From Acidobacteriota bacterium (GTDB lineage Bacteria; Acidobacteriota; Terriglobia; Terriglobales; Acidobacteriaceae): a stretch of 64,000 nucleotides of DNA. Position numbers and translations under genes: made by a program. A model generated the notes under the pieces. The model was given only the letters and a program-made list of their open reading frames with translations. It was not told where the DNA came from and ran no database searches. Below, one piece after another: positions 1 through 64,000 of this stretch. Positions within the stretch are counted from its first letter, which is position 1. Each line of letters opens with the position of its first letter. The stretch covers positions 1 to 64,000 of the forward strand of contig JACPYL010000018.1 of the NCBI GenBank assembly GCA_016196065.1, written 5' to 3'.

Positions 1-1
1 C

Positions 2-391
2 GGCCTGCGCAGTCTGTCGCCTAGTGATCCGCAATATCGCGGACGCTACACCGGTGGTCCGGCAGAGCGCGACGCCGCGTATCACCAGGGAACCGTGTGG
101 CCGTGGCTGATGGGACCATTCATTACTGCCTACGTGAAGGTAAATGGTGGGAGCACGGAGGCTCGCTCGCAGGCTGCAGAGTGGCTCAAGCCTCTTCAAG
201 AACACCTGTCCGATGGCGGACTGGGACAAATCTCAGAGATCCTCGATGGCGATGCGCCCCAGAGGCCGTGTGGGTGCATTGCTCAAGCCTGGAGCGTTGG
301 AGAAGTGCTGCGGGCGTATGTGGAAGATGTGAAGGGCTTCAGACCATCAGCACAGGCACCGGTGCGCCCCTCGATTACCCAAACGGCGTGA
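2..391 (+). CDS. Glycogen debranching enzyme-like protein, C-terminal fragment (5' end outside window)
   Basis: The frame is open from the window edge for about 129 codons to a TGA at 389-391. It reads like the C-terminal (alpha/alpha)6 domain of amylo-alpha-1,6-glucosidase/GDE family proteins: an opening [16 protein letters not shown], then [15 protein letters not shown], which is the hallmark of this domain, then a helix with [12 protein letters not shown] near the end. Family members debranch glycogen or related alpha-glucans in the cytoplasm. The N-terminal part is missing because of the window edge, so a different GH within the same fold cannot be fully excluded. It converges with the next gene, leaving only three bases between the stop codons. 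Confidence 0.8.
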
Positions 392-394
392 TTG

Positions 395-1120
395 TCACTT
401 CCGAACTAAACCCACCGCGTCGCCAGGTTCGACCTGCTCGCACGGCTGGCCGGCCCAATACCGACACGCAATACTCTCCAAACCACAATCGATTTCGGTG
501 TAACTGAGCGTACCGACACTCTCGCGGTGCACGCACAGACTAAAAGGTCCGGGGCCGTTCGCGTGAGAGGCGTGCAAACGCCGCATCCATGGCAGAGTTC
601 CAGCGTCTGTCGATGTCCACGCAGCCTGGCAGACTTCTCCGCGCTTCTCCGAGGCCCGGGCATCGGACAGGCTCGACGAAAACCAATGCTGTGATCTCCA
701 TTCACGCGCGGGTGTTTCCAGCTTCTCTTGATTCCAATTCCATTCGCAGATCATCTGCCCCGAGGGAAACACGCCCACCAGTCGGAAGGGCCACACGTCG
801 CTTAGATCAAGCCCCGACAAGGCGTTTCGTACTTCCGCCAAAGAACTACAGCCGACGAGCGCGGGAATTACCGCGCCGCGGCTGCGCGCTTTTTCCGTGG
901 TGGGCTGCGGTACGTCGTTCCAATTCAGAAGCGCAAGGGCAATGCCGCGCTCGTTTACGGCTACCCATGTACCGCCAGCGCTGTTGCGGGGATAGACGAC
1001 GCTGGTTCCTTGCAGATCGACCTTGACGGGCGGTACAGCGTCGTTTCGAGTTAGTTGCTCATCGCGATTCATCGCGAGAGAGTAGCCGTTGTCGCGGGTG
1101 ACGATGGTCAGAGTACACAT
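395..1120 (-). CDS. TANGO2/NRDE family protein
   Basis: A 241-residue protein beginning MCTLTIV and carrying the family-defining NRDE at about residues 18-21, followed by the conserved GGTWVAVNERG segment near residues 49-59. Cys2 at the mature N-terminus suggests an Ntn-hydrolase-like arrangement seen in relatives. TANGO2-like proteins are cytosolic; animal homologues are linked to haem and lipid handling, and the bacterial role is not settled. It is the last gene of a five-gene minus-strand run starting at 4227, 33 bases downstream of the DedA/ATP-grasp gene. Length is normal for the family. Confidence 0.8.
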   Translation of the reverse strand: MCTLTIVTRDNGYSLAMNRDEQLTRNDAVPPVKVDLQGTSVVYPRNSAGGTWVAVNERGIALALLNWNDVPQPTTEKARSRGAVIPALVGCSSLAEVRNALSGLDLSDVWPFRLVGVFPSGQMICEWNWNQEKLETPAREWRSQHWFSSSLSDARASEKRGEVCQAAWTSTDAGTLPWMRRLHASHANGPGPFSLCVHRESVGTLSYTEIDCGLESIACRYWAGQPCEQVEPGDAVGLVRK

Positions 1121-1153
1121 GTTGGATAGAACGACGACCGCATTTCGACAACG

Positions 1154-2770
1154 CTAATCCGCTGCTGGATATGCCGCAGATGTTGCCTGATACAACTTCC
1201 AGTCTTTCAGAAAATCAATGAATGATGGCGGCCGGTGCCCCAAGTCGCGATTCTTCCGGCCGATGCTATAGACCAGTTTCCATTGGCGATAGAGGGTCTT
1301 GTAGGCCGTCAGCAACGAATTCCGTTCATCGTAGATATTCGTCGCTTCAGACGCTGCGCCGTTCAGTTCGATGATCTTGAAGGTCTCACCGCGCAGCAGG
1401 TCCTCGTCGCTGGAGTAGCGGATGTCATATCGACCGATGAAGAATCCCGGAATCCTCCGTGAAATCTTATCGATACGGTCGCGCAGCGCCTCCGATGCGA
1501 GATGGCTGCCATCCCGAAAGATGCAGCCCTGGCAGTGATTGCCGGCTTCCACCAGGCGCACTCGCTTTCCAGTTGGTAACACGCGTCCGCGGAGATCGGG
1601 AAATCGGGCGCTGTAAGTGCTGGAAATCAACGATGCGCGGGGATCGGCGTCGATCAGCTGTTCGAACGTACTCATACCGTCGCCGACCACTGCCGGGAAA
1701 ACTTTCTCGGTGATTGCAAAAATCTGGCCACGCTGTTGTCCGGGGAAGCGATAGTAGAAAACGCCGATCTCTTTCTGGTCACCGACATAACGCTGCAGGA
1801 TGATGTCCGACGCGACCTGTGTCAGATATGAATCGACATCAGCGGCGCAGTTCATCAGCTTGAAGCCTGCCCCGCGTTGTCCGACGTTCGGCTTGAGGAC
1901 AAACGGATAGCCAATCCGCTGCTCTGATCGCAAGCGATCTACCGCCTCTCGGCGCTGGGCAACATTACCGGCGGCGATGAGACAGCCGTCCGCGACAGCT
2001 TCCGGTGCAACTTGCATCAGGGCCTGCAGGATTTCAATTTTCGATTCGCCAACGACACCTCCGTTGCGAAATGCGGGGTTCGCGACGGTCGGCAGCGAGA
2101 ATCCGCGATACCGAAGTCCCAACCACACACACATCGCTGCTACCGGGGGATAGAACATCCACGCGGGCCAAAATTCCCAGCGTTGATATTTCCTGATCAA
2201 CAAACCCACGCGCTTGAGAAGGGCTGGCCCTCTGCTGAGAAAGGCCGGAGCCAAAAGAAACGCTGCGATGAGCAATCCGGGCGCTTTTCGTCCAGTTAGC
2301 CACGGGAGTCGCGGTGCGTAGTGCCAGACACCAAAGATCGCGGCTACCCAGATCGCTGCGCAGATGCCAGTGATGATGCTGAACAATCGCGCCGGCAGTT
2401 TGAGAATGCCCGCCGTCACGTAGAGGGGCAGGCGGCTTCCTGGCAAAAAACGGCTCATGACAACGGTTAACGGGCCGCGTTTCTTGAACCAAACTTCCGC
2501 CTGGACGAGTGTTTCGTCCGAGATAAAGCGTCGCGACCAACGAGCCGTAGCGGCTCGACGGCCCAGACTCGATCCGAGCGCGTAGAGTCCCATGTCGCCA
2601 ATCCAGATTCCCAGAAAGGCGCTGACGAATCCCAATCGCACGTCTAACTTCCCGGCCGCACCGAGTGTCGCAGCGAGCAGTGTGGCGCCATCTTCATAGG
2701 CAAACGTGAACAGGAAGATCGACAGCGCAAGGGTGGTTTGCGTCTCCGGGAATGGAAGATGGGGAAACAT
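1154..2770 (-). CDS. DedA (VTT) membrane domain fused to a C-terminal ATP-grasp domain
   Basis: A 538-residue two-part protein. Residues 1 to about 225 are hydrophobic and DedA-like, with GDMGLYALGSSLGRR near residues 58-72 and RFLPGSRLPLYVTAG near 107-121, the latter matching the conserved FxPGxR re-entrant motif. Two further membrane segments lie near 160-225. From about 285 to 510 it resembles an ATP-grasp ligase: FVLKPNVGQRGAGF fits the nucleotide-binding Lys/Gly-rich strand and FKIIELNGAASEATNIYD fits the metal-binding E-x-N strand. DedA proteins transport or flip lipids; ATP-grasp domains couple ATP hydrolysis to ligation. The pairing suggests a lipid-head-group or cell-envelope ligase, which is inference. 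The start lies 2 bases after the DinB stop, with no clear Shine-Dalgarno, so translational coupling is likely. Confidence 0.75.
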   Translation of the reverse strand: MFPHLPFPETQTTLALSIFLFTFAYEDGATLLAATLGAAGKLDVRLGFVSAFLGIWIGDMGLYALGSSLGRRAATARWSRRFISDETLVQAEVWFKKRGPLTVVMSRFLPGSRLPLYVTAGILKLPARLFSIITGICAAIWVAAIFGVWHYAPRLPWLTGRKAPGLLIAAFLLAPAFLSRGPALLKRVGLLIRKYQRWEFWPAWMFYPPVAAMCVWLGLRYRGFSLPTVANPAFRNGGVVGESKIEILQALMQVAPEAVADGCLIAAGNVAQRREAVDRLRSEQRIGYPFVLKPNVGQRGAGFKLMNCAADVDSYLTQVASDIILQRYVGDQKEIGVFYYRFPGQQRGQIFAITEKVFPAVVGDGMSTFEQLIDADPRASLISSTYSARFPDLRGRVLPTGKRVRLVEAGNHCQGCIFRDGSHLASEALRDRIDKISRRIPGFFIGRYDIRYSSDEDLLRGETFKIIELNGAASEATNIYDERNSLLTAYKTLYRQWKLVYSIGRKNRDLGHRPPSFIDFLKDWKLYQATSAAYPAAD

Positions 2771-2772
2771 GG

Positions 2773-3294
2773 TCAGTTTGCCTGAGCTTCGAGATGTTTC
2801 AGCGTTGAGGGGGCAACTCCGAATTCGTAGGGCAACTGCACGGCCATCGCGGCAGCGACCAGTTTCAGGATTGCGTAGTGATGGATAGCGTGGCCGACGC
2901 AGAACATGACCTCGCGCGCCACGTTGGAGTCGACAGCGAGCGCGGCGCTATCTCCATAGCCGACGCTGTAGACGACAGTGCACTCGCGGCCAAGTTCACT
3001 CACGGGCAAGTTGCGGAACTTGCGAATCAGTTCTTCCGTGGCGAAGAGCGCTTCCATGGAAGAGTTCTCGATCTCGCGATTACGGCGGCGCTGATCGTAG
3101 TTAATCTCACTCGTCGCCAGCCCATCGAGCAGGCATACAAAGTGTTCGAGCACGTGGCGGTAGTGCGCGCCGAGCGTGGAATTGTGCGGACCGTCCTGCC
3201 TGCGAGTGTAAGTAGCATCGGTCACGCTCTTCAGCAGAGTGCAACCCTGCTGCAAAACGTCCTCGACCGCCGACAATAGAGAAGCAGGTTTCAT
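2773..3294 (-). CDS. DinB-like four-helix-bundle protein
   Basis: A 173-residue protein of DinB/YfiT-like type. The histidines expected to hold a metal are visible: H44, H47 and H51 in GAHYRHVLEHF, and H135, H138 and H139 in HAIHHYA near the C-terminus. These proteins are metal-dependent and often act as thiol transferases or S-transferases in the cytoplasm; the substrate here is unknown. The ATG follows the DoxX stop by one base, and a GGGGAGCGG run supplies a possible ribosome-binding site, so it is part of the 4227-395 operon. Context (YHS, DoxX) hints at a redox or metal-related job, but nothing in the sequence proves it. Confidence 0.75.
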   Translation of the reverse strand: MKPASLLSAVEDVLQQGCTLLKSVTDATYTRRQDGPHNSTLGAHYRHVLEHFVCLLDGLATSEINYDQRRRNREIENSSMEALFATEELIRKFRNLPVSELGRECTVVYSVGYGDSAALAVDSNVAREVMFCVGHAIHHYAILKLVAAAMAVQLPYEFGVAPSTLKHLEAQAN

Positions 3295-3295
3295 A

Positions 3296-3766
3296 TCAGA
3301 ACCGCTCCCCGAGTACGGGAATCTGTTTGCGATGCAGGTAGAGCGCGACTGCTGAGGTTACAACCACGGTGACTGCTAGTGCGAACAGCAGTCCCTTGTC
3401 TCCCTGCACCTCGATGCCAAGGAACGTCAGGTGACTGACGATTGCGCCGGTCGTGGCCGCGATGGCGAGCAACGATCCTGCCCAAGCGAAGCGCGGCGTC
3501 AGCAACAGGATCGCGGCGATCAGTTCCAACATGCCCGACCCGATCCGTCCCCACTGCTCGGCAAATGCCACGGGCACGAACGATAGATAGCCGTGCAGAA
3601 ATTCTCCGAGCTTGGTGAAGATGTAGACCGATTCCGGCGCAGCCGTGAATTTGAAGAAGAGCGTCTGCAAAAGAATCACGGCGGCGATGATCCGGCAGAC
3701 CCAGCCCAGAATCAGGGCTGGAGTCGCCGTCGTCTTGTTGGTGGTTGCGATCGCATGGCTGCTCAT
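3296..3766 (-). CDS. DoxX family membrane protein
   Basis: A 156-residue integral membrane protein with four hydrophobic segments (roughly 18-38, 72-92, 95-115 and 125-145). The first contains RIIAAVILLQTLFFKF, as in DoxX family proteins, followed by a short loop with FTKLGEF. DoxX-like proteins are small quinone-associated or uncharacterised membrane proteins. AAAGGAG sits at a good distance before this ATG and overlaps the stop of the YHS gene upstream, which fixes the start and ties it to the same transcript. An earlier start in a different frame is a shadow. Confidence 0.8.
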   Translation of the reverse strand: MSSHAIATTNKTTATPALILGWVCRIIAAVILLQTLFFKFTAAPESVYIFTKLGEFLHGYLSFVPVAFAEQWGRIGSGMLELIAAILLLTPRFAWAGSLLAIAATTGAIVSHLTFLGIEVQGDKGLLFALAVTVVVTSAVALYLHRKQIPVLGERF

Positions 3767-3777
3767 CGAGTGCTCCT

Positions 3778-4227
3778 TTACTTGCCGTACTTATCAACGA
3801 GGCCGGGCCAGTTCTGGTCTGCCTTATTCAGACTGCCCTGCTGGTCCTTGTTGAAGTTGTTCTTAATGTCGAGGTCGTACTGCATCAACAGCCGACCGTT
3901 GACGATCTGCCAGGCCTCGATCTTGACCGGGGCGCGATTGCCGCGGCTCACGCCGTAAGCGCAGTACCCCCCGAATTGTGGTTCATACTTTGCCGGGTCC
4001 TTGTCGAACGCGGCCTTGTGTTCCATCGAGACGAAGTAATATTTCGCGCCGTTGTAGTTCGACTGAAACATCTCGTTTCCTTGCACCGGACGTTGATCCA
4101 TAAAAAACGCCACCGGATCGTATCCCTGGATGGCCAAACCGCTGCGGTCCAGGTTGAGCAATTGCTTGCTCGCGGCAAAAGTAAACACGGTGCTGAACAT
4201 TAGAATCGTCAGAAAAACCTTTCTCAT
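3778..4227 (-). CDS. Secreted YHS-domain protein
   Basis: A 149-residue protein with an N-terminal signal peptide (MRKVFLTILMFSTVFTFAA) and one YHS domain: LAIQGYDPVAFF at about 31-42, YYFVSMEHKAAFDKDPAKY at about 63-81, then QFGGYCAYGV. YHS domains are short metal- or haem-related modules in copper ATPases and secreted proteins; secreted versions are common near DoxX genes. A strong GGAGGA lies 8 bases before the ATG. This is the first gene of the operon running to 395. The 272 bases upstream (4228-4499) contain no gene and should hold its promoter. Confidence 0.85.
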   Translation of the reverse strand: MRKVFLTILMFSTVFTFAASKQLLNLDRSGLAIQGYDPVAFFMDQRPVQGNEMFQSNYNGAKYYFVSMEHKAAFDKDPAKYEPQFGGYCAYGVSRGNRAPVKIEAWQIVNGRLLMQYDLDIKNNFNKDQQGSLNKADQNWPGLVDKYGK

Positions 4228-4499
4228 TTACTGCTCCTCCACTTTCTGAGCTGGTCTGAAACTCTTAAACGGTGAGACTCGGATGGAGGGCAGAAGTTTC
4301 AGTTGGAAGAGGGGCTCAACAGGAAAACATTCACATTGCGAATGTCTACAAATCGAGCGCCGTGGGGAGGGCTTTCGGCGCTCGACGTGCGATTCATCGG
4401 GCATGCGTGCCCGAGCCTTCGCTGTGCGTGAGATTCAGTGTGCGGAGGAAAGTTTCGCCGCGAGCGCGATATTTTTTGCCACGAGAACCATTTTCTTGC

Positions 4500-5288
4500 C
4501 TAACGTCGTGGCTGGATGGGATGCCGGGAGGCCGTGAGCCCGTCGGGTTGGTGTTTAAGGAGCTGTGGATCCACCGTCAGCAGGTGCTGGTCTCCGCGCT
4601 CGAATACTTCGCCTTGAATAATGAGTGGCTCCGCGACGAATTCTCGTAGTGCATCGCGGTTCAGCGCCTTTCCGTCCGTTCCGACAAGCAGGAATTGCTT
4701 GTGGGTGGCGATGGCGATGAAAATTGGAGGAATGCCGCCGCTCAGACAACGCGAGGCGCAATCACGATGGACCTTGCCGCTGCCGGGATTCATGACGCCC
4801 AGGTAACACTTGCTATCGACGATTTCACCGGTCATCGTGACCACGTCCACGCTGCGCGTAGGCAGAGCTGGCGGGGTCTCTGACTCTCGCAAGGTGATCG
4901 AGCCCGGTTCGATCTCGATCATGGTTACTCCGTCGCGATAAATCAATTGCCCACCCAGGCGAACCGATTTGCCGACCCAACCGCTCACAAGATCGCCGGC
5001 ACCATGCTTACCTGGAGCGACGAGAAGGTACTCAGAGTAACGGTCCTCCGCAGCCGTCTGGCCTGGACGAGCCACCAGCAAAACAGCATAAGGCTGCGCT
5101 TGAATGACTCCTTCGAAACTGCGCGCTTTGCCGAATTCGAATGCAGAGGGCGGAAACGGATTTTGGCCACGGAGTAACAGTAGAGCAATTGCAACCGTCA
5201 CCAGTGCCAGTCCGATCACCACCCGACGAGTGAAGCGCGCTAATTCCGTGGGCGCCTTGGGGAGATAGCCGACGTAAAAATCGTTCAT
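4500..5288 (-). CDS. Membrane-anchored protein of unknown function with a conserved cysteine region
   Basis: A 262-residue protein with a single membrane segment (about residues 24-41) after a short N-terminal tail, so the bulk is probably periplasmic. Its C-terminal half holds TGEIVDSKCYLGVMNPG and HRDCASRCLSGGIPP, giving three cysteines that could bind metal or form disulfides. No catalytic family is recognised. Its ATG overlaps the stop of the Rieske/ferric-reductase gene as ATGA at 5285-5288, so the two are translationally coupled and probably work together. It may be a redox partner or assembly factor for the upstream membrane protein; that is inference. Confidence 0.65.
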   Translation of the reverse strand: MNDFYVGYLPKAPTELARFTRRVVIGLALVTVAIALLLLRGQNPFPPSAFEFGKARSFEGVIQAQPYAVLLVARPGQTAAEDRYSEYLLVAPGKHGAGDLVSGWVGKSVRLGGQLIYRDGVTMIEIEPGSITLRESETPPALPTRSVDVVTMTGEIVDSKCYLGVMNPGSGKVHRDCASRCLSGGIPPIFIAIATHKQFLLVGTDGKALNRDALREFVAEPLIIQGEVFERGDQHLLTVDPQLLKHQPDGLTASRHPIQPRR

Positions 5289-6340
5289 CGCGTCTGCTCC
5301 TCACGGCACTCGACCTGCGCTGGCTCGACATAAGTTCCGGGTGCATTGGGTTTCGGATGAACGAAGACCGTTCCTTCGATCACCTTAACCAAAAATGTCG
5401 GGACTTTTTCTTTGAACGGAGCAGGCGCGGCGCCTGTCTCAGGCCGATATTGATAGCCATGCCAGGGACAGGTGACGCACCCGTCGATGATTCTGCCCTC
5501 ACCAAGCGGTCCGTTCTGATGCTGGCAGACGTTCGATATAGCCGACACCTTGCCTTCATAACGAAAGACGGCTACCCGTTCACCCGAAACAGAGACCATG
5601 GTCGCGCACTTTTCCGAGATGCGATCGACGGGGCACACCTCCACGAAACCTTCTTCGGTAGCGTGCAATTTTGCGCGGTCGATCGTCTTTTCACGAAGTG
5701 CTGCGGCGAGATGAAGCGAAAGCACGATGGCCACACCAACAACCAACACGCTCGCGAGAATCGAGCTGGCTTCTGACTGAAGCGCGCCCAGCACAATATG
5801 CGCGACCAACAAGGCGTAGGCAACGTACACCATCATGTGGAGCCGTTTCCAGGTAGGAGCGGAAAGGTTACGCAGCCAGAAGTCATGGCTAGTTGCAGCC
5901 ATCAAAAAGAGAATGAGAAGCGCGACAAAGCCCAGCGCCTGAAAGGGAAAATCTGCGACGCTTCCATAGCGCGGATTGCTGACGAGCAAGCTGAGCAATG
6001 GATTCAGATTTCCCAGGGCATGAAATTGGAAAAGTGCAAAGCCGCCATGCGCCAGACTCATCAGGAATGTCGTGACACCCAGATGACGCCGGTTGTACAG
6101 CAACGGCAGGAATCGACGATCCAGCCGCGCCAATGGACCGATACACAACACGATATTCAATAAGAGGAACGCGCTCGTGCCGAACGCCCGGATCAGAAGC
6201 GTCTCGGCTGTCGCATTTGGATTCACCAACGCTCCGACGCCCACAAATAGTGCGAGGTAGATAACCAGAAGCGAACCGAGAACGACGTCGTAGATTTTTT
6301 TCTGACGGTTCCAGCCGATCGCTCCGTATTGGACGCTCAT
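5285..6340 (-). CDS. Ferric reductase-like transmembrane protein fused to a Rieske [2Fe-2S] domain
   Basis: A 351-residue fusion. Residues 1 to about 215 hold six hydrophobic segments with histidines placed as in ferric-reductase/MsrQ-like haem-b domains (for example SLAHGGFALFQFH and RLHMMVYVAYALLVAHIVLG). The C-terminal 110 residues are a Rieske domain: C-x-H in CQHQNGPLGEG, 16 residues, then C-x2-H in CPWHGYQY. This suggests electron transfer across the membrane between haem b and a [2Fe-2S] centre. The start overlaps the previous stop as ATGA (6337-6340), and the end overlaps the next gene as ATGA. Donor and acceptor are unknown; the Rieske half is of the soluble oxygenase-ferredoxin type. 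Confidence 0.8.
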   Translation of the reverse strand: MSVQYGAIGWNRQKKIYDVVLGSLLVIYLALFVGVGALVNPNATAETLLIRAFGTSAFLLLNIVLCIGPLARLDRRFLPLLYNRRHLGVTTFLMSLAHGGFALFQFHALGNLNPLLSLLVSNPRYGSVADFPFQALGFVALLILFLMAATSHDFWLRNLSAPTWKRLHMMVYVAYALLVAHIVLGALQSEASSILASVLVVGVAIVLSLHLAAALREKTIDRAKLHATEEGFVEVCPVDRISEKCATMVSVSGERVAVFRYEGKVSAISNVCQHQNGPLGEGRIIDGCVTCPWHGYQYRPETGAAPAPFKEKVPTFLVKVIEGTVFVHPKPNAPGTYVEPAQVECREEQTR

Positions 6341-6804
6341 GGAAGCTTCTCCACCCTGGCGAAGTCGATCACAGCCTGATGAGCGCCGCTGTACAGAATC
6401 AGGTAGCCAGCGCGGTGCTCATCCAGTTGGAGTGCGAATGTCTTGTCGGAAGCAAATGCACCCATCAATTGGGCTTGCGAGGGCACGCCACTTGCCGCCG
6501 GAGCCGTCAACGACCAGTACAGCAACGGATCAGGCTCGTCCACCGATTGCACTGGATGCAGCACCACATAGAGGATGCGGGCAGAGTCTGCAGAACTGTA
6601 AAAGTTGGTATGGATCTCGTGTTTTTGCCATAGCGTGTCGGACTTCCTGACTAATTGAGCCGAGGCGGGAAGTTGCGAACTATGCCCCGAGGATGCCACC
6701 ACCTGGGGACGGCGTGCCGCGAGCCCTGTAATCAGGACCGCCGGCAGAACAAATGCGAGTCCGAGGAATGCGCGGCGATGAACGGCTCTCAGCGGTTGAT
6801 TCAT
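6337..6804 (-). CDS. Exported protein of unknown function
   Basis: A 155-residue protein when started at 6804. That ATG is preferred because it overlaps the upstream stop as ATGA (6801-6804); an in-frame reading up to 6969 exists but would overlap the upstream gene heavily and puts low-complexity sequence before the signal peptide. The N-terminus MNQPLRAVHRRAFLGLAF has an RR-x-F-L-G run and a hydrophobic core, so it may use Tat or Sec. The mature part is a short beta-rich domain (ILYVVLHPVQSVDEPDPLLYW, YLILYSGAH). No family is recognised. It belongs to the four-gene coupled operon with the Rieske fusion. Confidence 0.6.
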   Translation of the reverse strand: MNQPLRAVHRRAFLGLAFVLPAVLITGLAARRPQVVASSGHSSQLPASAQLVRKSDTLWQKHEIHTNFYSSADSARILYVVLHPVQSVDEPDPLLYWSLTAPAASGVPSQAQLMGAFASDKTFALQLDEHRAGYLILYSGAHQAVIDFARVEKLP

Positions 6805-7076
6805 GAGGTGGTCCGGTGGGGATTCCTTTCCCCGGGAGGCTCCTCGACCCCTCGCGCCAGGCGATAGAGAAACATCGGCCAGAGTGCGGCGACTCCGGAC
6901 AGGATCAGCAATCGGAAACCAAGGCCGGCTCCCTGGGCTTCTGAATCCACCCGTTGCACACCCCGCCACACGAAACGAATGGCGAACAACAGTCCCAGCC
7001 CGGCGTAGGCAGCAAGGGTGTAGACAAACGAATTGGCTAGAGTCTCAAGCACTTGTGATCGGTACGCCGGGAACAT
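6801..7076 (-). CDS. Small two-helix membrane protein, unknown
   Basis: A 91-residue protein with two hydrophobic helices (about residues 14-36 and 53-72) and a charged C-terminal tail. Its stop overlaps the next start as ATGA at 6801-6804. It is the first gene of the operon 7076-4500 and is probably a small membrane subunit or assembly factor of the Rieske/ferric-reductase system. No family is recognised. The region upstream to 7305 contains no supported gene and should hold the promoter. Confidence 0.55.
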   Translation of the reverse strand: MFPAYRSQVLETLANSFVYTLAAYAGLGLLFAIRFVWRGVQRVDSEAQGAGLGFRLLILSGVAALWPMFLYRLARGVEEPPGERNPHRTTS

Positions 7077-7305
7077 TCCACTGTTTACTTACGCTTCGCT
7101 TGTCGGCTCCGTGAGCCTGGAGCTTCTGCTGGCTGTCGGATTCCGACCGTGAATAAAAGTTGCGGCTAAGCGCAAGGAAAGAATGAAGCCGGGACTCTTC
7201 GCCAATCACCAGTTCATTGTCCAGCCACACGCGGTACCTGGGCTCGAAAACTAATCCTTGCGACACGGAGATCCCGGAGGATCTCGCGCAACTTGTTGAG
7301 GAAAT

Positions 7306-7333
7306 TGGTGGCGGCGGTAGGACTCGAACCTAC
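7306..7333 (-). tRNA. tRNA 3'-end relic (T arm, acceptor strand and CCA)
   Basis: Read on the minus strand, 7333-7317 is a perfect T arm (stem GTAGG/CCTAC, loop TTCGAGT), followed by a 7-base acceptor strand CGCCGCC, discriminator A and CCA ending at 7306. No matching GGCGGCG acceptor strand, D arm or anticodon arm is found on the 5' side within 120 bases, so this is not a functional tRNA. Such a 3' fragment is what site-specific integration into a tRNA gene leaves at the far attachment site. Confidence 0.55.
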
Positions 7334-7351
7334 GGGTCGCCGCGGAGCGCG

Positions 7352-7495
7352 AAATCACTGGACAAGGAGTCGGAATATCCGCGAGCGCTGATCGAGGGAC
7401 GAACCCCGGTGCGAGGGGTAGTGGTCCGGGAGTTCAATAGCGCCGCGCGAGAGTTTCTCGAGTGGTCAAAGGCGCACTATCGAGCACATCCTTGG
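7352..7495 (+). pseudogene. Probable tyrosine-integrase N-terminal (SAM-like) fragment
   Basis: One frame translates to a stretch ending REFNSAAREFLEWSKAHYR, which resembles the core-binding region of phage-type tyrosine integrases (a helix with FLEW-x-KAHYR after an EGRTPV-type linker). The downstream sequence loses the family pattern and no catalytic R, H-x-x-R or Tyr region follows, so only a short relic remains. Its position beside the tRNA 3' fragment supports this reading. The similarity is judged by eye from a short segment, so confidence is low. Confidence 0.35.
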
Positions 7496-7867
7496 CCAGA
7501 AACTGCGGATGTCGGCGAACGCACCGAAAGTTGTTTTACAACCCACGGGTTAAAAACCACGATTATCTTAGAGAGAGCCTCATCAACAGATGGATAACGG
7601 GAGGGGATCACGATTCGTTAGGAAGGCGCTCCCTGTCTCCATTCCAATCATGAACGACTGAGATTCCATCGCTTGGCCTCACTAGACATGCGGGTCGACA
7701 CTGCTAAGCGGCAGGGTAGGCCCGTATCATAATCGACTTCTTTGCCGACCGCATCCACACACACTGCTTTCGCTCACAGTCAGCAAGCCTCCACATGGGA
7801 CGTGGAGCGGAAGAAGTAGGTTTTAGTTCCGACGGCGGTTGACAAGAGATTGCTGGTAAGGCTACGC

Positions 7868-8491
7868 CTAGCACGCCCGACCCTCGTGTCTGTGGCCCAG
7901 GAACTGTTCCAGCAACGCCATCACTACGGGAAAGCCGGGTGCGCCTGTTCGGTCCAGCTTGGTCTTTGCCGTGGGAACCCAGTTCAATAGGTGGCGCTCC
8001 AGGAATTCAGTCTCGGCTCTAGCGAGCGAAACGGCGGTGGCTTCGTCCGATGCGTTTTCGTAGGTGTAACGAAGAGCAGCGAGGAACTCCAACTGAGTGA
8101 CAAGGTAGTCAGGGACAGCACAGCTTGGGTCCGACTTGAGGCCGAGAACCTCGTAGAAGTAGGTATTCTCTAAAGCAATTTCTTGCGCGGGATGAGTTTT
8201 GTCGTGCGCTGACTCGAAGAGAGGCACCGGCGGCTCGGGTACGCCAACGTCGAACAGAGTGATATATGCGGACTCGTAGAGTTCGTAGCTAGCGAACCAT
8301 TCAAAACCGGGGAACTCACCCTCACATTCCAAGCGCTTCCACAGATCACAGAGCGTCATCGGAACGGAAGGCTGCCCCAGGAAATTGAAGCACTCGAACG
8401 TGGGGGACGCAAAGACCAGCGCAAAAAATCGATAGAGGTCGTTCTGCTGCCAGTCGATCGAGGTGACAGCGTTCTCGTCAGTAGCGATCAT
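7868..8491 (-). CDS. TorD/DmsD/NarJ-type molybdoenzyme chaperone
   Basis: A 207-residue, mostly helical acidic protein. The N-terminal LYRFFALVFASP and the later segment YLVTQLEFLAALRYTY followed by FLERHLLNWVP are typical of TorD-family chaperones, which hold the Tat substrate until molybdenum cofactor is inserted. It is the last gene of the respiratory cluster, 33 bases after the gamma-like subunit, and its natural client is the NarG-like alpha subunit encoded in the same run. A GGAGG-like run (AATAGGAGGCGCGATCC) lies before the ATG. Confidence 0.8.
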   Translation of the reverse strand: MIATDENAVTSIDWQQNDLYRFFALVFASPTFECFNFLGQPSVPMTLCDLWKRLECEGEFPGFEWFASYELYESAYITLFDVGVPEPPVPLFESAHDKTHPAQEIALENTYFYEVLGLKSDPSCAVPDYLVTQLEFLAALRYTYENASDEATAVSLARAETEFLERHLLNWVPTAKTKLDRTGAPGFPVVMALLEQFLGHRHEGRAC

Positions 8492-8524
8492 TTGGATCGC
8501 GCCTCCTATTTCTGAAACTCTGGC

Positions 8525-9256
8525 TCATTCCAAAACTTGCCACACCGAGAAATATTTTCGGCCGTCACGATCTTTCTGGCTCCCGTTCCAGACAGCGAAG
8601 GCCACGGTCGTCCCGGCGGCCAGATCGGGCAGCTCGAAGATCACGTTCCATCGGTCGTTCTGATAGGAACTGCTTGCGGGGAAGGGTTTACCAGTGCGCT
8701 TGGTTGTACTGCGGCCCTGTGCCTGCATCACCATAGCGCCGCGCGTGGCATTCCAGTAGTAGATTTCGACGGGGTGTTCAGCGTCTCCCATTTGTAAAGA
8801 GGGAGCAATCGTGTTGATGTCCGACTTTTCGGGAAACATGACTGCAGCGGCGTCGAAGAACCGATCGTCGGCTTCGGTCGGGACTTTGCGGAAACGGGTC
8901 TCTGGTGGTGTGTTGGGGACTTCTGCGAGCGTGACCGCGTCGCGTGTTGGATCGTGCCAGCTGAGCTGAAACAGCAACTTTCCACCCGAACGAGCAGCAC
9001 GGACGTCGAGGCTCGGGATCTCCGGCGGTGCGGGCTCGTCGGTATCATAAAGCGGAGGCGTGCGGTTCAGGGCGACATGCTTCACCGCAATCTGACTCCA
9101 TGCTCCGGGGCCGCCATTGAGCAGAGCATCAGCGCTCGCTGAGGACGCAGGCACGGGCAGCGACTGCCCGGCAGCCGGTTTCGCCCCGGTCTGTGCCCAC
9201 ACGGTGGAGAGCACCAAACCGACTGAGACAGTGATCACAAATTGGCGAGTTCTCAT
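8525..9256 (-). CDS. Ethylbenzene dehydrogenase gamma-like haem-b subunit of a type II molybdoenzyme
   Basis: A 243-residue protein with a Sec-type signal peptide cleaved after about residue 22 (VWAQ). The mature part is the beta-sandwich of EbdC/DdhC/SerC-type gamma subunits: paired segments LFQLSWHDPTRD and FDAAAVMFP, and a C-terminal AVWNGSQKDRDGRKYFSVWQ. In characterised relatives a Met in the first region and a Lys in the last ligate haem b; the Met in AAVMFP and a Lys in QKDRDGRK are candidates. It would relay electrons between a periplasmic cytochrome and the Fe-S chain of the beta subunit. It lies 8 bases after the beta gene. Confidence 0.8.
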   Translation of the reverse strand: MRTRQFVITVSVGLVLSTVWAQTGAKPAAGQSLPVPASSASADALLNGGPGAWSQIAVKHVALNRTPPLYDTDEPAPPEIPSLDVRAARSGGKLLFQLSWHDPTRDAVTLAEVPNTPPETRFRKVPTEADDRFFDAAAVMFPEKSDINTIAPSLQMGDAEHPVEIYYWNATRGAMVMQAQGRSTTKRTGKPFPASSSYQNDRWNVIFELPDLAAGTTVAFAVWNGSQKDRDGRKYFSVWQVLE

Positions 9257-9264
9257 GGATTCTC

Positions 9265-10266
9265 CTACAGCTGGATCTGCACCAACTGGGGCCGCACGCG
9301 GTACCGCGTCTCGGCATCGCGGCCGATCAGCAGTTGCAGTGCCTCACTGCGCCCGCCCTCCTGGGTTTTCTTGAGCTCCGCCTCCAGGCGCACAATCACA
9401 TCTTTCACCTCCGGCCCGAAGAGGTAGATAAGGTAATCGAGCGGCACCCGCGGGTCCTCCTGAATGCTCTTGCCGTAGTTGTCGCGTTTTGGCGGATTGA
9501 ATGGCGGAACGTAGAAGACGTTGGGCTGCGTTCCCTTCTCCGGGAAGAGAGGCAGAGCGATCTTGTGTACCAAAACCAGCTTGTGCACAGGAGACTCGGG
9601 ATCGTCGAGTATGCCAACGAAGCGCAATCGGCCCGGACACTGCGCGGCGCAGGCGTTCACTTGGCCTTTCTCAAGCCGCGGATAGCAGAAGATGCATTTC
9701 TCCGATTTCCCAGTGACCTCGTTGAAGTAGATCTTCTTATAGGGGCACGCCTTGATGCAGTAGCGATAACCCTGGCAGCGCTCCTGGTCAATCACCACGA
9801 TGCCGTCTTCGTCGCGTTTGTAAATAGCCTTGCGCGGACACGCCTCCAAACACGCAGGGTGCGTGCAGTGGTTACAGATACGCGGCAAATAGAAGAAGTA
9901 GTTCTCGTCTTCATTCATGCTGCCCACATCTTCGTCCCAGTTGACGCCGGACTCCGGCTCGGGCGAGGGCATGACTGGCTGCTTCTTGCCTTCATACAGA
10001 CGCTGTTCGTAGTTGTATTCCCAGGCGTGGCCGTAGTCGTCCATGGTGGGCAGCGGGCTGGGCTGGAGCAAGCCATCTTTCCATCCGCCGCCGATACGGT
10101 CCCACTGGCGCGGATAGCCAAGGCCGGGACGGGTCTCGACATTGTTCCAGTACATGTAGCCGGTGCCGTCGCGGTCGGTCCAGAGTTTCTTGCACGCGAT
10201 CGTGCAAGTCTGGCAGCCCAGACATTTGTTCAGGTCCATCACCATCGCATATTGGTGTTTTGACAT
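9265..10266 (-). CDS. Fe-S beta subunit of a NarH/DdhB/SerB-type molybdoenzyme
   Basis: A 333-residue protein with four cysteine clusters. CLGCQTCTIAC begins at about residue 15; CNHCTHPACLEAC, CQGYRYCIKACPYKKIYFN and CIFCYPRLEKGQVNACAAQC follow. In CQGYRYC an aromatic residue stands where a cluster cysteine would be, as in NarH (Trp there), predicting three [4Fe-4S] and one [3Fe-4S] centre. There is no signal peptide, so it is probably exported bound to the Tat-targeted alpha subunit. It lies 12 bases after the alpha gene and passes electrons to the molybdenum subunit. Length fits selenate, chlorate and dimethylsulfide enzymes better than the longer NarH. Confidence 0.9.
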   Translation of the reverse strand: MSKHQYAMVMDLNKCLGCQTCTIACKKLWTDRDGTGYMYWNNVETRPGLGYPRQWDRIGGGWKDGLLQPSPLPTMDDYGHAWEYNYEQRLYEGKKQPVMPSPEPESGVNWDEDVGSMNEDENYFFYLPRICNHCTHPACLEACPRKAIYKRDEDGIVVIDQERCQGYRYCIKACPYKKIYFNEVTGKSEKCIFCYPRLEKGQVNACAAQCPGRLRFVGILDDPESPVHKLVLVHKIALPLFPEKGTQPNVFYVPPFNPPKRDNYGKSIQEDPRVPLDYLIYLFGPEVKDVIVRLEAELKKTQEGGRSEALQLLIGRDAETRYRVRPQLVQIQL

Positions 10267-10278
10267 GGCTGCCTCTCC

Positions 10279-13044
10279 TCAGACCTTCGCCTTCTCAACG
10301 TCCACCTTGATGTCGCGGTTGTTGCCGGTCGGCCCCCAGTAGTTCAGGCGGAAGTTGACATGGCCGTACTTGCCGATGAGCTGGGTCGGTTTGATCTTGA
10401 TGTAGGTGAGCGACTGCCATCCGCCCTCCTTGAACCCAAGGTATTTTTCCCAGCCGTGATACATCGTGACGCGGCCGGGCTTTTCGCCGGGCAGGATCTG
10501 CAAGCGGCAAACGCAGTGGCCGACTTCATTGTGGATGCGGACCCAGTCGTTGTCTTGTAAGCCGCGCTTGCGCGCGTCGTCTGGATGCATGTAGACAATA
10601 GGTCCGCCGCGCTGCAGCCGCAGCATGGCGCGGTGATCGCGCCACGTGGAGTGGATCGACCAGCGCCCGTGCGGCGTGTTCCAGTAGAGCGGATATTTTT
10701 CGGCAACCGGCTCTTTGAACGTCGGCAGTTGCTCGCCCAGTTCGATGTACCAGGGATGATCGATGTAGAACTGCTGGCGCCCCGTCAAAGTTCGCCATGG
10801 GCGCTTCTTTTCAAGCTGATGCTTGAAGGGCGTATAGGCAATGCCGTCTTCAATGTCGCTGTTCCACGATTCGGGATCCGTCGCGATGAAGCGCTTCGGT
10901 TTCTCCTGCAGTTGCTTGTAGGTCATTCCCTTCGTTTCTTCCGCGTTCCCGAGGATGAAGTCCACAGCCTGTTCGTCACTCTGGATCTTCCCCTTGCCCG
11001 TCCAGTCGTGCGCGAGCTGCGTGAAATCGCGGTTCCAATCGAAGGCTTCGTCGTGGAAGGGTTTCAGGCCTTTCTTGGTTGCAACCTCAGCCATCTTTTC
11101 AGCCAGTGCACGGAAAATGTCCCAGTCGGTCTTGCTTTCAAACAGTGGCTCACAAGCTTTGCCGAACGGGTGAATGTAGCTGTGGCAGTCGGTGGAGTTG
11201 ATGTCCACCTTCTCGTAGTAGCTGGCCGCGGGCAGCACGACGTCGGAGTAGAGCGCCGTCGTGTCCATGCGGTAGTTGATGTCGACAATTAGATCGAGGT
11301 CCTTCCACAGTGACGACTCGATGATCTCGTTGCCTTTGGCCTGGTTCAGGTAGTTGGCTCGCCACACGATGAAGGCGCGTGGCTTCTTGCCGTTTTTCGG
11401 CCAGAGCGGCATCCATCCGTTCTTCACGGATTCCTGGATGTACCACTCGATCGGCTTGCCGTTATAAAGATGTGGGTCCTTATTCGAGGAGTGCACATAG
11501 CTCCACAGCGTGGTGTTCTGGAAGCGCTGCTTCTTGCGGGTTTCGGGAAAGGCGAGCTTAAAGAAGCCTTGCTCGGGCCAGAGGCGCTCCTGTCCGACGT
11601 AGTGATTGAATCCACCGCCATTTTTGCCGGTGTTTCCCGTGAGAGCAACCAGCAGGATGAAGGAGCGGTTGGTCAGATCGTTGTGGAACCAGTGATTGGT
11701 GCCGGCACCGTGGATGATCATCGCCGGCTTGCGCGTGCCCAGATCTCTGGCGAAGAGTTCGATCTCGTGGGCGGGCAGACCGGTTCGTGCGGCGACTTCA
11801 TCCACCGTGTATCCGGCAATTTCTTTCTTCAGGAGTTCGAATACGGTGGTGACTTCAGCGGTCTTGCCATCGGCGAGCTGCACGTGGAACGTGCCGGTCA
11901 GCGCGGGATCGGCACCGTTGAGTTGGATGGTCTTCTGATCCGATCCCATGGAACCGGGCGTTGGCACTGCCTTCTGCTGCTTCGTATCCCAGAAGTAGAA
12001 AATGTCGTCCTTGCCACCTTTCTTGAGATCAGACTCGCGCAGAAAGCGGTTCGTGCCCGGAAGCACAAGCAGTGGCATGTCCGTTTGTTCTTTCACATAC
12101 GGCGCGTCGATGAGGTTCTGATCGATCAGCAGCTTGGCGACGCCGAGCGCGAGAATGCCGTCGGTGCCAGGGTTGATCCGGAAGTAAAGATCGGCATGAA
12201 TGGCGCTGGAGTTGTAGTCCGGAGAAATGCAGACGAGCTTAGCGCCGTTATAGCGAGCCTCGTAGGCGAAGTGGGCGTCGGGGATGCGCGTCTGCGAGAT
12301 GTTCGATCCCCAAAGCACGATGTATTTCGAGTTGAACCAGTCAGCGCATTCGCAGGACTCGGTCTGAACACCCCAGGTCAGCGGCTCACCCGGGGGCAGG
12401 TCACAGTACCAGTCGTAGAAGGAAAGGAAAACGCCGCCAATGTAGTGGGCAAGCCGCGAGCCTGCGCAAAAGCTGACCGGACTCATAGCGGGGATGACAC
12501 TGAAGAAGGAATTTGTATCTGGGCCATGGTTGTAAATATTGTCGAGCAGGTTTTCGGCAACCATGGTGAGCGCCTCGTCCCAGGTAGCGCGGCGCCACTT
12601 GCCTTCTCCCCTTTCGCCTGTGCGGATCAACGGATAGCGCAGGCGCTGCGGGCTGTATACGTATTCGGTAAAGCATCCACCCTTCTGGCATCCGCGCGGA
12701 TTGTAATCCGGAAGATCCGCATTGATACGCGGATAGTCGGCCGCCTGCTCCTCGCGGACCATCACGCCGTTGCGCACGTACACCTTCCAGGAGCAGGAGC
12801 CGGTGCAGTTGGCCGAATGTGTGGAACGGACGACTTTGTCCCACGTCCAGATCTTGCGGTAGAAGTCCTCCCATCCGCGATAGGGATAACTGCGCAGCGG
12901 ATCAAAGTCTCCCGTTAGCGTGCTCAACACCGGTTTCTCTTTACGCGAGCAACCGGGGAGGGCGAGAGTAGCAGCCGTTATTGCGGCAGTTCGTATAAAA
13001 CTGCGTCGCGAGAAGGGCTTCTTAGGTTCGTTGTTATCGCTCAT
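10279..13044 (-). CDS. Tat-exported molybdenum catalytic subunit, NarG-like type II DMSO reductase family
   Basis: A 921-residue molybdopterin enzyme. The N-terminus has a twin-arginine signal (SRRSFIRTA) ending in LALPGC, a possible lipobox, so it acts on the outer face of the membrane and may be lipid-anchored. The [4Fe-4S] ligands H76, C80, C84 and C119 are of the His-Cys3 type. D211 in YDWYCDLPP is the expected aspartate Mo ligand, and ADWFNSKYIVLWGSN follows as in nitrate reductases. It is about 320 residues shorter than E. coli NarG, matching periplasmic-facing nitrate, selenate and perchlorate reductases. Nitrate is the most likely substrate from motif similarity, but oxidation of nitrite or reduction of another oxyanion cannot be excluded. 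The start overlaps the cytochrome stop as ATGA (13041-13044). Confidence 0.88.
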   Translation of the reverse strand: MSDNNEPKKPFSRRSFIRTAAITAATLALPGCSRKEKPVLSTLTGDFDPLRSYPYRGWEDFYRKIWTWDKVVRSTHSANCTGSCSWKVYVRNGVMVREEQAADYPRINADLPDYNPRGCQKGGCFTEYVYSPQRLRYPLIRTGERGEGKWRRATWDEALTMVAENLLDNIYNHGPDTNSFFSVIPAMSPVSFCAGSRLAHYIGGVFLSFYDWYCDLPPGEPLTWGVQTESCECADWFNSKYIVLWGSNISQTRIPDAHFAYEARYNGAKLVCISPDYNSSAIHADLYFRINPGTDGILALGVAKLLIDQNLIDAPYVKEQTDMPLLVLPGTNRFLRESDLKKGGKDDIFYFWDTKQQKAVPTPGSMGSDQKTIQLNGADPALTGTFHVQLADGKTAEVTTVFELLKKEIAGYTVDEVAARTGLPAHEIELFARDLGTRKPAMIIHGAGTNHWFHNDLTNRSFILLVALTGNTGKNGGGFNHYVGQERLWPEQGFFKLAFPETRKKQRFQNTTLWSYVHSSNKDPHLYNGKPIEWYIQESVKNGWMPLWPKNGKKPRAFIVWRANYLNQAKGNEIIESSLWKDLDLIVDINYRMDTTALYSDVVLPAASYYEKVDINSTDCHSYIHPFGKACEPLFESKTDWDIFRALAEKMAEVATKKGLKPFHDEAFDWNRDFTQLAHDWTGKGKIQSDEQAVDFILGNAEETKGMTYKQLQEKPKRFIATDPESWNSDIEDGIAYTPFKHQLEKKRPWRTLTGRQQFYIDHPWYIELGEQLPTFKEPVAEKYPLYWNTPHGRWSIHSTWRDHRAMLRLQRGGPIVYMHPDDARKRGLQDNDWVRIHNEVGHCVCRLQILPGEKPGRVTMYHGWEKYLGFKEGGWQSLTYIKIKPTQLIGKYGHVNFRLNYWGPTGNNRDIKVDVEKAKV

Positions 13045-14525
13045 GGTTGATGCCCCGAAGGCGTTCCTGAAATCGAGTTTTGCGCCATAGATTTCTGCCC
13101 TCTTTGCTCCCCTAGCGTGCGCAAGTAGGCGAGCAAGTCCGCAACCTCCTGATCGCTAAGCGCTGGAGCGTCTGCACGCTGGAAGGCGGGCATGGCCGTT
13201 GCCACTCGACCGTTGCGGATTGTGCGTACGATAAAGTCGTTCGTAGCAGCCTGCTGAAACACGGGGTTGCCAATCTCCGGTGCGATTCCGCTGCGACCGT
13301 TCATGCCGTGACAGCCGGCGCAATTCCTCAGGAAGAGGGTGTGACCGCGAGTGGAGTCACCCTGCAGGATTAGTGGAACCATTGCCGGGGCTACCGTAGC
13401 ACCCGTGCGGAGATACTCAATCACCCCCGCAATCTCTTCGGGAAGCAGTCCACCCGCATGCGGGCCCCAGGCAGGCATCTGCGTGCCAGGTCGTCCTCGC
13501 TCGATGTTGGTCTGGAAGTATTCGCGAGTTGCGGCTGCAATCAACGAGGCGCCGCGAATCGCCGGAATGAAGCGGTTGAATTTCTTGTCCCAACGGGTGT
13601 AAGCGCCGTTGCCGTGGCAGGCAGTGCAGTACTGCCTGTAGACCTGTTCACCGGTCAGGGGAACGGGATGGAGCGAGTGGTATTTCTGCTCGATCTTGTC
13701 AGGCGCAAGATAGCTCTCGGGCACATCCCGTTTCCACTGCGAGAGCATGTACGCGGTGAGCGCCAGTGCTTCTGGCCGGGTGACGGTTGGATTGCGCATC
13801 AGGCTATCGGGAACCACGCCACCGGGATCGCGGAGGTGAGCGTTCTGCCAGTCCCATGTGGTATGTGGCGGCTTCAGGTTCGTCATGATGAGCTGGTGCT
13901 TGGTCTTCGCACCTTCATTATCGAGCGCAGGTCCGAGCGCACCGCCGCGTCCACCAAGCTTATGGCAGGAGCCGCAGCTTTTCTCCTGATAGAGCTTCAT
14001 GCCGGCAACCAGCAGCGGAATCTGATCGGGCGGTAACTTTTCTGCGTCGTGGCAAGTAACGCATGTCGCCTCGGTTAGCTCCGGCGGCAGCAGAGGGTAG
14101 TCCCAGAACACGTCTTCAGCTTTCGCTTCATTGAACGTCATGGCCGCGCCCTGCCCGTGGTGACAGACCGTGCAGCCAAAGCGATCGACGGGATGCTTGT
14201 CGAGGATGTGACCGGGATGAGCGCGGTGGGGCTGCGGCACGTCCGTCATGCGAGGATCGTCAATGCCGTTGTGACAGGTAACGCAGCGGTCCACGGTGGC
14301 GAGCGCCGGGATGCTGGCCTGTTTCATCTCGACGCGGAACTTGGCGAGCAGTTCGCGGCCGCGGTCGTCCGTGGCTTTCTCGCGAAGAATGTTGCGGTAC
14401 TCGTGTTGCACGGTTTGCCATTGCGCGAGGTAGTTCTCGCGCACAGCCGCACCCACCAGATAAGCGATGGTGACAATGCTCGACACCAACAGGAGCCAGC
14501 GATAGATTCGGGATGGGTCTGTCAT
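13041..14525 (-). CDS. Membrane-anchored hexahaem c-type cytochrome
   Basis: A 494-residue protein with an N-terminal membrane anchor (about residues 9-27) and six CXXCH haem sites beginning at residues 81, 118, 155, 184, 300 and 402. The last two sit in separate monohaem cytochrome-c-like domains (YRQYCTACHGNG and RNCAGCHGMNG) with candidate Met ligands in TQMPAWG and TAMPAF. It lies between cytochrome b and the NarG-like gene and probably carries electrons from the Rieske/cytochrome b module to the molybdoenzyme. It is 10 bases after the cytochrome b stop and overlaps the next gene by four bases. Confidence 0.88.
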   Translation of the reverse strand: MTDPSRIYRWLLLVSSIVTIAYLVGAAVRENYLAQWQTVQHEYRNILREKATDDRGRELLAKFRVEMKQASIPALATVDRCVTCHNGIDDPRMTDVPQPHRAHPGHILDKHPVDRFGCTVCHHGQGAAMTFNEAKAEDVFWDYPLLPPELTEATCVTCHDAEKLPPDQIPLLVAGMKLYQEKSCGSCHKLGGRGGALGPALDNEGAKTKHQLIMTNLKPPHTTWDWQNAHLRDPGGVVPDSLMRNPTVTRPEALALTAYMLSQWKRDVPESYLAPDKIEQKYHSLHPVPLTGEQVYRQYCTACHGNGAYTRWDKKFNRFIPAIRGASLIAAATREYFQTNIERGRPGTQMPAWGPHAGGLLPEEIAGVIEYLRTGATVAPAMVPLILQGDSTRGHTLFLRNCAGCHGMNGRSGIAPEIGNPVFQQAATNDFIVRTIRNGRVATAMPAFQRADAPALSDQEVADLLAYLRTLGEQRGQKSMAQNSISGTPSGHQP

Positions 14526-14535
14526 CGCATTTTCC

Positions 14536-16077
14536 TCAGTGCACAGGCCACTGCGAGGGCCACCAGTAAAAATGCCAGTTTGGTCCGCGATGGACGGTCG
14601 CGAAGTACGTCAGCAGAGTGAAGCTGACCAGGAAACAGGTGAACAGCGCCACCGCCGAGAGCCGTACCGAATCATTGCGTTTCAGGATGAACAGCGACCA
14701 AGCAGCAAAGATCAACACCAGCAGCGAACCGGGATTAATCGCGATGATCCAGACCTGGTGAATGTTCGGAAACCAGCTGCGCAGCCAGCCGTAGTTCACA
14801 GTGAACGCGAGCATGCCGACGGTCACAGCGCAGGCAAAGAGTAAGGATTGCCAGAACACGGAGCGCTCACCGCTAGTGCCGAACCACGTGCCTTCACCTC
14901 CTGGGCGGCGATCCAGAAACGGGATCAGCGCAAGTCCGACCAGGACGATCATCGGAATCAACATGCCTCCCATGAACGCCGAATAGGAAACCAGTTCCTG
15001 AAGTCCCAGGAAGTACCAGGGCGCCTTCGCCGGATTTTCCGGAACGGCTGCGTTCGCGAGTTCCTTCAGAGGCGCATCGTAGTAGTAAGACAAAATCAGC
15101 GTAGTCGCTACCGTAACCATGAAGACCGAGAGCTCGGCCCAGAACAAATGCGGCCAACTCATCACCGTGTTCTCAGGCCCCCGATTCACCGGCGGGCGCT
15201 TGCCCTTCACGAGCGCCATCAGTCCATAGGTTTTGGTGGCAAGCGGTTGGAATACAGGCCGGCGTTCTCCGCCCCATTCGGCGAGTCCGCCGGGCGGATC
15301 TTCTGGCTTGGCAAGGCCACCATCCTTTCGAATTCTCCAGAAGTGCACGCCGAGCAGCGCGACCAGTGCCAGCGGAAGAACAAAAATGTGGAGGACGTAA
15401 AATCGAATCAGCGCGTCCTGCCCGACGTAGTTTGCACCCAGCAAAAGGCGTTTTTGGAGGCCACCGGGATCGAAGAATTTCGTGATGCCGATGGCATCGG
15501 TGAATTCACGCGGTGAGTTGGCGATATTAGAGCCGATGGTGATCGCCCAGTAAGCCAACTGGTCCCAAGGCAGCAGGTAGCCGGTGAAGCTCAGCGCCAG
15601 GGTGATGACGAGCAGTCCGAGTCCCACGAGCCAATTGAATTCACGCGGCTTCTTGTAGCTCGCCGTAAAGAAGACCCGTGCCATGTGCAGCAGGACTACC
15701 AGCACCATCAACTGCGCGGACCACCGATGAATGTTGCGGATGAAGCGTCCGGTAGAGACAGTGAAGTGAATGTCCTTGATGGATTGATAGGCCAGATCGG
15801 TCGAAGGTTTGTAGTAAACCATCAGAAGCACGCCAGTGATGATGGTGATGATGAAACTGGCCGTCGCCATCAAGCCGAGTCCGAATGTGAGTGTTGGCCT
15901 AAGCGTCCGCACGTGTACGCGAACGCTGTGGATGTGCAGAAAGAGATTGTGGAAAGTGGCCTGTGACTCCTCGCGCTCCGATTCGGGTGTCTTGCCCAGG
16001 CGGAAGCAGGACTCCTTCAATGTCCGAGGTAGATCGTGCAGGTTGTGAATGAACTCTCGCGTCGCGCTCTCTGCCAC
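14536..16077 (-). CDS. Cytochrome b of a Rieske/cytochrome b complex (b6 and subunit IV in one chain)
   Basis: A 513-residue membrane protein with a cytosolic N-terminal extension, then the four-helix haem-b domain (RNIHRWSAQLMVLVVLLHMAR, with the expected histidines) and the C-terminal subunit-IV-like part. The Qo-site loop reads KAPWYFLGLQE instead of PEWY, a variant seen in several non-proteobacterial complexes. Additional helices follow at the C-terminus. With the Rieske protein it should oxidise quinol and conserve energy. It lies 10 bases after the Rieske gene and 10 bases before the multihaem cytochrome gene. Confidence 0.9.
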   Translation of the reverse strand: MAESATREFIHNLHDLPRTLKESCFRLGKTPESEREESQATFHNLFLHIHSVRVHVRTLRPTLTFGLGLMATASFIITIITGVLLMVYYKPSTDLAYQSIKDIHFTVSTGRFIRNIHRWSAQLMVLVVLLHMARVFFTASYKKPREFNWLVGLGLLVITLALSFTGYLLPWDQLAYWAITIGSNIANSPREFTDAIGITKFFDPGGLQKRLLLGANYVGQDALIRFYVLHIFVLPLALVALLGVHFWRIRKDGGLAKPEDPPGGLAEWGGERRPVFQPLATKTYGLMALVKGKRPPVNRGPENTVMSWPHLFWAELSVFMVTVATTLILSYYYDAPLKELANAAVPENPAKAPWYFLGLQELVSYSAFMGGMLIPMIVLVGLALIPFLDRRPGGEGTWFGTSGERSVFWQSLLFACAVTVGMLAFTVNYGWLRSWFPNIHQVWIIAINPGSLLVLIFAAWSLFILKRNDSVRLSAVALFTCFLVSFTLLTYFATVHRGPNWHFYWWPSQWPVH

Positions 16078-16087
16078 GGTATGCCTC

Positions 16088-16552
16088 CTACACGCTGTAC
16101 CGCGTGCCCTCTGGGACCTCGTTGTCCGCGTTGACGATCAAATCACCGTTCGCGGCACGACTGACCTCCAGCCAGGGCAGAGGTCGCGGCGCCGGACCAC
16201 CCACCACGCCGCCTTTGCTGTTGAAACGGGAGCCGTGGCACGGGCATGCAAATCCATCCTTCGAGCGCGCTACCGTGCAACCCAGATGAGTGCATGTGCT
16301 CGAAATCGCGTAGAAGCCTTCGTCGTCGCGGAACAGCACCAGGTTTTGATCGGTGAAAGCGGTTTCACTTCCAGCTGAAAATTGCTCGGGCGGCCCGAGT
16401 TTGAAGCGGCGCACCGGGCCGGGCAGCACTGCGGGGTTGGGCAACCGCAACATTCCGGCAGCCGCGGTGCCCATGGCTGCAAGAAAACTTCCCAACGACG
16501 CGAGTGTAAGAAAACTGCGCCGGTTAACACGGGGTGGATCTAGACGGGACAT
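16088..16552 (-). CDS. Rieske iron-sulfur protein
   Basis: A 154-residue protein when started at 16552, where AAGGAG precedes the ATG at good spacing and a twin-arginine signal follows at once (NRRSFLTLASLG). A longer reading to 16621 lacks these features. The domain carries CTHLGCTV and CPCHGSRF, the two-loop Rieske signature with the extra disulfide cysteines of the high-potential respiratory type. The start overlaps the end of the FAD/Fe-S gene by 13 bases, which implies coupled translation. It partners the cytochrome b encoded next. Confidence 0.92.
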   Translation of the reverse strand: MSRLDPPRVNRRSFLTLASLGSFLAAMGTAAAGMLRLPNPAVLPGPVRRFKLGPPEQFSAGSETAFTDQNLVLFRDDEGFYAISSTCTHLGCTVARSKDGFACPCHGSRFNSKGGVVGGPAPRPLPWLEVSRAANGDLIVNADNEVPEGTRYSV

Positions 16553-18444
16553 GGCTTCCACTCCTTGGCAAAGCTGAACTTCTCCATGGTGATGGCCGTA
16601 GTGGGACAACGCTGCGCGCACAGCCCACAGCGAATGCAGCGTTCTTCGTCCTTGATAATGGCGGAGAGGTCTGCAGGGTCGAGGCTTGACTCTCGCGTCG
16701 CGGTTTCAAGTTCAGGCGAAAGCGCTAGCCGGTCGAACGTCACCAACTTCAAACACACCGTGGGGCAAACATCCACGCAGCCGCCACACAGGATGCAGCG
16801 TTCGCCGTCAAAAATAGTGTTGATGCCGCAGTCGAGGCACCGGCCAGCTTCGGCCAGAGCCTCTTCCTCGTTGTAACCAATCTCAACCAGAGCAGAGGGG
16901 TTTTTCAGACGCTCTTTCGCCGAGAGAGTTGGAATGTGCAGTCGCGAACGATGCTCGTAGTGTTTTTCACGCTTATATGGCTCAACAGGAAAATGGAACT
17001 GGACCTCCTCTTGCGTGATTTCCTTGCCACGCAAGAAGCGATAGACGGAACGAGCTGCCTGTTTTCCGCTGGCAATGGCGTGGATCATCAGGCGCGGCCC
17101 GTAAGCGATGTCGCCCGCGATGAAGACTCCCGGTGCCGAGGTCGTACAAGTCGCAGAATCGTTGACGATCTGCTGGGCAGAGCGCATCTCGATCCCGTCT
17201 CGTTGGGCGTCGATAAAACTGAGGTCGGCAGATTGCCCGACCGAGAGAAGAACGGTGTCGCCCTCGATCTCCGTCGTAACCGACTCATCGAACTTGGGCG
17301 CAAATCGCTTGTTTTCGTCGTAGACCTGACTGCAGCGCACGAACTTCACGCCCCGCACGAACTTTTGACCATTCCTCTCCTCGAACAGAATCTCTTTTGG
17401 TCCCCAGCTGTTGTGGCGGGTCACGCCTTCTTCCTGGCCTTCAAGGATCTCCACCGTATCGGCGGGCATCTCTTCCAGAGACTCCAGGCAGACCAGGTTC
17501 ACCTGCCGCACCCCAGCCATGCGGGCCGCCGTGCGCGATACGTCGTACTCTTCCTGTCGCAACACAGTTCGGGCAACGTCATAGGCCACGTTGCCACCAC
17601 CGATTACGATCACTCTCTGCCCCAGGGAAACGTCCTTGCCCAGTGACACATCCCGCAGAAAATCGACACCGCCCATCACGCCGATCGCATCCGCATTGGG
17701 GATCGGCAGGGCCCGGGATCGCTTGGCGCCACACGCGATGATGACGGCGGCATAGTCCCGACGAAGGTCCACGAAGCTGACGTCTCTCCCAACCTGTGTG
17801 TTGCAACGAATCTCGACGCCCAGAGACTCAATCACTGCGATTTCCGCCCGGATCAAGTCGCGCGGAAGGCGATATCCAGGGACGCCGGTGTAGAGCATCC
17901 CCGCAGGCTGTGGTTCCATTTCCAAAATCGTCGGGCGGAATCCCATCAGGGCCAGGTCGTGCCCGGCAGCTAGACCGGCAGGACCTGAGCCGATGATCGC
18001 GATCCTCTCTCCGGTAGGTTTGGGAAACTCGGCGTTCGCAAGAAACTCGACCAAGTGGCTGAGTTCCTCAAGATCGTCACACTGGCGTGTTTCATTTTTG
18101 CTCTTCAGGTAGGGAAACACTTCACTGCCTGCATCACTACGGGTGTCGCTCCCGAACTTCTCGCAGACGAAGCGCTTGAGCGCCCGAATGGAAATCGGCT
18201 GATCGATAGTTCCCCGGCGGCAAGCCGCCTCACACGGGGCACCGCAGATGCGTCCACATAGAGAGGCCAAGGGATTTGGCCCGCGGGCAATTAGGTAGGC
18301 TTGCTCGTAGTCGCCGGCAGCGATGGCGCGCACGTACCCGCGTGCATCGGTATGCACCGGACAGGCGTATTGACACTTGATCTGTTCCCGCCAATAGGCG
18401 GGGTCGGCTACGCGGACGCGATATTGCGTATCAGTATCAATCAT
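16540..18444 (-). CDS. FAD/NAD(P)-dependent oxidoreductase (GltD-like) with C-terminal ferredoxin domain
   Basis: A 634-residue flavoprotein from the start at 18444, which has an AAGG run before it; an in-frame reading to 18504 adds 20 unremarkable residues. The N-terminal Fe-S domain is of glutamate-synthase-beta type (CQYACPVHTDARGY, then CGRICGAPCEAACRRG). IIGSGPAGLAAGHDLALMG binds FAD and VIGGGNVAYDVA binds NAD(P). The C-terminus has further ferredoxin motifs (CILCGGCVDVCP, CIRCGLCAQRCP). Such proteins shuttle electrons between NAD(P)H and Fe-S partners in the cytoplasm. Within this operon it may feed or balance electrons for the respiratory chain; the partner is unknown. Confidence 0.85.
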   Translation of the reverse strand: MIDTDTQYRVRVADPAYWREQIKCQYACPVHTDARGYVRAIAAGDYEQAYLIARGPNPLASLCGRICGAPCEAACRRGTIDQPISIRALKRFVCEKFGSDTRSDAGSEVFPYLKSKNETRQCDDLEELSHLVEFLANAEFPKPTGERIAIIGSGPAGLAAGHDLALMGFRPTILEMEPQPAGMLYTGVPGYRLPRDLIRAEIAVIESLGVEIRCNTQVGRDVSFVDLRRDYAAVIIACGAKRSRALPIPNADAIGVMGGVDFLRDVSLGKDVSLGQRVIVIGGGNVAYDVARTVLRQEEYDVSRTAARMAGVRQVNLVCLESLEEMPADTVEILEGQEEGVTRHNSWGPKEILFEERNGQKFVRGVKFVRCSQVYDENKRFAPKFDESVTTEIEGDTVLLSVGQSADLSFIDAQRDGIEMRSAQQIVNDSATCTTSAPGVFIAGDIAYGPRLMIHAIASGKQAARSVYRFLRGKEITQEEVQFHFPVEPYKREKHYEHRSRLHIPTLSAKERLKNPSALVEIGYNEEEALAEAGRCLDCGINTIFDGERCILCGGCVDVCPTVCLKLVTFDRLALSPELETATRESSLDPADLSAIIKDEERCIRCGLCAQRCPTTAITMEKFSFAKEWKPCPV

Positions 18445-18493
18445 CGCTCGCCTTGCTTTAGGGCTAGAGTCTTGCCCCCAAGGGATAACCGTC

Positions 18494-18509
18494 TGTGACC
18501 ACAATCACG
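18494..18509. promoter_or_regulatory. CRP/FNR-superfamily-type palindrome
   Basis: TGTGA-CCACAA-TCACG is close to the TGTGA-N6-TCACA consensus of CRP-like regulators. It is centred about 57 bases upstream of the FAD/Fe-S oxidoreductase start, a usual activating position. Direct proof of binding is lacking. Confidence 0.4.
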
Positions 18510-18546
18510 GACCACTGTTAGTCTCAAAATCCTGAATGCACCCGCA

Positions 18547-20010
18547 CTAGAACTTCCAACTGAGCTCTCCATAGCCGAACTGGCCTGTGCCTCCATCCGG
18601 ATAAATCTTCTGAATCACCGCTCGCCCAGTGGCAACCGCGTAGTATCCGGTCAGAGTGACGTGTGGATTGACTTGATAGTCCGCGTTCGCGTCGTAAACA
18701 TTGGCCAGACTCCGGATTCCGCCGCTCGGGCGACCGACAAAGCCGAAGGTGGAAGACTGAAAAGCTCCTCCCCCGGAGTACCACAGGTCATTCTTGTTAC
18801 CGAGTCGAAGGAAATGCGCATCCGAGCGGATGGTCCACTTCGGATGAGGACGCAGAATCACTTCTGCAAACGCATCCTGGTTGTTCATCAGGTTGTAAAA
18901 AGGAAACCGCGCGTAGATCCGGGGCGTGGGTAGCACCTGGAAGAAGGTTCCGTGTTGCCCGTCGGCAGGATTGTCGTCGCCGGTGCTGTAGAAATATCCG
19001 CCACGAAACCATGGTTTGAGTTTCCATACAGGCTGGAAGCCGCCCTCGATGGCTATGGCTCCAGCGTGGTGATCCAATACGCCCCAACTGCCGACCTGCC
19101 AGGTTCCCCAAAAGAGCAGATCGGCCGTCCCCCATTCGGTGTTCAGCGTCTGCAGATAGTTGCCGCCCAGGCTGGTGATGCGGATGTTGTGCTGGTCTGC
19201 ATTGCGCGCGGACACGGGGCGATTGTCTACCTTCAGGACCGGCCGGCCATCGTGATAACTCAGCGCAAAAACGCGCCATTCCCCAGGTGACTTTTTCCCG
19301 ACCGAGCGCGTCACCGCACCGTACATGACATCTGTGTCCAGTTCGCCCCAACCGTTGACTTGGAAGACGCCCTGAGTAGCACGCGCAATCAGCAAGGTGA
19401 CATTCATGCCGGGCGTTGCGCGTACGTATTGAATTCCGTCGAAGCTCCTCCCCACATGGGAAAAGCCGAAATTTCCAAGCAGGCGGTGGGCAATCCGGTC
19501 GCGCTTCAAAACCGAGAGCGTGGTGTCCTTGGGAGCAACTTCAGCCCCATCAACGAACTCAAATCGGCCGAAGCGCAGGCTGCTCGCTTGGTCCCCGAAA
19601 ATCGCCTTCAGACGAACGAACCCCTGCTTGGCGAAGAAGTACGCTGCGGTGGAGTCATGATTGGCTGCGAAGTAGCTGGCCCCCAGTCCCAACTGCCCTT
19701 GTGGCGGGGAGGCGACGGAATTTTCCGGAAGACCGAGAAGAAGAGGCTGGGCAAATTCCACCTGCCAGTCCCATCGGGGCCGTTCCTGGCTGAAGGTTAG
19801 TCGCAGTAGCGAGGCGAAGTACGTATAGTTGGGCTCGGCGGCAGAGGTATCGAACCAGTCCCAGACCTCCGGGCGCACTCGCAGGCTGCCAGAAAAGTGG
19901 ATTCCAGCAATCGTGAGCGGCGTGGATGGTTGGTTTTGTGCGCTGGATCGACTACCGCTGGCGAGCAACCATAGCGCCAGGGTGGCGCCAATGGAGGCCC
20001 TTTTCCGCAT
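18547..20010 (-). CDS. Alginate-export-type outer-membrane porin
   Basis: A 487-residue protein from the start at 20010 (AGGAAG just before the ATG); an in-frame reading to 20109 would extend past the signal peptide. The N-terminus is a Sec signal (ALWLLASGSRSSAQ). The mature protein has alternating beta strands and ends in ELSWKF, with the C-terminal Phe typical of outer-membrane barrels. It begins with IAGIHFSGSLRVRPEVWDWF and matches the alginate_exp family. It probably lets a small anion or solute reach the periplasmic molybdoenzyme; substrate is inferred only from context. Confidence 0.8.
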   Translation of the reverse strand: MRKRASIGATLALWLLASGSRSSAQNQPSTPLTIAGIHFSGSLRVRPEVWDWFDTSAAEPNYTYFASLLRLTFSQERPRWDWQVEFAQPLLLGLPENSVASPPQGQLGLGASYFAANHDSTAAYFFAKQGFVRLKAIFGDQASSLRFGRFEFVDGAEVAPKDTTLSVLKRDRIAHRLLGNFGFSHVGRSFDGIQYVRATPGMNVTLLIARATQGVFQVNGWGELDTDVMYGAVTRSVGKKSPGEWRVFALSYHDGRPVLKVDNRPVSARNADQHNIRITSLGGNYLQTLNTEWGTADLLFWGTWQVGSWGVLDHHAGAIAIEGGFQPVWKLKPWFRGGYFYSTGDDNPADGQHGTFFQVLPTPRIYARFPFYNLMNNQDAFAEVILRPHPKWTIRSDAHFLRLGNKNDLWYSGGGAFQSSTFGFVGRPSGGIRSLANVYDANADYQVNPHVTLTGYYAVATGRAVIQKIYPDGGTGQFGYGELSWKF

Positions 20011-20089
20011 CTTCCTGTGAGGACGTTGGTCCACCGTCGTCTGCCTCAACAGACTTGCCAACCGTGAACGGTACGAGCGTACGCAACAA

Positions 20090-21214
20090 TCAGCTATGAC
20101 ATAAGTCACGGCGTTCTGTGACTCTTGGTTGCCAAACGCAACTTGCTTCTTCAGCGAACATATCTCCCGTCAGGGCGTAGGCACGCGCGCGTGATCCGCC
20201 ACATACTTCCCGGAATTCGCAGACGCCGCACTTGCCTTTCAGGTTCTTGCTGTCGCGAAGAGCCACGAACATCGGTGAATGGCGGTAGAGGTCCGTGAGT
20301 CCCTGCTTGCGAACGTTTCCAGCTGACACGGGCAAGAATCCACTGGGAAACACCTCACCCAGATGGGAGATGAACACGAAACCCTTGCCGTCATTGATTC
20401 CGCGGGGCGCGCGGCCAATCCCGTCGGGAGTGCTCATCCCCAACATCGACGGCAGCCGGTGACCGCTGTTCTTGCGCTTCTCTTCTGTCCGGCGCTGGAG
20501 CAGGAAGCGGCGGTAGTGCTGGGCCTCCGTACTCTTGATATCAAATTTCACGCGCTGCGAGGTTTCGTGCAGCTTTTCGAACACCTGCTCGAACTCCTCG
20601 GCTGAAATCAAGTCGCTCACAGAACCGCGACCGGTGGGCACAAGGAAGAAAACGCTCCAAAGGACGATATCAATCTGTTCCAGCAGTGCAATGATGGAAT
20701 CCATGTATTGCAGATTGTGCCGTGTGATGGTGGTGTTGATCTGCACTGGGAGCCCGATCTCGCGGGCCCAGCGTACTGCCTGCAGAGTCCACTCGTAGGA
20801 ACCCGGCACGCGGCGGAAGGCATCGTGTATGTCCGCCGTAGGCCCATCGAGACTAATGGCCAGTCGCGCCAGTCCGCACTCCTTCAACTTCAGAATCGCT
20901 TCCTTGGTTAGCAGGGGTGTAGCACTTGGGGTCAGCGAAATACGCACGCCATGGGTCGAAGCGTATTCCACCAATTCGAAAATGTCGGGACGCTTGAGAG
21001 GATCGCCACCGGTGAGCACAAAAACGGGCGCTTCCAGCGCCGCAACTTCATCGATCAGCCGTTTACCTTCAGTGGTACTCAATTCAAGAGCGTTGCGGAC
21101 GGGCTGTGCGCAGGCGCGGCAGTGCACACAAGACAAGTCGCATGCCTGGGTTGTTTCCCAGATCACAACAAAGGGCTCCTGATCAAAGTTCAGTGGTCGC
21201 GATGGCGGTATCAT
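20090..21214 (-). CDS. Radical SAM/SPASM protein (TIGR04053-like)
   Basis: A 374-residue protein from the start at 21214, preceded by GGAG at good spacing; a reading to 21277 adds 21 residues without support. The radical SAM cluster C-x3-C-x2-C is in TTQACDLSCVHCRAC near residues 25-32, followed by VLTGGDPLKRP. The C-terminal SPASM region has CGVCEFREVCGGSRARAYA and a last Cys in EEASC, binding auxiliary [4Fe-4S] clusters. Relatives (NirJ/AhbC-like and PqqE-like) modify haem side chains or peptides. In this cluster it may process a haem or a maturation peptide for the respiratory enzymes; this is inference. Confidence 0.82.
   Translation of the reverse strand: MIPPSRPLNFDQEPFVVIWETTQACDLSCVHCRACAQPVRNALELSTTEGKRLIDEVAALEAPVFVLTGGDPLKRPDIFELVEYASTHGVRISLTPSATPLLTKEAILKLKECGLARLAISLDGPTADIHDAFRRVPGSYEWTLQAVRWAREIGLPVQINTTITRHNLQYMDSIIALLEQIDIVLWSVFFLVPTGRGSVSDLISAEEFEQVFEKLHETSQRVKFDIKSTEAQHYRRFLLQRRTEEKRKNSGHRLPSMLGMSTPDGIGRAPRGINDGKGFVFISHLGEVFPSGFLPVSAGNVRKQGLTDLYRHSPMFVALRDSKNLKGKCGVCEFREVCGGSRARAYALTGDMFAEEASCVWQPRVTERRDLCHS
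20097..20108. promoter_or_regulatory. TGAC-N4-GTCA palindrome (Dnr/NnrR/FNR-like box)
   Basis: TGAC-ATAA-GTCA is a perfect palindrome of the CRP/FNR superfamily type (Dnr/NnrR consensus TTGAC-N4-GTCAA). It lies about 90 bases upstream of the porin start and overlaps the last codons of the radical SAM gene. A second perfect copy of the same half-sites is at 21434-21445. Confidence 0.4.
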
Positions 21215-21433
21215 TTCACGCTCCGATGAGCGCCAGGCTCCTTCGCGATCGCGCGTGCTGCAGGAGTCGATTCCCAACGCTTCAATGGTTCGGATCGCAG
21301 CGGGTTGTCCAGGGCCAATCCCCGAACAGTTTTCGCATCGGCGATGCCCATCGCGTTCCCCTCGTGGTTAGGCTTCATGCCTCATGGCTCCGATTGCTAT
21401 CCCAAAATTACGGGAGTTACGAAGCCGTGCCGA

Positions 21434-21445
21434 TGACTTTTGTCA
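21434..21445. promoter_or_regulatory. TGAC-N4-GTCA palindrome (Dnr/NnrR/FNR-like box)
   Basis: TGAC-TTTT-GTCA is a perfect palindrome with the same half-sites as 20097-20108. It lies about 225 bases upstream of the radical SAM start, the first gene of the respiratory cluster. This is consistent with control by an oxygen- or NO-sensing CRP/FNR-family regulator, which is not encoded in the window. Confidence 0.42.
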
Positions 21446-21628
21446 CAGTGATTACCTGGGCTGCAAGGAGGACTCCGATTCGGAGTATCGTGTTCGCAAT
21501 GTAGTGTGGTTTCACGACTGCAAGAAACTCGCAGGAAAAGCGCATTGCATCGGATGTTTGGTTCCTCCCCAGTAGCTTGCGGGTTGACGGAGGCACGCCC
21601 GTTGCAGTCGCTGAAATCAACCGTCAAC

Positions 21629-21657
21629 TGGCGTAACATCGCGATTGAACCAACAAC
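21629..21657. repeat. 29-bp direct repeat, copy 1 (flanks the kinase gene)
   Basis: This segment (TGGCGTAAC, ATCGCGATT, then CCAACAAC) matches 24585-24613 at 25 of 29 positions in the same orientation. It lies downstream of the kinase stop codon and overlaps the left arm of the hairpin at 21649-21689. Confidence 0.5.
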
Positions 21658-21689
21658 CCTGTCCAGACAGGCCGACGGGGGTTGTTGGT
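21649..21689. repeat. 11-bp perfect inverted repeat with 19-base loop
   Basis: ACCAACAACCC at 21649-21659 pairs with GGGTTGTTGGT at 21679-21689; the loop holds a smaller CTGT/ACAG palindrome. It lies 29 bases after the kinase stop (minus strand). No T-run follows, so a Rho-independent terminator is possible but not typical. Confidence 0.45.
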
Positions 21690-21717
21690 GCTAACGCCTG
21701 TTAACAACAGTTATGCG

Positions 21718-24480
21718 TTACCGCTTAGATTCTTGCAGCAGAACAACGTCAGAATCCCAGTGACTGCGCAGGACGGCGAGGCTGTTCCCGTCTGGCGACA
21801 GACTGAATGACGCGATTTGCTCCGACTTGAGATCCGTGATCGGATGATCCGCAGAGCCTGCCAACGGCTGCACCCAGACATTATCTACTTCGTTCTCCCG
21901 GCCCACATAAGCAACGGACTTGCCCTCCGGGGTGAATTGCAGAGAAGTGTCTCGAAACCAGTAATGGCTCCAATAGTGGCTGGCGTCGAGTACCCGTGGC
22001 GGTTTTGGTGTTTCGAGTTCAAACAATGCGATCTTTGCTGTTCCCTCCATTGTCTCCGTTGGTTGCCCTTTCTTTATGGCGGTTGCCAGCGTCTTGCCGT
22101 TAGGCGAGACAGTCAGCCCATAGAAGTAACTGTAACCATGAGGGACGCCGAAGAGTGCTTCCGATTTGCCCGAGCCATCCAGTGGCACACGGCAGATCTG
22201 GCGCCGGACGTAGTCAACGTAGTACACCCATTTCTGATCAGGCGAGCAAACTGGGAAGACATCATATGCTCCGTCCGTTAATTTCACGGGACTGGAGCCG
22301 TCCGCATTGGTACGCCAGACACTGAACGAGGTCGTGCCCTTGAGTTTCAAAGGCAGGACGAGGTAGTTCCCGCCGCAAGAGGAGGGGAAGATAACCGCAG
22401 TGTTGGAATCCCTCAGGAGTTGAGTCTGACTAGTTCCATCAACTCCCAGTTTGAATAGGTGGAAGAACTTGCTGAAAAAAAGACTGCCATCCGTACCCCA
22501 ACTCAACGCGCTGCTGTCGATCAATGCATTGGACTCCGAGAGGATTGATCGAGGCTCCCGAAACCCGTTGCCTGCCTTCGAGAGAACTGAAACGGTTATA
22601 GGACTTCTCGCCTGAACTGTAGCGAGAGTGCCTCCATCGGCGGAAAGCGTAAGAGTCACATACAAGTTCGTGTCCCGCGTGATCGGCTCTATATCGTCTC
22701 CTCCGCTGCGCACTAGTCCAATCTGCCCATTTGTAGAATGCGCGCCTTGTTCCGTGTAACGTGTGAACAGCGTGCGGCCATCGGGCGACCAGCGGATTTC
22801 CAGAGGAGTTTTATCACGGAGAGTAGCGAAGCGATGGGACTCGCCTTTGGCAACATCGACAATGTCAATCGCGGCGAGCTGCTGTCCAGGCTTTCCGAGC
22901 GAGTAAGCAACTTTGTCGCCCGTCGGTGACCACGCCACGAAGCTAGGGACTTCCGAAGAGAGAGAGCCGGTTCGTAAAACCGTTTCGTTGTTGCCGTCCA
23001 CTGATGCGGTGAGGATGTGCCACTTACCGGCCTCCGAGTCCCAGCGTAAGTACGCGATGCGCTGCCCATCCGGGGAGAATGTGATCTCGCTGAAGATACT
23101 CCGCGCGACCACCTGCGGAGCACCCCCCAATATCGGGGATCGATAAAGGTCTCCGTGCTTGGCGAAGTAGATATAGTTGCCATCTGGCGAAAAGGCGAGA
23201 CTTCTATAGTGCAAGGCTGAGGGTGGAATGATCTGCGTATAGCTACCAGTGGGCACGTTGCGCAGCCAGAGACTCTGCATCCCATTGTCGTCCATCACGA
23301 CAAGTACGTACCTGCCGTCCGGCGAGATTGCCGCCGCTCCCGCGTTACCGGTGTGCGTGACTTGCGTAACGGTGAATTTCTGGAAGGGCATTAGCGCGGG
23401 ACGGTGCAAGAGAGAATAGACGCCGAATCCTGCCGTGCCGAGCAGGATTAATACCACGAAGACTCCTCCTGCGACTTCCCATTTATGCCGCTTCGCGGCA
23501 GTGATGACGGAACTGCTGCTCTCCGAGGGTTGAGGCGATGTGTCTGTGGCCGTTCCCACGCCCGCCGGGGTGGCTATGCCACTGTGACGGGACTCGGTAT
23601 CGCGCTTTAGTCGTTGCAGATCGGTGCGAATGTCGGAGGCGTGCTGATAACGCAGGTTGCGGTTTTTCTCGAGACACTTGTTGATGATGTCTTCCAGTCT
23701 GGAAGGCAAGTCAGGATTCAGCCGAAATGGGGGGATAGGAGCTTTGTTCAGAATGGCCTCGAAGATCACTCCTTTGCTTTCCCCACGAAAGGGCGAGGTC
23801 CCCGTCGCCATCTCGTAAAGCACGGTTCCAAACGAGAACAGATCGGTGCGGGCATCGAGTTCCTTCCCTTTCACCTGCTCCGGCGACATGTACGCAATGG
23901 TTCCGACCGCTGTGCCGGGGCTGGTGAGATCTTCCTCGGACTCGACGGTCGGGGCGCTCAGCGCAACGCTCTCCGGCTTGAGCGTGACCTTGGCCAGGCC
24001 GAAGTCCAGAATTTTTGCGTGGCCGCGTTTTGTGATGAAGACATTTGCAGGTTTGATGTCGCGATGCACGATACCAACCGAGTGGGCGGCGTCAAGGGCG
24101 TCGGCTATTTCAATTGCCAGCGACAGCACTCTCTCGTTTTCTAAGGGTCTTCCGCTAATGCATTCCTTCAGCGTAATGCCCTCCAGATACTCCATCGCAA
24201 TGAACGGTTGGCCGTGCTGGTCGTCAGTCTCGTAGATAGTGCAGATGTTGGGATGATTCAGGGCTGAGGCAGTCTTCGCTTCCCGCTGGAAGCGGCTGAG
24301 AGCCTGATGGTCTCCGGCTACTTCGTTGGGCAGGAACTTGAGGGCGACAAAACGACCCAGCTTTATGTCCTCAGCCTTGTAGACCACACCCATCCCCCCG
24401 TCCCCGAGCCTTTCGAGGACGCGGTAATGCGAGATGGTCTGATTGACCAGCGAGCCCTGGCTTACTGCGCGGTTCGCCAT
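21718..24480 (-). CDS. Ser/Thr protein kinase with C-terminal PD40/TolB-like beta-propeller
   Basis: A 920-residue membrane kinase. The kinase domain covers about residues 18-290: glycine-rich loop [12 protein letters not shown], catalytic Lys in [16 protein letters not shown], then DFGLAK and APE-equivalent MSPEQVKG. One membrane helix follows at about 335-358 ([20 protein letters not shown]). The remainder is a run of PD40 blades such as [22 protein letters not shown] and [11 protein letters not shown], presumably periplasmic. This architecture is common in Acidobacteriota and is thought to sense an extracellular signal; the ligand and targets are unknown. It is a single-gene unit flanked by 29-bp direct repeats. 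Confidence 0.92.
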
Positions 24481-24584
24481 CGGGGAAATCGCTCCTTCCC
24501 CTCACCCTCGGCACAATCGTAGGACTGGTGGCAAGGCAAGTCAATGGAGCGCGGAGCAGTTGGCGACAGGTTCGGCTCGATAGT

Positions 24585-24613
24585 TGGCGAAAAATCGCGA
24601 TTACACCAACAAC
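24585..24613. repeat. 29-bp direct repeat, copy 2 (flanks the kinase gene)
   Basis: This matches 21629-21657 at 25 of 29 bases, same orientation, about 105-133 bases upstream of the kinase ATG. With copy 1 it brackets the whole kinase gene. Confidence 0.5.
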
Positions 24614-24801
24614 GATCTAGAGGCCTTCCTTCGTGTGCTGCTTCCCCCTTAGACATCCTCAGTTGTCTTCGAAAGCCGCTAGAAACTGTGCCACGTCGTC
24701 GTAACTCCTACTTGTCGCCAACACCGCTGCAAGCCCTAGGTTCTGGCTCCAAGCCCAGCGGCCGGGCGATTTCGGCCAAAACATTTCTGTGCCGTATTAG
24801 G

Positions 24802-24847
24802 CGCTTTAAGCGTTTTCCTTGACATCGCTTCAACTGTACGCTACCGT
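24802..24847 (+). promoter_or_regulatory. Promoter-like sequence with CGCTT/AAGCG operator
   Basis: A palindrome CGCTT-T-AAGCG at 24802-24812 is followed by TTGACA (24819-24824) and, 17 bases later, TACCGT (24842-24847), a weak -10. The predicted start of transcription falls at or next to the ATG at 24854, and no Shine-Dalgarno precedes that ATG, so the next gene may be translated from a leaderless message. The same palindrome arms recur at 25323-25334. Confidence 0.4.
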
Positions 24848-24853
24848 ATCCGC

Positions 24854-25303
24854 ATGCCATACAAAATCCCGTTTGGGGACAAGATCATCGAATGCGACAC
24901 CTGGGAAGAAGCCAAGCGCGTAATCCTCGACCAAGACACTGAAGAGGGAGAATTTCTGCCGGCCGACAAAATGCGCCAACATGGGTCCTGGACGGACATT
25001 CGGCTTGACCAATTCCTACATCGCCTTGGCCCGGATCAGAAGAAGATCCTCGGTATATTAGTCAATCAAATCCGCGCCACTGCTGAAGATTTGCGCAATG
25101 CCGTCGCGGTTGACAGCAACCAAGCTCTTGCGGGTATTATGAGCGGAATATCCAAGCAAGCCATGGCCGTGGGTGTCGGCGCACGCGAGGTTTTCGGGAT
25201 TGAAAACCGCCGCAGGTCCGGCGTGCTGAGCAAGTCCTTCTTTGTCGCCCCTGAATTTCTAGCCGCCGCCCATGCCGTCCGTTGGCCCACCCCCCCCAAA
25301 TAA
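24854..25303 (+). CDS. Hypothetical protein, possible winged-helix regulator of the integrative element
   Basis: A 149-residue protein of no recognised family. Residues 1-55 are acidic and mixed (WEEAKRVILDQDTEEGEF); residues 55-115 look helical (RLDQFLHRLGPDQKKILGILVNQ, then SNQALAGIMSGISKQAMAVG) and end in a basic turn FGIENRRRSGVLSKSF, compatible with a winged-helix DNA-binding fold. It is the first gene of the element and sits between two copies of the CGCTT/AAGCG palindrome, so it could be the element's repressor. No Shine-Dalgarno is visible. Confidence 0.55.
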   Translation: MPYKIPFGDKIIECDTWEEAKRVILDQDTEEGEFLPADKMRQHGSWTDIRLDQFLHRLGPDQKKILGILVNQIRATAEDLRNAVAVDSNQALAGIMSGISKQAMAVGVGAREVFGIENRRRSGVLSKSFFVAPEFLAAAHAVRWPTPPK

Positions 25304-25315
25304 ATCCGTTAACAC

Positions 25316-25343
25316 TTGACAACGCTTGCAAGCGTATTATAGC
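25316..25343 (+). promoter_or_regulatory. Strong promoter with a 12-bp palindromic operator in its spacer
   Basis: TTGACA at 25316-25321 is a perfect -35 box; TATAGC at 25338-25343 is a -10 candidate after 16 bases. The spacer contains the perfect palindrome CGCTTGCAAGCG (25323-25334), ideally placed for repression. It drives the small ORF at 25415 and the primase gene. Confidence 0.55.
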
Positions 25344-25414
25344 TTTGACTTGTACTCGGGACTCGGAGCCTGGGTGACCGGACCCAGCCTTCCCGAATTC
25401 ACACAGGAGCAACG

Positions 25415-25534
25415 ATGATGACAGCACCGGTTAACTCAAGTACTACTCCGACACTCCAGTCCACTGTCGTCGCGGACAAATGCTCGCGGTGTGTCCGACC
25501 GGCACCGACGCCGGTTCTTGCAACAAGTCGTTGA
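25415..25534 (+). CDS. 39-residue small protein with a CxxC pair
   Basis: A short frame with a good ribosome-binding site (CAGGAG before the ATG) ends 9 bases before the primase start. The peptide starts MMTAPVNSS and contains KCSRC, a possible metal-binding knuckle, in a Thr/Ser/Pro-rich chain. It may be a real small protein or a leader whose translation couples to the primase gene, whose own AAGGAG overlaps this stop region. No homologue is recognised. Confidence 0.4.
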   Translation: MMTAPVNSSTTPTLQSTVVADKCSRCVRPAPTPVLATSR

Positions 25535-25543
25535 AGGAGATCT

Positions 25544-27703
25544 ATGAACTCCTTTTCTGAAATCGCAGTGCCTTTAGCTGATCGTGGCTTCCGTGTCTTT
25601 CCGCTTATTCCGAGGACAAAACGTCCGCTCCCCATGGCTGGCGACTACGATCACTTCGATGCCGCGAGCACAGACGTCGAGCAACTTCAGCATTGGAACC
25701 AACAACAACCACAGGCAAATGTCGGAATCATTCCAGATGAGAATTTCTGTTTCTTGGAGACGGACGATGAGGTAGCGCTGAGAGCCGCATGTGCGGATCT
25801 TCCGTCCGATGTATGGGACACCACGCGAGCGAGTGCGCGAGAAAATCGTTGTTATTTCATTTATCGCCAGACGATGCGGACAAGACGGGCCGGGAACATG
25901 ACCTTGGCGCGCGAGGGCAAAGAGAATCTTTTCGAGTTTAAGCAGCACCGCCTCTACGTAACCGGGCCCGGGAGTATCCACCCCACCACTGGCAAACCGT
26001 ATGACGTGGAATGGCGGCGAATCCCTGCTATGCCGGACATATTGCTAAACCGCCTCTGCGAGCTCTACGGAAAACCCAAGGCAACGGGTTCTCTCATCAT
26101 GAATGATGAAACGAAAAGGCAGACTGCGTTGATCGACAAATTTCTCGAATATTACGAAGTTGCGGACACGGGCAATTGGTTCAACAAGGGAAAACAGTGG
26201 TACAAACCCATCGAATGTCCGTGGGGAGATGAACACGACAATGCGAATGAGGGCACATCTACCTGCGTTGTCTATACCGCAGGTGGAGGGTACGGATTTG
26301 ATTGCAAACATCGCTGCTCGTCGAAGGGGTGGAAAGACTTTCGCGCTGAACTCGAACGACGCCTTCCGGATCACAAGTTCTCATTTGTTGCCGACGGTGC
26401 TTCGGCGAATGTAGTGGTCGACGCTCGTGTCGAACAACCAAAGCGTTTGCGCCCGGAATACCCAATCACCGCTTGGGAAGCAACCGTCGTAGCAGAATTT
26501 GCCAAGCTATGTGCGAACGACAACAACATTCCGCGAAAGCTCTACGCGGAGGCATTTCGATGCACACTTGGCGCGGTGGTGGGCGACCGCATTGCGTGCG
26601 ATGAAGTGGAAGGCGCTTTGCCGAGAACTTACACAGTTATCGTTGCCCCGAAGGGCAAGGGCAAAGGCACCGCCATTAGACGCGCCGTCCGCTTCTTCGA
26701 TCGGATGTGGAACAGCGCCCGCACGTCAGTTACGCCGGGGTTGCTGTCTGGCACGCGGGACTTCATTTGGAAACCCAAGGGAATTGGCGCGTGGCTTGCC
26801 GCCGCGTCCAGCGTGCCGGGCATGGCTCGTCTAACTAAGGATCTCCAGCCCACCATTAATAGCAAGCCCCAGATGGCATGGGGCGACACACTTCCCCGCA
26901 TTCTCTCGGTACACGAAGAAATGAAGACCTTTCTGAGCACCCTGTTCATTGAGGGTGGTGTTGGCAGCGGTATGGAAGGGGTTGTCTGCCAACTCTGGGA
27001 CGATGTTACATTTCACGGCACAGCAACCGGAACACGCGAAGCCCTGTACGGCGAAATGATGTTTTCGCTCTTGGCTGGTGTCACCGAGGAAGACTGGTTT
27101 GATCTGCTCAGCCGCGGCAACGCTGTAGGAAGTGGACTGATGTCCCGCTTCAACATGATCGGTACGCAAGGTCAGTACGACAATGTGAGCCGCATGAGCC
27201 CGCCAACCTTCGTGAAGTTGCAGGAGGCCTTCCTGCCCAGAATCCTCCAGCTGGAGGACGCGCCTTGTCACGTGCCACCTACCGAAGCGGCCGAACGGAT
27301 CATCGGCGAGTGGACGGAAGGTTTGCCGGAGGGCTCCGAACGCATGAACATTCACGTATGGCGGAGTGCAATGTTGATTGCATGGCTGCGGCATGAAGAC
27401 GCAATTACGGCCAAGACGGCCGAAGATGCCACACTCCTCGGACAATATCAAATCGCATCGCATGACTACTACCGGACGCAGGCGGCAGACAACGCGACCG
27501 CAAAAGCGCAGGCCAGAATCATGCGCACCCTGCAGATGAGGGGACCAATGTGCAAGCGGGATTTACAACGAAACACCAATGCTAATCGTGACGGAACTGA
27601 GCTTTGGAATCGTGCGCTGGGAGGACTAGTACAAGACGGCGCAGTCGCGCACGGTGACGATGGGGCCTATTTTGTCATCATGTCATCGCCTGACCCTGTT
27701 TAA
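25544..27703 (+). CDS. Primase-polymerase (bifunctional DNA primase/polymerase domain) with C-terminal helicase-like region
   Basis: A 719-residue replication protein. Residues 1 to about 180 match the prim-pol (AEP) domain: ADRGFRVFPL at the start, NVGIIPDENFCFLETDDE with the acidic pair, then ENLFEFKQHRLYVTGPGSIH. Residues 205-280 carry Cys/His pairs (CPWGDEH, CVVY, CKHRC) fitting a primase zinc-binding segment. Residues 320-620 resemble DUF3987-type P-loop proteins with APKGKGKGT as the nucleotide loop. AAGGAG lies 8 bases before the ATG. Such genes are the replication module of integrated plasmids and phage satellites. Confidence 0.78.
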   Translation: MNSFSEIAVPLADRGFRVFPLIPRTKRPLPMAGDYDHFDAASTDVEQLQHWNQQQPQANVGIIPDENFCFLETDDEVALRAACADLPSDVWDTTRASARENRCYFIYRQTMRTRRAGNMTLAREGKENLFEFKQHRLYVTGPGSIHPTTGKPYDVEWRRIPAMPDILLNRLCELYGKPKATGSLIMNDETKRQTALIDKFLEYYEVADTGNWFNKGKQWYKPIECPWGDEHDNANEGTSTCVVYTAGGGYGFDCKHRCSSKGWKDFRAELERRLPDHKFSFVADGASANVVVDARVEQPKRLRPEYPITAWEATVVAEFAKLCANDNNIPRKLYAEAFRCTLGAVVGDRIACDEVEGALPRTYTVIVAPKGKGKGTAIRRAVRFFDRMWNSARTSVTPGLLSGTRDFIWKPKGIGAWLAAASSVPGMARLTKDLQPTINSKPQMAWGDTLPRILSVHEEMKTFLSTLFIEGGVGSGMEGVVCQLWDDVTFHGTATGTREALYGEMMFSLLAGVTEEDWFDLLSRGNAVGSGLMSRFNMIGTQGQYDNVSRMSPPTFVKLQEAFLPRILQLEDAPCHVPPTEAAERIIGEWTEGLPEGSERMNIHVWRSAMLIAWLRHEDAITAKTAEDATLLGQYQIASHDYYRTQAADNATAKAQARIMRTLQMRGPMCKRDLQRNTNANRDGTELWNRALGGLVQDGAVAHGDDGAYFVIMSSPDPV

Positions 27704-27893
27704 GTGGATAGCTTTGTTGTTATGTATGTATGTTAAAGAAAATAAAAGAATACGGGAAAATCGCTCTTGGGGGACCCCTGATGACACGACGGCGCTGATG
27801 ACAGATTTCTGAGTCGAAGTTCCAAAATCGGCGGATGGAAATACTCATCATGCTGCACGCGGACAAACAAGTAGCTACAAGAAAGGACTTTCC

Positions 27894-28208
27894 ATGCTGA
27901 TTACAACGAAGACGCAACAATTCACTAACGCCTCCATCTTCGAGGTTGAGGTTGGCGCCACAGGCTTGCGCGGCGGCGACACCGGGTGTGGAGGGAGGAC
28001 GTACCTGCGTTTTAAAGATCTCGCAGGCACGGACATGCGTATCGACGTGCTTCCGGCCGGCGATGAGATATCGATGGTCTTTGGAGGAGATGCTGAATTT
28101 GAGAACCTGCTCGCGGGACTAGAGTTCGCAGTGAAGGTGCTAAAGGAATCGAGAGTCGAGGGAACTCCGGACGACCTGGCTGTCATTGGTACAAGAGATG
28201 TCCCGTAA
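27894..28208 (+). CDS. Hypothetical 104-residue protein of the integrative element
   Basis: The ATG has a clear AAAGGAC ribosome-binding site. The chain is short, acidic and probably a small alpha/beta fold (TYLRFKDLAGTDMRIDVL, FENLLAGLEFAVKVLKES). No family is recognised. The 190 bases before it are A/T-rich with ATGT repeats and a GGGG-GA-CCCC hairpin, which may end the primase transcript. It lies between the primase and the excisionase-like gene and is presumed part of the element. Confidence 0.5.
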   Translation: MLITTKTQQFTNASIFEVEVGATGLRGGDTGCGGRTYLRFKDLAGTDMRIDVLPAGDEISMVFGGDAEFENLLAGLEFAVKVLKESRVEGTPDDLAVIGTRDVP

Positions 28209-28375
28209 TTGGACTCTATAAGGGTTGTTAATCAAAGGGCAACGGGTACGGGGGTCAAAAAGCCGAAGGGGCAATCGTCAAGATGCCGTTGCGCAGCTTT
28301 GCAGAAGCGCGTGAAGCAAAAAAGCTGTTGTGTGTCCATTGGTCATAATTAAGTAAAGGGACTACCTAGGAATCA

Positions 28376-28654
28376 ATGGCGGTTTCGAGGGAATTTCGGA
28401 AGGGTTTAGCCCCTATTGGAATGCGCACTCTTGTTCAATCCGAGTGGCTCACGGCGCGCGAGGCGGCAGCCTATTTGAAAGTTGCTCACCGCACGATCCT
28501 AGAGTGGGCCAAAAAAGGCGTGATTCCAGCGCATCGACTGTCGGGCGCTCTTCGTGTTACGTGGCGTTTCCGTGCCGATGAGTTGGACGGTGCTATGATA
28601 TCGGCGCCATCTGCCGCAGAGAATGGAGAGTCATTCAATGCGACGGGAAAGTAA
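28376..28654 (+). CDS. Excisionase-like helix-turn-helix protein
   Basis: A 92-residue protein whose centre, WLTAREAAAYLKVAHRTILE, followed by WAKKGVIPAHRLSG, is a typical HTH_17/excisionase MerR-like domain. The start could also be the internal ATG at 28421 (MRTLVQSEW), which would leave a compact 77-residue HTH protein. It overlaps the integrase start by 17 bases, the usual xis-int order. It should act as recombination directionality factor or regulator of excision. Confidence 0.75.
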   Translation: MAVSREFRKGLAPIGMRTLVQSEWLTAREAAAYLKVAHRTILEWAKKGVIPAHRLSGALRVTWRFRADELDGAMISAPSAAENGESFNATGK

Positions 28655-29756
28655 GAGCACGACCGGAAGTGTGGTCAAAGACAAACGTAGTCAGAAATGG
28701 CAGTTTTTTTGGTGGGCCGATGGAAAGCGCCATAGCAAGACGCTAGGCCGTTTTCCCACCAAGACGGCGGCGTGGAATGCGGCACAACAGTTCCGAGCCG
28801 AGCTGTCACAGCCTCAACCTTCCAACGCGCCCACTGTGGCCGACCTGGTAGATCAATACCGGGAAGAGAAGATGCCGAAACGCTACAGCACTCGCCGTTC
28901 GTACAACGCATGGCTGAGGAATCACGTTCTCCCGAAGTTTGGGACGTGTCCAATCTCAGACGTGCAAGCGCGTCCGGCAGAGCTGTGGCTGGAATGCCTC
29001 AGCCTGACACCACGGAGCCGGGCAGCCGTTCGCGGCTTGCTTCGCATTTTGTGGGAATACGCAATGTGGCGCGGGGACGTGCCCACACAGCGCAACCCGA
29101 TGGAGTTAGTCACTATCAAGGGCGCATCGAAGAGAACTAGGAAGCCGCGCAGTCTGACGGTGGATGAGTTTCAACGATTCAGTCATCACCTGGGGGAGCC
29201 GTTCCATACCATCGCGCTTGTCTGCGTGTGCTTCGGCCTTCGTATTAGCGAAGCCCTAGCCCTCAAGTGGTCAGATGTGGATTGGCTCGACGGAAAAATC
29301 AGCGTTCAGCGTGGCATTGTTCGGCAACAAGTGGACGACGTGAAAACCGAAACATCACACAAGGCAATCACGGTCACCGAAATCATGGTCGAAGCACTCA
29401 AGCGATGGAAGCAGACAACTCAGTTCTCCGCTCAAGAGGATTGGATTTTTGCATCCCCGTCGCAGCTAGGCCGCCTGCCGTGGTCAGCCGATAGCGTAAA
29501 CGATGCGTACAAGAAGGCCGCATCTGCCGCGAAGGTCGAACACGTCAGCACGCACAGCATGAGGCACACTTACCGATCATGGCTTGACGCGGTAGGCACC
29601 CCGATTGCGGTACAGCAAAAGCTAATGCGACACGCGGACATCAGGACAACGATGAACACGTATGGTGACGTGGTAACCGATGAAATGGCTGTAGCGTGTG
29701 GGAAAGTGGCACGTCTAGCCCTCAACGGCACGGGAGCGGCACGGGATACACGCTAA
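28638..29756 (+). CDS. Tyrosine recombinase (integrase)
   Basis: A 372-residue integrase from the ATG at 28638, chosen because GGAGAG lies 8 bases before it; an in-frame ATG at 28623 lacks such a site. The N-terminal AP2-like region (WQFFWWADGKRHSKTLGRFP) is followed by a SAM-like core-binding domain, then catalytic residues: Arg in FGLRISEALALKW, H-x-x-R in STHSMRHTY, His in LMRHADIRTT, and the Tyr nucleophile in NTYG. It ends 11 bases before the 3' end of tRNA-Sec, the expected position for an enzyme that integrates at that tRNA. Confidence 0.9.
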   Translation: MRRESKSTTGSVVKDKRSQKWQFFWWADGKRHSKTLGRFPTKTAAWNAAQQFRAELSQPQPSNAPTVADLVDQYREEKMPKRYSTRRSYNAWLRNHVLPKFGTCPISDVQARPAELWLECLSLTPRSRAAVRGLLRILWEYAMWRGDVPTQRNPMELVTIKGASKRTRKPRSLTVDEFQRFSHHLGEPFHTIALVCVCFGLRISEALALKWSDVDWLDGKISVQRGIVRQQVDDVKTETSHKAITVTEIMVEALKRWKQTTQFSAQEDWIFASPSQLGRLPWSADSVNDAYKKAASAAKVEHVSTHSMRHTYRSWLDAVGTPIAVQQKLMRHADIRTTMNTYGDVVTDEMAVACGKVARLALNGTGAARDTR

Positions 29757-29767
29757 GTCTTTTGTTT

Positions 29768-29864
29768 TGGCGGAAGCGTGTGTGAGTCGAACACACCGAT
29801 GACATCGAAGATGCCATCCGCCGGTTTTGAAGACCGAGGCCATCACCGGATGACTTGCGCTTCC
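29768..29864 (-). tRNA. selC: tRNA-Sec (anticodon UCA), with encoded CCA
   Basis: Read on the minus strand, 97 bases fold as a selenocysteine tRNA: acceptor GGAAGCG/CGCTTCC with discriminator G and CCA; a 6-bp D stem GTCATC/GATGGC with a short loop; anticodon stem TCGGT/ACCGG with loop CTTCAAA; a long variable arm of about 9 bp (GATGGCATC/GATGTCATC); and a T arm GTGTG-TTCGACT-CACAC. The position-8 pair is C/A, a small departure from the usual 8-bp acceptor. The gene is intact, so the host should decode UGA as Sec; selA, selB and selD are not in the window. Confidence 0.9.
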
Positions 29865-30294
29865 GTGCTGAGTTTATCAGTGTCTGCTGATTTTGCAGTC
29901 TGTGCGTCCGTCCCGTTTTCGTCTCTACCCGACAAATTCACCTAGCGTCGTCCACGCGAGCGTCGCGTAGTTTGATGTAGTGGGCTCGCGTGACCTGCAC
30001 GCCTTGGACTCCGGCTTCCTTGTTCGGATGTAGGCGTTGAGCACGCCTCAGACTATCCGGCTAGTTAACCCGCCGTTGTGCTCCGGGGTTTCTACAATCC
30101 CGGTGCCCCGTTTCCAGCACCGAAAGGAAAGAATCTCAGATTGAGGTGGTCAGCGCAATACCACGTTCGTAAAAGTTACTTCGCGAGGGCCCGAAAGAGC
30201 GTCAATGCCAAATGTATTAAGGCGAAACTCAGAACGACAACGACGGTCGCAACTTCAAAAGCCCGGAATATGCGAGCAATCATAAAAGCCCCGT
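29865..30294. other. Intergenic, no supported gene
   Basis: About 430 bases on the 5' side of tRNA-Sec. The tRNA promoter should be here. Between 29930 and 30080 short frames give fragments without family resemblance; the only longer plus-strand frame near the right end has very basic composition and no ribosome-binding site, so it is not called. Confidence 0.4.
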
Positions 30295-30747
30295 TTACTT
30301 CTTGACTTCAGCAAAACCCTTGCCTTGTTGGGGCGCTTGAATTCCGCTTCTAAGCACATACGCCACGGTTTGACCGGCCGGGTTTTCGACCCGCATCACT
30401 TCTCGCTGCTTGACCAACCTAGCTAGCGTGTTGTGGATAACAGCCGAAGAATTCGCGTAATTGTCCAAGCTAAATCCGATCTCCACCAAACCGGACTTAA
30501 TCTCCGACGCGGAAAGCGGGATTTTTGAACCGCGTAAAACCTGTTTGACGGCGTTCGTGATACCTGCCTCTGCGGGCACCTGATTAATTAGCTCAGCCAG
30601 TTGACCGTTACGACCGACGTTCGACAGGGAGACGTAGAGTTTCAGCAGGTTCTTGAGCAGTGTGATCTCGGTGTCGATACGCTGCCTCTCTTCGATTAAG
30701 TCGTTCAGTCTAGTTCCCGCTTTCACCATTTCCTGCGAGTAGTTCAT
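30295..30747 (-). CDS. Coiled-coil plus winged-helix-like protein, unknown
   Basis: A 150-residue protein. Residues 5-45 form a coiled coil (LNDLIEERQRIDTEITLLKN). Residues 65-130 resemble an HB1/winged-helix domain: AVKQVLRGSKIPLSASEI, then NSSAVIHNTLARLVKQREVM. It could bind DNA as a dimer. Such proteins occur in accessory regions, but no specific function is recognised. It is transcribed away from the broken recombinase gene. Confidence 0.55.
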   Translation of the reverse strand: MNYSQEMVKAGTRLNDLIEERQRIDTEITLLKNLLKLYVSLSNVGRNGQLAELINQVPAEAGITNAVKQVLRGSKIPLSASEIKSGLVEIGFSLDNYANSSAVIHNTLARLVKQREVMRVENPAGQTVAYVLRSGIQAPQQGKGFAEVKK

Positions 30748-30906
30748 CTTTTGTTAATACAATAATATACGGTACACGTCAAGTAGTCACATCTAGAACA
30801 AATTCTTGCAATTGAGGCTCATGAAATACAGTAAAGCCACTTGATTCAGTGCTTTGGCGAATCTCCCGAAAGGCTATGCTTTCGGAAGTCCAGGAGGACT
30901 GAATGA

Positions 30907-31319
30907 CCGGCGCTGTCGAGGCTAGAGAAGGACGCACTCAGCCGCAAGTTCGACGTGCTCATTGTTTGGAAGCTGGACCGGCTCGGACGTTCCCTTCAAC
31001 ACCTGGTCACGTTGCTGAGCGACCTGGACAGGAGGGCGTGGCGTTCGTCTCCGTCCGGGACGGTTTCGACCTGAGCACTGCGAGCGGACGGCTACATATG
31101 CAGATCATCGCGGCGATGAGCGAATACGAACGAGCGCTGATTACGGAGCGCGTCGTGGCTGGTCAAGTGGCGGCGCGGCGAAGAGGAGCCGTGTTCGGTC
31201 GTCCTCGGACTGGGGTAGACGCGGCGCGGGTGCGGAAGCTGCGACAGTCCGGCGCGACGTGGGAGAAGGTTGCGGCTGTATTGGGAGTGCCGAGGAGCGT
31301 GTGTCAGAGAGCGATCTAG
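30907..31319 (+). pseudogene. Serine recombinase (resolvase) remnant, truncated and frameshifted
   Basis: From 30907 one frame gives the resolvase core FDVLIVWKLDRLGRSLQHL; at about 31032 (aggagggcg) one G appears lost and the homology continues in the next frame as GVAFVSVRDGFDLSTASGRL, then IIAAMSEYERALITERV and a C-terminal helix-turn-helix (GATWEKVAAVLGVPRSV). The N-terminal catalytic serine region is absent, with a stop just upstream. It is therefore a decayed Tn3/Pin-type resolvase, a trace of an earlier transposon. Confidence 0.8.
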
Positions 31320-31696
31320 CTTTGATTGCTGGGCAAAATACTTCTCAGAAAATCCAAATTCTTCTGTGACAGTCCAGTCTTGATGAGCTCGAATAAAGTA
31401 GCAAACCTCAATTGTAGTTCGCCGTCTTTCCGGCTCTCCACGCTAACCACGGGGGACGTGTTCGGTTCCATTGAATCAAAGGCCTGAAAAAGGTAGAAGA
31501 TTTCTCTACGCGTTACGTTCCCCGTAGGCGTGGTGCGATCGACGCGCTGCAAACTAACTCGCGCGTTCTTTGGTGCTCCCGGCTCCCAGACGAACGTGCT
31601 GGGATTGACCGTCTTCCAGTTGATCTTGCCTGCATTGGTTGCCGCTATCAATTCATCGACATAGGCACGCAACCCACTGGTTTCATCCGACATCAT
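31316..31696 (-). CDS. Hypothetical protein, second gene of a two-gene module
   Basis: A 126-residue protein with a mixed alpha/beta pattern (LRAYVDELIAATNAGKINW, then TRREIFYLFQAFD and LQLRFATLFELIK). No family is recognised. Its start overlaps the end of the membrane coiled-coil gene upstream by 14 bases, so the two are translated together. The pair lies among mobile-element debris, a usual setting for defence or toxin-antitoxin-like cargo, but no catalytic motif is visible. Confidence 0.55.
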   Translation of the reverse strand: MMSDETSGLRAYVDELIAATNAGKINWKTVNPSTFVWEPGAPKNARVSLQRVDRTTPTGNVTRREIFYLFQAFDSMEPNTSPVVSVESRKDGELQLRFATLFELIKTGLSQKNLDFLRSILPSNQS

Positions 31697-32267
31697 TGAC
31701 TCCGAAATCGTACGATTCTCTTTCCACCAGACCGATTAAGTCAGCTACGCAATTATTGATTGTCGCAAAATTATCCTCTATAGCATAGTAAACGGCGTCG
31801 GGAGCCTCGCCTTCCTTCGCCGGGTCAGTCGGTCGGACCTGCTTAAGAGATATCTGCGTTTCATCCAACGCCGCGCGCACCGTTTCGATTGCTTCCTGTA
31901 AGCGCTCGTTTTCCGCGAAGGGCGCCATTACTCTTCGCAAGCGTCTAGAGGTTTCGTTAAAAAGGTCTTTAGCGACGTTAAATTTCATGCCGGGCTGGAC
32001 TCGGTCGAGCTTCTGAGCTACTTCTGCCAATTCGACCGTCATCGTCTGGAGCTTGATGGTTCGGCCAGCCTCCGTCGCGGCGTCCTTCGCTTTGATTGCT
32101 TCATCCTTAGCCTCTTCCGCCTGCCGATATGCCATGAAGGACACAGCTAAACCTAATAACGCCAAGACGAGCGAGATCCAAAAATCTCCTTTGTAATAGA
32201 AGGGACGTTCGAGTAGTTGAAACACTCGCGTCAGCGCAGCTTGAACGTCATTGGGTTGAAGGTTCAT
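31683..32267 (-). CDS. Membrane-anchored coiled-coil protein, first gene of a two-gene module
   Basis: A 194-residue protein from the ATG at 32267 (MNLQPND); an in-frame ATG at 32282 is possible. One membrane helix (about residues 30-47, WISLVLALLGLAVSFMAY) is followed by a long acidic coiled coil (AEEAKDEAIKAKDAATEAG and beyond), so the C-terminal part is probably cytoplasmic. No family is recognised. It overlaps the next gene by 14 bases. The architecture suggests a membrane scaffold or sensor whose partner is the downstream small protein. Confidence 0.55.
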   Translation of the reverse strand: MNLQPNDVQAALTRVFQLLERPFYYKGDFWISLVLALLGLAVSFMAYRQAEEAKDEAIKAKDAATEAGRTIKLQTMTVELAEVAQKLDRVQPGMKFNVAKDLFNETSRRLRRVMAPFAENERLQEAIETVRAALDETQISLKQVRPTDPAKEGEAPDAVYYAIEDNFATINNCVADLIGLVERESYDFGVNDVG

Positions 32268-32317
32268 CTTAAAACGCACCAATATAGCACTAATAGAGCC
32301 GCCTACAAGGGCGGGGA

Positions 32318-32389
32318 CCCGAAAGTGTCTCCGAAACGCACAAAGCTAACCTCTGGCCCGAAAGTATCCCGGAAAACGCACCAGCTAAC
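32318..32389. repeat. Two imperfect 33-bp tandem repeats, IS-end-like
   Basis: CCCGAAAGTGTCTCCGAAAC at 32318 and CCCGAAAGTATCCCGGAAAA at 32357 begin two 33-bp copies, each ending GCTAAC, with a 39-bp period. Multiple short terminal repeats like this are found at ends of some insertion sequences (for example IS21-type). No transposase remains nearby. It may mark the right edge of the accessory region. Confidence 0.45.
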
Positions 32390-32509
32390 TACTGCGCTCT
32401 CACCACTTACAGTGCCCGTAGGTTGATAGTTTTGGGCTGCGCTTTGTGGCGCGGAGGAGTACGTGGGTGCGAAAGTCCGGCGCGGGAATGACAGAGTCAG
32501 TGTGAACTA

Positions 32510-34138
32510 TTACGCAAGCACGGACTGGTACTCTTCGTAGGCGCCCTTGAAGTCAGTGATGTGGTGGTTGGCTTCGAAGTGCCAGATTCTGGTTGCAACT
32601 TCGTCAATCAGATCTTCGTCGTGCGTTACCAGGAGCACGGTCCCCTGATATTTCTGAAGCGAGATGTTCAGCGCGTTGATTGACTCCAGGTCCAAGTGGT
32701 TGGTCGGCTCGTCGAGCACGAGGACGTTCGGTTTCTGCAGCATCAGCTTGCAGAAAATCAGGCGCGCCGCTTCTCCGCCGGAGAGAATTTCCGTTTTCTT
32801 GTCGCCGTCTTCGCGGGGAAAAAGCATCTGGCCAAGTAGTCCGCGAATTTCTTCGTGCGATGCGGATAGATCCCACTGGTGCAGCCATTCGAATGCGGTG
32901 ATCCCCGGCTCGATCAGCGCTTTGTGATCTTGCGCGAAGTATCCGACTGAAGCTTCGTGTCCCCAGACAACTTTTCCAGCGCTCAGGAACGGACCTTCGT
33001 ATCCGCTCGTCTTGCGCAGTTCCGCTTCCGTGACAGTTGGCGAGTTCGCCAGCAACAGATTGACCATGGTGGTCTTGCCGACGCCGTTGCGTCCCATAAG
33101 CGCGATCCGCTCGCCGCGAATCACGCTGGCGGTAAAGTTCTGGATCACCGGCGTACTGTCGTACGATTTCCCAACGCCTTCCAGTTCCAGAATGTGTTTT
33201 CCGGACGGGCGCTTCTGCTCAAACTTCAGAAATGGACGCTGAATATTTGAGCGCGCCAGTTCCGTCACCTGCAGGCGTTCGACTTCTTTCCTGCGCGACT
33301 GCACCTGGCTTGATCTGGTTCCGGCCGAGAAGCGGGCGATAAATTCATTGAGCTGTGCAATCTTCTTTTCGCGCTGCGCGTTCTGTCCTTCAATCTGCGA
33401 TCGGATCTGCGTCTTGGCGACAACCATGTCGTCGTAGGTGCCGGTATAGGTGATGATCGTTTCGTAATCGATGTCGGCAATGTGCGTGCAGATTTTGTTC
33501 AGGAAATGCCGGTCGTGCGAAATGACGATCAGAATTCCGTCGTATTGATTCAGGAAAGCCTGCAGCCAGTGAATCGAATCCAAGTCGAGGTTGTTGGTTG
33601 GTTCGTCGAGCAGCAGCGCTTGCGGATGTCCAAAAAGAGCCTGCGCCAGCAGCACGCGAACTTTTTCTCCACCTTGCAGTTCCCCCATGAGGCGTTCGTG
33701 CAGATGGTCAGGAATATCGAGGCCCTGCAGAAGAATAGCGGCATCGCTCTCGGCGGTATAGCCGTCTTCCTCGCCGACCGTGCCTTCGAGTTCACCGAGC
33801 CGCATGCCGTCGGCGTCGGTCATTTCCGATTTCGCGTAAATCTTTTCGCGCTCTTCGAGAGCCGCCCACAACGGTTTGTTCCCCATGATCACGGTGTCGA
33901 TGACACGAAAACGATCAAAGGCAAACTGGTTCTGGCTGAGGACGCCGAGCTTTTTCGGACGAACGACGACTCCCTTCTGGGGATCCAGTTCTCCCGTCAA
34001 AAGCTTCATGAAGGTGGATTTGCCGGCGCCGTTCGGTCCGGTCAGGCCATACCGTCTGCCCGGCGTAAAACCGGTGGAAACATCATCAAATAGAACTTTA
34101 GCGCCGTAGCGCATGGACACATTACTGACTGAAATCAT
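32510..34138 (-). CDS. ABC-F ATPase, YbiT-like
   Basis: A 542-residue protein with two ABC cassettes and no membrane part. Walker A motifs are GPNGAGKST (about 36-44) and GRNGVGKTT (about 355-363); signature-like MGELQGGEKVR and LSGGEAARL; Walker B with DEPTNNLDLDS and DEPTNHLDLES. The linker (AQREKKIAQLNEFIARFSAG) is the P-site-tRNA interaction motif of ABC-F proteins, which act on ribosomes. The last residues (GAYEEYQSVLA) fit the YbiT group. The gene stands alone, with the YkgJ-like gene divergent from it. Confidence 0.9.
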   Translation of the reverse strand: MISVSNVSMRYGAKVLFDDVSTGFTPGRRYGLTGPNGAGKSTFMKLLTGELDPQKGVVVRPKKLGVLSQNQFAFDRFRVIDTVIMGNKPLWAALEEREKIYAKSEMTDADGMRLGELEGTVGEEDGYTAESDAAILLQGLDIPDHLHERLMGELQGGEKVRVLLAQALFGHPQALLLDEPTNNLDLDSIHWLQAFLNQYDGILIVISHDRHFLNKICTHIADIDYETIITYTGTYDDMVVAKTQIRSQIEGQNAQREKKIAQLNEFIARFSAGTRSSQVQSRRKEVERLQVTELARSNIQRPFLKFEQKRPSGKHILELEGVGKSYDSTPVIQNFTASVIRGERIALMGRNGVGKTTMVNLLLANSPTVTEAELRKTSGYEGPFLSAGKVVWGHEASVGYFAQDHKALIEPGITAFEWLHQWDLSASHEEIRGLLGQMLFPREDGDKKTEILSGGEAARLIFCKLMLQKPNVLVLDEPTNHLDLESINALNISLQKYQGTVLLVTHDEDLIDEVATRIWHFEANHHITDFKGAYEEYQSVLA

Positions 34139-34269
34139 GTTCTCAAGGGAACTGCGAGAAAATTGCCCAAAGGCGGGGACGCAGCTACTGTCTTTAAGAA
34201 TATCATGGCCGCGATTTCAATCTGACCCGCTCCAGGTACGTTGGTGCGCTGCGAGTTATCCTTAAATAC

Positions 34270-34881
34270 ATGGGCCGCCGGACGTCATCTCGAGGAGATC
34301 ACGAACTGATTCAAATCGTGGATTCGGCGCTCGCCGATGCCGCGCGCCGGAGCGGCGACTGGCTGGTGTGCCGTCCCGGATGCACGCAGTGTTGTGTGGG
34401 CGTGTTCTCCATCAATCAACTGGATGCTCGACGACTGCGAGGTGGGCTGGCTGAACTCGCCGCGGTCGCGCCGGAGCGGGCCGCCCGTGTACGCGAGCGT
34501 GCTCGCGATGCAGTGTCCCGGCTGGCTGTGGACTTTCCCGGCGATCCTCTCACCGGGATACTCGATGAAGGCAATGCTGCGGAAGAGAGATTTTCTGAAT
34601 TCGCTAACGACGAGCCCTGCCCGGCGCTTGATCCCGAGTCCGGAAATTGCGAACTTTACGAATCGCGTCCCATGACGTGTCGGACATTTGGTCCGCCCGT
34701 CCAGTCAGAGGGAGGACTCGGCGTCTGCGAGCTGTGCTTCCACGGGGCTTCCGACAAAGAGATTGCCGCCTGCGAAATGATTCCCGATCCCGACGATCTG
34801 GAAGCGGACCTGCTTCGGAAACTGGAAAAGAAAACCGGGGCTCGCGGGGAAACGATTGTGGCGTTTGCGCTGGCGACTTAA
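34270..34881 (+). CDS. YkgJ family cysteine-cluster protein
   Basis: A 203-residue protein with the cluster CRPGCTQCC near residues 33-41, then CPALDPESGNCELYESRPMTCR, and CELCFHG further on. This cysteine pattern defines the YkgJ/CxxCxxCC family, which may bind zinc or Fe-S; function is unsettled. It is divergent from the YbiT-like gene and converges with the Uup-like gene, leaving 10 bases between stops. Confidence 0.8.
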   Translation: MGRRTSSRGDHELIQIVDSALADAARRSGDWLVCRPGCTQCCVGVFSINQLDARRLRGGLAELAAVAPERAARVRERARDAVSRLAVDFPGDPLTGILDEGNAAEERFSEFANDEPCPALDPESGNCELYESRPMTCRTFGPPVQSEGGLGVCELCFHGASDKEIAACEMIPDPDDLEADLLRKLEKKTGARGETIVAFALAT

Positions 34882-34891
34882 GAGTCCAGAT

Positions 34892-36748
34892 TTAGCTGCC
34901 CTTCTTTTCCAATTCCGCCCATCGCGCATAGAGTGTATCCAGGATGTCTTGCGCGGCTTCGACATCCGCGTGCGCGGCCAGGAGCCGCGGCCCATCGCTC
35001 GCAATTGCCGGATCTTCGAGTTGCGTCCGCTTCGCCTGCAATTGCTCGTCGGCGTCGGCAATGCGCTGCTCGATGGTGGCATACTCCCGCGCTTCGAGGT
35101 AGGAAAGCTTCTTCTTAGCCTGCGCAGTTGCTGACGATTCTTCGGCGATGGGATTACGATTTGCGCCGGCCCTCACTGGTCGATTGCTTTCTTCCTGCCA
35201 GGACTCCCATTGCGCGTAATCGGCAAAGGTCTCTGCACCACCTTTGCCGTTCAGGCCGAGCACAACGGTCGATACGCGGTCGAGCATGTAGCGATCATGG
35301 GTTACGAGGACGAGTGAGCCGCGAAATTCGAGCAAGCTCTCTTCCAAGATTTCGAGCGTAGGAATATCGAGGTCGTTGGTCGGCTCGTCGAGCAGGAGAA
35401 CGTCAGCGGGCTGGAGCATCAGTTGCGCGATGAGCACGCGAGCCCGTTCGCCTCCAGAAAGGCGGTCGACCGGTTGATGGAGTTGCTCGCCGGTGAAGAG
35501 GAATTTTGCCGCCCACGACGCGACGTGGATAACTCGATCCTGATAGACGACAGAATCGCCGTCTGGAGCCAGCGCGCGGCGTAGAGTGACGTTGGAATCC
35601 AGTTGGCGCGTCTGATCGAAATACACGATACGCAGCCAGTCGGCGCTGCGGATCTGTCCACTGCTGGGAGTCAATTCGCCGCGCAGAAGGCGGAGCAACG
35701 TGGTCTTGCCACTCGCGTTCGGGCCCACCAGTCCAACGCGCGCCCCGGCGGTGAGAATGAAATTGAGATCTTCAAATAACGTACGATCGCCGATCTGATA
35801 TGCGAGGTCTTCCAGTTCGATCAGGCGCTTGGTCTTGCGATCGGTGGCCGAGAAATCGATCTGCGCAGTAGCGGTTCGAGTTCTCGCATTCAGATCGGCA
35901 AGTTCTCCGATCAGTTCATTGGCCTTGCCGATGCGTGCTTTGGATTTACGAGTTCGAGCCTTCGCGCCGCGCCGCAGCCACTCGATTTCGTTGTGGACCA
36001 GATTTTCCAGTGCTTCATGGCGCTTCGACTGCGCGTGGAGGAACTCTTCTTTTTTCTGGAGGAACTCACTATACTTCCCGCGCGCGCGCAGAACGCCGTC
36101 AGGATAGACGCGGCTCAGTTCCGCCATTTCAGTCGCGACATTTTCGAGGAAGTAACGGTCGTGACTCACAACCACGCACGCGAACGCGGCGTTTGCCAGC
36201 AGGGTCTCGAGCCATTCGATTCCCGCCAGGTCGAGGTGATTGGTCGGCTCGTCCAACAGCAAGATATCGGGACCCTGAACGAGAGCTTCGACAATCGCCA
36301 ACCGCTTCTGCCATCCTCCTGAAAGGGACGCGGCATCCGCTTCGAGATCTTCAAATCCGGCCCTGCCCAGCAACTCCGCAAACCGGTTGCCACGCTCGCC
36401 AGCTGGAACATGTGCGCGTTCCAGCGCGTCTTCGATCACCGACCGTACCGTTCGATCGGATTCAAACTTTGATTCCTGCTCCACGTAACTGAGTCGCGCG
36501 CGCTTGCGGGTCGAGACTTCGCCGCTGTCGGCATCGACCTCTCCAGCAAGGATCCGCAGGAGAGTGGATTTGCCGGAGCCGTTCGGCCCGATCAATCCAA
36601 TACGATCGCCTTCCGAAACGGTGAACGACACGTTCTGAAAGAGCGGGCTCGCTCCAAATGCTTTCGAGATATCTTGCGCGTTAATAATCGGCGGCAATGA
36701 CAGTGGTCTCCAGGGTCTTGCCGGTTGGCGAGGCGCGGCGGGAATCAT
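34892..36748 (-). CDS. ABC-F ATPase, Uup-like
   Basis: A 618-residue protein with two ABC cassettes: Walker A GPNGSGKST and GPNASGKTT; signatures LSGGWQKRL and LSGGERARV; Walker B LLLDEPTNHLD and LLLDEPTNDLD. A C-terminal coiled coil (KKKLSYLEAREYATIEQRI, then EQLQAKRTQLED) is characteristic of Uup, which also binds branched DNA. The start could lie further in, at the ATG-free stretch before IINAQDISKAF, since the first 18 residues are Pro/Arg-rich and unlike the family. It ends 10 bases from the YkgJ gene stop. Confidence 0.9.
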   Translation of the reverse strand: MIPAAPRQPARPWRPLSLPPIINAQDISKAFGASPLFQNVSFTVSEGDRIGLIGPNGSGKSTLLRILAGEVDADSGEVSTRKRARLSYVEQESKFESDRTVRSVIEDALERAHVPAGERGNRFAELLGRAGFEDLEADAASLSGGWQKRLAIVEALVQGPDILLLDEPTNHLDLAGIEWLETLLANAAFACVVVSHDRYFLENVATEMAELSRVYPDGVLRARGKYSEFLQKKEEFLHAQSKRHEALENLVHNEIEWLRRGAKARTRKSKARIGKANELIGELADLNARTRTATAQIDFSATDRKTKRLIELEDLAYQIGDRTLFEDLNFILTAGARVGLVGPNASGKTTLLRLLRGELTPSSGQIRSADWLRIVYFDQTRQLDSNVTLRRALAPDGDSVVYQDRVIHVASWAAKFLFTGEQLHQPVDRLSGGERARVLIAQLMLQPADVLLLDEPTNDLDIPTLEILEESLLEFRGSLVLVTHDRYMLDRVSTVVLGLNGKGGAETFADYAQWESWQEESNRPVRAGANRNPIAEESSATAQAKKKLSYLEAREYATIEQRIADADEQLQAKRTQLEDPAIASDGPRLLAAHADVEAAQDILDTLYARWAELEKKGS

Positions 36749-36799
36749 CAGCGGGCGCTCGGTCAGACGCGCCCGCCGGAGGGTTGTGATCCAACGAAA

Positions 36800-37459
36800 C
36801 TACTTGGGCTGCGCGACCGTGCGGAGATACGGCTTGAGGGTCTTGAAGCCGCCGGGATACTTCTGCTTCGCCTGGTCGTCAGTCACGGAAGTCGGAATGA
36901 TGACGTCATCGCCGGGCTTCCAGTTTACGGGCGTTGCCACATTGTGTTTCGCATTGAGTTGGAGCGAATCGAGAACACGCATCACTTCGTCGAAGTTGCG
37001 CCCAGCACTCATCGGATAAACCAGCATGAGCTTGATCTTCTTGTCCGGGCCAACAACAAACACAGTGCGGACAGTTGCATTGTCAGCAGCCGTGCGCCCT
37101 TCGCAACTCTCGCCGGCTTCGGCGGGAAGCATGTCGTAAAGCTTCGCAACCTTGAGTTCCGGGTCGCCGATCATCGGGTAGGTCACTTTGTGACCCTGCG
37201 TCTCTTCGATGTCAGCCGCCCATTTGCCATGATTGGTGACCGGGTCGACGCTCAGGCCGATAATCTTCGTATTGCGCTTGGCAAATTCGGGCTGAAGTCC
37301 AGCCATGTAGCCGAGTTCGGTCGTGCATACCGGAGTAAAATCCTTGGGGTGCGAAAAAAGAATCGCCCAGCCATCGCCGATCCATTCATGAAAGGTGATC
37401 TTGCCCTGGGTCGTGTCCGCCGTAAAATTAGGCGCTTCAGAATTGATGCGTAGTGACAT
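36800..37459 (-). CDS. 1-Cys peroxiredoxin (Prx6 type)
   Basis: A 219-residue peroxiredoxin. The peroxidatic cysteine is in HPKDFTPVCTTELG (about residues 37-50), with the Arg partner in ATVRTVFVVGPD. The extended C-terminal domain (NVATPVNWKPGDDVIIPTSV) marks the Prx6/AhpC-TSA C-terminal type. A second cysteine in AGESCEGRT is not in the usual resolving position. It reduces hydroperoxides in the cytoplasm. It is a single-gene unit. Confidence 0.92.
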   Translation of the reverse strand: MSLRINSEAPNFTADTTQGKITFHEWIGDGWAILFSHPKDFTPVCTTELGYMAGLQPEFAKRNTKIIGLSVDPVTNHGKWAADIEETQGHKVTYPMIGDPELKVAKLYDMLPAEAGESCEGRTAADNATVRTVFVVGPDKKIKLMLVYPMSAGRNFDEVMRVLDSLQLNAKHNVATPVNWKPGDDVIIPTSVTDDQAKQKYPGGFKTLKPYLRTVAQPK

Positions 37460-37574
37460 TTTTGATCTCCTGCGTCGTTATTGAGCATCTATTAAACAGC
37501 CGACGCTTTACCGGTTGAAGGTTCAACTATGGTATCGCAACGGCCTGCGCTTTGTGCGGAGACCTGACAAACAC

Positions 37575-38462
37575 ATGAAAAAATTGTCTATCGTGCAATT
37601 GGATGTATTCACGGATCGAGCGTTGACGGGGAATGCTTTGTCTGTCTGCCTCGACGGCCGCGGCCTGAGCACCGAACAGATGCAGGCCATTGCCCGCGAA
37701 ACAAACCTCTCGGAAACAACTTTCATTCTGCCCGGAGACCCCGCGGCAGAAAGAGATCGCGGCGTGCGGGTTCGTATCTTTACGGTGCAGGAAGAGCTGC
37801 CCTTTGCGGGACATCCCACCTTGGGGACGGCGTACGTTCTGCATCAGCAGACAGGCGCGTCCGAAATCAAGCTGGAGCTGAACGTTGGGACCGTCCCGGT
37901 ACGTTTTGAGAAGCCCGCTGGCGAGCCTGCTTTCGGCGAGATGACACAGAAGAATCCCGAATTCGGCAGCAAGCATGCCATCGAAGCCATCGCCCCGTTC
38001 ACCAACCTGAGCCCCTCCGATTTCGACGACTCGGTTCCGATTCAGACTGTATCCACCGGCATGCCATTCACGATCACGGCGGTGCGGTCGTTGGAGAAAC
38101 TGCGCGGGCTGCGCGTGGACGTGACCCGTGCCCATGAATACCTGGCAGGCAATGGCGGTAAATTTTTCTATTTTGTCTCGCGCGAAACGGTCGATCCCAA
38201 AGCTCGTTTGCACGCGCGCATGTTTTTCTACAACGGCGAAGACCCGGCCACGGGTTCCGCAGCGGGATGTTGTGCGTCGTGGATGGCGGCGCACGGTGTC
38301 GCGGCCTCCGACGAGGGCGTCTTGATCGAACAGGGGATCGAAATGCTCCGTCCGAGCCGCATTTTTGTGCGCGCCACGAAGAAGGATAACCAGGTGATCA
38401 ATGTGCGTGTCGGTGGAAATTGTGTGGAAGTTCTTCGTGGTGAACTGACACTCGCGGATTAA
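37575..38462 (+). CDS. PhzF family isomerase-like protein
   Basis: A 295-residue protein from the ATG at 37575 (MKKLSIVQLDVFTD); an upstream in-frame start at 37515 would add 20 residues unlike the family. Two-fold pseudo-repeats are visible: FTDRALTGNALSV with catalytic-type Glu in LSETTFIL, RIFTVQEELPFAGHPTLGTA, and RMFFYNGEDPATGSAAGC. PhzF-like enzymes catalyse isomerisation of small cyclic acids or act as epimerases; the physiological substrate here is unknown. Confidence 0.85.
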   Translation: MKKLSIVQLDVFTDRALTGNALSVCLDGRGLSTEQMQAIARETNLSETTFILPGDPAAERDRGVRVRIFTVQEELPFAGHPTLGTAYVLHQQTGASEIKLELNVGTVPVRFEKPAGEPAFGEMTQKNPEFGSKHAIEAIAPFTNLSPSDFDDSVPIQTVSTGMPFTITAVRSLEKLRGLRVDVTRAHEYLAGNGGKFFYFVSRETVDPKARLHARMFFYNGEDPATGSAAGCCASWMAAHGVAASDEGVLIEQGIEMLRPSRIFVRATKKDNQVINVRVGGNCVEVLRGELTLAD

Positions 38463-38642
38463 GCGTCAGAACACCGCGCTAGTGGCGGCTCGCATCGTAT
38501 GGCACCATCGGTCAGTCCACGGGAGTGCCATTGGCGAGCGCGCTACTTTACGGCGGACACAATTCCCTTTAGCATCCATCTCGCTCACGATTCTCAAAAA
38601 TAAATAGAAAGATTTGTCGGAGCGCGGACTCCCAAATCCCCC

Positions 38643-39065
38643 ATGAAGCCTAAGAAAACCATTCTGTGCGTCGACGACAACGAACAAGCTCTCTCCATCC
38701 GCAAGGTTCTGCTCGAAACGCGAGGATACCGAGTAGTCGCGTGCAACAACGGCCAGCAGGCTCTGGAAGCGTTTCGCCGCGGCGGTGTTGACCTGGTTCT
38801 GACCGACCTTATCATGCCCGGCGTGGACGGCTCGCACCTGATTCAGGAAATCAAGGCACTCTCTCCGCAGACTCCGACGATTTTGATTTCTGGCCGCATC
38901 AAGATCTACGAACGCGATACGCTTGCCGATCTTTTCTTACCCAAGGGCACGTACGAGCCCGCCGAATTGCTGGAGCGCATCCGGCTGTTGCTGGTGCGCA
39001 AGCGTGGCCCAAAGCGCCCGCTGGAGATGCCCGCCCGCTCCGCCATGCACGCTACCGTCGCCTGA
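38643..39065 (+). CDS. Stand-alone response-regulator receiver protein
   Basis: A 140-residue CheY-like domain. Acidic pocket D11-D12 (CVDDNE), phospho-acceptor D55 in LVLTDLIMPGVDG, Ser/Thr in ILISGR, and Lys in FLPKGTYEP where the conserved Lys lies. There is no output domain, only a short basic tail (RKRGPKRPLEM). No histidine kinase is adjacent. The upstream region 38463-38642 shows no gene. Confidence 0.9.
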   Translation: MKPKKTILCVDDNEQALSIRKVLLETRGYRVVACNNGQQALEAFRRGGVDLVLTDLIMPGVDGSHLIQEIKALSPQTPTILISGRIKIYERDTLADLFLPKGTYEPAELLERIRLLLVRKRGPKRPLEMPARSAMHATVA

Positions 39066-39111
39066 AACCCGTCACTTTCGTGCCTTCTCTGTGTGATATC
39101 GTTTCAACTGG

Positions 39112-39837
39112 ATGAACGGATTCATCGTAGCGAGAGATCTGCGCAAGACCTATCGCGTAGGCAAAATCGATGTTCCAGCACTGAGCGGAATCTCGTTCAG
39201 CGTGGAGCGCGGCGAGTTTGTCACTGTGGTCGGTCCTTCGGGCAGCGGCAAGTCTACGCTCTTCTATCTTCTGGGCGGCTTGACGCGAGCCGACGCGGGC
39301 AGCGTCACCATCGATGGCGTCGATTTCGCGACTCTCTCGGATGGCGAGCGCACCAAGCTGCGGAAAAGTAAGATCGGGTTTGTCTTTCAGAAATTCAATC
39401 TTCTGCCCACGCTAAGCGCGCGCGCGAATATCGAGATTGCGGCCGACATTGCCGGACTCTCGCAGCCCGATCCCGAGTTCTTTGCCAAGATCACAGAGCT
39501 ACTGGGCGTCGCAAAGCGGCTGGATCATCGTCCCTCCGAACTTTCAGGCGGCGAGCAGCAACGCGTCGCCCTGGCGCGAGCCTTGATCAACCGCCCCGCG
39601 ATCGTGTTGGCTGACGAACCCACGGGCAACCTGGATTCCAAGAACTCCGAAATTGTCCTCAACATGCTTCGCCAGTCAAACAAAGAGTTGGGACAAACCG
39701 TGCTGATGATCACCCACAATCCCGAAGCCGCCGAATACGGCGACCGCATCATTCATATGCGGGACGGAGAGATTGTCACTCCAGATAAAGATCCACAATG
39801 GGCGCCGCAGCATCCCGTTGCCCGGGCAGGCAACTAG
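39112..39837 (+). CDS. ABC transporter ATP-binding protein, LolD/MacB/FtsE type
   Basis: A 241-residue ATPase with Walker A GPSGSGKST at about 41-49, Q-loop FVFQKFNLLPTLSA, signature LSGGEQQRVALARAL, Walker B VLADEPTGNLDS and switch His in ITHNPEAA. This is the lipoprotein-release/MacB class that pairs with a FtsX-like permease; none is encoded next to it, so it is an orphan ATPase. Start is fixed by family alignment (MNGFIVARDLRKTY). Downstream are the tRNA genes. Confidence 0.9.
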   Translation: MNGFIVARDLRKTYRVGKIDVPALSGISFSVERGEFVTVVGPSGSGKSTLFYLLGGLTRADAGSVTIDGVDFATLSDGERTKLRKSKIGFVFQKFNLLPTLSARANIEIAADIAGLSQPDPEFFAKITELLGVAKRLDHRPSELSGGEQQRVALARALINRPAIVLADEPTGNLDSKNSEIVLNMLRQSNKELGQTVLMITHNPEAAEYGDRIIHMRDGEIVTPDKDPQWAPQHPVARAGN

Positions 39838-39936
39838 TCCTCAGTACCTTGCCGATACTCCGTTTGGCGGCAAAATACCGGATTACGGTTGAATTTGCTC
39901 CTCGCCGCCGGGGTCATTTATACTTGTGAAGTTCGG

Positions 39937-40011
<75 letters not shown>

Positions 40012-40021
40012 GTTTTTTTCG

Positions 40022-40045
40022 AGCCCCGCGGCCGCGAGGGCTTTT
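40022..40045 (+). terminator. Rho-independent terminator after tRNA-Gly
   Basis: A GC-rich near-perfect palindrome, AGCCCCGCGG followed by CCGCGAGGGCT, is followed at once by a run of five T. It ends the tRNA-Gly transcript. Confidence 0.75.
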
Positions 40046-40061
40046 TGTTTGGACGCTATCG

Positions 40062-40077
40062 GGCGCGGTAGCCAAGT
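40062..40077 (+). repeat. 16-base copy of the tRNA-Cys 5' end
   Basis: GGCGCGGTAGCCAAGT here is identical to the first 16 bases of tRNA-Cys at 40163. The rest of the tRNA is missing, so it is a fragmentary duplication. Confidence 0.6.
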
Positions 40078-40162
40078 TGAGCCGTCTCGCGGGCGTGAGC
40101 AAAGCGGGAGCCCGCAGACGAAATCCCGAGCTCTGCGAGGGATCACAAGTGTGTTGTCAGAA

Positions 40163-40236
40163 GGCGCGGTAGCCAAGTGGTAAGGCCGAGGTCTGCAAAA
40201 CCTCTATCGTGAGTTCGATTCTCACCCGCGCCTCCA
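40163..40236 (+). tRNA. tRNA-Cys (anticodon GCA)
   Basis: A complete cloverleaf: acceptor GGCGCGG/CCGCGCC with discriminator T and encoded CCA; anticodon loop TCTGCAAAA giving GCA; T arm GTGAG-TTCGATT-CTCAC. It stands 151 bases after tRNA-Gly. Confidence 0.95.
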
Positions 40237-40397
40237 AACCTTGAAATCTTCTACATTCCAACCTTCCCGGACGCTCAGGCGCAATGCTCCTGGCTCTAGA
40301 CAGCATGTCCCACATTCGTCTTATGGCCTTCGCCTAGTTGCCCCCAGGTCCGCTCCGCAGTTCACTGATTATCTTGTCCGGATCAAAGCCGCAGCGC

Positions 40398-42878
40398 TTA
40401 CTGCTCCGTCGTGATCGCGAAGATCGCAAGATTTCCGGCATTCAGCAACTTGCAATGCAGGGCCTGCATTCCAACCTGGGGAATAGGAATCGACCACAGC
40501 AAGACTTGATAGTGTTCCCGGACCACATCCTTTATGTATTCCAATGCAGGCTGTGCGGAGGTCGCGATCGGAAGGATTCGGCTGGCTCCATAGATACGGT
40601 TCGCTTGGGCGATCTCAATTCCATTGCGAACCGGAAGGGTATGCATCTTCCCGCCGGCAAATTGCAGAGTGTATTCCGCGGCAGTATCTCCAAAGTGCTG
40701 GTTCGTGGCGGACGGAATATTGCCGAAGAGGTCGGGCGCATCTCTCAGCGGATATCCCGTTCCAAACGTGACCTGACCCAGAATGTGCAGGACTGTGCAA
40801 GGCTGGTCTATCGGAACCGTAACTTCCGGGACCTCGGTTGTCAGAACGAGGGGCCGCACTCTACTTTCGATCGAGGGCGAGTGGAATGTAACACCAGAAA
40901 TTTTCACCTCAGGAATCTTCCACAATTCGAACTTGTCTCCGGTTCGCTTCCACTGGTCGCGCGCCATCCTGGTGGAGGCCCAATATCTTTCCAGTTCGGT
41001 CTCCAAGGCTTTCCATGAGCGCTTGGCGGTCTGCGAGTCTGCGATCGCCTGCAGGTCGACGCTTCGGAAATTGCTGTTGCGAGAAAATGGATTAACGCGC
41101 AAAGGCAGGACTGTCGGGCGATCTGGGGCGTAGCTGATTTCTTGTTCCGGTGCGTCACTGCCTGGATTCGTGAGAGGCTGCTCGCCCGCCTGGCGCCGCA
41201 GATGAAACAAGCGCTTCAGTTCGCGGGCGACTAACTCTCTCGACTCCCGCGCTTCCGTGACAACACCGGACTGAAGGACTCCGTTGCGCATCTCTCCGTC
41301 GATGCGGCTGTATTCGCGAATGTCCTGCCACGACCAGAACATCGTGCCCGCCAATTCGTGCGTTCCAATCAAGTCGATCAGGCGATTGACACTGGCTTGC
41401 ATCAGCGGTTCGTTTTGACCAACGCTCTTGCCTCCCCATTCAGAAAAAATGAGCGGCTTGGACGGACCGTCGAATGCGGCCTCTTCCGCAAACTCTGCTG
41501 GATTATCGGTATAGGGATGCTGGTCAAAAAAATCCATTTCAGCGTCGACAAACAACGGCTTCACATCTTTTGCGGGCCGATCGTTTGCTGCCGCGACCAG
41601 TCGCTTAATCGGATCCAATCGGTTGCAACGTTCCTTCCCTTCTCGCAGGGACTTTTCCGTGAGCGTGCATTCGTTGGAGATGAACCAGATCATGACGGAA
41701 GGAGAATTCCAGTCGCGGCGGATCGTGCCTTCCAGGATTCGAAACCCCATTTCGATGGGAGGGCGCGCGGCGGTCGCAAAATCCACCTGCCAGAAGCCGG
41801 GCTCTTCGGACACCAGTAGCCCGAGTTGGTCCGCCAGTTCGACGATGTGCCGGTCGTGCGGATAATGCACCAGGCGGACGAAGTTGCAGCCTATGGCTTT
41901 GATCATCCGCATGTCGCGTTCTTGCTGGCTGCGGGTGAGCGTGAATCCTTGGTCCGGCCACAAATCATGCCGGCAAACGCCGTTGAGGACGAGGCGCTTC
42001 CCGTTCAACAGGAAGTCCCGCCCCTGGGTCCGAATGTCGCGAAAACCTGTGTGGCACGTCCACATGTCCTTACCCGAAGGCGTTTCCAGACTCACAGTCA
42101 ATTCATAAAGATTCGGAGACTCGGGAGACCACAAACTTGGATGCTTGAATTCGAACGCCAATTCCACGTCGTTCGTGCCTGCTTTGAATTGGACGGACTG
42201 AGTAACGCGAGCTACTTCGCCCAGCCCCCGCCTGACGGTGACCTCCGCCGTGCCGTCACACGCCCCTGTGCTCGACACCGTGATGCTAGGCCGTCCGCTG
42301 CACGCGCTGAAATCGGAATGCAATGTGTAGGCGAGCCGCACGTTCTCGACGTAGCATACAGGGCGGATCTCGACCCACACATCGCGAATGATCCCTCCCG
42401 AGGCTTCCCATCCGGGATTGTGTCCAAGGATGACTTCGGCCGTGCCGCTTCCGTCCGGTAAGGGCTCGAGGTCGACAATCTGAACCTCGACTTCGTTCAT
42501 GCCTTCCTGGACGTGTGCCGTACATTCAAATTCGGCAGGGATGTACGGTCCGGATGTGGTCCCTAGTTCGTTGCCGTTGACGGTCACGCGGCCCCAGAAG
42601 GCGATGGCTTCGAAGTGAACGAATACGCGCTGCCCTCGGTTGAGTTGGGGGAGTACGCATTTCCGCTTCAGAATGTAGTTGCCACTGGGGCGAAGAGAGG
42701 AAGGAACAAGAACCGTGTCGTAGAGCACGTCACCAATGTGACGTTCCCATTCTCCATTCAGGGAGATGCGAGTTCTGGCAGGTGAGACGACTGGATGTGA
42801 ACTCCCCGCCAGAACCGGGACCGCGGCGAGTGCTGCGGAAGCACTCAGCGCACCCAGAAAATTCCGGCGATTGATCAT
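40398..42878 (-). CDS. Exported glycoside hydrolase family 2 protein
   Basis: An 826-residue protein with a Tat-type N-terminus (INRRNFLGALSASAAL). Residues 30-185 form the GH2 jelly-roll sugar-binding domain, 190-290 the Ig-like domain (GFRDIRTQGRDFLLNGKRL at its end), and 295-580 the TIM barrel. Catalytic candidates are the acid/base Glu in WFISNECTLTEK and the nucleophile Glu in LIFSEWGGKS. About 250 C-terminal residues are a further unknown domain. GH2 members release beta-linked galactose, mannose or glucuronic acid; the specificity cannot be read here. Last gene of the GH operon, 23 bases after the trehalase gene. Confidence 0.88.
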   Translation of the reverse strand: MINRRNFLGALSASAALAAVPVLAGSSHPVVSPARTRISLNGEWERHIGDVLYDTVLVPSSLRPSGNYILKRKCVLPQLNRGQRVFVHFEAIAFWGRVTVNGNELGTTSGPYIPAEFECTAHVQEGMNEVEVQIVDLEPLPDGSGTAEVILGHNPGWEASGGIIRDVWVEIRPVCYVENVRLAYTLHSDFSACSGRPSITVSSTGACDGTAEVTVRRGLGEVARVTQSVQFKAGTNDVELAFEFKHPSLWSPESPNLYELTVSLETPSGKDMWTCHTGFRDIRTQGRDFLLNGKRLVLNGVCRHDLWPDQGFTLTRSQQERDMRMIKAIGCNFVRLVHYPHDRHIVELADQLGLLVSEEPGFWQVDFATAARPPIEMGFRILEGTIRRDWNSPSVMIWFISNECTLTEKSLREGKERCNRLDPIKRLVAAANDRPAKDVKPLFVDAEMDFFDQHPYTDNPAEFAEEAAFDGPSKPLIFSEWGGKSVGQNEPLMQASVNRLIDLIGTHELAGTMFWSWQDIREYSRIDGEMRNGVLQSGVVTEARESRELVARELKRLFHLRRQAGEQPLTNPGSDAPEQEISYAPDRPTVLPLRVNPFSRNSNFRSVDLQAIADSQTAKRSWKALETELERYWASTRMARDQWKRTGDKFELWKIPEVKISGVTFHSPSIESRVRPLVLTTEVPEVTVPIDQPCTVLHILGQVTFGTGYPLRDAPDLFGNIPSATNQHFGDTAAEYTLQFAGGKMHTLPVRNGIEIAQANRIYGASRILPIATSAQPALEYIKDVVREHYQVLLWSIPIPQVGMQALHCKLLNAGNLAIFAITTEQ

Positions 42879-42901
42879 TTCACCTGACCAGCCATGCTGC
42901 G

Positions 42902-44605
42902 CTACTTGGGAAGCTTTTCGAGTAGAACCAGAAACACTCCATTGGTCCAGCCAAAGCCGTCAGCGTTGTATTGATATCCCGCAGCCACGGTCACATCCGA
43001 TGACCGCGTCAGCATGTTGTACTTCTCGAGGATGCTACCGACTCGTTTGTAGTCATCCATGACTGTAGAAAGAAACTTGATGGAGATGCGGTCGGCGTCT
43101 GCATCCATTTTGTAGTTACGCAGGCCCTCGACGGCAAACAGCTGCTGGGGCGCCCATCCGTAGGGGAAGTCCCATTGCACGCCGCTTTCACGCGTACTGG
43201 CTACGATGCCGCCTGCCCGTTCGAAGATACCGATGTTCTTCTGAACAGCTCGCGCCTGCTCTAGCGTAGCCCATCCCGCCCACAGGGGGAAAAACGTAGA
43301 GGCAAACTCGTACCCGGAACGCTTCCCTGCTTCGAAATCGTAGTCGAAGAACTCTCCGCGCTCGGTGTCCCAGAATAGTTTACGCATGGTAGCCGCGCGC
43401 GTCGCCGCACGCTCGCCCCATTGCTTTGCATCCTGAGTACGTCCCAGGATGCGCGCCATTGCCTCCATATCTTTCTCGGTTTTGTAGAGCAGGCTGTTCA
43501 GGCACACCGGCGCGAAGTGGTGAGTTCCCACACCGTACGGGCCGAAGCGGAAAGAGATGTCGTATCCCGACTCGCGCATCGCGCGGTCGCCATGCCAGTA
43601 CTCCTCGGTCATGTGCAGAGTGGTCTTGGTCTCGCACTTCTGATGGGCTGCCGAGGATGCTGTGTCGCACACTTCCACGGTAAACGCAGGATCGTAGACG
43701 CTACCGCTTTCACCGGCCTTGAGCGGCGCAATGTAGTTACGGGCTTCCGCCGGATGCGCCATGAAGTAGGCCACGGCTGCGCGTTGGACCCCTTCTTCGT
43801 CCACCAGGCTCTCCGGCGTCAATCCGTTGCCGAAGTCGTAGAAGCGCGAGAGACCGGTATTTCCGGCGAGATGCGGCGCACGCGTCCACATCGCATAGTC
43901 TTTGGTCGCGTAGCCGTAGGCTTTTGCGAGCCAGGCTTTGTCGGCCTTTCCAGCCGCCTTTTCTGCCTCGTACACCGACATGACCATGGCGGTAAGAAAG
44001 GGAGGCTGCGCACGCGTGAGGTAATACGTGCGGTTGGCGTTCAAGATCGTTCCGTAGTGTTCAATCTCAAAGAAAAAGTTGTCCACCATCCCGCGCGCAA
44101 GCGGTACGCGTCCGTCGCTGACCAGGCCGCGAACGATGAAGTAGCTGTCCCAGCCGTACATCTCGTTGAAGGATCCGCCCGGAACGACATAATTGTTTTC
44201 GAGATAGAGAAGACCATGCGGATCGAACTTGTTGGTATCGACCTCACCAGGCCCATGAATTTGAGCGGGCAGTTTCTTCACCTGGATGTGGCAATCCTGC
44301 TGCGCTTTTTCGACAGCAGGCGGTATACCGTATTCCGCGGGGAGATAAAGGACCGAAGCAGAGGGCATCTTCGGATCGGTTACAGTCTTGCAGTCCGACA
44401 TGGAGCGCGTCAGTACATCCCAGGTGGATGCGATATGGGTGCGGATAGCTGCGACCCTGGCAGGATCGAGTTTCGAGGCATCAGAGGCGTTCTGCGCGCT
44501 GCAAGCCGTGGCCAGGACGCCGAGAAGCAGCGCCCTTTGGCAAACAGATTCCGAGATACCAGCAATCTTCAACATGATTTTCCCCGCATGAGACTTCCCT
44601 CTCAT
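42902..44605 (-). CDS. Secreted trehalase (GH37 family)
   Basis: A 567-residue secreted (alpha/alpha)6 hydrolase. The start at 44605 overlaps the upstream stop as ATGA; an in-frame ATG at 44575 would give a cleaner signal peptide (LLLGVLATACSAQ), so both remain possible. The trehalase signatures are present: VPGGSFNEMYGWDSYFIVRG (about 142-161) and ESGVQWDFPYGWAPQQL (about 490-506), with catalytic Asp/Glu in the GDRAMRESGYD region and downstream. It splits trehalose to glucose in the periplasm. It belongs to the operon 50830-40398. Confidence 0.85.
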   Translation of the reverse strand: MRGKSHAGKIMLKIAGISESVCQRALLLGVLATACSAQNASDASKLDPARVAAIRTHIASTWDVLTRSMSDCKTVTDPKMPSASVLYLPAEYGIPPAVEKAQQDCHIQVKKLPAQIHGPGEVDTNKFDPHGLLYLENNYVVPGGSFNEMYGWDSYFIVRGLVSDGRVPLARGMVDNFFFEIEHYGTILNANRTYYLTRAQPPFLTAMVMSVYEAEKAAGKADKAWLAKAYGYATKDYAMWTRAPHLAGNTGLSRFYDFGNGLTPESLVDEEGVQRAAVAYFMAHPAEARNYIAPLKAGESGSVYDPAFTVEVCDTASSAAHQKCETKTTLHMTEEYWHGDRAMRESGYDISFRFGPYGVGTHHFAPVCLNSLLYKTEKDMEAMARILGRTQDAKQWGERAATRAATMRKLFWDTERGEFFDYDFEAGKRSGYEFASTFFPLWAGWATLEQARAVQKNIGIFERAGGIVASTRESGVQWDFPYGWAPQQLFAVEGLRNYKMDADADRISIKFLSTVMDDYKRVGSILEKYNMLTRSSDVTVAAGYQYNADGFGWTNGVFLVLLEKLPK

Positions 44606-46032
44606 TGGCTCGCACTCTGCTTTACGATTTGTTCAATTGCGTGACCCTTCACGTTCTTCATCTCGAGCCCTAACAGCGCCGCGATTGTAGGAGCGACGTC
44701 CAGATTGGAAATGCTCCCCAGATGATGGCCCTTCGGCACGCCCGCACCCCACGCGATGAAGATCGCCTGCATTTTAGGATCGCTATTGAGGTAGCCGTGC
44801 GTGCCCTTGCCGGGGAACTGCGTCACGTATTCCCCTTCTGACTCGTTGCTGAACACATAGTCCGGCGTAGCGGCAAGAACCATGTCGGGCGCTTGATCGC
44901 TGGCGGATGGAACTGGCAGTCCAAGTTTCGGCAGTTCGTCGGTGCCATAAATTCGATCAATGCCCTCGACGCCAGTGAAGATGGCGCGAAGTTTGGTGGA
45001 TAATTCGACTTTGCGAGCAGGATCGGTCACATACACCATGGCTGTGCCTCCGGTCGACATCACCCATGCGTCGCCCTTGGCGTGAGCTTGCGACCCGCTC
45101 AATAATCCTTTATCGCGAAGAAGCACGTTGGGATGCAGCTTGTGCTTGATCTCACGAAAACCGTGATCCGAGACGACGATCACTGTCGCATCGCGGGAAA
45201 GGCCGGTGCGCTCGAGGAGATCGACAATTTGCTTGACGTGGCTATCCAGCAGAGCCATTGCAGTGAAGCTGGCGTTGCTCATCGGACCATATTCGTGATT
45301 CGTATCGTCCCCGGTGAGCAGATGGAAGAGCATTAGATTCGGCTTGTGCTCCTCCAGAATCTTGACTGCCGCATCGGTCCACATTTCGTCTTGCCACGCC
45401 TGGCTGCTGTCCTCGAAGGTGAGTAACTGCTCGGCGGTTACGGTTCCCTCGGCAATCATCTCGCGTTCGATGGCGCCGTTTGGATCTGGAATTTCCGGAA
45501 ACTTCCAGGTGATTGTCTTCGCCCCATAGATCGCGACCCAATCGACCTGCGCCGTGGTAAGGCCTGCCTGATAGGCGATGTCATAGATGGTCGGCGCATG
45601 CACCATCACGTCTTTGTCCTTCCACGGCTCACTCGACGGCTGCAGTCCTCCCTCGGGACGCAGGAGCAGTCCATTAAATAGAACGTGGTGCTCTGAGGCA
45701 TTGACTCCAGTCACGATCGCCGTATGGTTCGGCCAGGTGACGGTGGGATTGATCGGTTGCATCGAGGCAGCTACAGCACCTTCCCTGGCAAGCCTGCGCA
45801 GAGTGGGAATGGGTAGCCTCGGGTCATCCAAAGCGTAGGCGGGAAAACCGTCGAGACTGATGACCACGACCATCCGCTTTTTGTTGGGGCTTGCGTGCAA
45901 GAGCGCAGGAATCGCGCACGCGGTCAGCGCAACTGCGCACACGAATTGCAGAGGCTTGGCGAGCCTTTTCAATGAAGTGTCTCCCAGCAGTTGATTCAAG
46001 TTCGCTCGGTTATGGTCGCGACTCAGAAGCAA
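44602..46032 (-). CDS. Type I phosphodiesterase/nucleotide pyrophosphatase (alkaline phosphatase superfamily)
   Basis: A 476-residue exported enzyme. The core opens with VVVISLDGFPAYALDDPRLP (metal-binding Asp) and carries the catalytic Thr in NPTVTWPNHTAIVTG; later metal ligands are in LLTGDDTNHEYGP, VIVVSDHGFREIKH and GTHGYLN. This is the NPP/ectonucleotide pyrophosphatase type, which cleaves phosphodiesters in nucleotides or phospholipid head groups. It overlaps the end of the mannosidase gene by 23 bases and the trehalase start by four, so it is in the same operon. The substrate is not visible. Confidence 0.85.
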   Translation of the reverse strand: MLLSRDHNRANLNQLLGDTSLKRLAKPLQFVCAVALTACAIPALLHASPNKKRMVVVISLDGFPAYALDDPRLPIPTLRRLAREGAVAASMQPINPTVTWPNHTAIVTGVNASEHHVLFNGLLLRPEGGLQPSSEPWKDKDVMVHAPTIYDIAYQAGLTTAQVDWVAIYGAKTITWKFPEIPDPNGAIEREMIAEGTVTAEQLLTFEDSSQAWQDEMWTDAAVKILEEHKPNLMLFHLLTGDDTNHEYGPMSNASFTAMALLDSHVKQIVDLLERTGLSRDATVIVVSDHGFREIKHKLHPNVLLRDKGLLSGSQAHAKGDAWVMSTGGTAMVYVTDPARKVELSTKLRAIFTGVEGIDRIYGTDELPKLGLPVPSASDQAPDMVLAATPDYVFSNESEGEYVTQFPGKGTHGYLNSDPKMQAIFIAWGAGVPKGHHLGSISNLDVAPTIAALLGLEMKNVKGHAIEQIVKQSASQ

Positions 46033-49000
46033 ATTTCACCGCAACCGTCTTGATCTCGTAAGGCTTCGTGTGCACCGTGACGCTCCCGTTTGTGACGGCG
46101 AGGTTTCCGATCGACTGCTCGATCAGATTGGTCTCCGACGCACTCATCGCTCCGGGCGGCAGTTGCACTCTTACATCCGCTTCTTTTCCGGCCCACTCAT
46201 AAAACCGCAAGATCACCGCGCCGTCGTCCTCGGCCCACTTCATCGCAGTGAGAACAACATTATCGGAACTGAGCCCGATGAAGGAATGCACCGGAGGCAG
46301 TGATCCACTATGGCTCTGCACTTGCGCCGGCCTCAGCTTGTAATTGAGTTCGTATCCGCGCCGCACGGTCTCCGCCGTCTTCCAGGTTCCCCCATGCGGA
46401 TACAAGGAATAAGTGAACTCATGATGCCCCTCGTCGGCATGGGCGTCCGGCCAGGACGGCGAGCGCAGCAGTGACAGGCGTAGCACGTTGCCCTTGGCGT
46501 CGTATCCATATTTGCTGTCGTTCAACAGACTCAGCCCGTGTCTTTCGTCGGAGAGGTCGGCCCAGTGCTGCCCGGGAACTTCGAACTGCGCCTGTTCTTC
46601 TGGAGTGTTGCGCGTCGTCGGACGCTCGATCGATCCAAATGGAATTTCAAAGGTCGCCGTCTTGCTATGCACGCTCACTGGAAACGCAACCTTGAGGAGA
46701 ATGTGTTTCTCGTTCCACTCGGTTTGCATGTTCACATCAACGCGCGGAACTCCGGGGTACATCGTGATGTCCTGCACGAAGGATGAATTCTGGAAGTGAT
46801 GCTTGACGCGAATCACTGCCCGCAGCGGACCCGATTCCGCCAGCTTTACTTCATCCGCCTTATCGAGGCTCCAGTATTGCTTTTCGAAATCGGCATCGAT
46901 GTTCCACGCGTCGAACTCCTTCGGCTTGTCGACAAATGTCTGGAGGAGGTTGCCGCAGGCGACATTCTTCGGACCGCCCGTGTCACTCTCGGCAGGCGCG
47001 AGTGTTTCCTGCTTGCTCTGCTTGTCAAAGAGGCTCGTGATGCAGCCCGTCTGCGGATCAACTTTCAGGCGGACAAATTCATTTTCCAAGTTTTCCGAAG
47101 TTGCCTTAAGACTGGAACCTGCGGACGCCGCTTTGGCGGTTGGTCGCACATAGAAGGTCGCGTAACCGACTGCTGGAACAGTGGCGCGAAACAGGAAACG
47201 AACGTGATGAGTCTCTTTCTTGTTATCGAGTACCTGTGAGGGAACGGCTTTCCCGGTGGAGTCGACAACTTCGATACTGGAAGACGACGCCGGCAACTGC
47301 GCTTCACCTTCGATCACGTCTGTGCGCGGCCACGACATCGAGTTGTACACAACGATCGGCGTTCCGGCCTTGCTCGTGTCGATGCGGCTGGAAATCTCAT
47401 CGAACGAATGTTCCAGGATGCCGTTGCCCGAGCGTTCCACTATTTCAAGATCGCGTTTGGCCTCCAGATAGTTCACCGCAATGCCCGACCCCGGCATGAT
47501 GTCGTGAAACTGGTCGAAGAGCAGGCTCTTCCAAGCTGCGGTGAATTCCTCCTGCGGATACGCGCGCTGGTAAAGATGTGCCAGCGACGCGTACTTCTCG
47601 GCGTCGAGCAAGGTTTCCTCGGCATGGCGAATATGTTTCTTCGTTTCCGCCTGGGTCGTAAACACGCCGCGGTGGTATTGAAAATAGAGTTCGTTTTTCC
47701 AGACTGGAATCTTCAAATCATTCCGCTTGTCCAAATCATCGAAGAACGCTCCCGCTGTGCTGAACTCCACCTTCGGAAATACGACATCCGGGTTCATCAG
47801 GCGCTTGCCCTGGTCGAGCATGGTGCGAGTCGGGCCTCCACCATGATCGCCCACGCCATAGAGGTACATCATGACGGGATCTTTGGCGTTCGCGGGATAC
47901 ATCGAGGGAATCCACGTCCCCACGTCCTCGGCCATCGGGATGGGCTCCATCGAACTGCCGTAGTCGTGCGGGAAATATGTCAGCAGCCGGCTGCCATCGG
48001 GAGCTTCCCACCAGAACAGTTTGTGTGGAAAAGTCGTGAATTCGTGCGCCCACAGCAGTTTTTGCGTGACGAAATAATCGATGCCGGATTTCTTGTAGAT
48101 CTGCGGCAATTGCCAGTTGTATCCGAAGGAATCCGGATTCCATCCAATTTTTACGTCGACTCCGAATTTCTTCTTGAAATATTGTTTGCCGATCAGGATC
48201 TGGCGTGTGAGCGACTCGCCACCCGGCATATTGAGGTCTGGCTCGACCCACATACCCCCGACAATTTCCCACCGCCCTTCTTTGACGCGCTGCTGGATTT
48301 CCTGGAACAACTCCGGGTACTTTTCTTCCAACCACTCATAGGTGCGGGCAGACGATCCGGCGAATTTGAATCCCGGATACTCCTGCATCATGTCGAGCGC
48401 GCTGCGATAGGTATTGCGTACGATTTCGACCGTCTCCGTCCACGGCCATAACCACGCCATGTCGATGTGCGAATTCCCAACCGCGCGAATTCGGAACTGC
48501 TGCACCCACGGTTTCAGTTCCTGCAGACGGGCCTGTGCCGCTTGCAAAGATGCGTCAAAGCCGTTCTGGTCGCCGGCGTTCAGCTTGGAGAAATCAATGG
48601 CCTGCACCGCCGAGTCCAGAACTTGCTGTCGTGCTGGATCCGGATAGGCATTCAGGATCGGCTGCAGCGACAGGACCTCCAACCGCAAGAGCCCGGGGTC
48701 AGGCCGGCTGGCGGGAGGTTCGATGAGAATTTCACTTCTGTAGAGTGTTCGGGGCAGTTCGCCGACCTGGAGTCGAAGTGCAATCAAGAAACGCTGATCC
48801 GGCTGGGCACTGGTGGTGAGTAAAATTGGCTCCAGGGTATCGGAGTTGCCTCGAAATACGTTGGCGTTGTTGGAATAGGCCGACAGCATGGTCATGCCGT
48901 CGCCTTGCAACTCAAACGCAACCTTCAGACTTGCGCCACGGATGTCATATCCGTCTACGTTTTTCGGCGTGGTGTACCAGCAGCGGACAACTTGCACGCC

Positions 49001-49300
49001 ACTCTCAAACTTCGCTCCTAACGCAATCGGCTTCCAAGAGGATTCGTCGAGCGCCGGGTCCTCCGGGTGCGTGACATCCGCATGCCATTTGCAACCGGAC
49101 AATTGGACGAGCGTCAACGCTTGCAGCTTGTCTCCGACATCTTTATGTCGATCCGGAGTCGTTGCGAGTTGGGCTATGCCGGACTGCGAGGCGAGCACGA
49201 AAATAGCGAGAACTGCGGTCTGCGTGATCAAGGAACGAATCAATGAACCGGTTAAGAGTGCTTTGCCAGCAAGGGATTTCTTGGGAGATGCGGTTTTCAT
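46010..49300 (-). CDS. Exported alpha-mannosidase (GH38 family)
   Basis: A 1096-residue protein with a signal peptide (ITQTAVLAIFVLASQSGIAQ). The catalytic domain begins with GNSHIDMAWLWPWTETVEIV (zinc-binding H-x-D) and continues WNPDSFGYNWQLPQIYKKSG, where the Asp is the nucleophile; HRGVFTTQAETKKHIR follows in the middle domain. The C-terminal half is the beta-sandwich of GH38. It removes alpha-linked mannose from glycans in the periplasm. It is the second gene after the GH30 gene, 30 bases away. Confidence 0.92.
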   Translation of the reverse strand: MKTASPKKSLAGKALLTGSLIRSLITQTAVLAIFVLASQSGIAQLATTPDRHKDVGDKLQALTLVQLSGCKWHADVTHPEDPALDESSWKPIALGAKFESGVQVVRCWYTTPKNVDGYDIRGASLKVAFELQGDGMTMLSAYSNNANVFRGNSDTLEPILLTTSAQPDQRFLIALRLQVGELPRTLYRSEILIEPPASRPDPGLLRLEVLSLQPILNAYPDPARQQVLDSAVQAIDFSKLNAGDQNGFDASLQAAQARLQELKPWVQQFRIRAVGNSHIDMAWLWPWTETVEIVRNTYRSALDMMQEYPGFKFAGSSARTYEWLEEKYPELFQEIQQRVKEGRWEIVGGMWVEPDLNMPGGESLTRQILIGKQYFKKKFGVDVKIGWNPDSFGYNWQLPQIYKKSGIDYFVTQKLLWAHEFTTFPHKLFWWEAPDGSRLLTYFPHDYGSSMEPIPMAEDVGTWIPSMYPANAKDPVMMYLYGVGDHGGGPTRTMLDQGKRLMNPDVVFPKVEFSTAGAFFDDLDKRNDLKIPVWKNELYFQYHRGVFTTQAETKKHIRHAEETLLDAEKYASLAHLYQRAYPQEEFTAAWKSLLFDQFHDIMPGSGIAVNYLEAKRDLEIVERSGNGILEHSFDEISSRIDTSKAGTPIVVYNSMSWPRTDVIEGEAQLPASSSSIEVVDSTGKAVPSQVLDNKKETHHVRFLFRATVPAVGYATFYVRPTAKAASAGSSLKATSENLENEFVRLKVDPQTGCITSLFDKQSKQETLAPAESDTGGPKNVACGNLLQTFVDKPKEFDAWNIDADFEKQYWSLDKADEVKLAESGPLRAVIRVKHHFQNSSFVQDITMYPGVPRVDVNMQTEWNEKHILLKVAFPVSVHSKTATFEIPFGSIERPTTRNTPEEQAQFEVPGQHWADLSDERHGLSLLNDSKYGYDAKGNVLRLSLLRSPSWPDAHADEGHHEFTYSLYPHGGTWKTAETVRRGYELNYKLRPAQVQSHSGSLPPVHSFIGLSSDNVVLTAMKWAEDDGAVILRFYEWAGKEADVRVQLPPGAMSASETNLIEQSIGNLAVTNGSVTVHTKPYEIKTVAVKFASESRP

Positions 49301-49330
49301 TCTCTCTCCATGTTGCCCGAAGGATTGCGC

Positions 49331-50830
49331 TCAGTTCCATACCAGTGTAGCGATCGAATTCTCTTCGATCGAAATGGTAGCTGAGTTCGTCCCTTGTAAC
49401 ACCTCGACGCTCCGCGCGGGACCAACGTTGGTCATGACCAACACTTTCTGGCCTCCAGGATTTTCAACGGCCACGTGACTCAGATTCTTTGCGAGGCTCT
49501 GTGACTCGAAACGCCTTGCTCCACGCCGGATCGCACGGGAGAAATGCGCGAGTGCCCAGTACTGGCCGCTTCGCACAATCTCTTGCGTGCCGGGATTGAT
49601 CATCAGGATGCCACCGGCCGGATAGGGCCCGATGTTGGGCTTCCCCTTTTCATCCGTGGCGATATTCCATGCGACCGCAGAGCGGCACCAGTTGTTCAGC
49701 ACGGCGGTATAGGTCGCACTCCATTTGGCCCAGTCGTCCTGATAGTGCGGGTCGTTGTAGTCCGTGCTGCCTTCCGTAAAATGCAACTCGGTTTCCGGAT
49801 GCGCGGCATGCACCTTGCTCATCATGCTGGGATCGCCGGTGTAGGGATGAAAAGCAGCTCCACTCACATACTGGCGGACGTCAGGATCATCGAGTTGCGA
49901 GATGACTCGCCCCCAATAGATAAAGTTATGGTCCAGTATCCAGATCTTCGTGGACGTGTTCGTCTTCTCGAAGAGAGGACCGATATGGTCGGTGAGGAAC
50001 TCCGACTCGCATTCCTGCGACCACGTGCACGCCGGCATCTGCCCGTGCTGATCGGTATCAATTTCGTTCTGCGTCGTAACCGCTTGCACCGGCACGCCGG
50101 CTTCGGCATAGGCCTGCAGAAATTTCAGAAAATACTGCGCATAGGACGCCAGGTACTGCCGGCTCATGGAGCCTCCCAGCATTGACTTGTTCCACTTCAT
50201 CCAACCCGGCGGACTCCACGGCGAGGAAAACAGAAACACGTCAGGATTGATCGCGCGCACTTTGCGCAGTATGGGAAGTATGTAGGCGCGATCGTGATCG
50301 ATCGAAAACCGCTTGAGTTCTTGATCGACATCGCCATCGTCATAGCTGTAAAGCGACGACGCCGAGTCCGCCGCTCCAATGCAGGTGCGGTGAACATTCA
50401 GCCCCATCTCCGACGGATGGCACAGCTCATGGAGCAACTGCTCCCGCAGGGACTCGCGAAGCTTGTCGATCACATCGCAGGACGCGTCCGAAAAGCACCC
50501 GCCGAAACCGAGGATGTCCTGGAACTTGTTGCTGGGAACGAGACGAATGAAATCCGTAGTGGGTGTGACCGAGGATGAATTGATCGTCGTCGAAGGCGCC
50601 ATGGAAGACAACATCGTCTGTGGACGCCACTGAATCGGCGCGCCCGCGGCAAAGCGCTGCTTGCCGTTCGTAAACCACACGGCAACATCCGATTTCGGCG
50701 GCGCAATGCTGGAAGGGGTGGCGGCTCCGCTTGGAAGCGCCGCAGAAGCGGACGATGACAGCGACGCACTCGCACCCACTGCCCCCAGGCCGAGTGCTGA
50801 CAGCTTAATAAAAGCTCTTCTGGATTTCAT
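49331..50830 (-). CDS. Exported glycoside hydrolase family 30 protein
   Basis: A 499-residue protein with a Tat-like leader (MKSRRAFIKLSALGLGAVGA). The TIM barrel has FGGCFSDASCDVIDKL, WSPPGWMKWNKSMLGG, the acid/base Glu in TTQNEIDTDQ and the nucleophile Glu in LHFTEGSTDYND. The C-terminal beta domain ends in SIEENSIATLVW. GH30 includes glucosylceramidases and endo-beta-1,6-glucanases. It is the first gene of the GH run, and the sequence alone does not settle specificity. Confidence 0.9.
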   Translation of the reverse strand: MKSRRAFIKLSALGLGAVGASASLSSSASAALPSGAATPSSIAPPKSDVAVWFTNGKQRFAAGAPIQWRPQTMLSSMAPSTTINSSSVTPTTDFIRLVPSNKFQDILGFGGCFSDASCDVIDKLRESLREQLLHELCHPSEMGLNVHRTCIGAADSASSLYSYDDGDVDQELKRFSIDHDRAYILPILRKVRAINPDVFLFSSPWSPPGWMKWNKSMLGGSMSRQYLASYAQYFLKFLQAYAEAGVPVQAVTTQNEIDTDQHGQMPACTWSQECESEFLTDHIGPLFEKTNTSTKIWILDHNFIYWGRVISQLDDPDVRQYVSGAAFHPYTGDPSMMSKVHAAHPETELHFTEGSTDYNDPHYQDDWAKWSATYTAVLNNWCRSAVAWNIATDEKGKPNIGPYPAGGILMINPGTQEIVRSGQYWALAHFSRAIRRGARRFESQSLAKNLSHVAVENPGGQKVLVMTNVGPARSVEVLQGTNSATISIEENSIATLVWN

Positions 50831-50931
50831 GATGTTCGCACGATGTGCGACCTCGATCGGACGGATTGCTTCTTCCCGGCTCTAAAATGCCCGACTGATT
50901 TCTAGCACATCTCCAACCTACCCGGATCGTC

Positions 50932-50968
50932 CAGATGGTCCGCTGTGTGTGGGGCAGCGGACCATCTG
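50932..50968. repeat. Perfect 14-bp inverted repeat
   Basis: CAGATGGTCCGCTG at 50932-50945 and CAGCGGACCATCTG at 50955-50968 form a perfect 14-bp stem with a 9-base loop. It lies between the TonB receptor and the GH30 gene, about 100 bases before the GH30 ATG. It may attenuate or stabilise the transcript; there is no T-run. Confidence 0.6.
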
Positions 50969-50971
50969 AAT

Positions 50972-51000
50972 TGGCGGACCCCCGATGCGTCGGGCCGCCA
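50972..51000 (-). terminator. Hairpin directly after the TonB receptor stop
   Basis: TGGCGG at 50972 pairs with CCGCCA at 50995, with an inner CCCGA/TCGGG stem. It lies two bases past the receptor stop codon and next to the 14-bp inverted repeat. No T-run follows, so it may be a processing or attenuation structure that separates expression of the receptor from that of the hydrolases. Confidence 0.4.
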
Positions 51001-51002
51001 AG

Positions 51003-54000
51003 CTAGAACAACACCTTGAGCGAGAGCTGCATGATCCGAGGTGGATTGGCACTGTGAATCGTGCCAAAGCCAGAAACAGCTTGCGTAATGGGATCGACGG
51101 TAAATGTGTCGCTCACGTTCCCGTCTGGCTGACCAAACTGGGTGTGGTTGAATGCGTTAAAGAGCTCCACCCGGAATTGCAGCTTTATTGTCTCCGTGAT
51201 CGCGGTGTCTTTCAGCAACGCGATATCCCAGTTGTTCAAGCCCGGGCCAGCGAAGAATCTGCGACTGGCGTTTCCTAATTGGCCAAGGGGTTCAAGGCTA
51301 AACAGCGAAGGGTCGAAGAACGGCTTCGTCCCCGAGCGGACATCGCTGATATGCAGCGGACCTGGCGTGTAGACCGGAGTATCGATCGGCAGCCCGATCG
51401 CGCCTGCGCCACTCGTGCCCAACAGTGAGCGGTCGTCGGTTTCGACCAGCGTAACCGGCAGACCAGCCGAAAACTTGGTGATGCCGCTCAGGTGCCATCC
51501 CTTCACCAGCCGACTAGGACCACCCAGCCGATCAAAGGGCAGTTGGTAGTCGTAACTAAGCACGAAGTAGTGCCGGGCATCGAAGGCGGACAGCGCTCGC
51601 TGACGAGGATTCACAAAGTTGATCTGCTCGCCGTATCCGGATCCATTGTCCAGCGACTTGGAGTAGGTGTAACCGGCCAGAAACTCCAGCCGCGAGAGAC
51701 GTTGCCGCACGCTCAGCTGCAACGAGTTGTAGCTGGATTTTCCGCTGGTGATGAAGTACCCGTCGCTGCTGAAGTCCTTGCCGAAAGGCCCGCGAGCAAC
51801 GACCTCTCCGCCACCAATGGGATGGAACGCACCTGTTTCGCTGCCCGGTCCGCACACCTTTCCATCGGTGACTTGATCATCCTGGCTAACGCTCAGGCAA
51901 ATGGCCGGATCACTTGGATTGGCCTGAAGCGACGACAGCAGATGATGCCCCTGGGCTCCGACATAACTCGCCTTGACGAGAGTCGCCTGTCCAATTTGCC
52001 GCTCGAACGACAGTTGATACTCTTCGGTATAGGGCAGGACATTTCTGTGCCAGAAGGCGGGAGAAGTGCCGATCGGCAAGAAGTTAGCCCAATTAATCGG
52101 AGTATCCGTCGTCGGAAGCGCGACGGGAAAACGCTGACCTTCGATAAAGCCGGTAGCGCGATCCACGAATGGAGTCACAAATTGCGGCGGAGCAGGACTC
52201 CCATAGAAAATGCCGAACGGGGCATCGCCGATTTCGTTGAAGTTGGTTGCCCCTTCAAACGTGCTGTAGAACAATCCGTAGCCTACGCGGATGCTGGTCT
52301 TTCCCGGACCGCCGGTCAATTTTTGCAGGAACCCGCTGTCGGCAGACGGCGAATACGCCAGTCCGAGGCGGGGAGCAAAATTGTTATAGCGAGTTGGAGC
52401 GAGCGTGCTGGGGATCCCAGGGTCGCCAGGGAATACCCATCCCGTTGGGGAGCCGGGGAACCTGGTTGAATCCAGCCCGGGCACGAGGGTTTCGAGCTGG
52501 CCATTCTTTTCCGACCACGGCCGGCTCACATCCCATCGCAGCCCATAGTTGACGGTCAAATTCGGCTTCACGCGCCAGCTATCCTGGCCGAACAAACCGA
52601 AATAGCGGGACCGCCCGTAGGAAGGAAATCCCTGTCCTTGCGAATAACCCGCCGGAGCGCCGATCAGAAAATCTGCGAAATCTACGCCCGTTTCGTTCCC
52701 GTTGAAATTGAAGTCCCCGTTCGACCCTCCGTTGTATTCGGTCAACTGGTTGTAGCGGAATTGCCCGCCGAACGTCACCGTGTGCTTTCCAGCCACCCGC
52801 GTGAAGTTATCCATCACTTGAAATGTGGTCTCCGTAACTCCAAGCGGACCGCCAGAAGCGCCAAAGGAAAGACCATTGTTGAGATGGATGTTGGGAACGT
52901 GCGCGTACTGGGGCAGCGAAGGCGAAATCCCCAGAGTGTCGGGGCCTTCTTCAAAACCCAGAGATTTCGGCGTCACGTCCGTACCACCAGTGGGTGCATG
53001 AATCAGGAAACGAAGGCGCGTCAATCCGAACCGCAGTTCATTGACCGACGTCGGGCTCAGAGTCTTCGACAGTCCAATATCCGCTACCTGAGAGCGGCCG
53101 TAGAAATCGCTGCCAAAGCCCGGAAGAAATAGGTTTGGGACACTCTGAAGGTATTTATCGAAGAAGTAGTATCCACTCAGAAGACCAAGGCGCGAGTTGT
53201 AGTCCGTGCGGCCGCTGAACTTGTTGTCGTGGAGGCGGGCCGGAAGCCCAACGGGAGTGAAGAGACCATCTCCCGCGTTGCCCGGAGGAATAAATTGCAG
53301 AAGATTCTTCGAGGGAACCGAAAACGCACTGCTTGGAACCTGAGCACCCGGAAAGACGCATGTCGCCGTCGTGCATCCCGGTGTGAAGTACGGCTCATTG
53401 GCCGTCACCGTGTAGCCCAGAGCATCGGAAAGATCTTGCGCCCAAACCGCTCCTTGCACTGTCCCGGTCAAAGATTCGGTCAGTGCCGAGAAATCGCCCT
53501 GCCGTTCCGCTTCGGTCGGAACGGTGAACTGTCCGGTCCCGCCGCTCTGCCCCTGGACCACGCGGTTGCCCTGATAGTCGCCGAAGAAGAACAGCTTGTC
53601 CTTCAAGATCGGGCCGCCAAGGGTGACGCCAAATTCGTTCTGCTTGTGATCGTCTTTCGTTGAGGAGAAGAAATTCCTGGCATCAAAAGACCTGTTTCGC
53701 AGGAACTCGAAAGCGCTGCCATGAAACCGGTTTGTACCGGATTTCGTGATGACGTTGACTTGGCCGCCGGCGTAGTTTCCGTACTCGGCGTCGAAGTTGT
53801 TGGTGACGATTCGGAACTCGGCAATGGAGTCCAGATTCGGAATTACGCCGGCTCCGGAAAAGGCAAACTCCTGCACGGTGGTTCCATTCAAGAGAAAACC
53901 ATTCGAAGCTTCGCGCTGCCCGTTAACGGACAAGTTACCGGCATTCAGGTCGCCCGAGATCTTCGTGAACGTAAAGCCAGTAGCGCTAAATTGACCGCCA

Positions 54001-54581
54001 TCTCCGCCGGAAAGGCCCGACGAAATTGCGGACACTCCGGGCTGCAAAGCCAAAAGGTCGGTATAGCTGCGCGTCACCAGCGGAACGGACGTAATCGTTC
54101 GCGCACTGATCACCTCGCCATTCTGCGTGCTGGCGGTATCAATCTGCACAGCGTCGGTGGTGACCTCCACCTTTTCACTGACCTGTCCCACGACCAACTT
54201 GATGTTGAGGACTTTTGCTGAATCGACGTCGAGAAGCATCCCGGTCTGGTGAAAGGTCGTGAATCCCGTTTGCTGAACTTGAATGTCGTAGTGGCCGGGT
54301 TGGAGGTCCACAAAAGCGTAGAACCCATCCGAGTTCGCCTGGCGCGTACTGACGATTCCGGTGTCTGTGTCGGTCACCTGGATGGTGGCGCCGGAAACAA
54401 CCGCACCGCTCGCGTCCGTGACGATACCGGAAATGCCGGCAACCACCTTGGCGTGCGACACGCCGCTCAGGCAGACCGCCATCAGGATGCCTACCGAGAA
54501 ACAAAACTTCTTCAGGCGCGATGTGATCGCGGCCGATGCTGGATGTGCGCTCTGCTTCCCGTACTGAACGTTTGCCTTCAT
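51003..54581 (-). CDS. TonB-dependent receptor, Oar-like, with carboxypeptidase-regulatory-like domain
   Basis: A 1192-residue outer-membrane receptor. After a signal sequence (FCFSVGILMAVCLSGVSHA) comes a CarboxypepD_reg-like domain (GISGIVTDASGAVVSGATI, ANSDGFYAFVDLQPGHYDIQ), then the plug (about 140-280, with NGEVISARTITSVPLVTR and LNGTTVQEFAFSGAG) and the long barrel ending MQLSLKVLF. This is the typical large Acidobacteriota transporter for oligosaccharides. A LacI-type operator-like site lies 50 bases upstream (54631-54642). It is followed by five carbohydrate-active genes. Confidence 0.92.
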   Translation of the reverse strand: MKANVQYGKQSAHPASAAITSRLKKFCFSVGILMAVCLSGVSHAKVVAGISGIVTDASGAVVSGATIQVTDTDTGIVSTRQANSDGFYAFVDLQPGHYDIQVQQTGFTTFHQTGMLLDVDSAKVLNIKLVVGQVSEKVEVTTDAVQIDTASTQNGEVISARTITSVPLVTRSYTDLLALQPGVSAISSGLSGGDGGQFSATGFTFTKISGDLNAGNLSVNGQREASNGFLLNGTTVQEFAFSGAGVIPNLDSIAEFRIVTNNFDAEYGNYAGGQVNVITKSGTNRFHGSAFEFLRNRSFDARNFFSSTKDDHKQNEFGVTLGGPILKDKLFFFGDYQGNRVVQGQSGGTGQFTVPTEAERQGDFSALTESLTGTVQGAVWAQDLSDALGYTVTANEPYFTPGCTTATCVFPGAQVPSSAFSVPSKNLLQFIPPGNAGDGLFTPVGLPARLHDNKFSGRTDYNSRLGLLSGYYFFDKYLQSVPNLFLPGFGSDFYGRSQVADIGLSKTLSPTSVNELRFGLTRLRFLIHAPTGGTDVTPKSLGFEEGPDTLGISPSLPQYAHVPNIHLNNGLSFGASGGPLGVTETTFQVMDNFTRVAGKHTVTFGGQFRYNQLTEYNGGSNGDFNFNGNETGVDFADFLIGAPAGYSQGQGFPSYGRSRYFGLFGQDSWRVKPNLTVNYGLRWDVSRPWSEKNGQLETLVPGLDSTRFPGSPTGWVFPGDPGIPSTLAPTRYNNFAPRLGLAYSPSADSGFLQKLTGGPGKTSIRVGYGLFYSTFEGATNFNEIGDAPFGIFYGSPAPPQFVTPFVDRATGFIEGQRFPVALPTTDTPINWANFLPIGTSPAFWHRNVLPYTEEYQLSFERQIGQATLVKASYVGAQGHHLLSSLQANPSDPAICLSVSQDDQVTDGKVCGPGSETGAFHPIGGGEVVARGPFGKDFSSDGYFITSGKSSYNSLQLSVRQRLSRLEFLAGYTYSKSLDNGSGYGEQINFVNPRQRALSAFDARHYFVLSYDYQLPFDRLGGPSRLVKGWHLSGITKFSAGLPVTLVETDDRSLLGTSGAGAIGLPIDTPVYTPGPLHISDVRSGTKPFFDPSLFSLEPLGQLGNASRRFFAGPGLNNWDIALLKDTAITETIKLQFRVELFNAFNHTQFGQPDGNVSDTFTVDPITQAVSGFGTIHSANPPRIMQLSLKVLF

Positions 54582-54630
54582 AATTCCTCCCGGGCGCTGC
54601 TCTCCGCTTTGACTTTTGTCTTGTCTAAAT

Positions 54631-54642
54631 CTAAACGCTTAT
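54631..54642. promoter_or_regulatory. LacI-type operator candidate before the TonB receptor
   Basis: CTAAACGCTTAT matches CTAAACGTTTAG at 10 of 12 bases. It lies about 50-61 bases upstream of the receptor ATG, suitable for repression. Confidence 0.5.
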
Positions 54643-54906
54643 ATTCCGGGGTTTATATCAGTGAATCGAAGACAGGTCAAGGCAAACTTTTCTAGCACCC
54701 CCGCCGCTTACTCCGGTCGCCTTCATCCCGCCACTCCCAGGCCCGAATCATTTCACAAAACCAGAAGGGCCCACAAGGGCCAATCGTTAAGCCAGTGTTA
54801 CAAACACGGCTCCGGTCCGGAAATACCCCGGCAGGGCGATGGCCGGCCCGCCACTCCACCCGCAAACGCAATCCCGTTGACAACTCGGTTCGCATTTGCC
54901 ATAGTT

Positions 54907-54918
54907 CATAACGTTTAG
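54907..54918. promoter_or_regulatory. LacI-type operator candidate before iolB
   Basis: CATAACGTTTAG matches the palindrome CTAAACGTTTAG at 10 of 12 bases. It is 41-52 bases upstream of the iolB start. Confidence 0.5.
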
Positions 54919-54958
54919 AAAGAGTCGGGCCATCTTATCTTCATCGACCGGAGACGAC

Positions 54959-55807
54959 TTGAGCGCAAGTACGGTTCTTGTTCATTCCTTAGACCTGCCT
55001 TCCAACCAGGCGGGAGAACTGCTCCACCTCCCTCGCCAGAAAGCGGAATGGGAGTGGATGAGCTTTTTTGTCCGCCGCTTGTTACCGGGCGACACGTTTC
55101 AAACGTGTACCGAGCAGGAAGAAGCCGCATTTGTTCTTCTTGGAGGCACTTGTCTCGCGGATTGGGGTCAAGGAATGAAACAACTGGGCAGGCGGAAGAA
55201 CGTATTTGACGGTCTACCCTACACGCTCTACCTGCCCGCACATAACCAGGTCTCGTTCTCGGCGGAAACGCCCTGTGAAATTGCTATTTGCCGTGTTCCC
55301 TCTGAAGCCCGGTTGGAACCAAAACTGGTGACGCCAAGTGAAGTCGTCAGCAGCCTGCGCGGCGGCGGAAATGTTTCCCGCCAGATCGTAGACGTGATTC
55401 CGCCCTCCTTTCCTGCCGACAAACTCGTTGTGATTGAGGTCTACACGCCGGGTGGCAACTGGTCGAGCTATCCTCCCCACAAACACGACACCCACAATCC
55501 ACCGGCAGAAGTGGATCTGGACGAAATCTACTATTACCGGATCGCGCATCCAGACGGCTTCGCGCTCCAGCATCTGTATGCTGGAACTCCTGGCGCCGAG
55601 CGCACCGTGAAAGCGGAAGATGGCGATGTCGTACTGGTTCACAGCGGTTATCACACTGTGGTCGCAGGCCCGGGATATGACGTCTACTACCTGAATTTCC
55701 TGGCTGGATCCTCGCGCGCGCTGGCCGTTACGGATGACCGGGAACATGCATGGATACGTTCCACATGGAATTCGACCGACCCGCGTTTACCGCTCGTGCG
55801 CGAGTGA
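54959..55807 (+). CDS. iolB: 5-deoxy-glucuronate isomerase
   Basis: A 282-residue cupin-fold protein starting at TTG (54959) with GGAGA just upstream. Metal-binding His/Glu are visible in SYPPHKHDTHN, then EVDLDEIYYYRIAHPDGF and VLVHSGYHTVVAGPGYDVYYLNFLAG, the conserved IolB C-terminal motif. The enzyme converts 5-deoxy-glucuronate to 2-deoxy-5-keto-gluconate in myo-inositol breakdown, in the cytoplasm. It is followed by iolD. Confidence 0.92.
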   Translation: MSASTVLVHSLDLPSNQAGELLHLPRQKAEWEWMSFFVRRLLPGDTFQTCTEQEEAAFVLLGGTCLADWGQGMKQLGRRKNVFDGLPYTLYLPAHNQVSFSAETPCEIAICRVPSEARLEPKLVTPSEVVSSLRGGGNVSRQIVDVIPPSFPADKLVVIEVYTPGGNWSSYPPHKHDTHNPPAEVDLDEIYYYRIAHPDGFALQHLYAGTPGAERTVKAEDGDVVLVHSGYHTVVAGPGYDVYYLNFLAGSSRALAVTDDREHAWIRSTWNSTDPRLPLVRE

Positions 55808-55891
55808 TTGTTTCTCCTGAGGATGAATCGGAGAAGGCACTGCGGGCAGGCACACGGGTATCATGCTTTATCCGGAGCTGAGTCCAGTTTT

Positions 55892-57745
55892 ATGACCAGA
55901 CGCCTCACTGTCGCACAGGCCATCATTGCCTTCCTGAAGAATCAGTGCGTGGAGCGAGACGGCCAGCAGGTTCGCTTCTTTGAGGGTTGCTTCGGGATCT
56001 TCGGACACGGCAATGTTGCGGGGATCGGGCAGGCGCTTGAACAGGATTCAGGTCTGCCCTACTATCTGTTCCGCAACGAGCAATCCACGGTGCACGCGGC
56101 AGCGGCGTTCGCCAAGGCAGCGTTCCGCATGCGGACCATGGTGTGCACGACTTCCATCGGCCCCGGTGCCACCAACATGGTGACCGGAGCCGCGGCGGCA
56201 ACGATCAATCGCGTACCCGTTTTATTGTTGCCTGGAGATATCTTCGCCAGGCGCAACGTCGCGCCGGTGCTGCAGCAACTGGAATCCCCTGCCACGCAGG
56301 ACATCTCGGTCAACGACTGTTTCAAACCTGTGTCGCGGTACTGGGATCGCATCCAGAGGCCCGAGCAGATATTGACTTCCCTACCGGAAGCAATGCGTGT
56401 TCTTACATCGCCAGCCGAAACCGGCGCAGTCACCATCTGCCTGCCTCAAGACGTGCAGGCTGAGGCGTTCGATTTTCCTGAGGAATTATTTCGTAAACGT
56501 ATTTGGCACATCCCCCGCAGCCGGTGCGACCGTGAGCTTCTAGGACGCGCCGCAGAATGGATTCGTACCGCCAAGCAACCACTCCTGATTGCAGGCGGCG
56601 GCGTGCTGTATTCGGAAGCCTCCGACGCGCTTTCGAAGTTTGCAGCGGCGACAGGAATTGCGGTGTGTGAAACGCAGGCCGGCAAAGGCTCTCTGGCTGA
56701 TAGTCATGCTCAGAATGTCGGGGCAGTAGGAGTCACGGGCACTTCTGCTGCAAATATTCTGGCTCGGGAAGCGGATCTAATCATCGGCGTGGGGACTCGC
56801 TACAGTGACTTCACGAGCGCTTCCAAAACCGCGTTTCAGAATCCTGCTGTCCGCTTCATCAATATCAATGTTTCGGAATTCGACGCGCATAAACACGCGG
56901 CGATCGCTCTCACCAGCGATGCTCGCACCACGATCGAAGAACTGCAGCAGGTGATTGTGGGCCACAAAGTTGAAGATCGCTACCAAGCGCGGATCTCCAC
57001 GCTGCGCTCAGACTGGGAGAAGGAGGCCAGCCGTATTCTGAGTATTCGAACTCCCCCTCCGATCGCGCAAGCGGAGGTGATCGACATCATCAATCGCTCC
57101 ACCGAGCCTTCGGACATCATGGTCTGTGCGGCGGGCAGTTTGCCCGGCGATTTACACAAGCTGTGGCGAACGCGTCAAGCAGGCGGCTATCACATGGAGT
57201 ATGGCTATTCCTGCATGGGATACGAAATCGCCGGCGGACTGGGCATCAAGATGGCGTACCCGCAACGCGAAGTTTATGTGCTGGTGGGCGACGGCTCCTA
57301 CCTGATGATGGCGCAGGAGATCATCACTTCGGTGCAGGAAGGATTCAAACTCAACATCGTCCTGCTGGATAATCACGGCTTCTCCAGTATCGGAGGGCTG
57401 AGCCGAAGCTGCGGCAACCAGGGCATGGGCACGGAATACCGCTATCGACGAAACGGGAAATACGAGGGTGATGTACTCCCGGTAGATTTCGAGGCGAACG
57501 CAGCAAGCTTGGGTGCGTGGACTGCTCGCGCCCGTACCGGCGAAGAACTCAAAGCGGCCTTGGCTCTTGGCCGAAAACAGCCGCGTACGTCGGTTGTTGT
57601 AATTGAAACATCCTATGACCAGCGGGTTGGGGGGCACGAGTCCTGGTGGGATGTTCCGATCGCGGAAGTCTCCGAGCAGGAGTCCGTCAAAGCTGCCCGA
57701 AAGAAATATGAGGACGCGCGCAAAAAGGAACGCCACTTCCTATAG
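55892..57745 (+). CDS. iolD: 3D-trihydroxycyclohexane-1,2-dione acylhydrolase
   Basis: A 617-residue TPP enzyme from the ATG at 55892 (MTRRLTVAQAIIAFLKNQ), the family start; an in-frame reading from 55808 has no support. The N-terminal domain holds GIFGHGNVAGIGQALEQ and YLFRNEQSTVHAAAAFA with the TPP-activating Glu; the C-terminal TPP site is VLVGDGSYLMMAQE followed by NHGFSSIGGLSR. It opens the ring of diketo-inositol to 5-deoxy-glucuronate. Stop codons of iolD and the LacI gene are 8 bases apart, convergent. Confidence 0.92.
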   Translation: MTRRLTVAQAIIAFLKNQCVERDGQQVRFFEGCFGIFGHGNVAGIGQALEQDSGLPYYLFRNEQSTVHAAAAFAKAAFRMRTMVCTTSIGPGATNMVTGAAAATINRVPVLLLPGDIFARRNVAPVLQQLESPATQDISVNDCFKPVSRYWDRIQRPEQILTSLPEAMRVLTSPAETGAVTICLPQDVQAEAFDFPEELFRKRIWHIPRSRCDRELLGRAAEWIRTAKQPLLIAGGGVLYSEASDALSKFAAATGIAVCETQAGKGSLADSHAQNVGAVGVTGTSAANILAREADLIIGVGTRYSDFTSASKTAFQNPAVRFININVSEFDAHKHAAIALTSDARTTIEELQQVIVGHKVEDRYQARISTLRSDWEKEASRILSIRTPPPIAQAEVIDIINRSTEPSDIMVCAAGSLPGDLHKLWRTRQAGGYHMEYGYSCMGYEIAGGLGIKMAYPQREVYVLVGDGSYLMMAQEIITSVQEGFKLNIVLLDNHGFSSIGGLSRSCGNQGMGTEYRYRRNGKYEGDVLPVDFEANAASLGAWTARARTGEELKAALALGRKQPRTSVVVIETSYDQRVGGHESWWDVPIAEVSEQESVKAARKKYEDARKKERHFL

Positions 57746-57753
57746 AAGCAGCG

Positions 57754-58863
57754 CTATTTGCGTCCCACGACCGGAGTGTTCACGGAATCGGGAAGGTTTG
57801 CATGTTGTCCGCTGGCAACAAACTGGGCGAATCCGCAAGACTCCCGTATGCGTAGTTCGGGCAGTAATTTTTTCACCACGGGCTTGCTCTGGTCGCCGCT
57901 GATTCGCTGGATCAAAAGTTCCGTCGCCTCACTCCCCAACTGATGTTTCGGCAACTCCACCGTGGTCAAGCGGGGGCGAAACACTCCGAGCCACGGATAG
58001 TCGTCGAAACTCACCAGCCCGAAATCTTCTGGACACCGTAGACCCATTTCGTCTGCTGCTTTCAGCAATCCGATCGTCATCAGGTGATTGGCGACATAGA
58101 TTCCGTCCGGACGGTGCGAGAGCAACGAATGGCCCGCGCGGAAACCAGACTCGATGCGATAGTCGCCCTCGACCACTAATGCAGGATCAAAGGGCAGCTG
58201 GTTCTTTTCCAACGCATCTCGAAATCCGCGCCAGCGCTCTTTCGCATTACTGATTCGCAAAGGACCGCTGATGAGGCCAATCCGGCGCCGCCCAGCGCGC
58301 GCGAGATGACACACCGCTTCGTAGGCGCCGCGATAGTCATCGCTGATCACCGCGTCCCTGGTGAGCGTTGGATAAGTGCGCATGACGAGAACAAACGGAA
58401 TGTTGACCTCTTTAATCATCTGCCGCAGAGCCGGACTAAAATCCCCCGCCGCTTTGGTCAGTAAGATTCCGTCCACCCGCTTCGACAGAAGCAATTCGAT
58501 CGCGCTTTCTTCCTTAGCCAGGCTGTCATCACTGTTGCACAGAAGCAGGTTGTAGCCCTGCTTGAGGGCTGCGTCTTCCGCGCCGCGAACTACCATCGGG
58601 AAGAAGGGATTCGCGATGTCGGGCACGATCATGCCAATCGTCTGCGTCTTCTGTTTGATCAGGCTGCGCGCAATGAGATTGGGACGGTAGTTGAGTTTTC
58701 GTATCGCATCCTCAACTCGCTCGCGAAGAATCTTCCGAACATGACTCTTGTTGTTGACGACCGCCGACACGGTGAAGATCGATACACCAGACTCGCGCGC
58801 AACATCCGATATGCTAGCGGCTTTGGCAGGGTTCTTCGGGGCAGTCTTTTTCGAAGGAGCCAT
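57754..58863 (-). CDS. LacI family transcriptional regulator
   Basis: A 369-residue repressor. The HTH is near residues 16-40 (ASISDVARESGVSIFTVSAV), followed by the hinge (LNYRPNLIARSLI) and a periplasmic-binding-like sensor domain (TIGMIVPDIANPFFPMVVRG). Its N-terminal Lys/Pro-rich tail is longer than usual. CAAAACGTTTCG at 58900-58911 lies 37 bases upstream of the ATG, suggesting autoregulation. It is the likely regulator of the receptor and iol genes; the effector is unknown but could be an inositol derivative. Confidence 0.9.
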   Translation of the reverse strand: MAPSKKTAPKNPAKAASISDVARESGVSIFTVSAVVNNKSHVRKILRERVEDAIRKLNYRPNLIARSLIKQKTQTIGMIVPDIANPFFPMVVRGAEDAALKQGYNLLLCNSDDSLAKEESAIELLLSKRVDGILLTKAAGDFSPALRQMIKEVNIPFVLVMRTYPTLTRDAVISDDYRGAYEAVCHLARAGRRRIGLISGPLRISNAKERWRGFRDALEKNQLPFDPALVVEGDYRIESGFRAGHSLLSHRPDGIYVANHLMTIGLLKAADEMGLRCPEDFGLVSFDDYPWLGVFRPRLTTVELPKHQLGSEATELLIQRISGDQSKPVVKKLLPELRIRESCGFAQFVASGQHANLPDSVNTPVVGRK

Positions 58864-58899
58864 ACGTCGACATCAAGATAACAGGACTACCACGGGGTT

Positions 58900-58911
58900 C
58901 AAAACGTTTCG
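58900..58911. promoter_or_regulatory. LacI-type operator candidate before the LacI gene
   Basis: CAAAACGTTTCG matches CTAAACGTTTAG at 10 of 12 bases. It is 37-48 bases upstream of the regulator's ATG, consistent with autoregulation. Confidence 0.45.
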
Positions 58912-58924
58912 TCCTGCTTTTTAG

Positions 58925-60022
58925 CTAGATTGCGTCAGGATTTGGAACCATGAAGTCGCGCACCACCCCGTCGAGATCGTGACAGGCGGTGATGAATTGC
59001 CGAAGAGTTCGCCGGTTCGGGCCAAAGGAGTCAAACTCCGTTGGCGCCAAGCCCCCTTCGTTATAAGAGCGGCAGAAATCTGGGAACTTCTCCAACAGTT
59101 GCTCGACCACCTTCGCAGGGACAGGGTCGTTGATACGGGATCGCACCTCGATATCGCTCGCATTCAACCGTACCTGCCATGCATAGGGCGGCGAAATCAC
59201 CACGTCGCCGCCGATGAATTCGCTCCAATGCATGGGATTGCGAAATGCAGCTGAGAGGAGCCGGAGCCGGTAACCACGTTCCTGAAATAGTTGATACGTC
59301 TTCTTGAATACCGCTACACCCGCCCATTCCATGTAGCCGGGATCAATGGCAACGTTGTCTTTTTCCACCAAGACCCTGAGCCAGTCGTCCAGTCGGCCGA
59401 CCATGATCGTGCACACGGGCCCCATGGTCGCGATGCTTTTCCCTTCCGCTTCGCGGCGCTTCAGTCCCCGCTCGACGGCCTCGGCCACGGCGACACATTG
59501 CGGGAGGGTGAAGCACACGGTCGCGTTGATGCTAATACCTTGATACGTTGCCTCTTCGATCGCGGGGATTCCCGCTTGCGAAACCGGAATCTTCACGATC
59601 ATGTTAGGCGCAAGACGGCTGAACTCCACCGCCTGCTTCACGAGTGCATCGCTGTCCCGAAACAGACGGGGGTCGGTCTGAATCGAGAGCCGGCCATTTG
59701 TTCCCCGCTGTTTGTCGAAGATCGGCTCCAGCAGGGCAGCCGCTTGAATGGAAACATCGCGAACCAACTGCCAGGCGATCTCATGCTCGGTCGCCGCCGG
59801 ACGTGTCTCAATCAGTTCTTGAATTCGACCCTTCCACGCCTTGATTTCCTTCTTCAAGACACCGAGGACAATCACAGGATTGCAGGTCGCTCCAACCGCT
59901 CCGTGCTCGATCGAATACGAGAGTTCCTGCACGGATGCGGAATCGTTCCACAAACACGTGGACGTGGACTCCGTCATTTCGTGGAGAGGGCTCTTGTAAC
60001 GCGACGCGGCAGCGTGACTCAC
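58925..60022 (-). CDS. Transaldolase family protein
   Basis: A 365-residue TIM-barrel protein. The N-terminal STCLWNDSASVQELSYSIEH and GAVGATCNP motif and the Schiff-base Lys in NMIVKIPVS are visible, followed by GISINATVCFTL and GPVCTIMVGRLDDW. It is longer than TalB (about 317) and closer to inositol-locus transaldolase-like proteins. Within this cluster it could take the aldolase step after IolB in place of IolJ; that is inference. It lies 62 bases from the LacI gene start, in the same orientation. Confidence 0.75.
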   Translation of the reverse strand: MSHAAASRYKSPLHEMTESTSTCLWNDSASVQELSYSIEHGAVGATCNPVIVLGVLKKEIKAWKGRIQELIETRPAATEHEIAWQLVRDVSIQAAALLEPIFDKQRGTNGRLSIQTDPRLFRDSDALVKQAVEFSRLAPNMIVKIPVSQAGIPAIEEATYQGISINATVCFTLPQCVAVAEAVERGLKRREAEGKSIATMGPVCTIMVGRLDDWLRVLVEKDNVAIDPGYMEWAGVAVFKKTYQLFQERGYRLRLLSAAFRNPMHWSEFIGGDVVISPPYAWQVRLNASDIEVRSRINDPVPAKVVEQLLEKFPDFCRSYNEGGLAPTEFDSFGPNRRTLRQFITACHDLDGVVRDFMVPNPDAI

Positions 60023-60099
60023 TCATTCCTCCGAAGACATGGATCGAGCACAATCGGTGAGACTGCGGAACAGTTTTTCGCAGGGGCCACTACGCCGCG

Positions 60100-61137
60100 T
60101 CACGATGCTTCAGCAAGACGCTCGTCCGTCACGGCCGCCGTCTTTCCGTTGCGGTGTGACTTCTCGGCCGCCACGGCAATCGCCAGAGCTTGCAGGCCAT
60201 CCTTGCCGGTAACGCGAGGTTCGCTATCCCCCAGGATGCAGTCGACAAAATCCAGCATCTCCGCTCGATAGGCTTCTGAAAAAGATGTGAGGTAGTGATC
60301 CGTTGTCATTTGCATACTCCCGCTGCGGGTCAACACCGTTGCAGGCGTACCCAGCAGACTTCCCACCATGATGGAACCTTTCGATCCGACGATTTCTGTG
60401 CGTACGTCGTAGCCATAGAGGGCCTGCGCGTTGGACTCGATGTTTCCGATCGCGCCGCGCCCATACTTAAGATTCACTACGCTGGCAACCACGTCTCCAA
60501 ACTGCGCGAGTTCAGGGCGAATGGCGACGGTTGTAAAGGCGTGAACTTCGGAAACCTCGTCCTGCATTAGCCATCTCGCCAGGTCAAAGTCGTGAATGGT
60601 GTTCGCGTAAAACAACATTCCATTGATCCCCGACTGATAGGCCACCAGCGGTGCGCCATCCTTGTCTCGCCCGATCGACTTGAATACCACCGGAACTCCG
60701 ATTTCACCCGCCTCGATGCGCTTCATGGCCGCGGCATAACCCGGATCGTAGCGGCGCATAAAGCCAACCTGGAGACGGACGCCCGCCTTGTCCACCGCCG
60801 CTAACAAGTCGTGTGCCTCGGCGAGGGTCAATCCAAGGGGCTTCTCACAAAGGATGTCTTTGCCGGCCGCAGCGGCTGCCTTGACGCTTGCGGCGTGAAA
60901 TTTGTCGGGAGTTGCGATCACGACAGCGTCGACGCCCTTGCATTCCAGCATCGCTTCCAGGCTGTCGTAGGAATCTTCGATTTCGAGATCCGCCGCGACC
61001 TTGCGTGCGCGCTCGCCAGAGACGTCCGCCACGGCCACCAGCCGGGCTCTGGGCACGAGCCGCCGAAGATTCTCGGCATGCCGCTGCCCCATCTCCCCGA
61101 CGCCAAGCACTGCGACTCCCAGCTTTCCTTTTTGCAT
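60100..61137 (-). CDS. iolG: Gfo/Idh/MocA oxidoreductase, inositol 2-dehydrogenase-like
   Basis: A 345-residue NAD(P)-dependent dehydrogenase. The Rossmann fold opens with VAVLGVGEMGQRHAENLRRL; KFHAASVKAAAAAGKDILCEKPLGLTLAEA contains the family EKP motif, and GFMRRYDPGYAAAMKRIEAGEIG is typical of inositol dehydrogenases. The catalytic-type Asp/His in NTIHDFDLARWL is present. It should oxidise myo-inositol to 2-keto-inositol. The symbol rests on the locus and family pattern; another Gfo/Idh substrate is possible. It lies 36 bases after the iolE-like gene stop. Confidence 0.78.
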   Translation of the reverse strand: MQKGKLGVAVLGVGEMGQRHAENLRRLVPRARLVAVADVSGERARKVAADLEIEDSYDSLEAMLECKGVDAVVIATPDKFHAASVKAAAAAGKDILCEKPLGLTLAEAHDLLAAVDKAGVRLQVGFMRRYDPGYAAAMKRIEAGEIGVPVVFKSIGRDKDGAPLVAYQSGINGMLFYANTIHDFDLARWLMQDEVSEVHAFTTVAIRPELAQFGDVVASVVNLKYGRGAIGNIESNAQALYGYDVRTEIVGSKGSIMVGSLLGTPATVLTRSGSMQMTTDHYLTSFSEAYRAEMLDFVDCILGDSEPRVTGKDGLQALAIAVAAEKSHRNGKTAAVTDERLAEAS

Positions 61138-61173
61138 TCTCTTGCCTGCCCCTCAGCTCGCGCTGGAGTTGGA

Positions 61174-62106
61174 TTATTTCGTGACGGCTTCAAGTTTGCC
61201 GACAACGCCCCGCAAATATTTCAGGCTCTCGGCCACACTCTCCGCCGGCCGAATCGTGGGATCGCCAAACTTTACATCCTGCTCCACCACCGACCAACCT
61301 GAATAACCTGTCTTGACGAGCGTCTGGAAGAACTCGGGGAAATCAATGTCCCCCTGTCCGATAATCGTGAAGACCTTGTGTTCAATGGCTTCTTCGAAGG
61401 TCCATTTCCTGGCGCGCGCTTCTTCCAACACCTTCCCGTTGCAATCCTTGATGTGAACGAAGCGCAGTTTGTTCCTATATTTTGCTGCTTCCTTGATCGG
61501 ATCGCCTTGTCCATACAGGCAATGCCCCGTATCCAGGCACAGCCCGACGTTGGTATGGGAACTCGCGTCAAAAAATCTTTCACATTCCTCGGGCGTTTCC
61601 ACGTAGGTTGCGACGTGGGGATGGAAAACGAGATCCAGGCCGAAGTCGTTGGCAACTTTCTCCGCATCGGCAACCAGAGTTCCTACATTCCGCCACTGTT
61701 CAGCGCTCAAGGACGGGCAATCTTTGTCGTAAGTCCGCCCCGAGAAACTATTCCGCCCAACCGATTGATCGTCCGCCAGTACCAGGAACGGCGCTTTCAG
61801 GTCTGCGAGCAATTGACCGACCTTCCGGATCCTCTCAATCACCGTGGCCGAACGTGCTTCATCCATCCGGACGGGCACAAAGGAGCCAAGCAAGGAGAGA
61901 CCTCGCTTGGCGAGTTGCGGCCGAAGTACATTGGGATCGGTCGGGAAAAAGCCATACGGTCCGAGTTCCGTCCCCCGGTAACCGGCTGCCACCATCTCGT
62001 CGAGCATCTTTTCGTAGGACTGCTCCCACGAGGGTCCGGAATAGTCCAACACACCCCAACTGTCAGGTGCCGACGCGAACAGGAACCGTTCTGTGACTTC
62101 GCTCAT
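61174..62106 (-). CDS. iolE: Xylose-isomerase-like TIM-barrel protein, inosose dehydratase-like
   Basis: A 310-residue protein from the ATG at 62106, with AAGGAAGACGGC before it; a reading to 62181 would overlap the operator. The sugar-phosphate-isomerase fold is seen: APDSWGVLDYSG at the start, GYRGTELGPYGF, VFHPHVATYVETPEE, CLDTGHCLYGQGD, FVHIKDCNGK and GYSGWSVVEQD, with metal ligands Glu, Asp and His. Best fit is IolE, which dehydrates 2-keto-inositol. An operator copy sits 27-38 bases upstream. It is followed by the iolG-like gene and is probably transcribed with it. Confidence 0.72.
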   Translation of the reverse strand: MSEVTERFLFASAPDSWGVLDYSGPSWEQSYEKMLDEMVAAGYRGTELGPYGFFPTDPNVLRPQLAKRGLSLLGSFVPVRMDEARSATVIERIRKVGQLLADLKAPFLVLADDQSVGRNSFSGRTYDKDCPSLSAEQWRNVGTLVADAEKVANDFGLDLVFHPHVATYVETPEECERFFDASSHTNVGLCLDTGHCLYGQGDPIKEAAKYRNKLRFVHIKDCNGKVLEEARARKWTFEEAIEHKVFTIIGQGDIDFPEFFQTLVKTGYSGWSVVEQDVKFGDPTIRPAESVAESLKYLRGVVGKLEAVTK

Positions 62107-62132
62107 GCCGTCTTCCTTGGTGAGATCATATT

Positions 62133-62144
62133 CTAAACGATTAT
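62133..62144. promoter_or_regulatory. LacI-type operator candidate, proximal to iolE-like gene
   Basis: CTAAACGATTAT matches CTAAACGTTTAG at 10 of 12 bases. It is 27-38 bases before the iolE-like ATG. Confidence 0.45.
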
Positions 62145-62288
62145 TAATTGGCTTATAACCTCGGAAGAGCCTGATTGTCAAGGACGTTTCCCGCGTCAGG
62201 CGTTTCCAAATGTGGGTTCGCCGCGTTCAAGACTTGCCCGGAGAAATGCTAAGCCCTCCGCCTTCTTACGCTTGGAGCGACTAATATT

Positions 62289-62300
62289 CTAAACGTTTAG
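62289..62300. promoter_or_regulatory. LacI-type operator, perfect palindrome
   Basis: CTAAACGTTTAG is a perfect CG-centred 12-bp palindrome, the best copy in the window. It is about 183 bases upstream of the iolE-like ATG and 156 bases from the proximal copy, a spacing that allows DNA looping. Confidence 0.6.
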
Positions 62301-62365
62301 CGTATCCAAGAATGCATTCTTCTGCCTTCTCAGATGACCTCACCCAACGGAAGTACAGGCCTGGT

Positions 62366-63145
62366 TTACTGAACCTGCCCAGTCAGCTTGACCTCGTCAA
62401 TGAACCCGATGAAATTCCGACGGAACTGGCACGTGTCACAGACAAAATTCGAAGCTCCGACTTGGAATCCAGCGTTCCCCAGTTTGGGCCCCGCGAAAGA
62501 GTGGAGTTTCAGTGTTCCTTCGGCCTTGCCATTCACCATCAACTTGATGTTGGTGACCGTACCGATGGTGCTGTATTTGAGAACGAGCTTGTACCAGTTG
62601 TTGATCGGAAAGGTGTCGAGCGAAGTGACGAACTGTATGCTCCCGTCGGCGCCGCACACTCCTCCGACAAATTTCTGAAGCGGCAACGAATAGGTAATCG
62701 AGTACGTCACCAGGCAGGCGCCGCTGCCATTCGTAATCATTTTGCCGGCTACAAGATCGCCGAAGGCATCCAGCGTAGTTCCACCGGTCGGCATGGCTAA
62801 CGCCGATAGGGTGAAGCTCTGCACCTGATTGAGGAGCGGCGCATTCCCCGCCGTCTGCGCCAGAACGACGTAGTCAACGTCGGGCGAGGCGTTCAAGGAA
62901 AACTTCCCGCCGCCTTTGGTGACGTTCGAACTGTAAGTCAAAGCTCCGTGCACCGTTCCATCCAGGTGAAAAGGACCACTATCGGTGGCCACCGTCACCG
63001 GAGCGCCGTTCGGACCCTTATTAAACTGATAGCGCAGAATTGTGGCCTGAGGCGCCAGCTGCGAGAATGCGGAAGCAACGAGAAACAGGCAAAAGAAGCA
63101 GCCCAGCGTGCGTCTACCGACCATAAGGCTTTTCCCCACTTTCAA
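62366..63145 (-). CDS. Secreted LamG/concanavalin-A-like lectin domain protein
   Basis: A 259-residue protein with a signal peptide (LGCFFCLFLVASAFSQ). The rest is one LamG-like jelly roll: LRYQFNKGPNGAPVTVATDS, FTLSALAMPTGGTTLDAFG, WYKLVLKYSTIGTVTNIKLM (the typical LamG strand) and GFIDEVKLTG at the end. It probably binds a carbohydrate at the cell surface. A start at residue 8 is also possible. Its orientation matches the iol genes, but a gap of 184 bases with the perfect operator lies after it. Confidence 0.7.
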   Translation of the reverse strand: MKVGKSLMVGRRTLGCFFCLFLVASAFSQLAPQATILRYQFNKGPNGAPVTVATDSGPFHLDGTVHGALTYSSNVTKGGGKFSLNASPDVDYVVLAQTAGNAPLLNQVQSFTLSALAMPTGGTTLDAFGDLVAGKMITNGSGACLVTYSITYSLPLQKFVGGVCGADGSIQFVTSLDTFPINNWYKLVLKYSTIGTVTNIKLMVNGKAEGTLKLHSFAGPKLGNAGFQVGASNFVCDTCQFRRNFIGFIDEVKLTGQVQ

Positions 63146-63212
63146 GAATGGAATCAGAAGTCAAACTGTCGATGATAGGTGCATACCCACATCTACTTTG
63201 TAAAAATATCGT

Positions 63213-63243
63213 AAATAAAAAAGGCGGCCACCATGGCCGCCTT
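63213..63243 (-). terminator. Rho-independent terminator after the aldehyde dehydrogenase gene
   Basis: On the minus strand a 10-bp stem (AAGGCGGCCA/TGGCCGCCTT, loop 3 bases) is followed by a TTTTTT run. It lies 16 bases past the dehydrogenase stop. Confidence 0.85.
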
Positions 63244-63258
63244 GGAACATTTCTCGCG

Positions 63259-64000
63259 CTAAATCCGTGTACACACCGCCTTGGTTTGGGTATAGAGATC
63301 GAGCACGTCCTTACCCATTTCGCGGCCCCATCCGGACTGTTTATAGCCTCCGAAGGGCAGACCAGCGTCGAAAATATTGAAGCAGTTTATCCAAACGGTG
63401 CCGGCACGCAGCACCGCTGCAGTCCGGTGCGCTTTGGATAGATCGCGCGTCCAGATACCTGCGGCTAAGCCGTACACGCTGTTGTTGGCCCGGATAGCGA
63501 GTTCTTCAGGATCATCGAACGGCGTTGCGACCACCACCGGTCCGAAGATTTCTTCCTGCACAATCCGCATATCGTCCTTGGTATCGACTAATACGGTCGG
63601 TTCGACGAAGTATCCTTTATCGCCGAACTTCTTGCCGCCAGTCACAGCACGAGCGCCTTCGGCCATGCCGATGTCGAGGTAGTCACACACGCGCCGAAGT
63701 TGCTCGTCGGAAACCAGCGGTCCCATGCTGGTCTCGGGATCCATGCCAGGCCCGACCTTGATCTTCTTCGCCTGCGCGGACACTCCTTCTACGACCTGAT
63801 CAAACGCGGACCGTTCGACAAATAGACGCGATCCGGCGCAGCAGGTTTGTCCCTGGTTGAAGAAGATCGCGCTCGCTGCGCCACCGATAGCGGCGTCGAG
63901 GTCCGCATCCTTGAACACCACGTTCGGCGACTTCCCTCCCAGTTCGAGCGTGACTTTTTTCAGGTTGCCGGTCGCAGCATACACAATCAGTTTGCCAACT
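63259..64000 (-). CDS. NAD(P)-dependent aldehyde dehydrogenase, C-terminal fragment (5' end outside window)
   Basis: The frame is open to the window edge, about 246 codons. It carries KKVTLELGGKSPNVVFKDAD (catalytic Glu), FFNQGQTCCAGSRLFVE (nucleophilic Cys), EEIFGPVVVATPFDD and FGGYKQSGWGREMGKD. It reads as a standard ALDH superfamily member; it lacks the look of methylmalonate-semialdehyde dehydrogenase (IolA), so its link to inositol breakdown is unproved. The stop is followed by a strong terminator. Confidence 0.9.
   Translation of the reverse strand, partial: VGKLIVYAATGNLKKVTLELGGKSPNVVFKDADLDAAIGGAASAIFFNQGQTCCAGSRLFVERSAFDQVVEGVSAQAKKIKVGPGMDPETSMGPLVSDEQLRRVCDYLDIGMAEGARAVTGGKKFGDKGYFVEPTVLVDTKDDMRIVQEEIFGPVVVATPFDDPEELAIRANNSVYGLAAGIWTRDLSKAHRTAAVLRAGTVWINCFNIFDAGLPFGGYKQSGWGREMGKDVLDLYTQTKAVCTRI

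Follow-up and report, generated by a model that had tools for sequence, protein, structure and literature searches.

A 64,000-nucleotide stretch of an Acidobacteriota genome (contig JACPYL010000018.1, positions 1 to 64,000; here called the window) carries genes for a nitrate-reductase-like enzyme that seems to face outwards, in a tight block with genes for a Rieske/cytochrome b complex, and it raises the question of how such an enzyme would receive its electrons. The best explanation in our view, and a probable one, is that the block codes for a periplasmic, outward-facing nitrate reductase and for a private menaquinol oxidase that serves it, the Rieske/cytochrome b complex. Its basis is gene content and order, conservation, motifs, an export signal, active-site residues and phylogeny, and from these we infer substrate, direction, quinone type, complex formation and electron route.

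The gene block and its recurrence

An earlier note on this DNA had described a run of ten minus-strand genes at 7868-21214. Ten minus-strand ORFs are present there and the genes are placed correctly, but the radical SAM ORF runs on to 21277, and 21214 marks an ATG inside it. The unit itself shrinks to eight genes (7868-18504, minus strand), as the porin and radical SAM genes lie outside it judging by the neighbourhood of the other 12 loci. The eight genes in their order, followed by the two neighbours, are:

16540..18504, minus strand: GltD-like NAD(P)/FAD flavoprotein (Fer4_20 N-terminal, Pyr_redox_2, two C-terminal ferredoxin motifs; probable start ATG 18444)
16088..16621 (ORF; probable start ATG 16552), minus strand: Rieske [2Fe-2S] protein (PF00355; twin-arginine N-terminus)
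14536..16077, minus strand: cytochrome b of the fused b6 and subunit IV type (PF00033; haem His 117, 131, 230, 245)
13041..14525, minus strand: hexahaem cytochrome c (N-terminal membrane helix; CxxCH at 81, 118, 155, 184, 300, 402)
10279..13044, minus strand: alpha, Tat-exported type II DMSO reductase by prediction (TIGR03479; nitrate-reductase type gate)
9265..10266, minus strand: beta, NarH/PcrB-like iron-sulfur protein (TIGR03478, 494 bits against a cut-off of 481)
8525..9256, minus strand: gamma, EbdC/NxrC-like haem b protein (PF09459 above cut-off; TIGR03477 102 bits, below 170)
7868..8491, minus strand: TorD-type chaperone (PF02613 above cut-off; TIGR03482 91 bits, below 152)
18547..20109, minus strand: porin-like beta-barrel (Alginate_exp, PF13372), an optional neighbour
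20090..21277, minus strand: radical SAM/SPASM protein, outside the core (TIGR04053, 489 bits against a cut-off of 395)

The start of the Rieske gene overlaps the end of the GltD-like gene, and the following spacings from Rieske to TorD are 10, 10, -4, 12, 8 and 33 bases. The -4 is an ATGA overlap of the cytochrome c and alpha genes, and the same four bases overlap in all eight loci where both ORFs were called. Between the porin stop and the probable GltD start there are 102 bases. The Rieske/cytochrome b pair thus sits in the same tight block, as had been claimed, and the overlaps and small gaps do not suggest the separate transcription of these two genes that the earlier note had named as a possible refutation. 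A promoter scan gave two sites, where shuffled sequences averaged 4.4, and terminator-like sites numbered 16 against 13.2; neither figure is used as evidence.

As far as the contigs reach, the eight-gene order is kept in 13 loci, nine of them complete and four cut by contig ends, and all of them apparently belong to Acidobacteriota. Because the same order recurs so often, the block is not a chance grouping, and the trees suggest that it has spread horizontally. The GltD-like gene comes first in every locus that reaches that end and evolves together with the block. A cytochrome b of the operon type, with at least 79% identity, is found in 11 of 11 carrier genomes and in none of the 13 non-carriers, where the best match is at most 57% identical in 11 and there is no match in the other two. 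All six CxxCH motifs of the hexahaem cytochrome are present in 12/12 rows, as is the Rieske motif CTHLGC...CPCHGS in the 12 acidobacterial rows, and Met156 and Lys234 of gamma are invariant. A porin lies near the block in two of the 12 other loci (L017 and L033; two of the 12 are cut before that place), while the radical SAM gene adjoins it in none; L020 has a partial match some 3.5 kb beyond TorD. The contig scan for alpha-like genes gave at least 80 loci, 75 of which (L037-L111) are matches of NarG length with 31-36% identity, and such counts are not frequencies.

The alpha subunit and its likely substrate

Alpha scores 1186 bits with the DMSO reductase type II family model TIGR03479 (cut-off 984.75). 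Its twin-arginine motif was found by eye, with PF10518 at E 0.0022 and 18.3 bits, under the cut-off of 22.7, and on this signal we take alpha to be exported by Tat. Profile searches found no match to the NarI family among the ten genes, so the description of a Tat-exported, NarG-like alpha subunit without NarI stands. The predicted molybdenum ligand is Asp215, and FS0 is ligated by H76, C80, C84 and C119 (His/Cys3).

In identity alpha reaches 51% with PcrA, 48-50% with the NarG of haloarchaeal periplasmic systems (pNarG) and 41-44% with NarG. The gate residues Phe209, Tyr210 and Glu486, together with Trp86 at FS0, His451, Asp215 and the FS0 ligands, are all as in the 14 of 14 NarG rows compared, and the gate and the FS0 tryptophan differ from PcrA, ClrA and NxrA. 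Because of this match to the full nitrate-reductase gate signature nitrate is the likely substrate, as the earlier note had favoured. The gate is nevertheless a family mark and not proof of substrate, since a glutamate put into the PcrA gate is reported to lower nitrate affinity (PMC8301774). NarGHI shares the gate, the FS0 tryptophan and the histidine at the molybdenum site with alpha, but NarG has about 1200 residues, forms a separate clade and uses the membrane subunit NarI, whereas alpha is predicted to be exported and has a gamma haem b subunit.

In trees that lack SerA and DdhA, alpha forms a clade of its own among the type II enzymes and is not placed in another named family, a kind of placement that the earlier note had named as a possible refutation. 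NarG and acidobacterial alpha rows separate into clades with 100/100 support; NarG as the sister group is not rejected (p 0.18). A single clade of alpha and haloarchaeal NarG is absent from the best tree (AU p 0.19). Among 398 Pseudomonadota genomes searched for TIGR03479, with at most the two best candidates scored per genome, none gave a match at E <= 1e-200, and no SerA, DdhA or PcrA row was added.

Three other readings of the enzyme have to be weighed against nitrate reduction. That alpha would be a perchlorate or chlorate reductase of the PcrA/ClrA type is most unlikely, even if the closest solved alpha is that of PcrAB (4ydd/5e7o; 993 bits), which shares the aspartate molybdenum ligand, and PcrA joins the alpha clade weakly in one tree (57/84). 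PcrA has a tryptophan where alpha has Glu486 and a histidine on the FS0 side where alpha has tryptophan. The chlorite dismutase that partners PcrAB is not found with the block in any of the 11 carriers: the family is absent in five and never on the block's contig in the other six, and the member in the source genome is HemQ (NF008913, 288.6 against 253). With its outward orientation and NxrC-like gamma, this type II enzyme could also be a nitrite oxidoreductase, or a mainly oxidative enzyme whose Rieske/cytochrome b complex serves reverse electron flow, and L180, from another genome of the phylum, does have an NxrA-like gene following a module of this sort. We find this very unlikely: alpha is 33% identical to NxrA over the aligned pieces and scores 248 bits, against 993 for PcrA, the two stand on opposite sides of a branch with support 100/99 (NxrA from 7b04), and alpha has an FS0 histidine and a gate glutamate where NxrA has cysteine and tyrosine. 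NrfA (one partial) or NirK, found in six of 11 carrier genomes, likewise points to reduction; the source genome has neither NrfA nor a NirK above the cut-off, which we count against our main explanation.

It is less far-fetched, but still unlikely, that the block reduces selenate, iodate or some similar oxyanion or N/S-oxide, with nitrate as a side substrate. Promiscuity is common to type II enzymes, and Haloferax NarGH is reported to accept chlorate and perchlorate as well (PMC8301774); the comparison set for alpha includes no SerA or DdhA sequences, and the NCBIfam model that fits the cytochrome b best is ExtP, from selenite/tellurite reduction operons, at 245 bits and under its cut-off of 290. 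Against this stands the full gate signature. The main reading is also favoured by the other PF00384 proteins: of the five in the genome, the other four do not have NarG as their best model, in a scan of matched pieces that were all under cut-offs.

A candidate electron route and its counterparts

If the block is a nitrate reductase with a private menaquinol oxidase, alpha would receive its Mo-bisMGD in the cytoplasm with the help of the TorD chaperone and would then cross the membrane through Tat, taking beta with it. The Rieske/cytochrome b complex would draw electrons from menaquinol at its outer quinol site, and one electron would pass through the Rieske protein, the hexahaem cytochrome c, the haem b of gamma, the iron-sulfur clusters of beta and FS0 to the molybdenum of alpha, where nitrate would be reduced to nitrite. 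The other electron would follow the b haems and reach either quinone, in a Q-cycle, or, at the cytoplasmic face, the GltD-like flavoprotein.

Its sequence, together with fold matches to 2ivf_C (E 1.7e-13) and 7b04_C (E 1.6e-11), marks gamma as a predicted EbdC/NxrC-type protein. The haems b of such proteins have high reported potentials, +256 mV in EbDH and +324 mV in DMS dehydrogenase (PMC8840923), and a cytochrome c donor for gamma therefore fits better than direct quinol oxidation. The structure model of the hexahaem cytochrome is of low confidence (pLDDT 54) and too weak for docking.

The closest counterpart is the haloarchaeal periplasmic system (pNar of Haloferax, Halarchaeum and Halonotius), and the parallel drawn in the earlier note is closer than was thought. 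Rieske, cytochrome b, alpha, beta, gamma and TorD follow in the same order, and the block adds a cytochrome c gene between cytochrome b and alpha. Both alphas have a twin-arginine motif and the Phe/Tyr/Glu gate, and, as in the block, a NarI homologue is not reported for the haloarchaeal systems (PMC7754194). The haem gamma subunit is therefore not an addition, as had been supposed, since the haloarchaeal operons also have an EbdC-like gene between those for beta and TorD. The multihaem cytochrome is one: the operons L027 and L028 have no cytochrome c gene and no GltD-like gene annotated, and the hexahaem cytochrome and the GltD-like protein thus appear to be what is new in the block. Haloarchaeal alphas also have aspartate in place of His451 (4/4 rows), and their Rieske proteins lack the serine that the block has at the second place after CPCH (4/4 rows).

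In favour of our explanation, haloarchaeal nitrate reduction is reported to be inhibited by antimycin A (PMC4683180). No donor candidate had earlier been shown to associate with NarGH, and in the purification from Haloferax mediterranei NarC alone stayed with NarGH, but NarB and the gamma-like Orf7 did not (PMC7754194), which we would count against our explanation. In Methanoperedens, an outward-facing NarG with an Orf7-like b cytochrome has, as in the block, a Rieske/cytochrome b complex and multihaem c as proposed donor; its nar cluster is separate from the Rieske/cytochrome b cluster with pentahaem cytochromes, and that account makes no mention of GltD where it describes them (PMC4683180), whereas the block is one unit with GltD.

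The GltD-like flavoprotein and a possible second branch

The earlier note missed that the GltD-like gene and the Rieske/cytochrome b genes travel together as a module. In related bacteria, modules of GltD, Rieske, cytochrome b and multihaem cytochrome occur with quite different terminal enzymes, namely NosZ, a ccoN-type oxidase, the product of an NxrA-like gene (L180) or NarGHJI, and the GltD-Rieske-cytochrome b set looks like a plug-in part.

A rival and rather unlikely reading of the same enzyme is that the complex bifurcates, so that menaquinol electrons would be split between nitrate, through the hexahaem cytochrome and gamma, and NAD(P)+, through the b haems and GltD. The constant first place of the GltD-like gene and its evolution with the block favour this, as does the proposal of such a split for two Kuenenia complexes (Kuste4569-4574 and Kustd1480-1485), which combine Rieske, b6-type cytochrome b, hexa- or octahaem c and a putative NAD(P) oxidoreductase (PMC12954380). 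The nitrate couple at +433 mV (PMC4683180) offers a driving force no smaller than that argued for nitrite in PMC12954380. These anammox complexes resemble the block in their kinds of parts, including an FAD/NAD(P) flavoprotein with several iron-sulfur clusters. The cytochrome b of the block is fused, not split into b6 and subunit IV, and lacks the haem cN cysteine, and the block encodes a terminal enzyme of nitrate-reductase type alongside. GltD could instead feed NAD(P)H into the chain.

Two candidate marks of GltD-linked complexes were rejected. The first, a serine of the Rieske protein associated with high potential, is not confined to them: all nine GltD-less loci with the motif have it, and the GltD-bearing L091 lacks it. 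The conserved N-terminal histidine of cytochrome b, a possible extra haem site (PMC12954380), is found in GltD-less loci too.

A wider and rather unlikely generalisation would be that GltD, Rieske, cytochrome b and multihaem c form a general module which splits menaquinol electrons between NAD(P)+ and a co-encoded high-potential terminal enzyme, for nitrate, N2O (NosZ), O2 (ccoN type) or of the Nxr type. If this is true, the block would be a nitrate-driven NAD(P)H generator, and the anammox proposal would have its exergonic branch genetically spelled out; the GltD partner makes that proposal testable outside anammox bacteria.

The electron route to outward-facing nitrate reductases is described as still open in haloarchaea (PMC7754194). 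The bacterial block keeps Rieske, cytochrome b, multihaem cytochrome and gamma haem together and offers a full candidate route, open to testing gene by gene. The presence of comparable modules next to several terminal enzymes suggests that in Acidobacteriota private bc-type complexes are each wired to one acceptor, and such wiring would have consequences for energy yield and for the turnover of nitrate and N2O.

The eight-gene block, its conservation and its history

The window covers bases 1-64000 of a contig 296,919 bases long, in a genome of 5.5 Mb. Ten ORFs lie between 7868 and 21277, all on the minus strand, and the family names that the earlier note had given to these ten genes agree with the Pfam and NCBIfam searches; gamma and TorD were over the Pfam cut-offs and under the NCBIfam subfamily cut-offs. 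Eight of them make up the block:

18504-7868, minus strand, tightly packed stretch from GltD to TorD (GltD-like flavoprotein, Rieske, cytochrome b, hexahaem cytochrome c, alpha, beta, gamma, TorD)

The start of the Rieske ORF overlaps the 3' end of GltD, and the gaps after Rieske are, in order, 10 and 10 bases, an ATGA overlap between hexahaem cytochrome and alpha, and 12, 8 and 33 bases. GltD likely starts at ATG 18444, which is 102 bases downstream of the porin stop. Elsewhere in the window, three overlapping genes lie at 4500-6969 (minus), the middle one of which (5285-6340, minus) encodes an MsrQ-like haem membrane domain fused with a ferredoxin domain of Rieske type, all matches being under cut-offs, and the outer two gave no NCBIfam match. 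There is also a YHS (seleno)protein-family gene at 3778-4227 and a tRNA-Sec gene at 29768-29864.

The alpha was found in 10 of 299 sampled genomes of the class, the window's own counted, and at E <= 1e-130 in 8 of 396 of the phylum, five block-type and three more distant (38-39%). Both samples combined give 11 carrier genomes, which together with two Terriglobia MAG contigs among the matches listed, L032 and L033, make 13 loci. L032 is within 0.008 of L023, from a genome of the window's own family, in the alpha tree, and the two may be the same species. The complete order from GltD to TorD is present in nine of the 13 loci, the window among them; contig ends interrupt the block in four (L019, L022, L032 and genome G268, where all eight genes are present jointly on L025 and L026), and an order contradicting this arrangement was found in none of the 13. 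The earlier note had described a run of ten genes, eight of which do recur together, but the porin and the radical SAM gene are not shared parts. A porin is near the block in two of the 12 other loci (L017, and L033 on the opposite strand), and a radical SAM gene adjoins it in none of the 12; L020 has a partial radical SAM match about 3.5 kb behind TorD. By a rough greedy clustering of called ORFs, some on the wrong strand, no flanking gene is shared beyond a small set of loci: the porin is common to three, L018 and L020 have one family in common, L019 and L021 several, and L024 and L025 one. Within 24 chosen genomes, block-type cytochrome b (79-100%) is present in all 11 carriers, and the best match in the 13 non-carriers is at most 57%, with no match in two of them.

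In a GltD tree of 27 rows (one of 28 was dropped as too short), the 11 block GltDs form one clade (100/99), separate from 11 stand-alone GltDs (100/98); the GltD of a ccoN locus joins the block clade at 100/99, a join flagged as long-branch. The block GltDs of the window's genome and of G017, which belongs to another family, are 85.6% identical and their stand-alone GltDs 58.4%; for G017 and G480 the values are 73.8% and 81.2%. A single clade of the family f1 rows is rejected both for alpha (p 0.018) and for block GltD (p 0.020), with groups picked after the first trees were seen, so that the p values are a guide; the stand-alone GltDs of f1 do form one clade (100/99, 8 rows vs 3 others). These identities and clade tests, block against stand-alone, suggest that the block was transferred horizontally.

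The alpha subunit and its partners

Among solved relatives, the alpha scores 993-997 bits to PcrA, 544 to NarG, 429 to EbdA and 248 to NxrA. In an alignment of 40 alphas, its Mo site is Asp215, its FS0 ligands are His76, Cys80, Cys84 and Cys119, its gate is Phe209, Tyr210 and Glu486, and Trp86 and His451 are present as well. All these are shared by 14 NarG rows, and by four haloarchaeal rows except that Asp replaces His451, whereas PcrA has Trp in place of Glu486 and His in place of Trp86, and ClrA, EbdA and NxrA mismatch at more sites. Lys121 is found likewise in PcrA and haloarchaea, where NarG has Arg. Excerpts of PMC8301774 give the gates of PcrA (F192/Y193/W489) and Haloferax NarG (F243/Y244/E528), with the Glu conserved in NarG, and report that Glu introduced into the PcrA gate lowers nitrate affinity; the gate signature is therefore a family mark and no proof of substrate. 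In 12 of 12 acidobacterial alphas (window, L017-L024, L116, L033, L032) a conserved PGC closes the Tat signal; it resembles a lipoprotein box apart from its unusual Pro, and the alpha may be lipid-anchored at the outer face.

The alpha phylogeny, which the earlier note had proposed as a check, puts the 12 acidobacterial alphas in a single clade of their own (100/100) outside the other families sampled, in trees where several rows are long-branched and SerA and DdhA are absent. In a reduced tree (34 of 40 rows, six long or redundant ones omitted) PcrA joins them weakly, 57/84. Neither a sister relation to haloarchaea (AU p 0.19) nor one to NarG (p 0.18) is rejected; a single clade of acidobacteria, haloarchaea and PcrA is (p 0.028), as is haloarchaea with PcrA (p 0.034). 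The acidobacterial alphas are thus a separate lineage of nitrate-reductase type, and descent from within PcrA, haloarchaeal pNarG or NarG is unsupported by the trees.

Gamma matches EbdC (E 1.7e-8) and NxrC (3.5e-7) in sequence, and its model (pLDDT 73) has the fold of 2ivf_C (E 1.7e-13) and of 7b04_C (E 1.6e-11). All 12 rows keep Met156 and Lys234, and both residues are also found in the haloarchaeal, ClrC and EbdC sequences; we infer that they correspond to the Met and Lys by which EbdC is known to bind its haem. For the cytochrome, 12 of 12 rows have six CxxCH, and its C-terminal part is similar to the diheme QcrC and CcoP chains.

Other type II sets were seen as well. Loci L117, L118 and L119 (genomes G585, G418, G632) carry another alpha of the phylum, in the order alpha-TorD-beta and with a gate unlike Nar; this alpha is long-branched and clusters with those of EbdA and ClrA type. 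On a plasmid of Alisedimentitalea scapharcae, typed conjugative (L031), an alpha-beta-TorD-cytochrome c set lies immediately behind a chlorite dismutase family gene.

GltD-Rieske-cytochrome b modules elsewhere

From cytochrome b matches in the 24 genomes, 26 further Rieske/cytochrome b loci (6 and 20) were picked, leaving out four places at 143-205 bits and all but one below 125 bits. Of these loci, 16 (L175-L178, L180-L191) include a GltD-like gene in their stretch and the other 10 (L179, L192-L200) do not. The module is beside a terminal enzyme in four of the 16. L176 (G632:C48) has a clade II NosZ (TIGR04246, 917 bits) and L177 (G585:C29) a NosZ 75% identical to it; in both, GltD, Rieske, fused cytochrome b and a cytochrome immediately precede clade II nosZ and nosD. 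Clusters of nosZ with Rieske and cytochrome b genes are already published, in a figure legend of PMC13122619. L175 has a ccoN/ccoO-type oxidase (342 and 137 bits, both under cut-offs) with GltD behind it, and L180 (G418:C146, same phylum) an NxrA-like alpha, 924 bits to Kuenenia NXR (7b04), whose gene, with a beta-type match, is immediately behind the GltD-Rieske-cytochrome b-cytochrome module. No terminal enzyme was recognised in the other 12, searched by Pfam scan (L178) or against six reference proteins and the window's own proteins (the other 11); at L183 there is a beta-like match at a distance of about 4.7 kb. L178 (G000:C18:234001-252000) is a second module in the window's genome, about 221 kb from the block, with GltD, Rieske, b6, subunit IV and a multihaem cytochrome. 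In a Chloroflexi MAG (RBG_16_60_22, L091), GltD, cytochrome b, subunit IV, Rieske and cytochrome c are followed by NarG, NarH and, by our interpretation of the ORFs, NarJ-like, NarI-like and transporter genes, a classical-looking NarGHJI set seemingly with its own NarI-like subunit.

The proposed electron route and the haloarchaeal parallel

The genome encodes four more PF00384 proteins, of which two are nearest to formate dehydrogenase, one to FdhF/YdeP and one to QrcB, all under cut-offs and by matched pieces only. NrfA is present in five of the 11 carriers (G147, partial; G047, G078, G130, G268) and NirK over its cut-off in two (G295, G078), six combined, and neither was found over cut-off in the window's own genome. 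NIR_SIR and multihaem matches each occur in seven of 11, the window's genome in both. A Cld-family match in that genome is HemQ.

The quinone used is probably menaquinone, the quinone of the phylum. Electrons would pass from menaquinol by way of Rieske, hexahaem c, gamma haem b, beta and alpha to nitrate, and as quinol oxidation would release protons outside, the outward-facing enzyme would stay coupled. The block encodes the parts of this route, and we infer the route itself from gene order, the potentials of related haems (excerpts of PMC8840923) and the haloarchaeal and Methanoperedens models. The block would be a nitrate-driven source of NAD(P)H via GltD if it follows a proposal for anammox, where Rieske/cytochrome b complexes have the same kinds of parts (PMC12954380); the block cytochrome b, fused and without haem cN, differs from that proposal.

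The route to nitrate has a published haloarchaeal counterpart, an unproven donor model with NarB, NarC and Orf7 (excerpts of PMC7754194). Plasmids of Haloferax larsenii and Halarchaeum carry Rieske, cytochrome b, alpha, beta, an 'ethylbenzene dehydrogenase-related' gamma and TorD, in the order of the block, and the haloarchaeal loci L034 and L035 match its Rieske, cytochrome b, alpha, beta and gamma. The haem gamma, which the earlier note had taken for an addition, is thus shared with haloarchaeal pNar. No description of a bacterial block joining GltD, Rieske, cytochrome b and cytochrome with NarGH-type genes was found in the literature searched, most subscription journals being outside its coverage. 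We read the block as a pNar plus a Rieske/cytochrome b-NAD(P) module.
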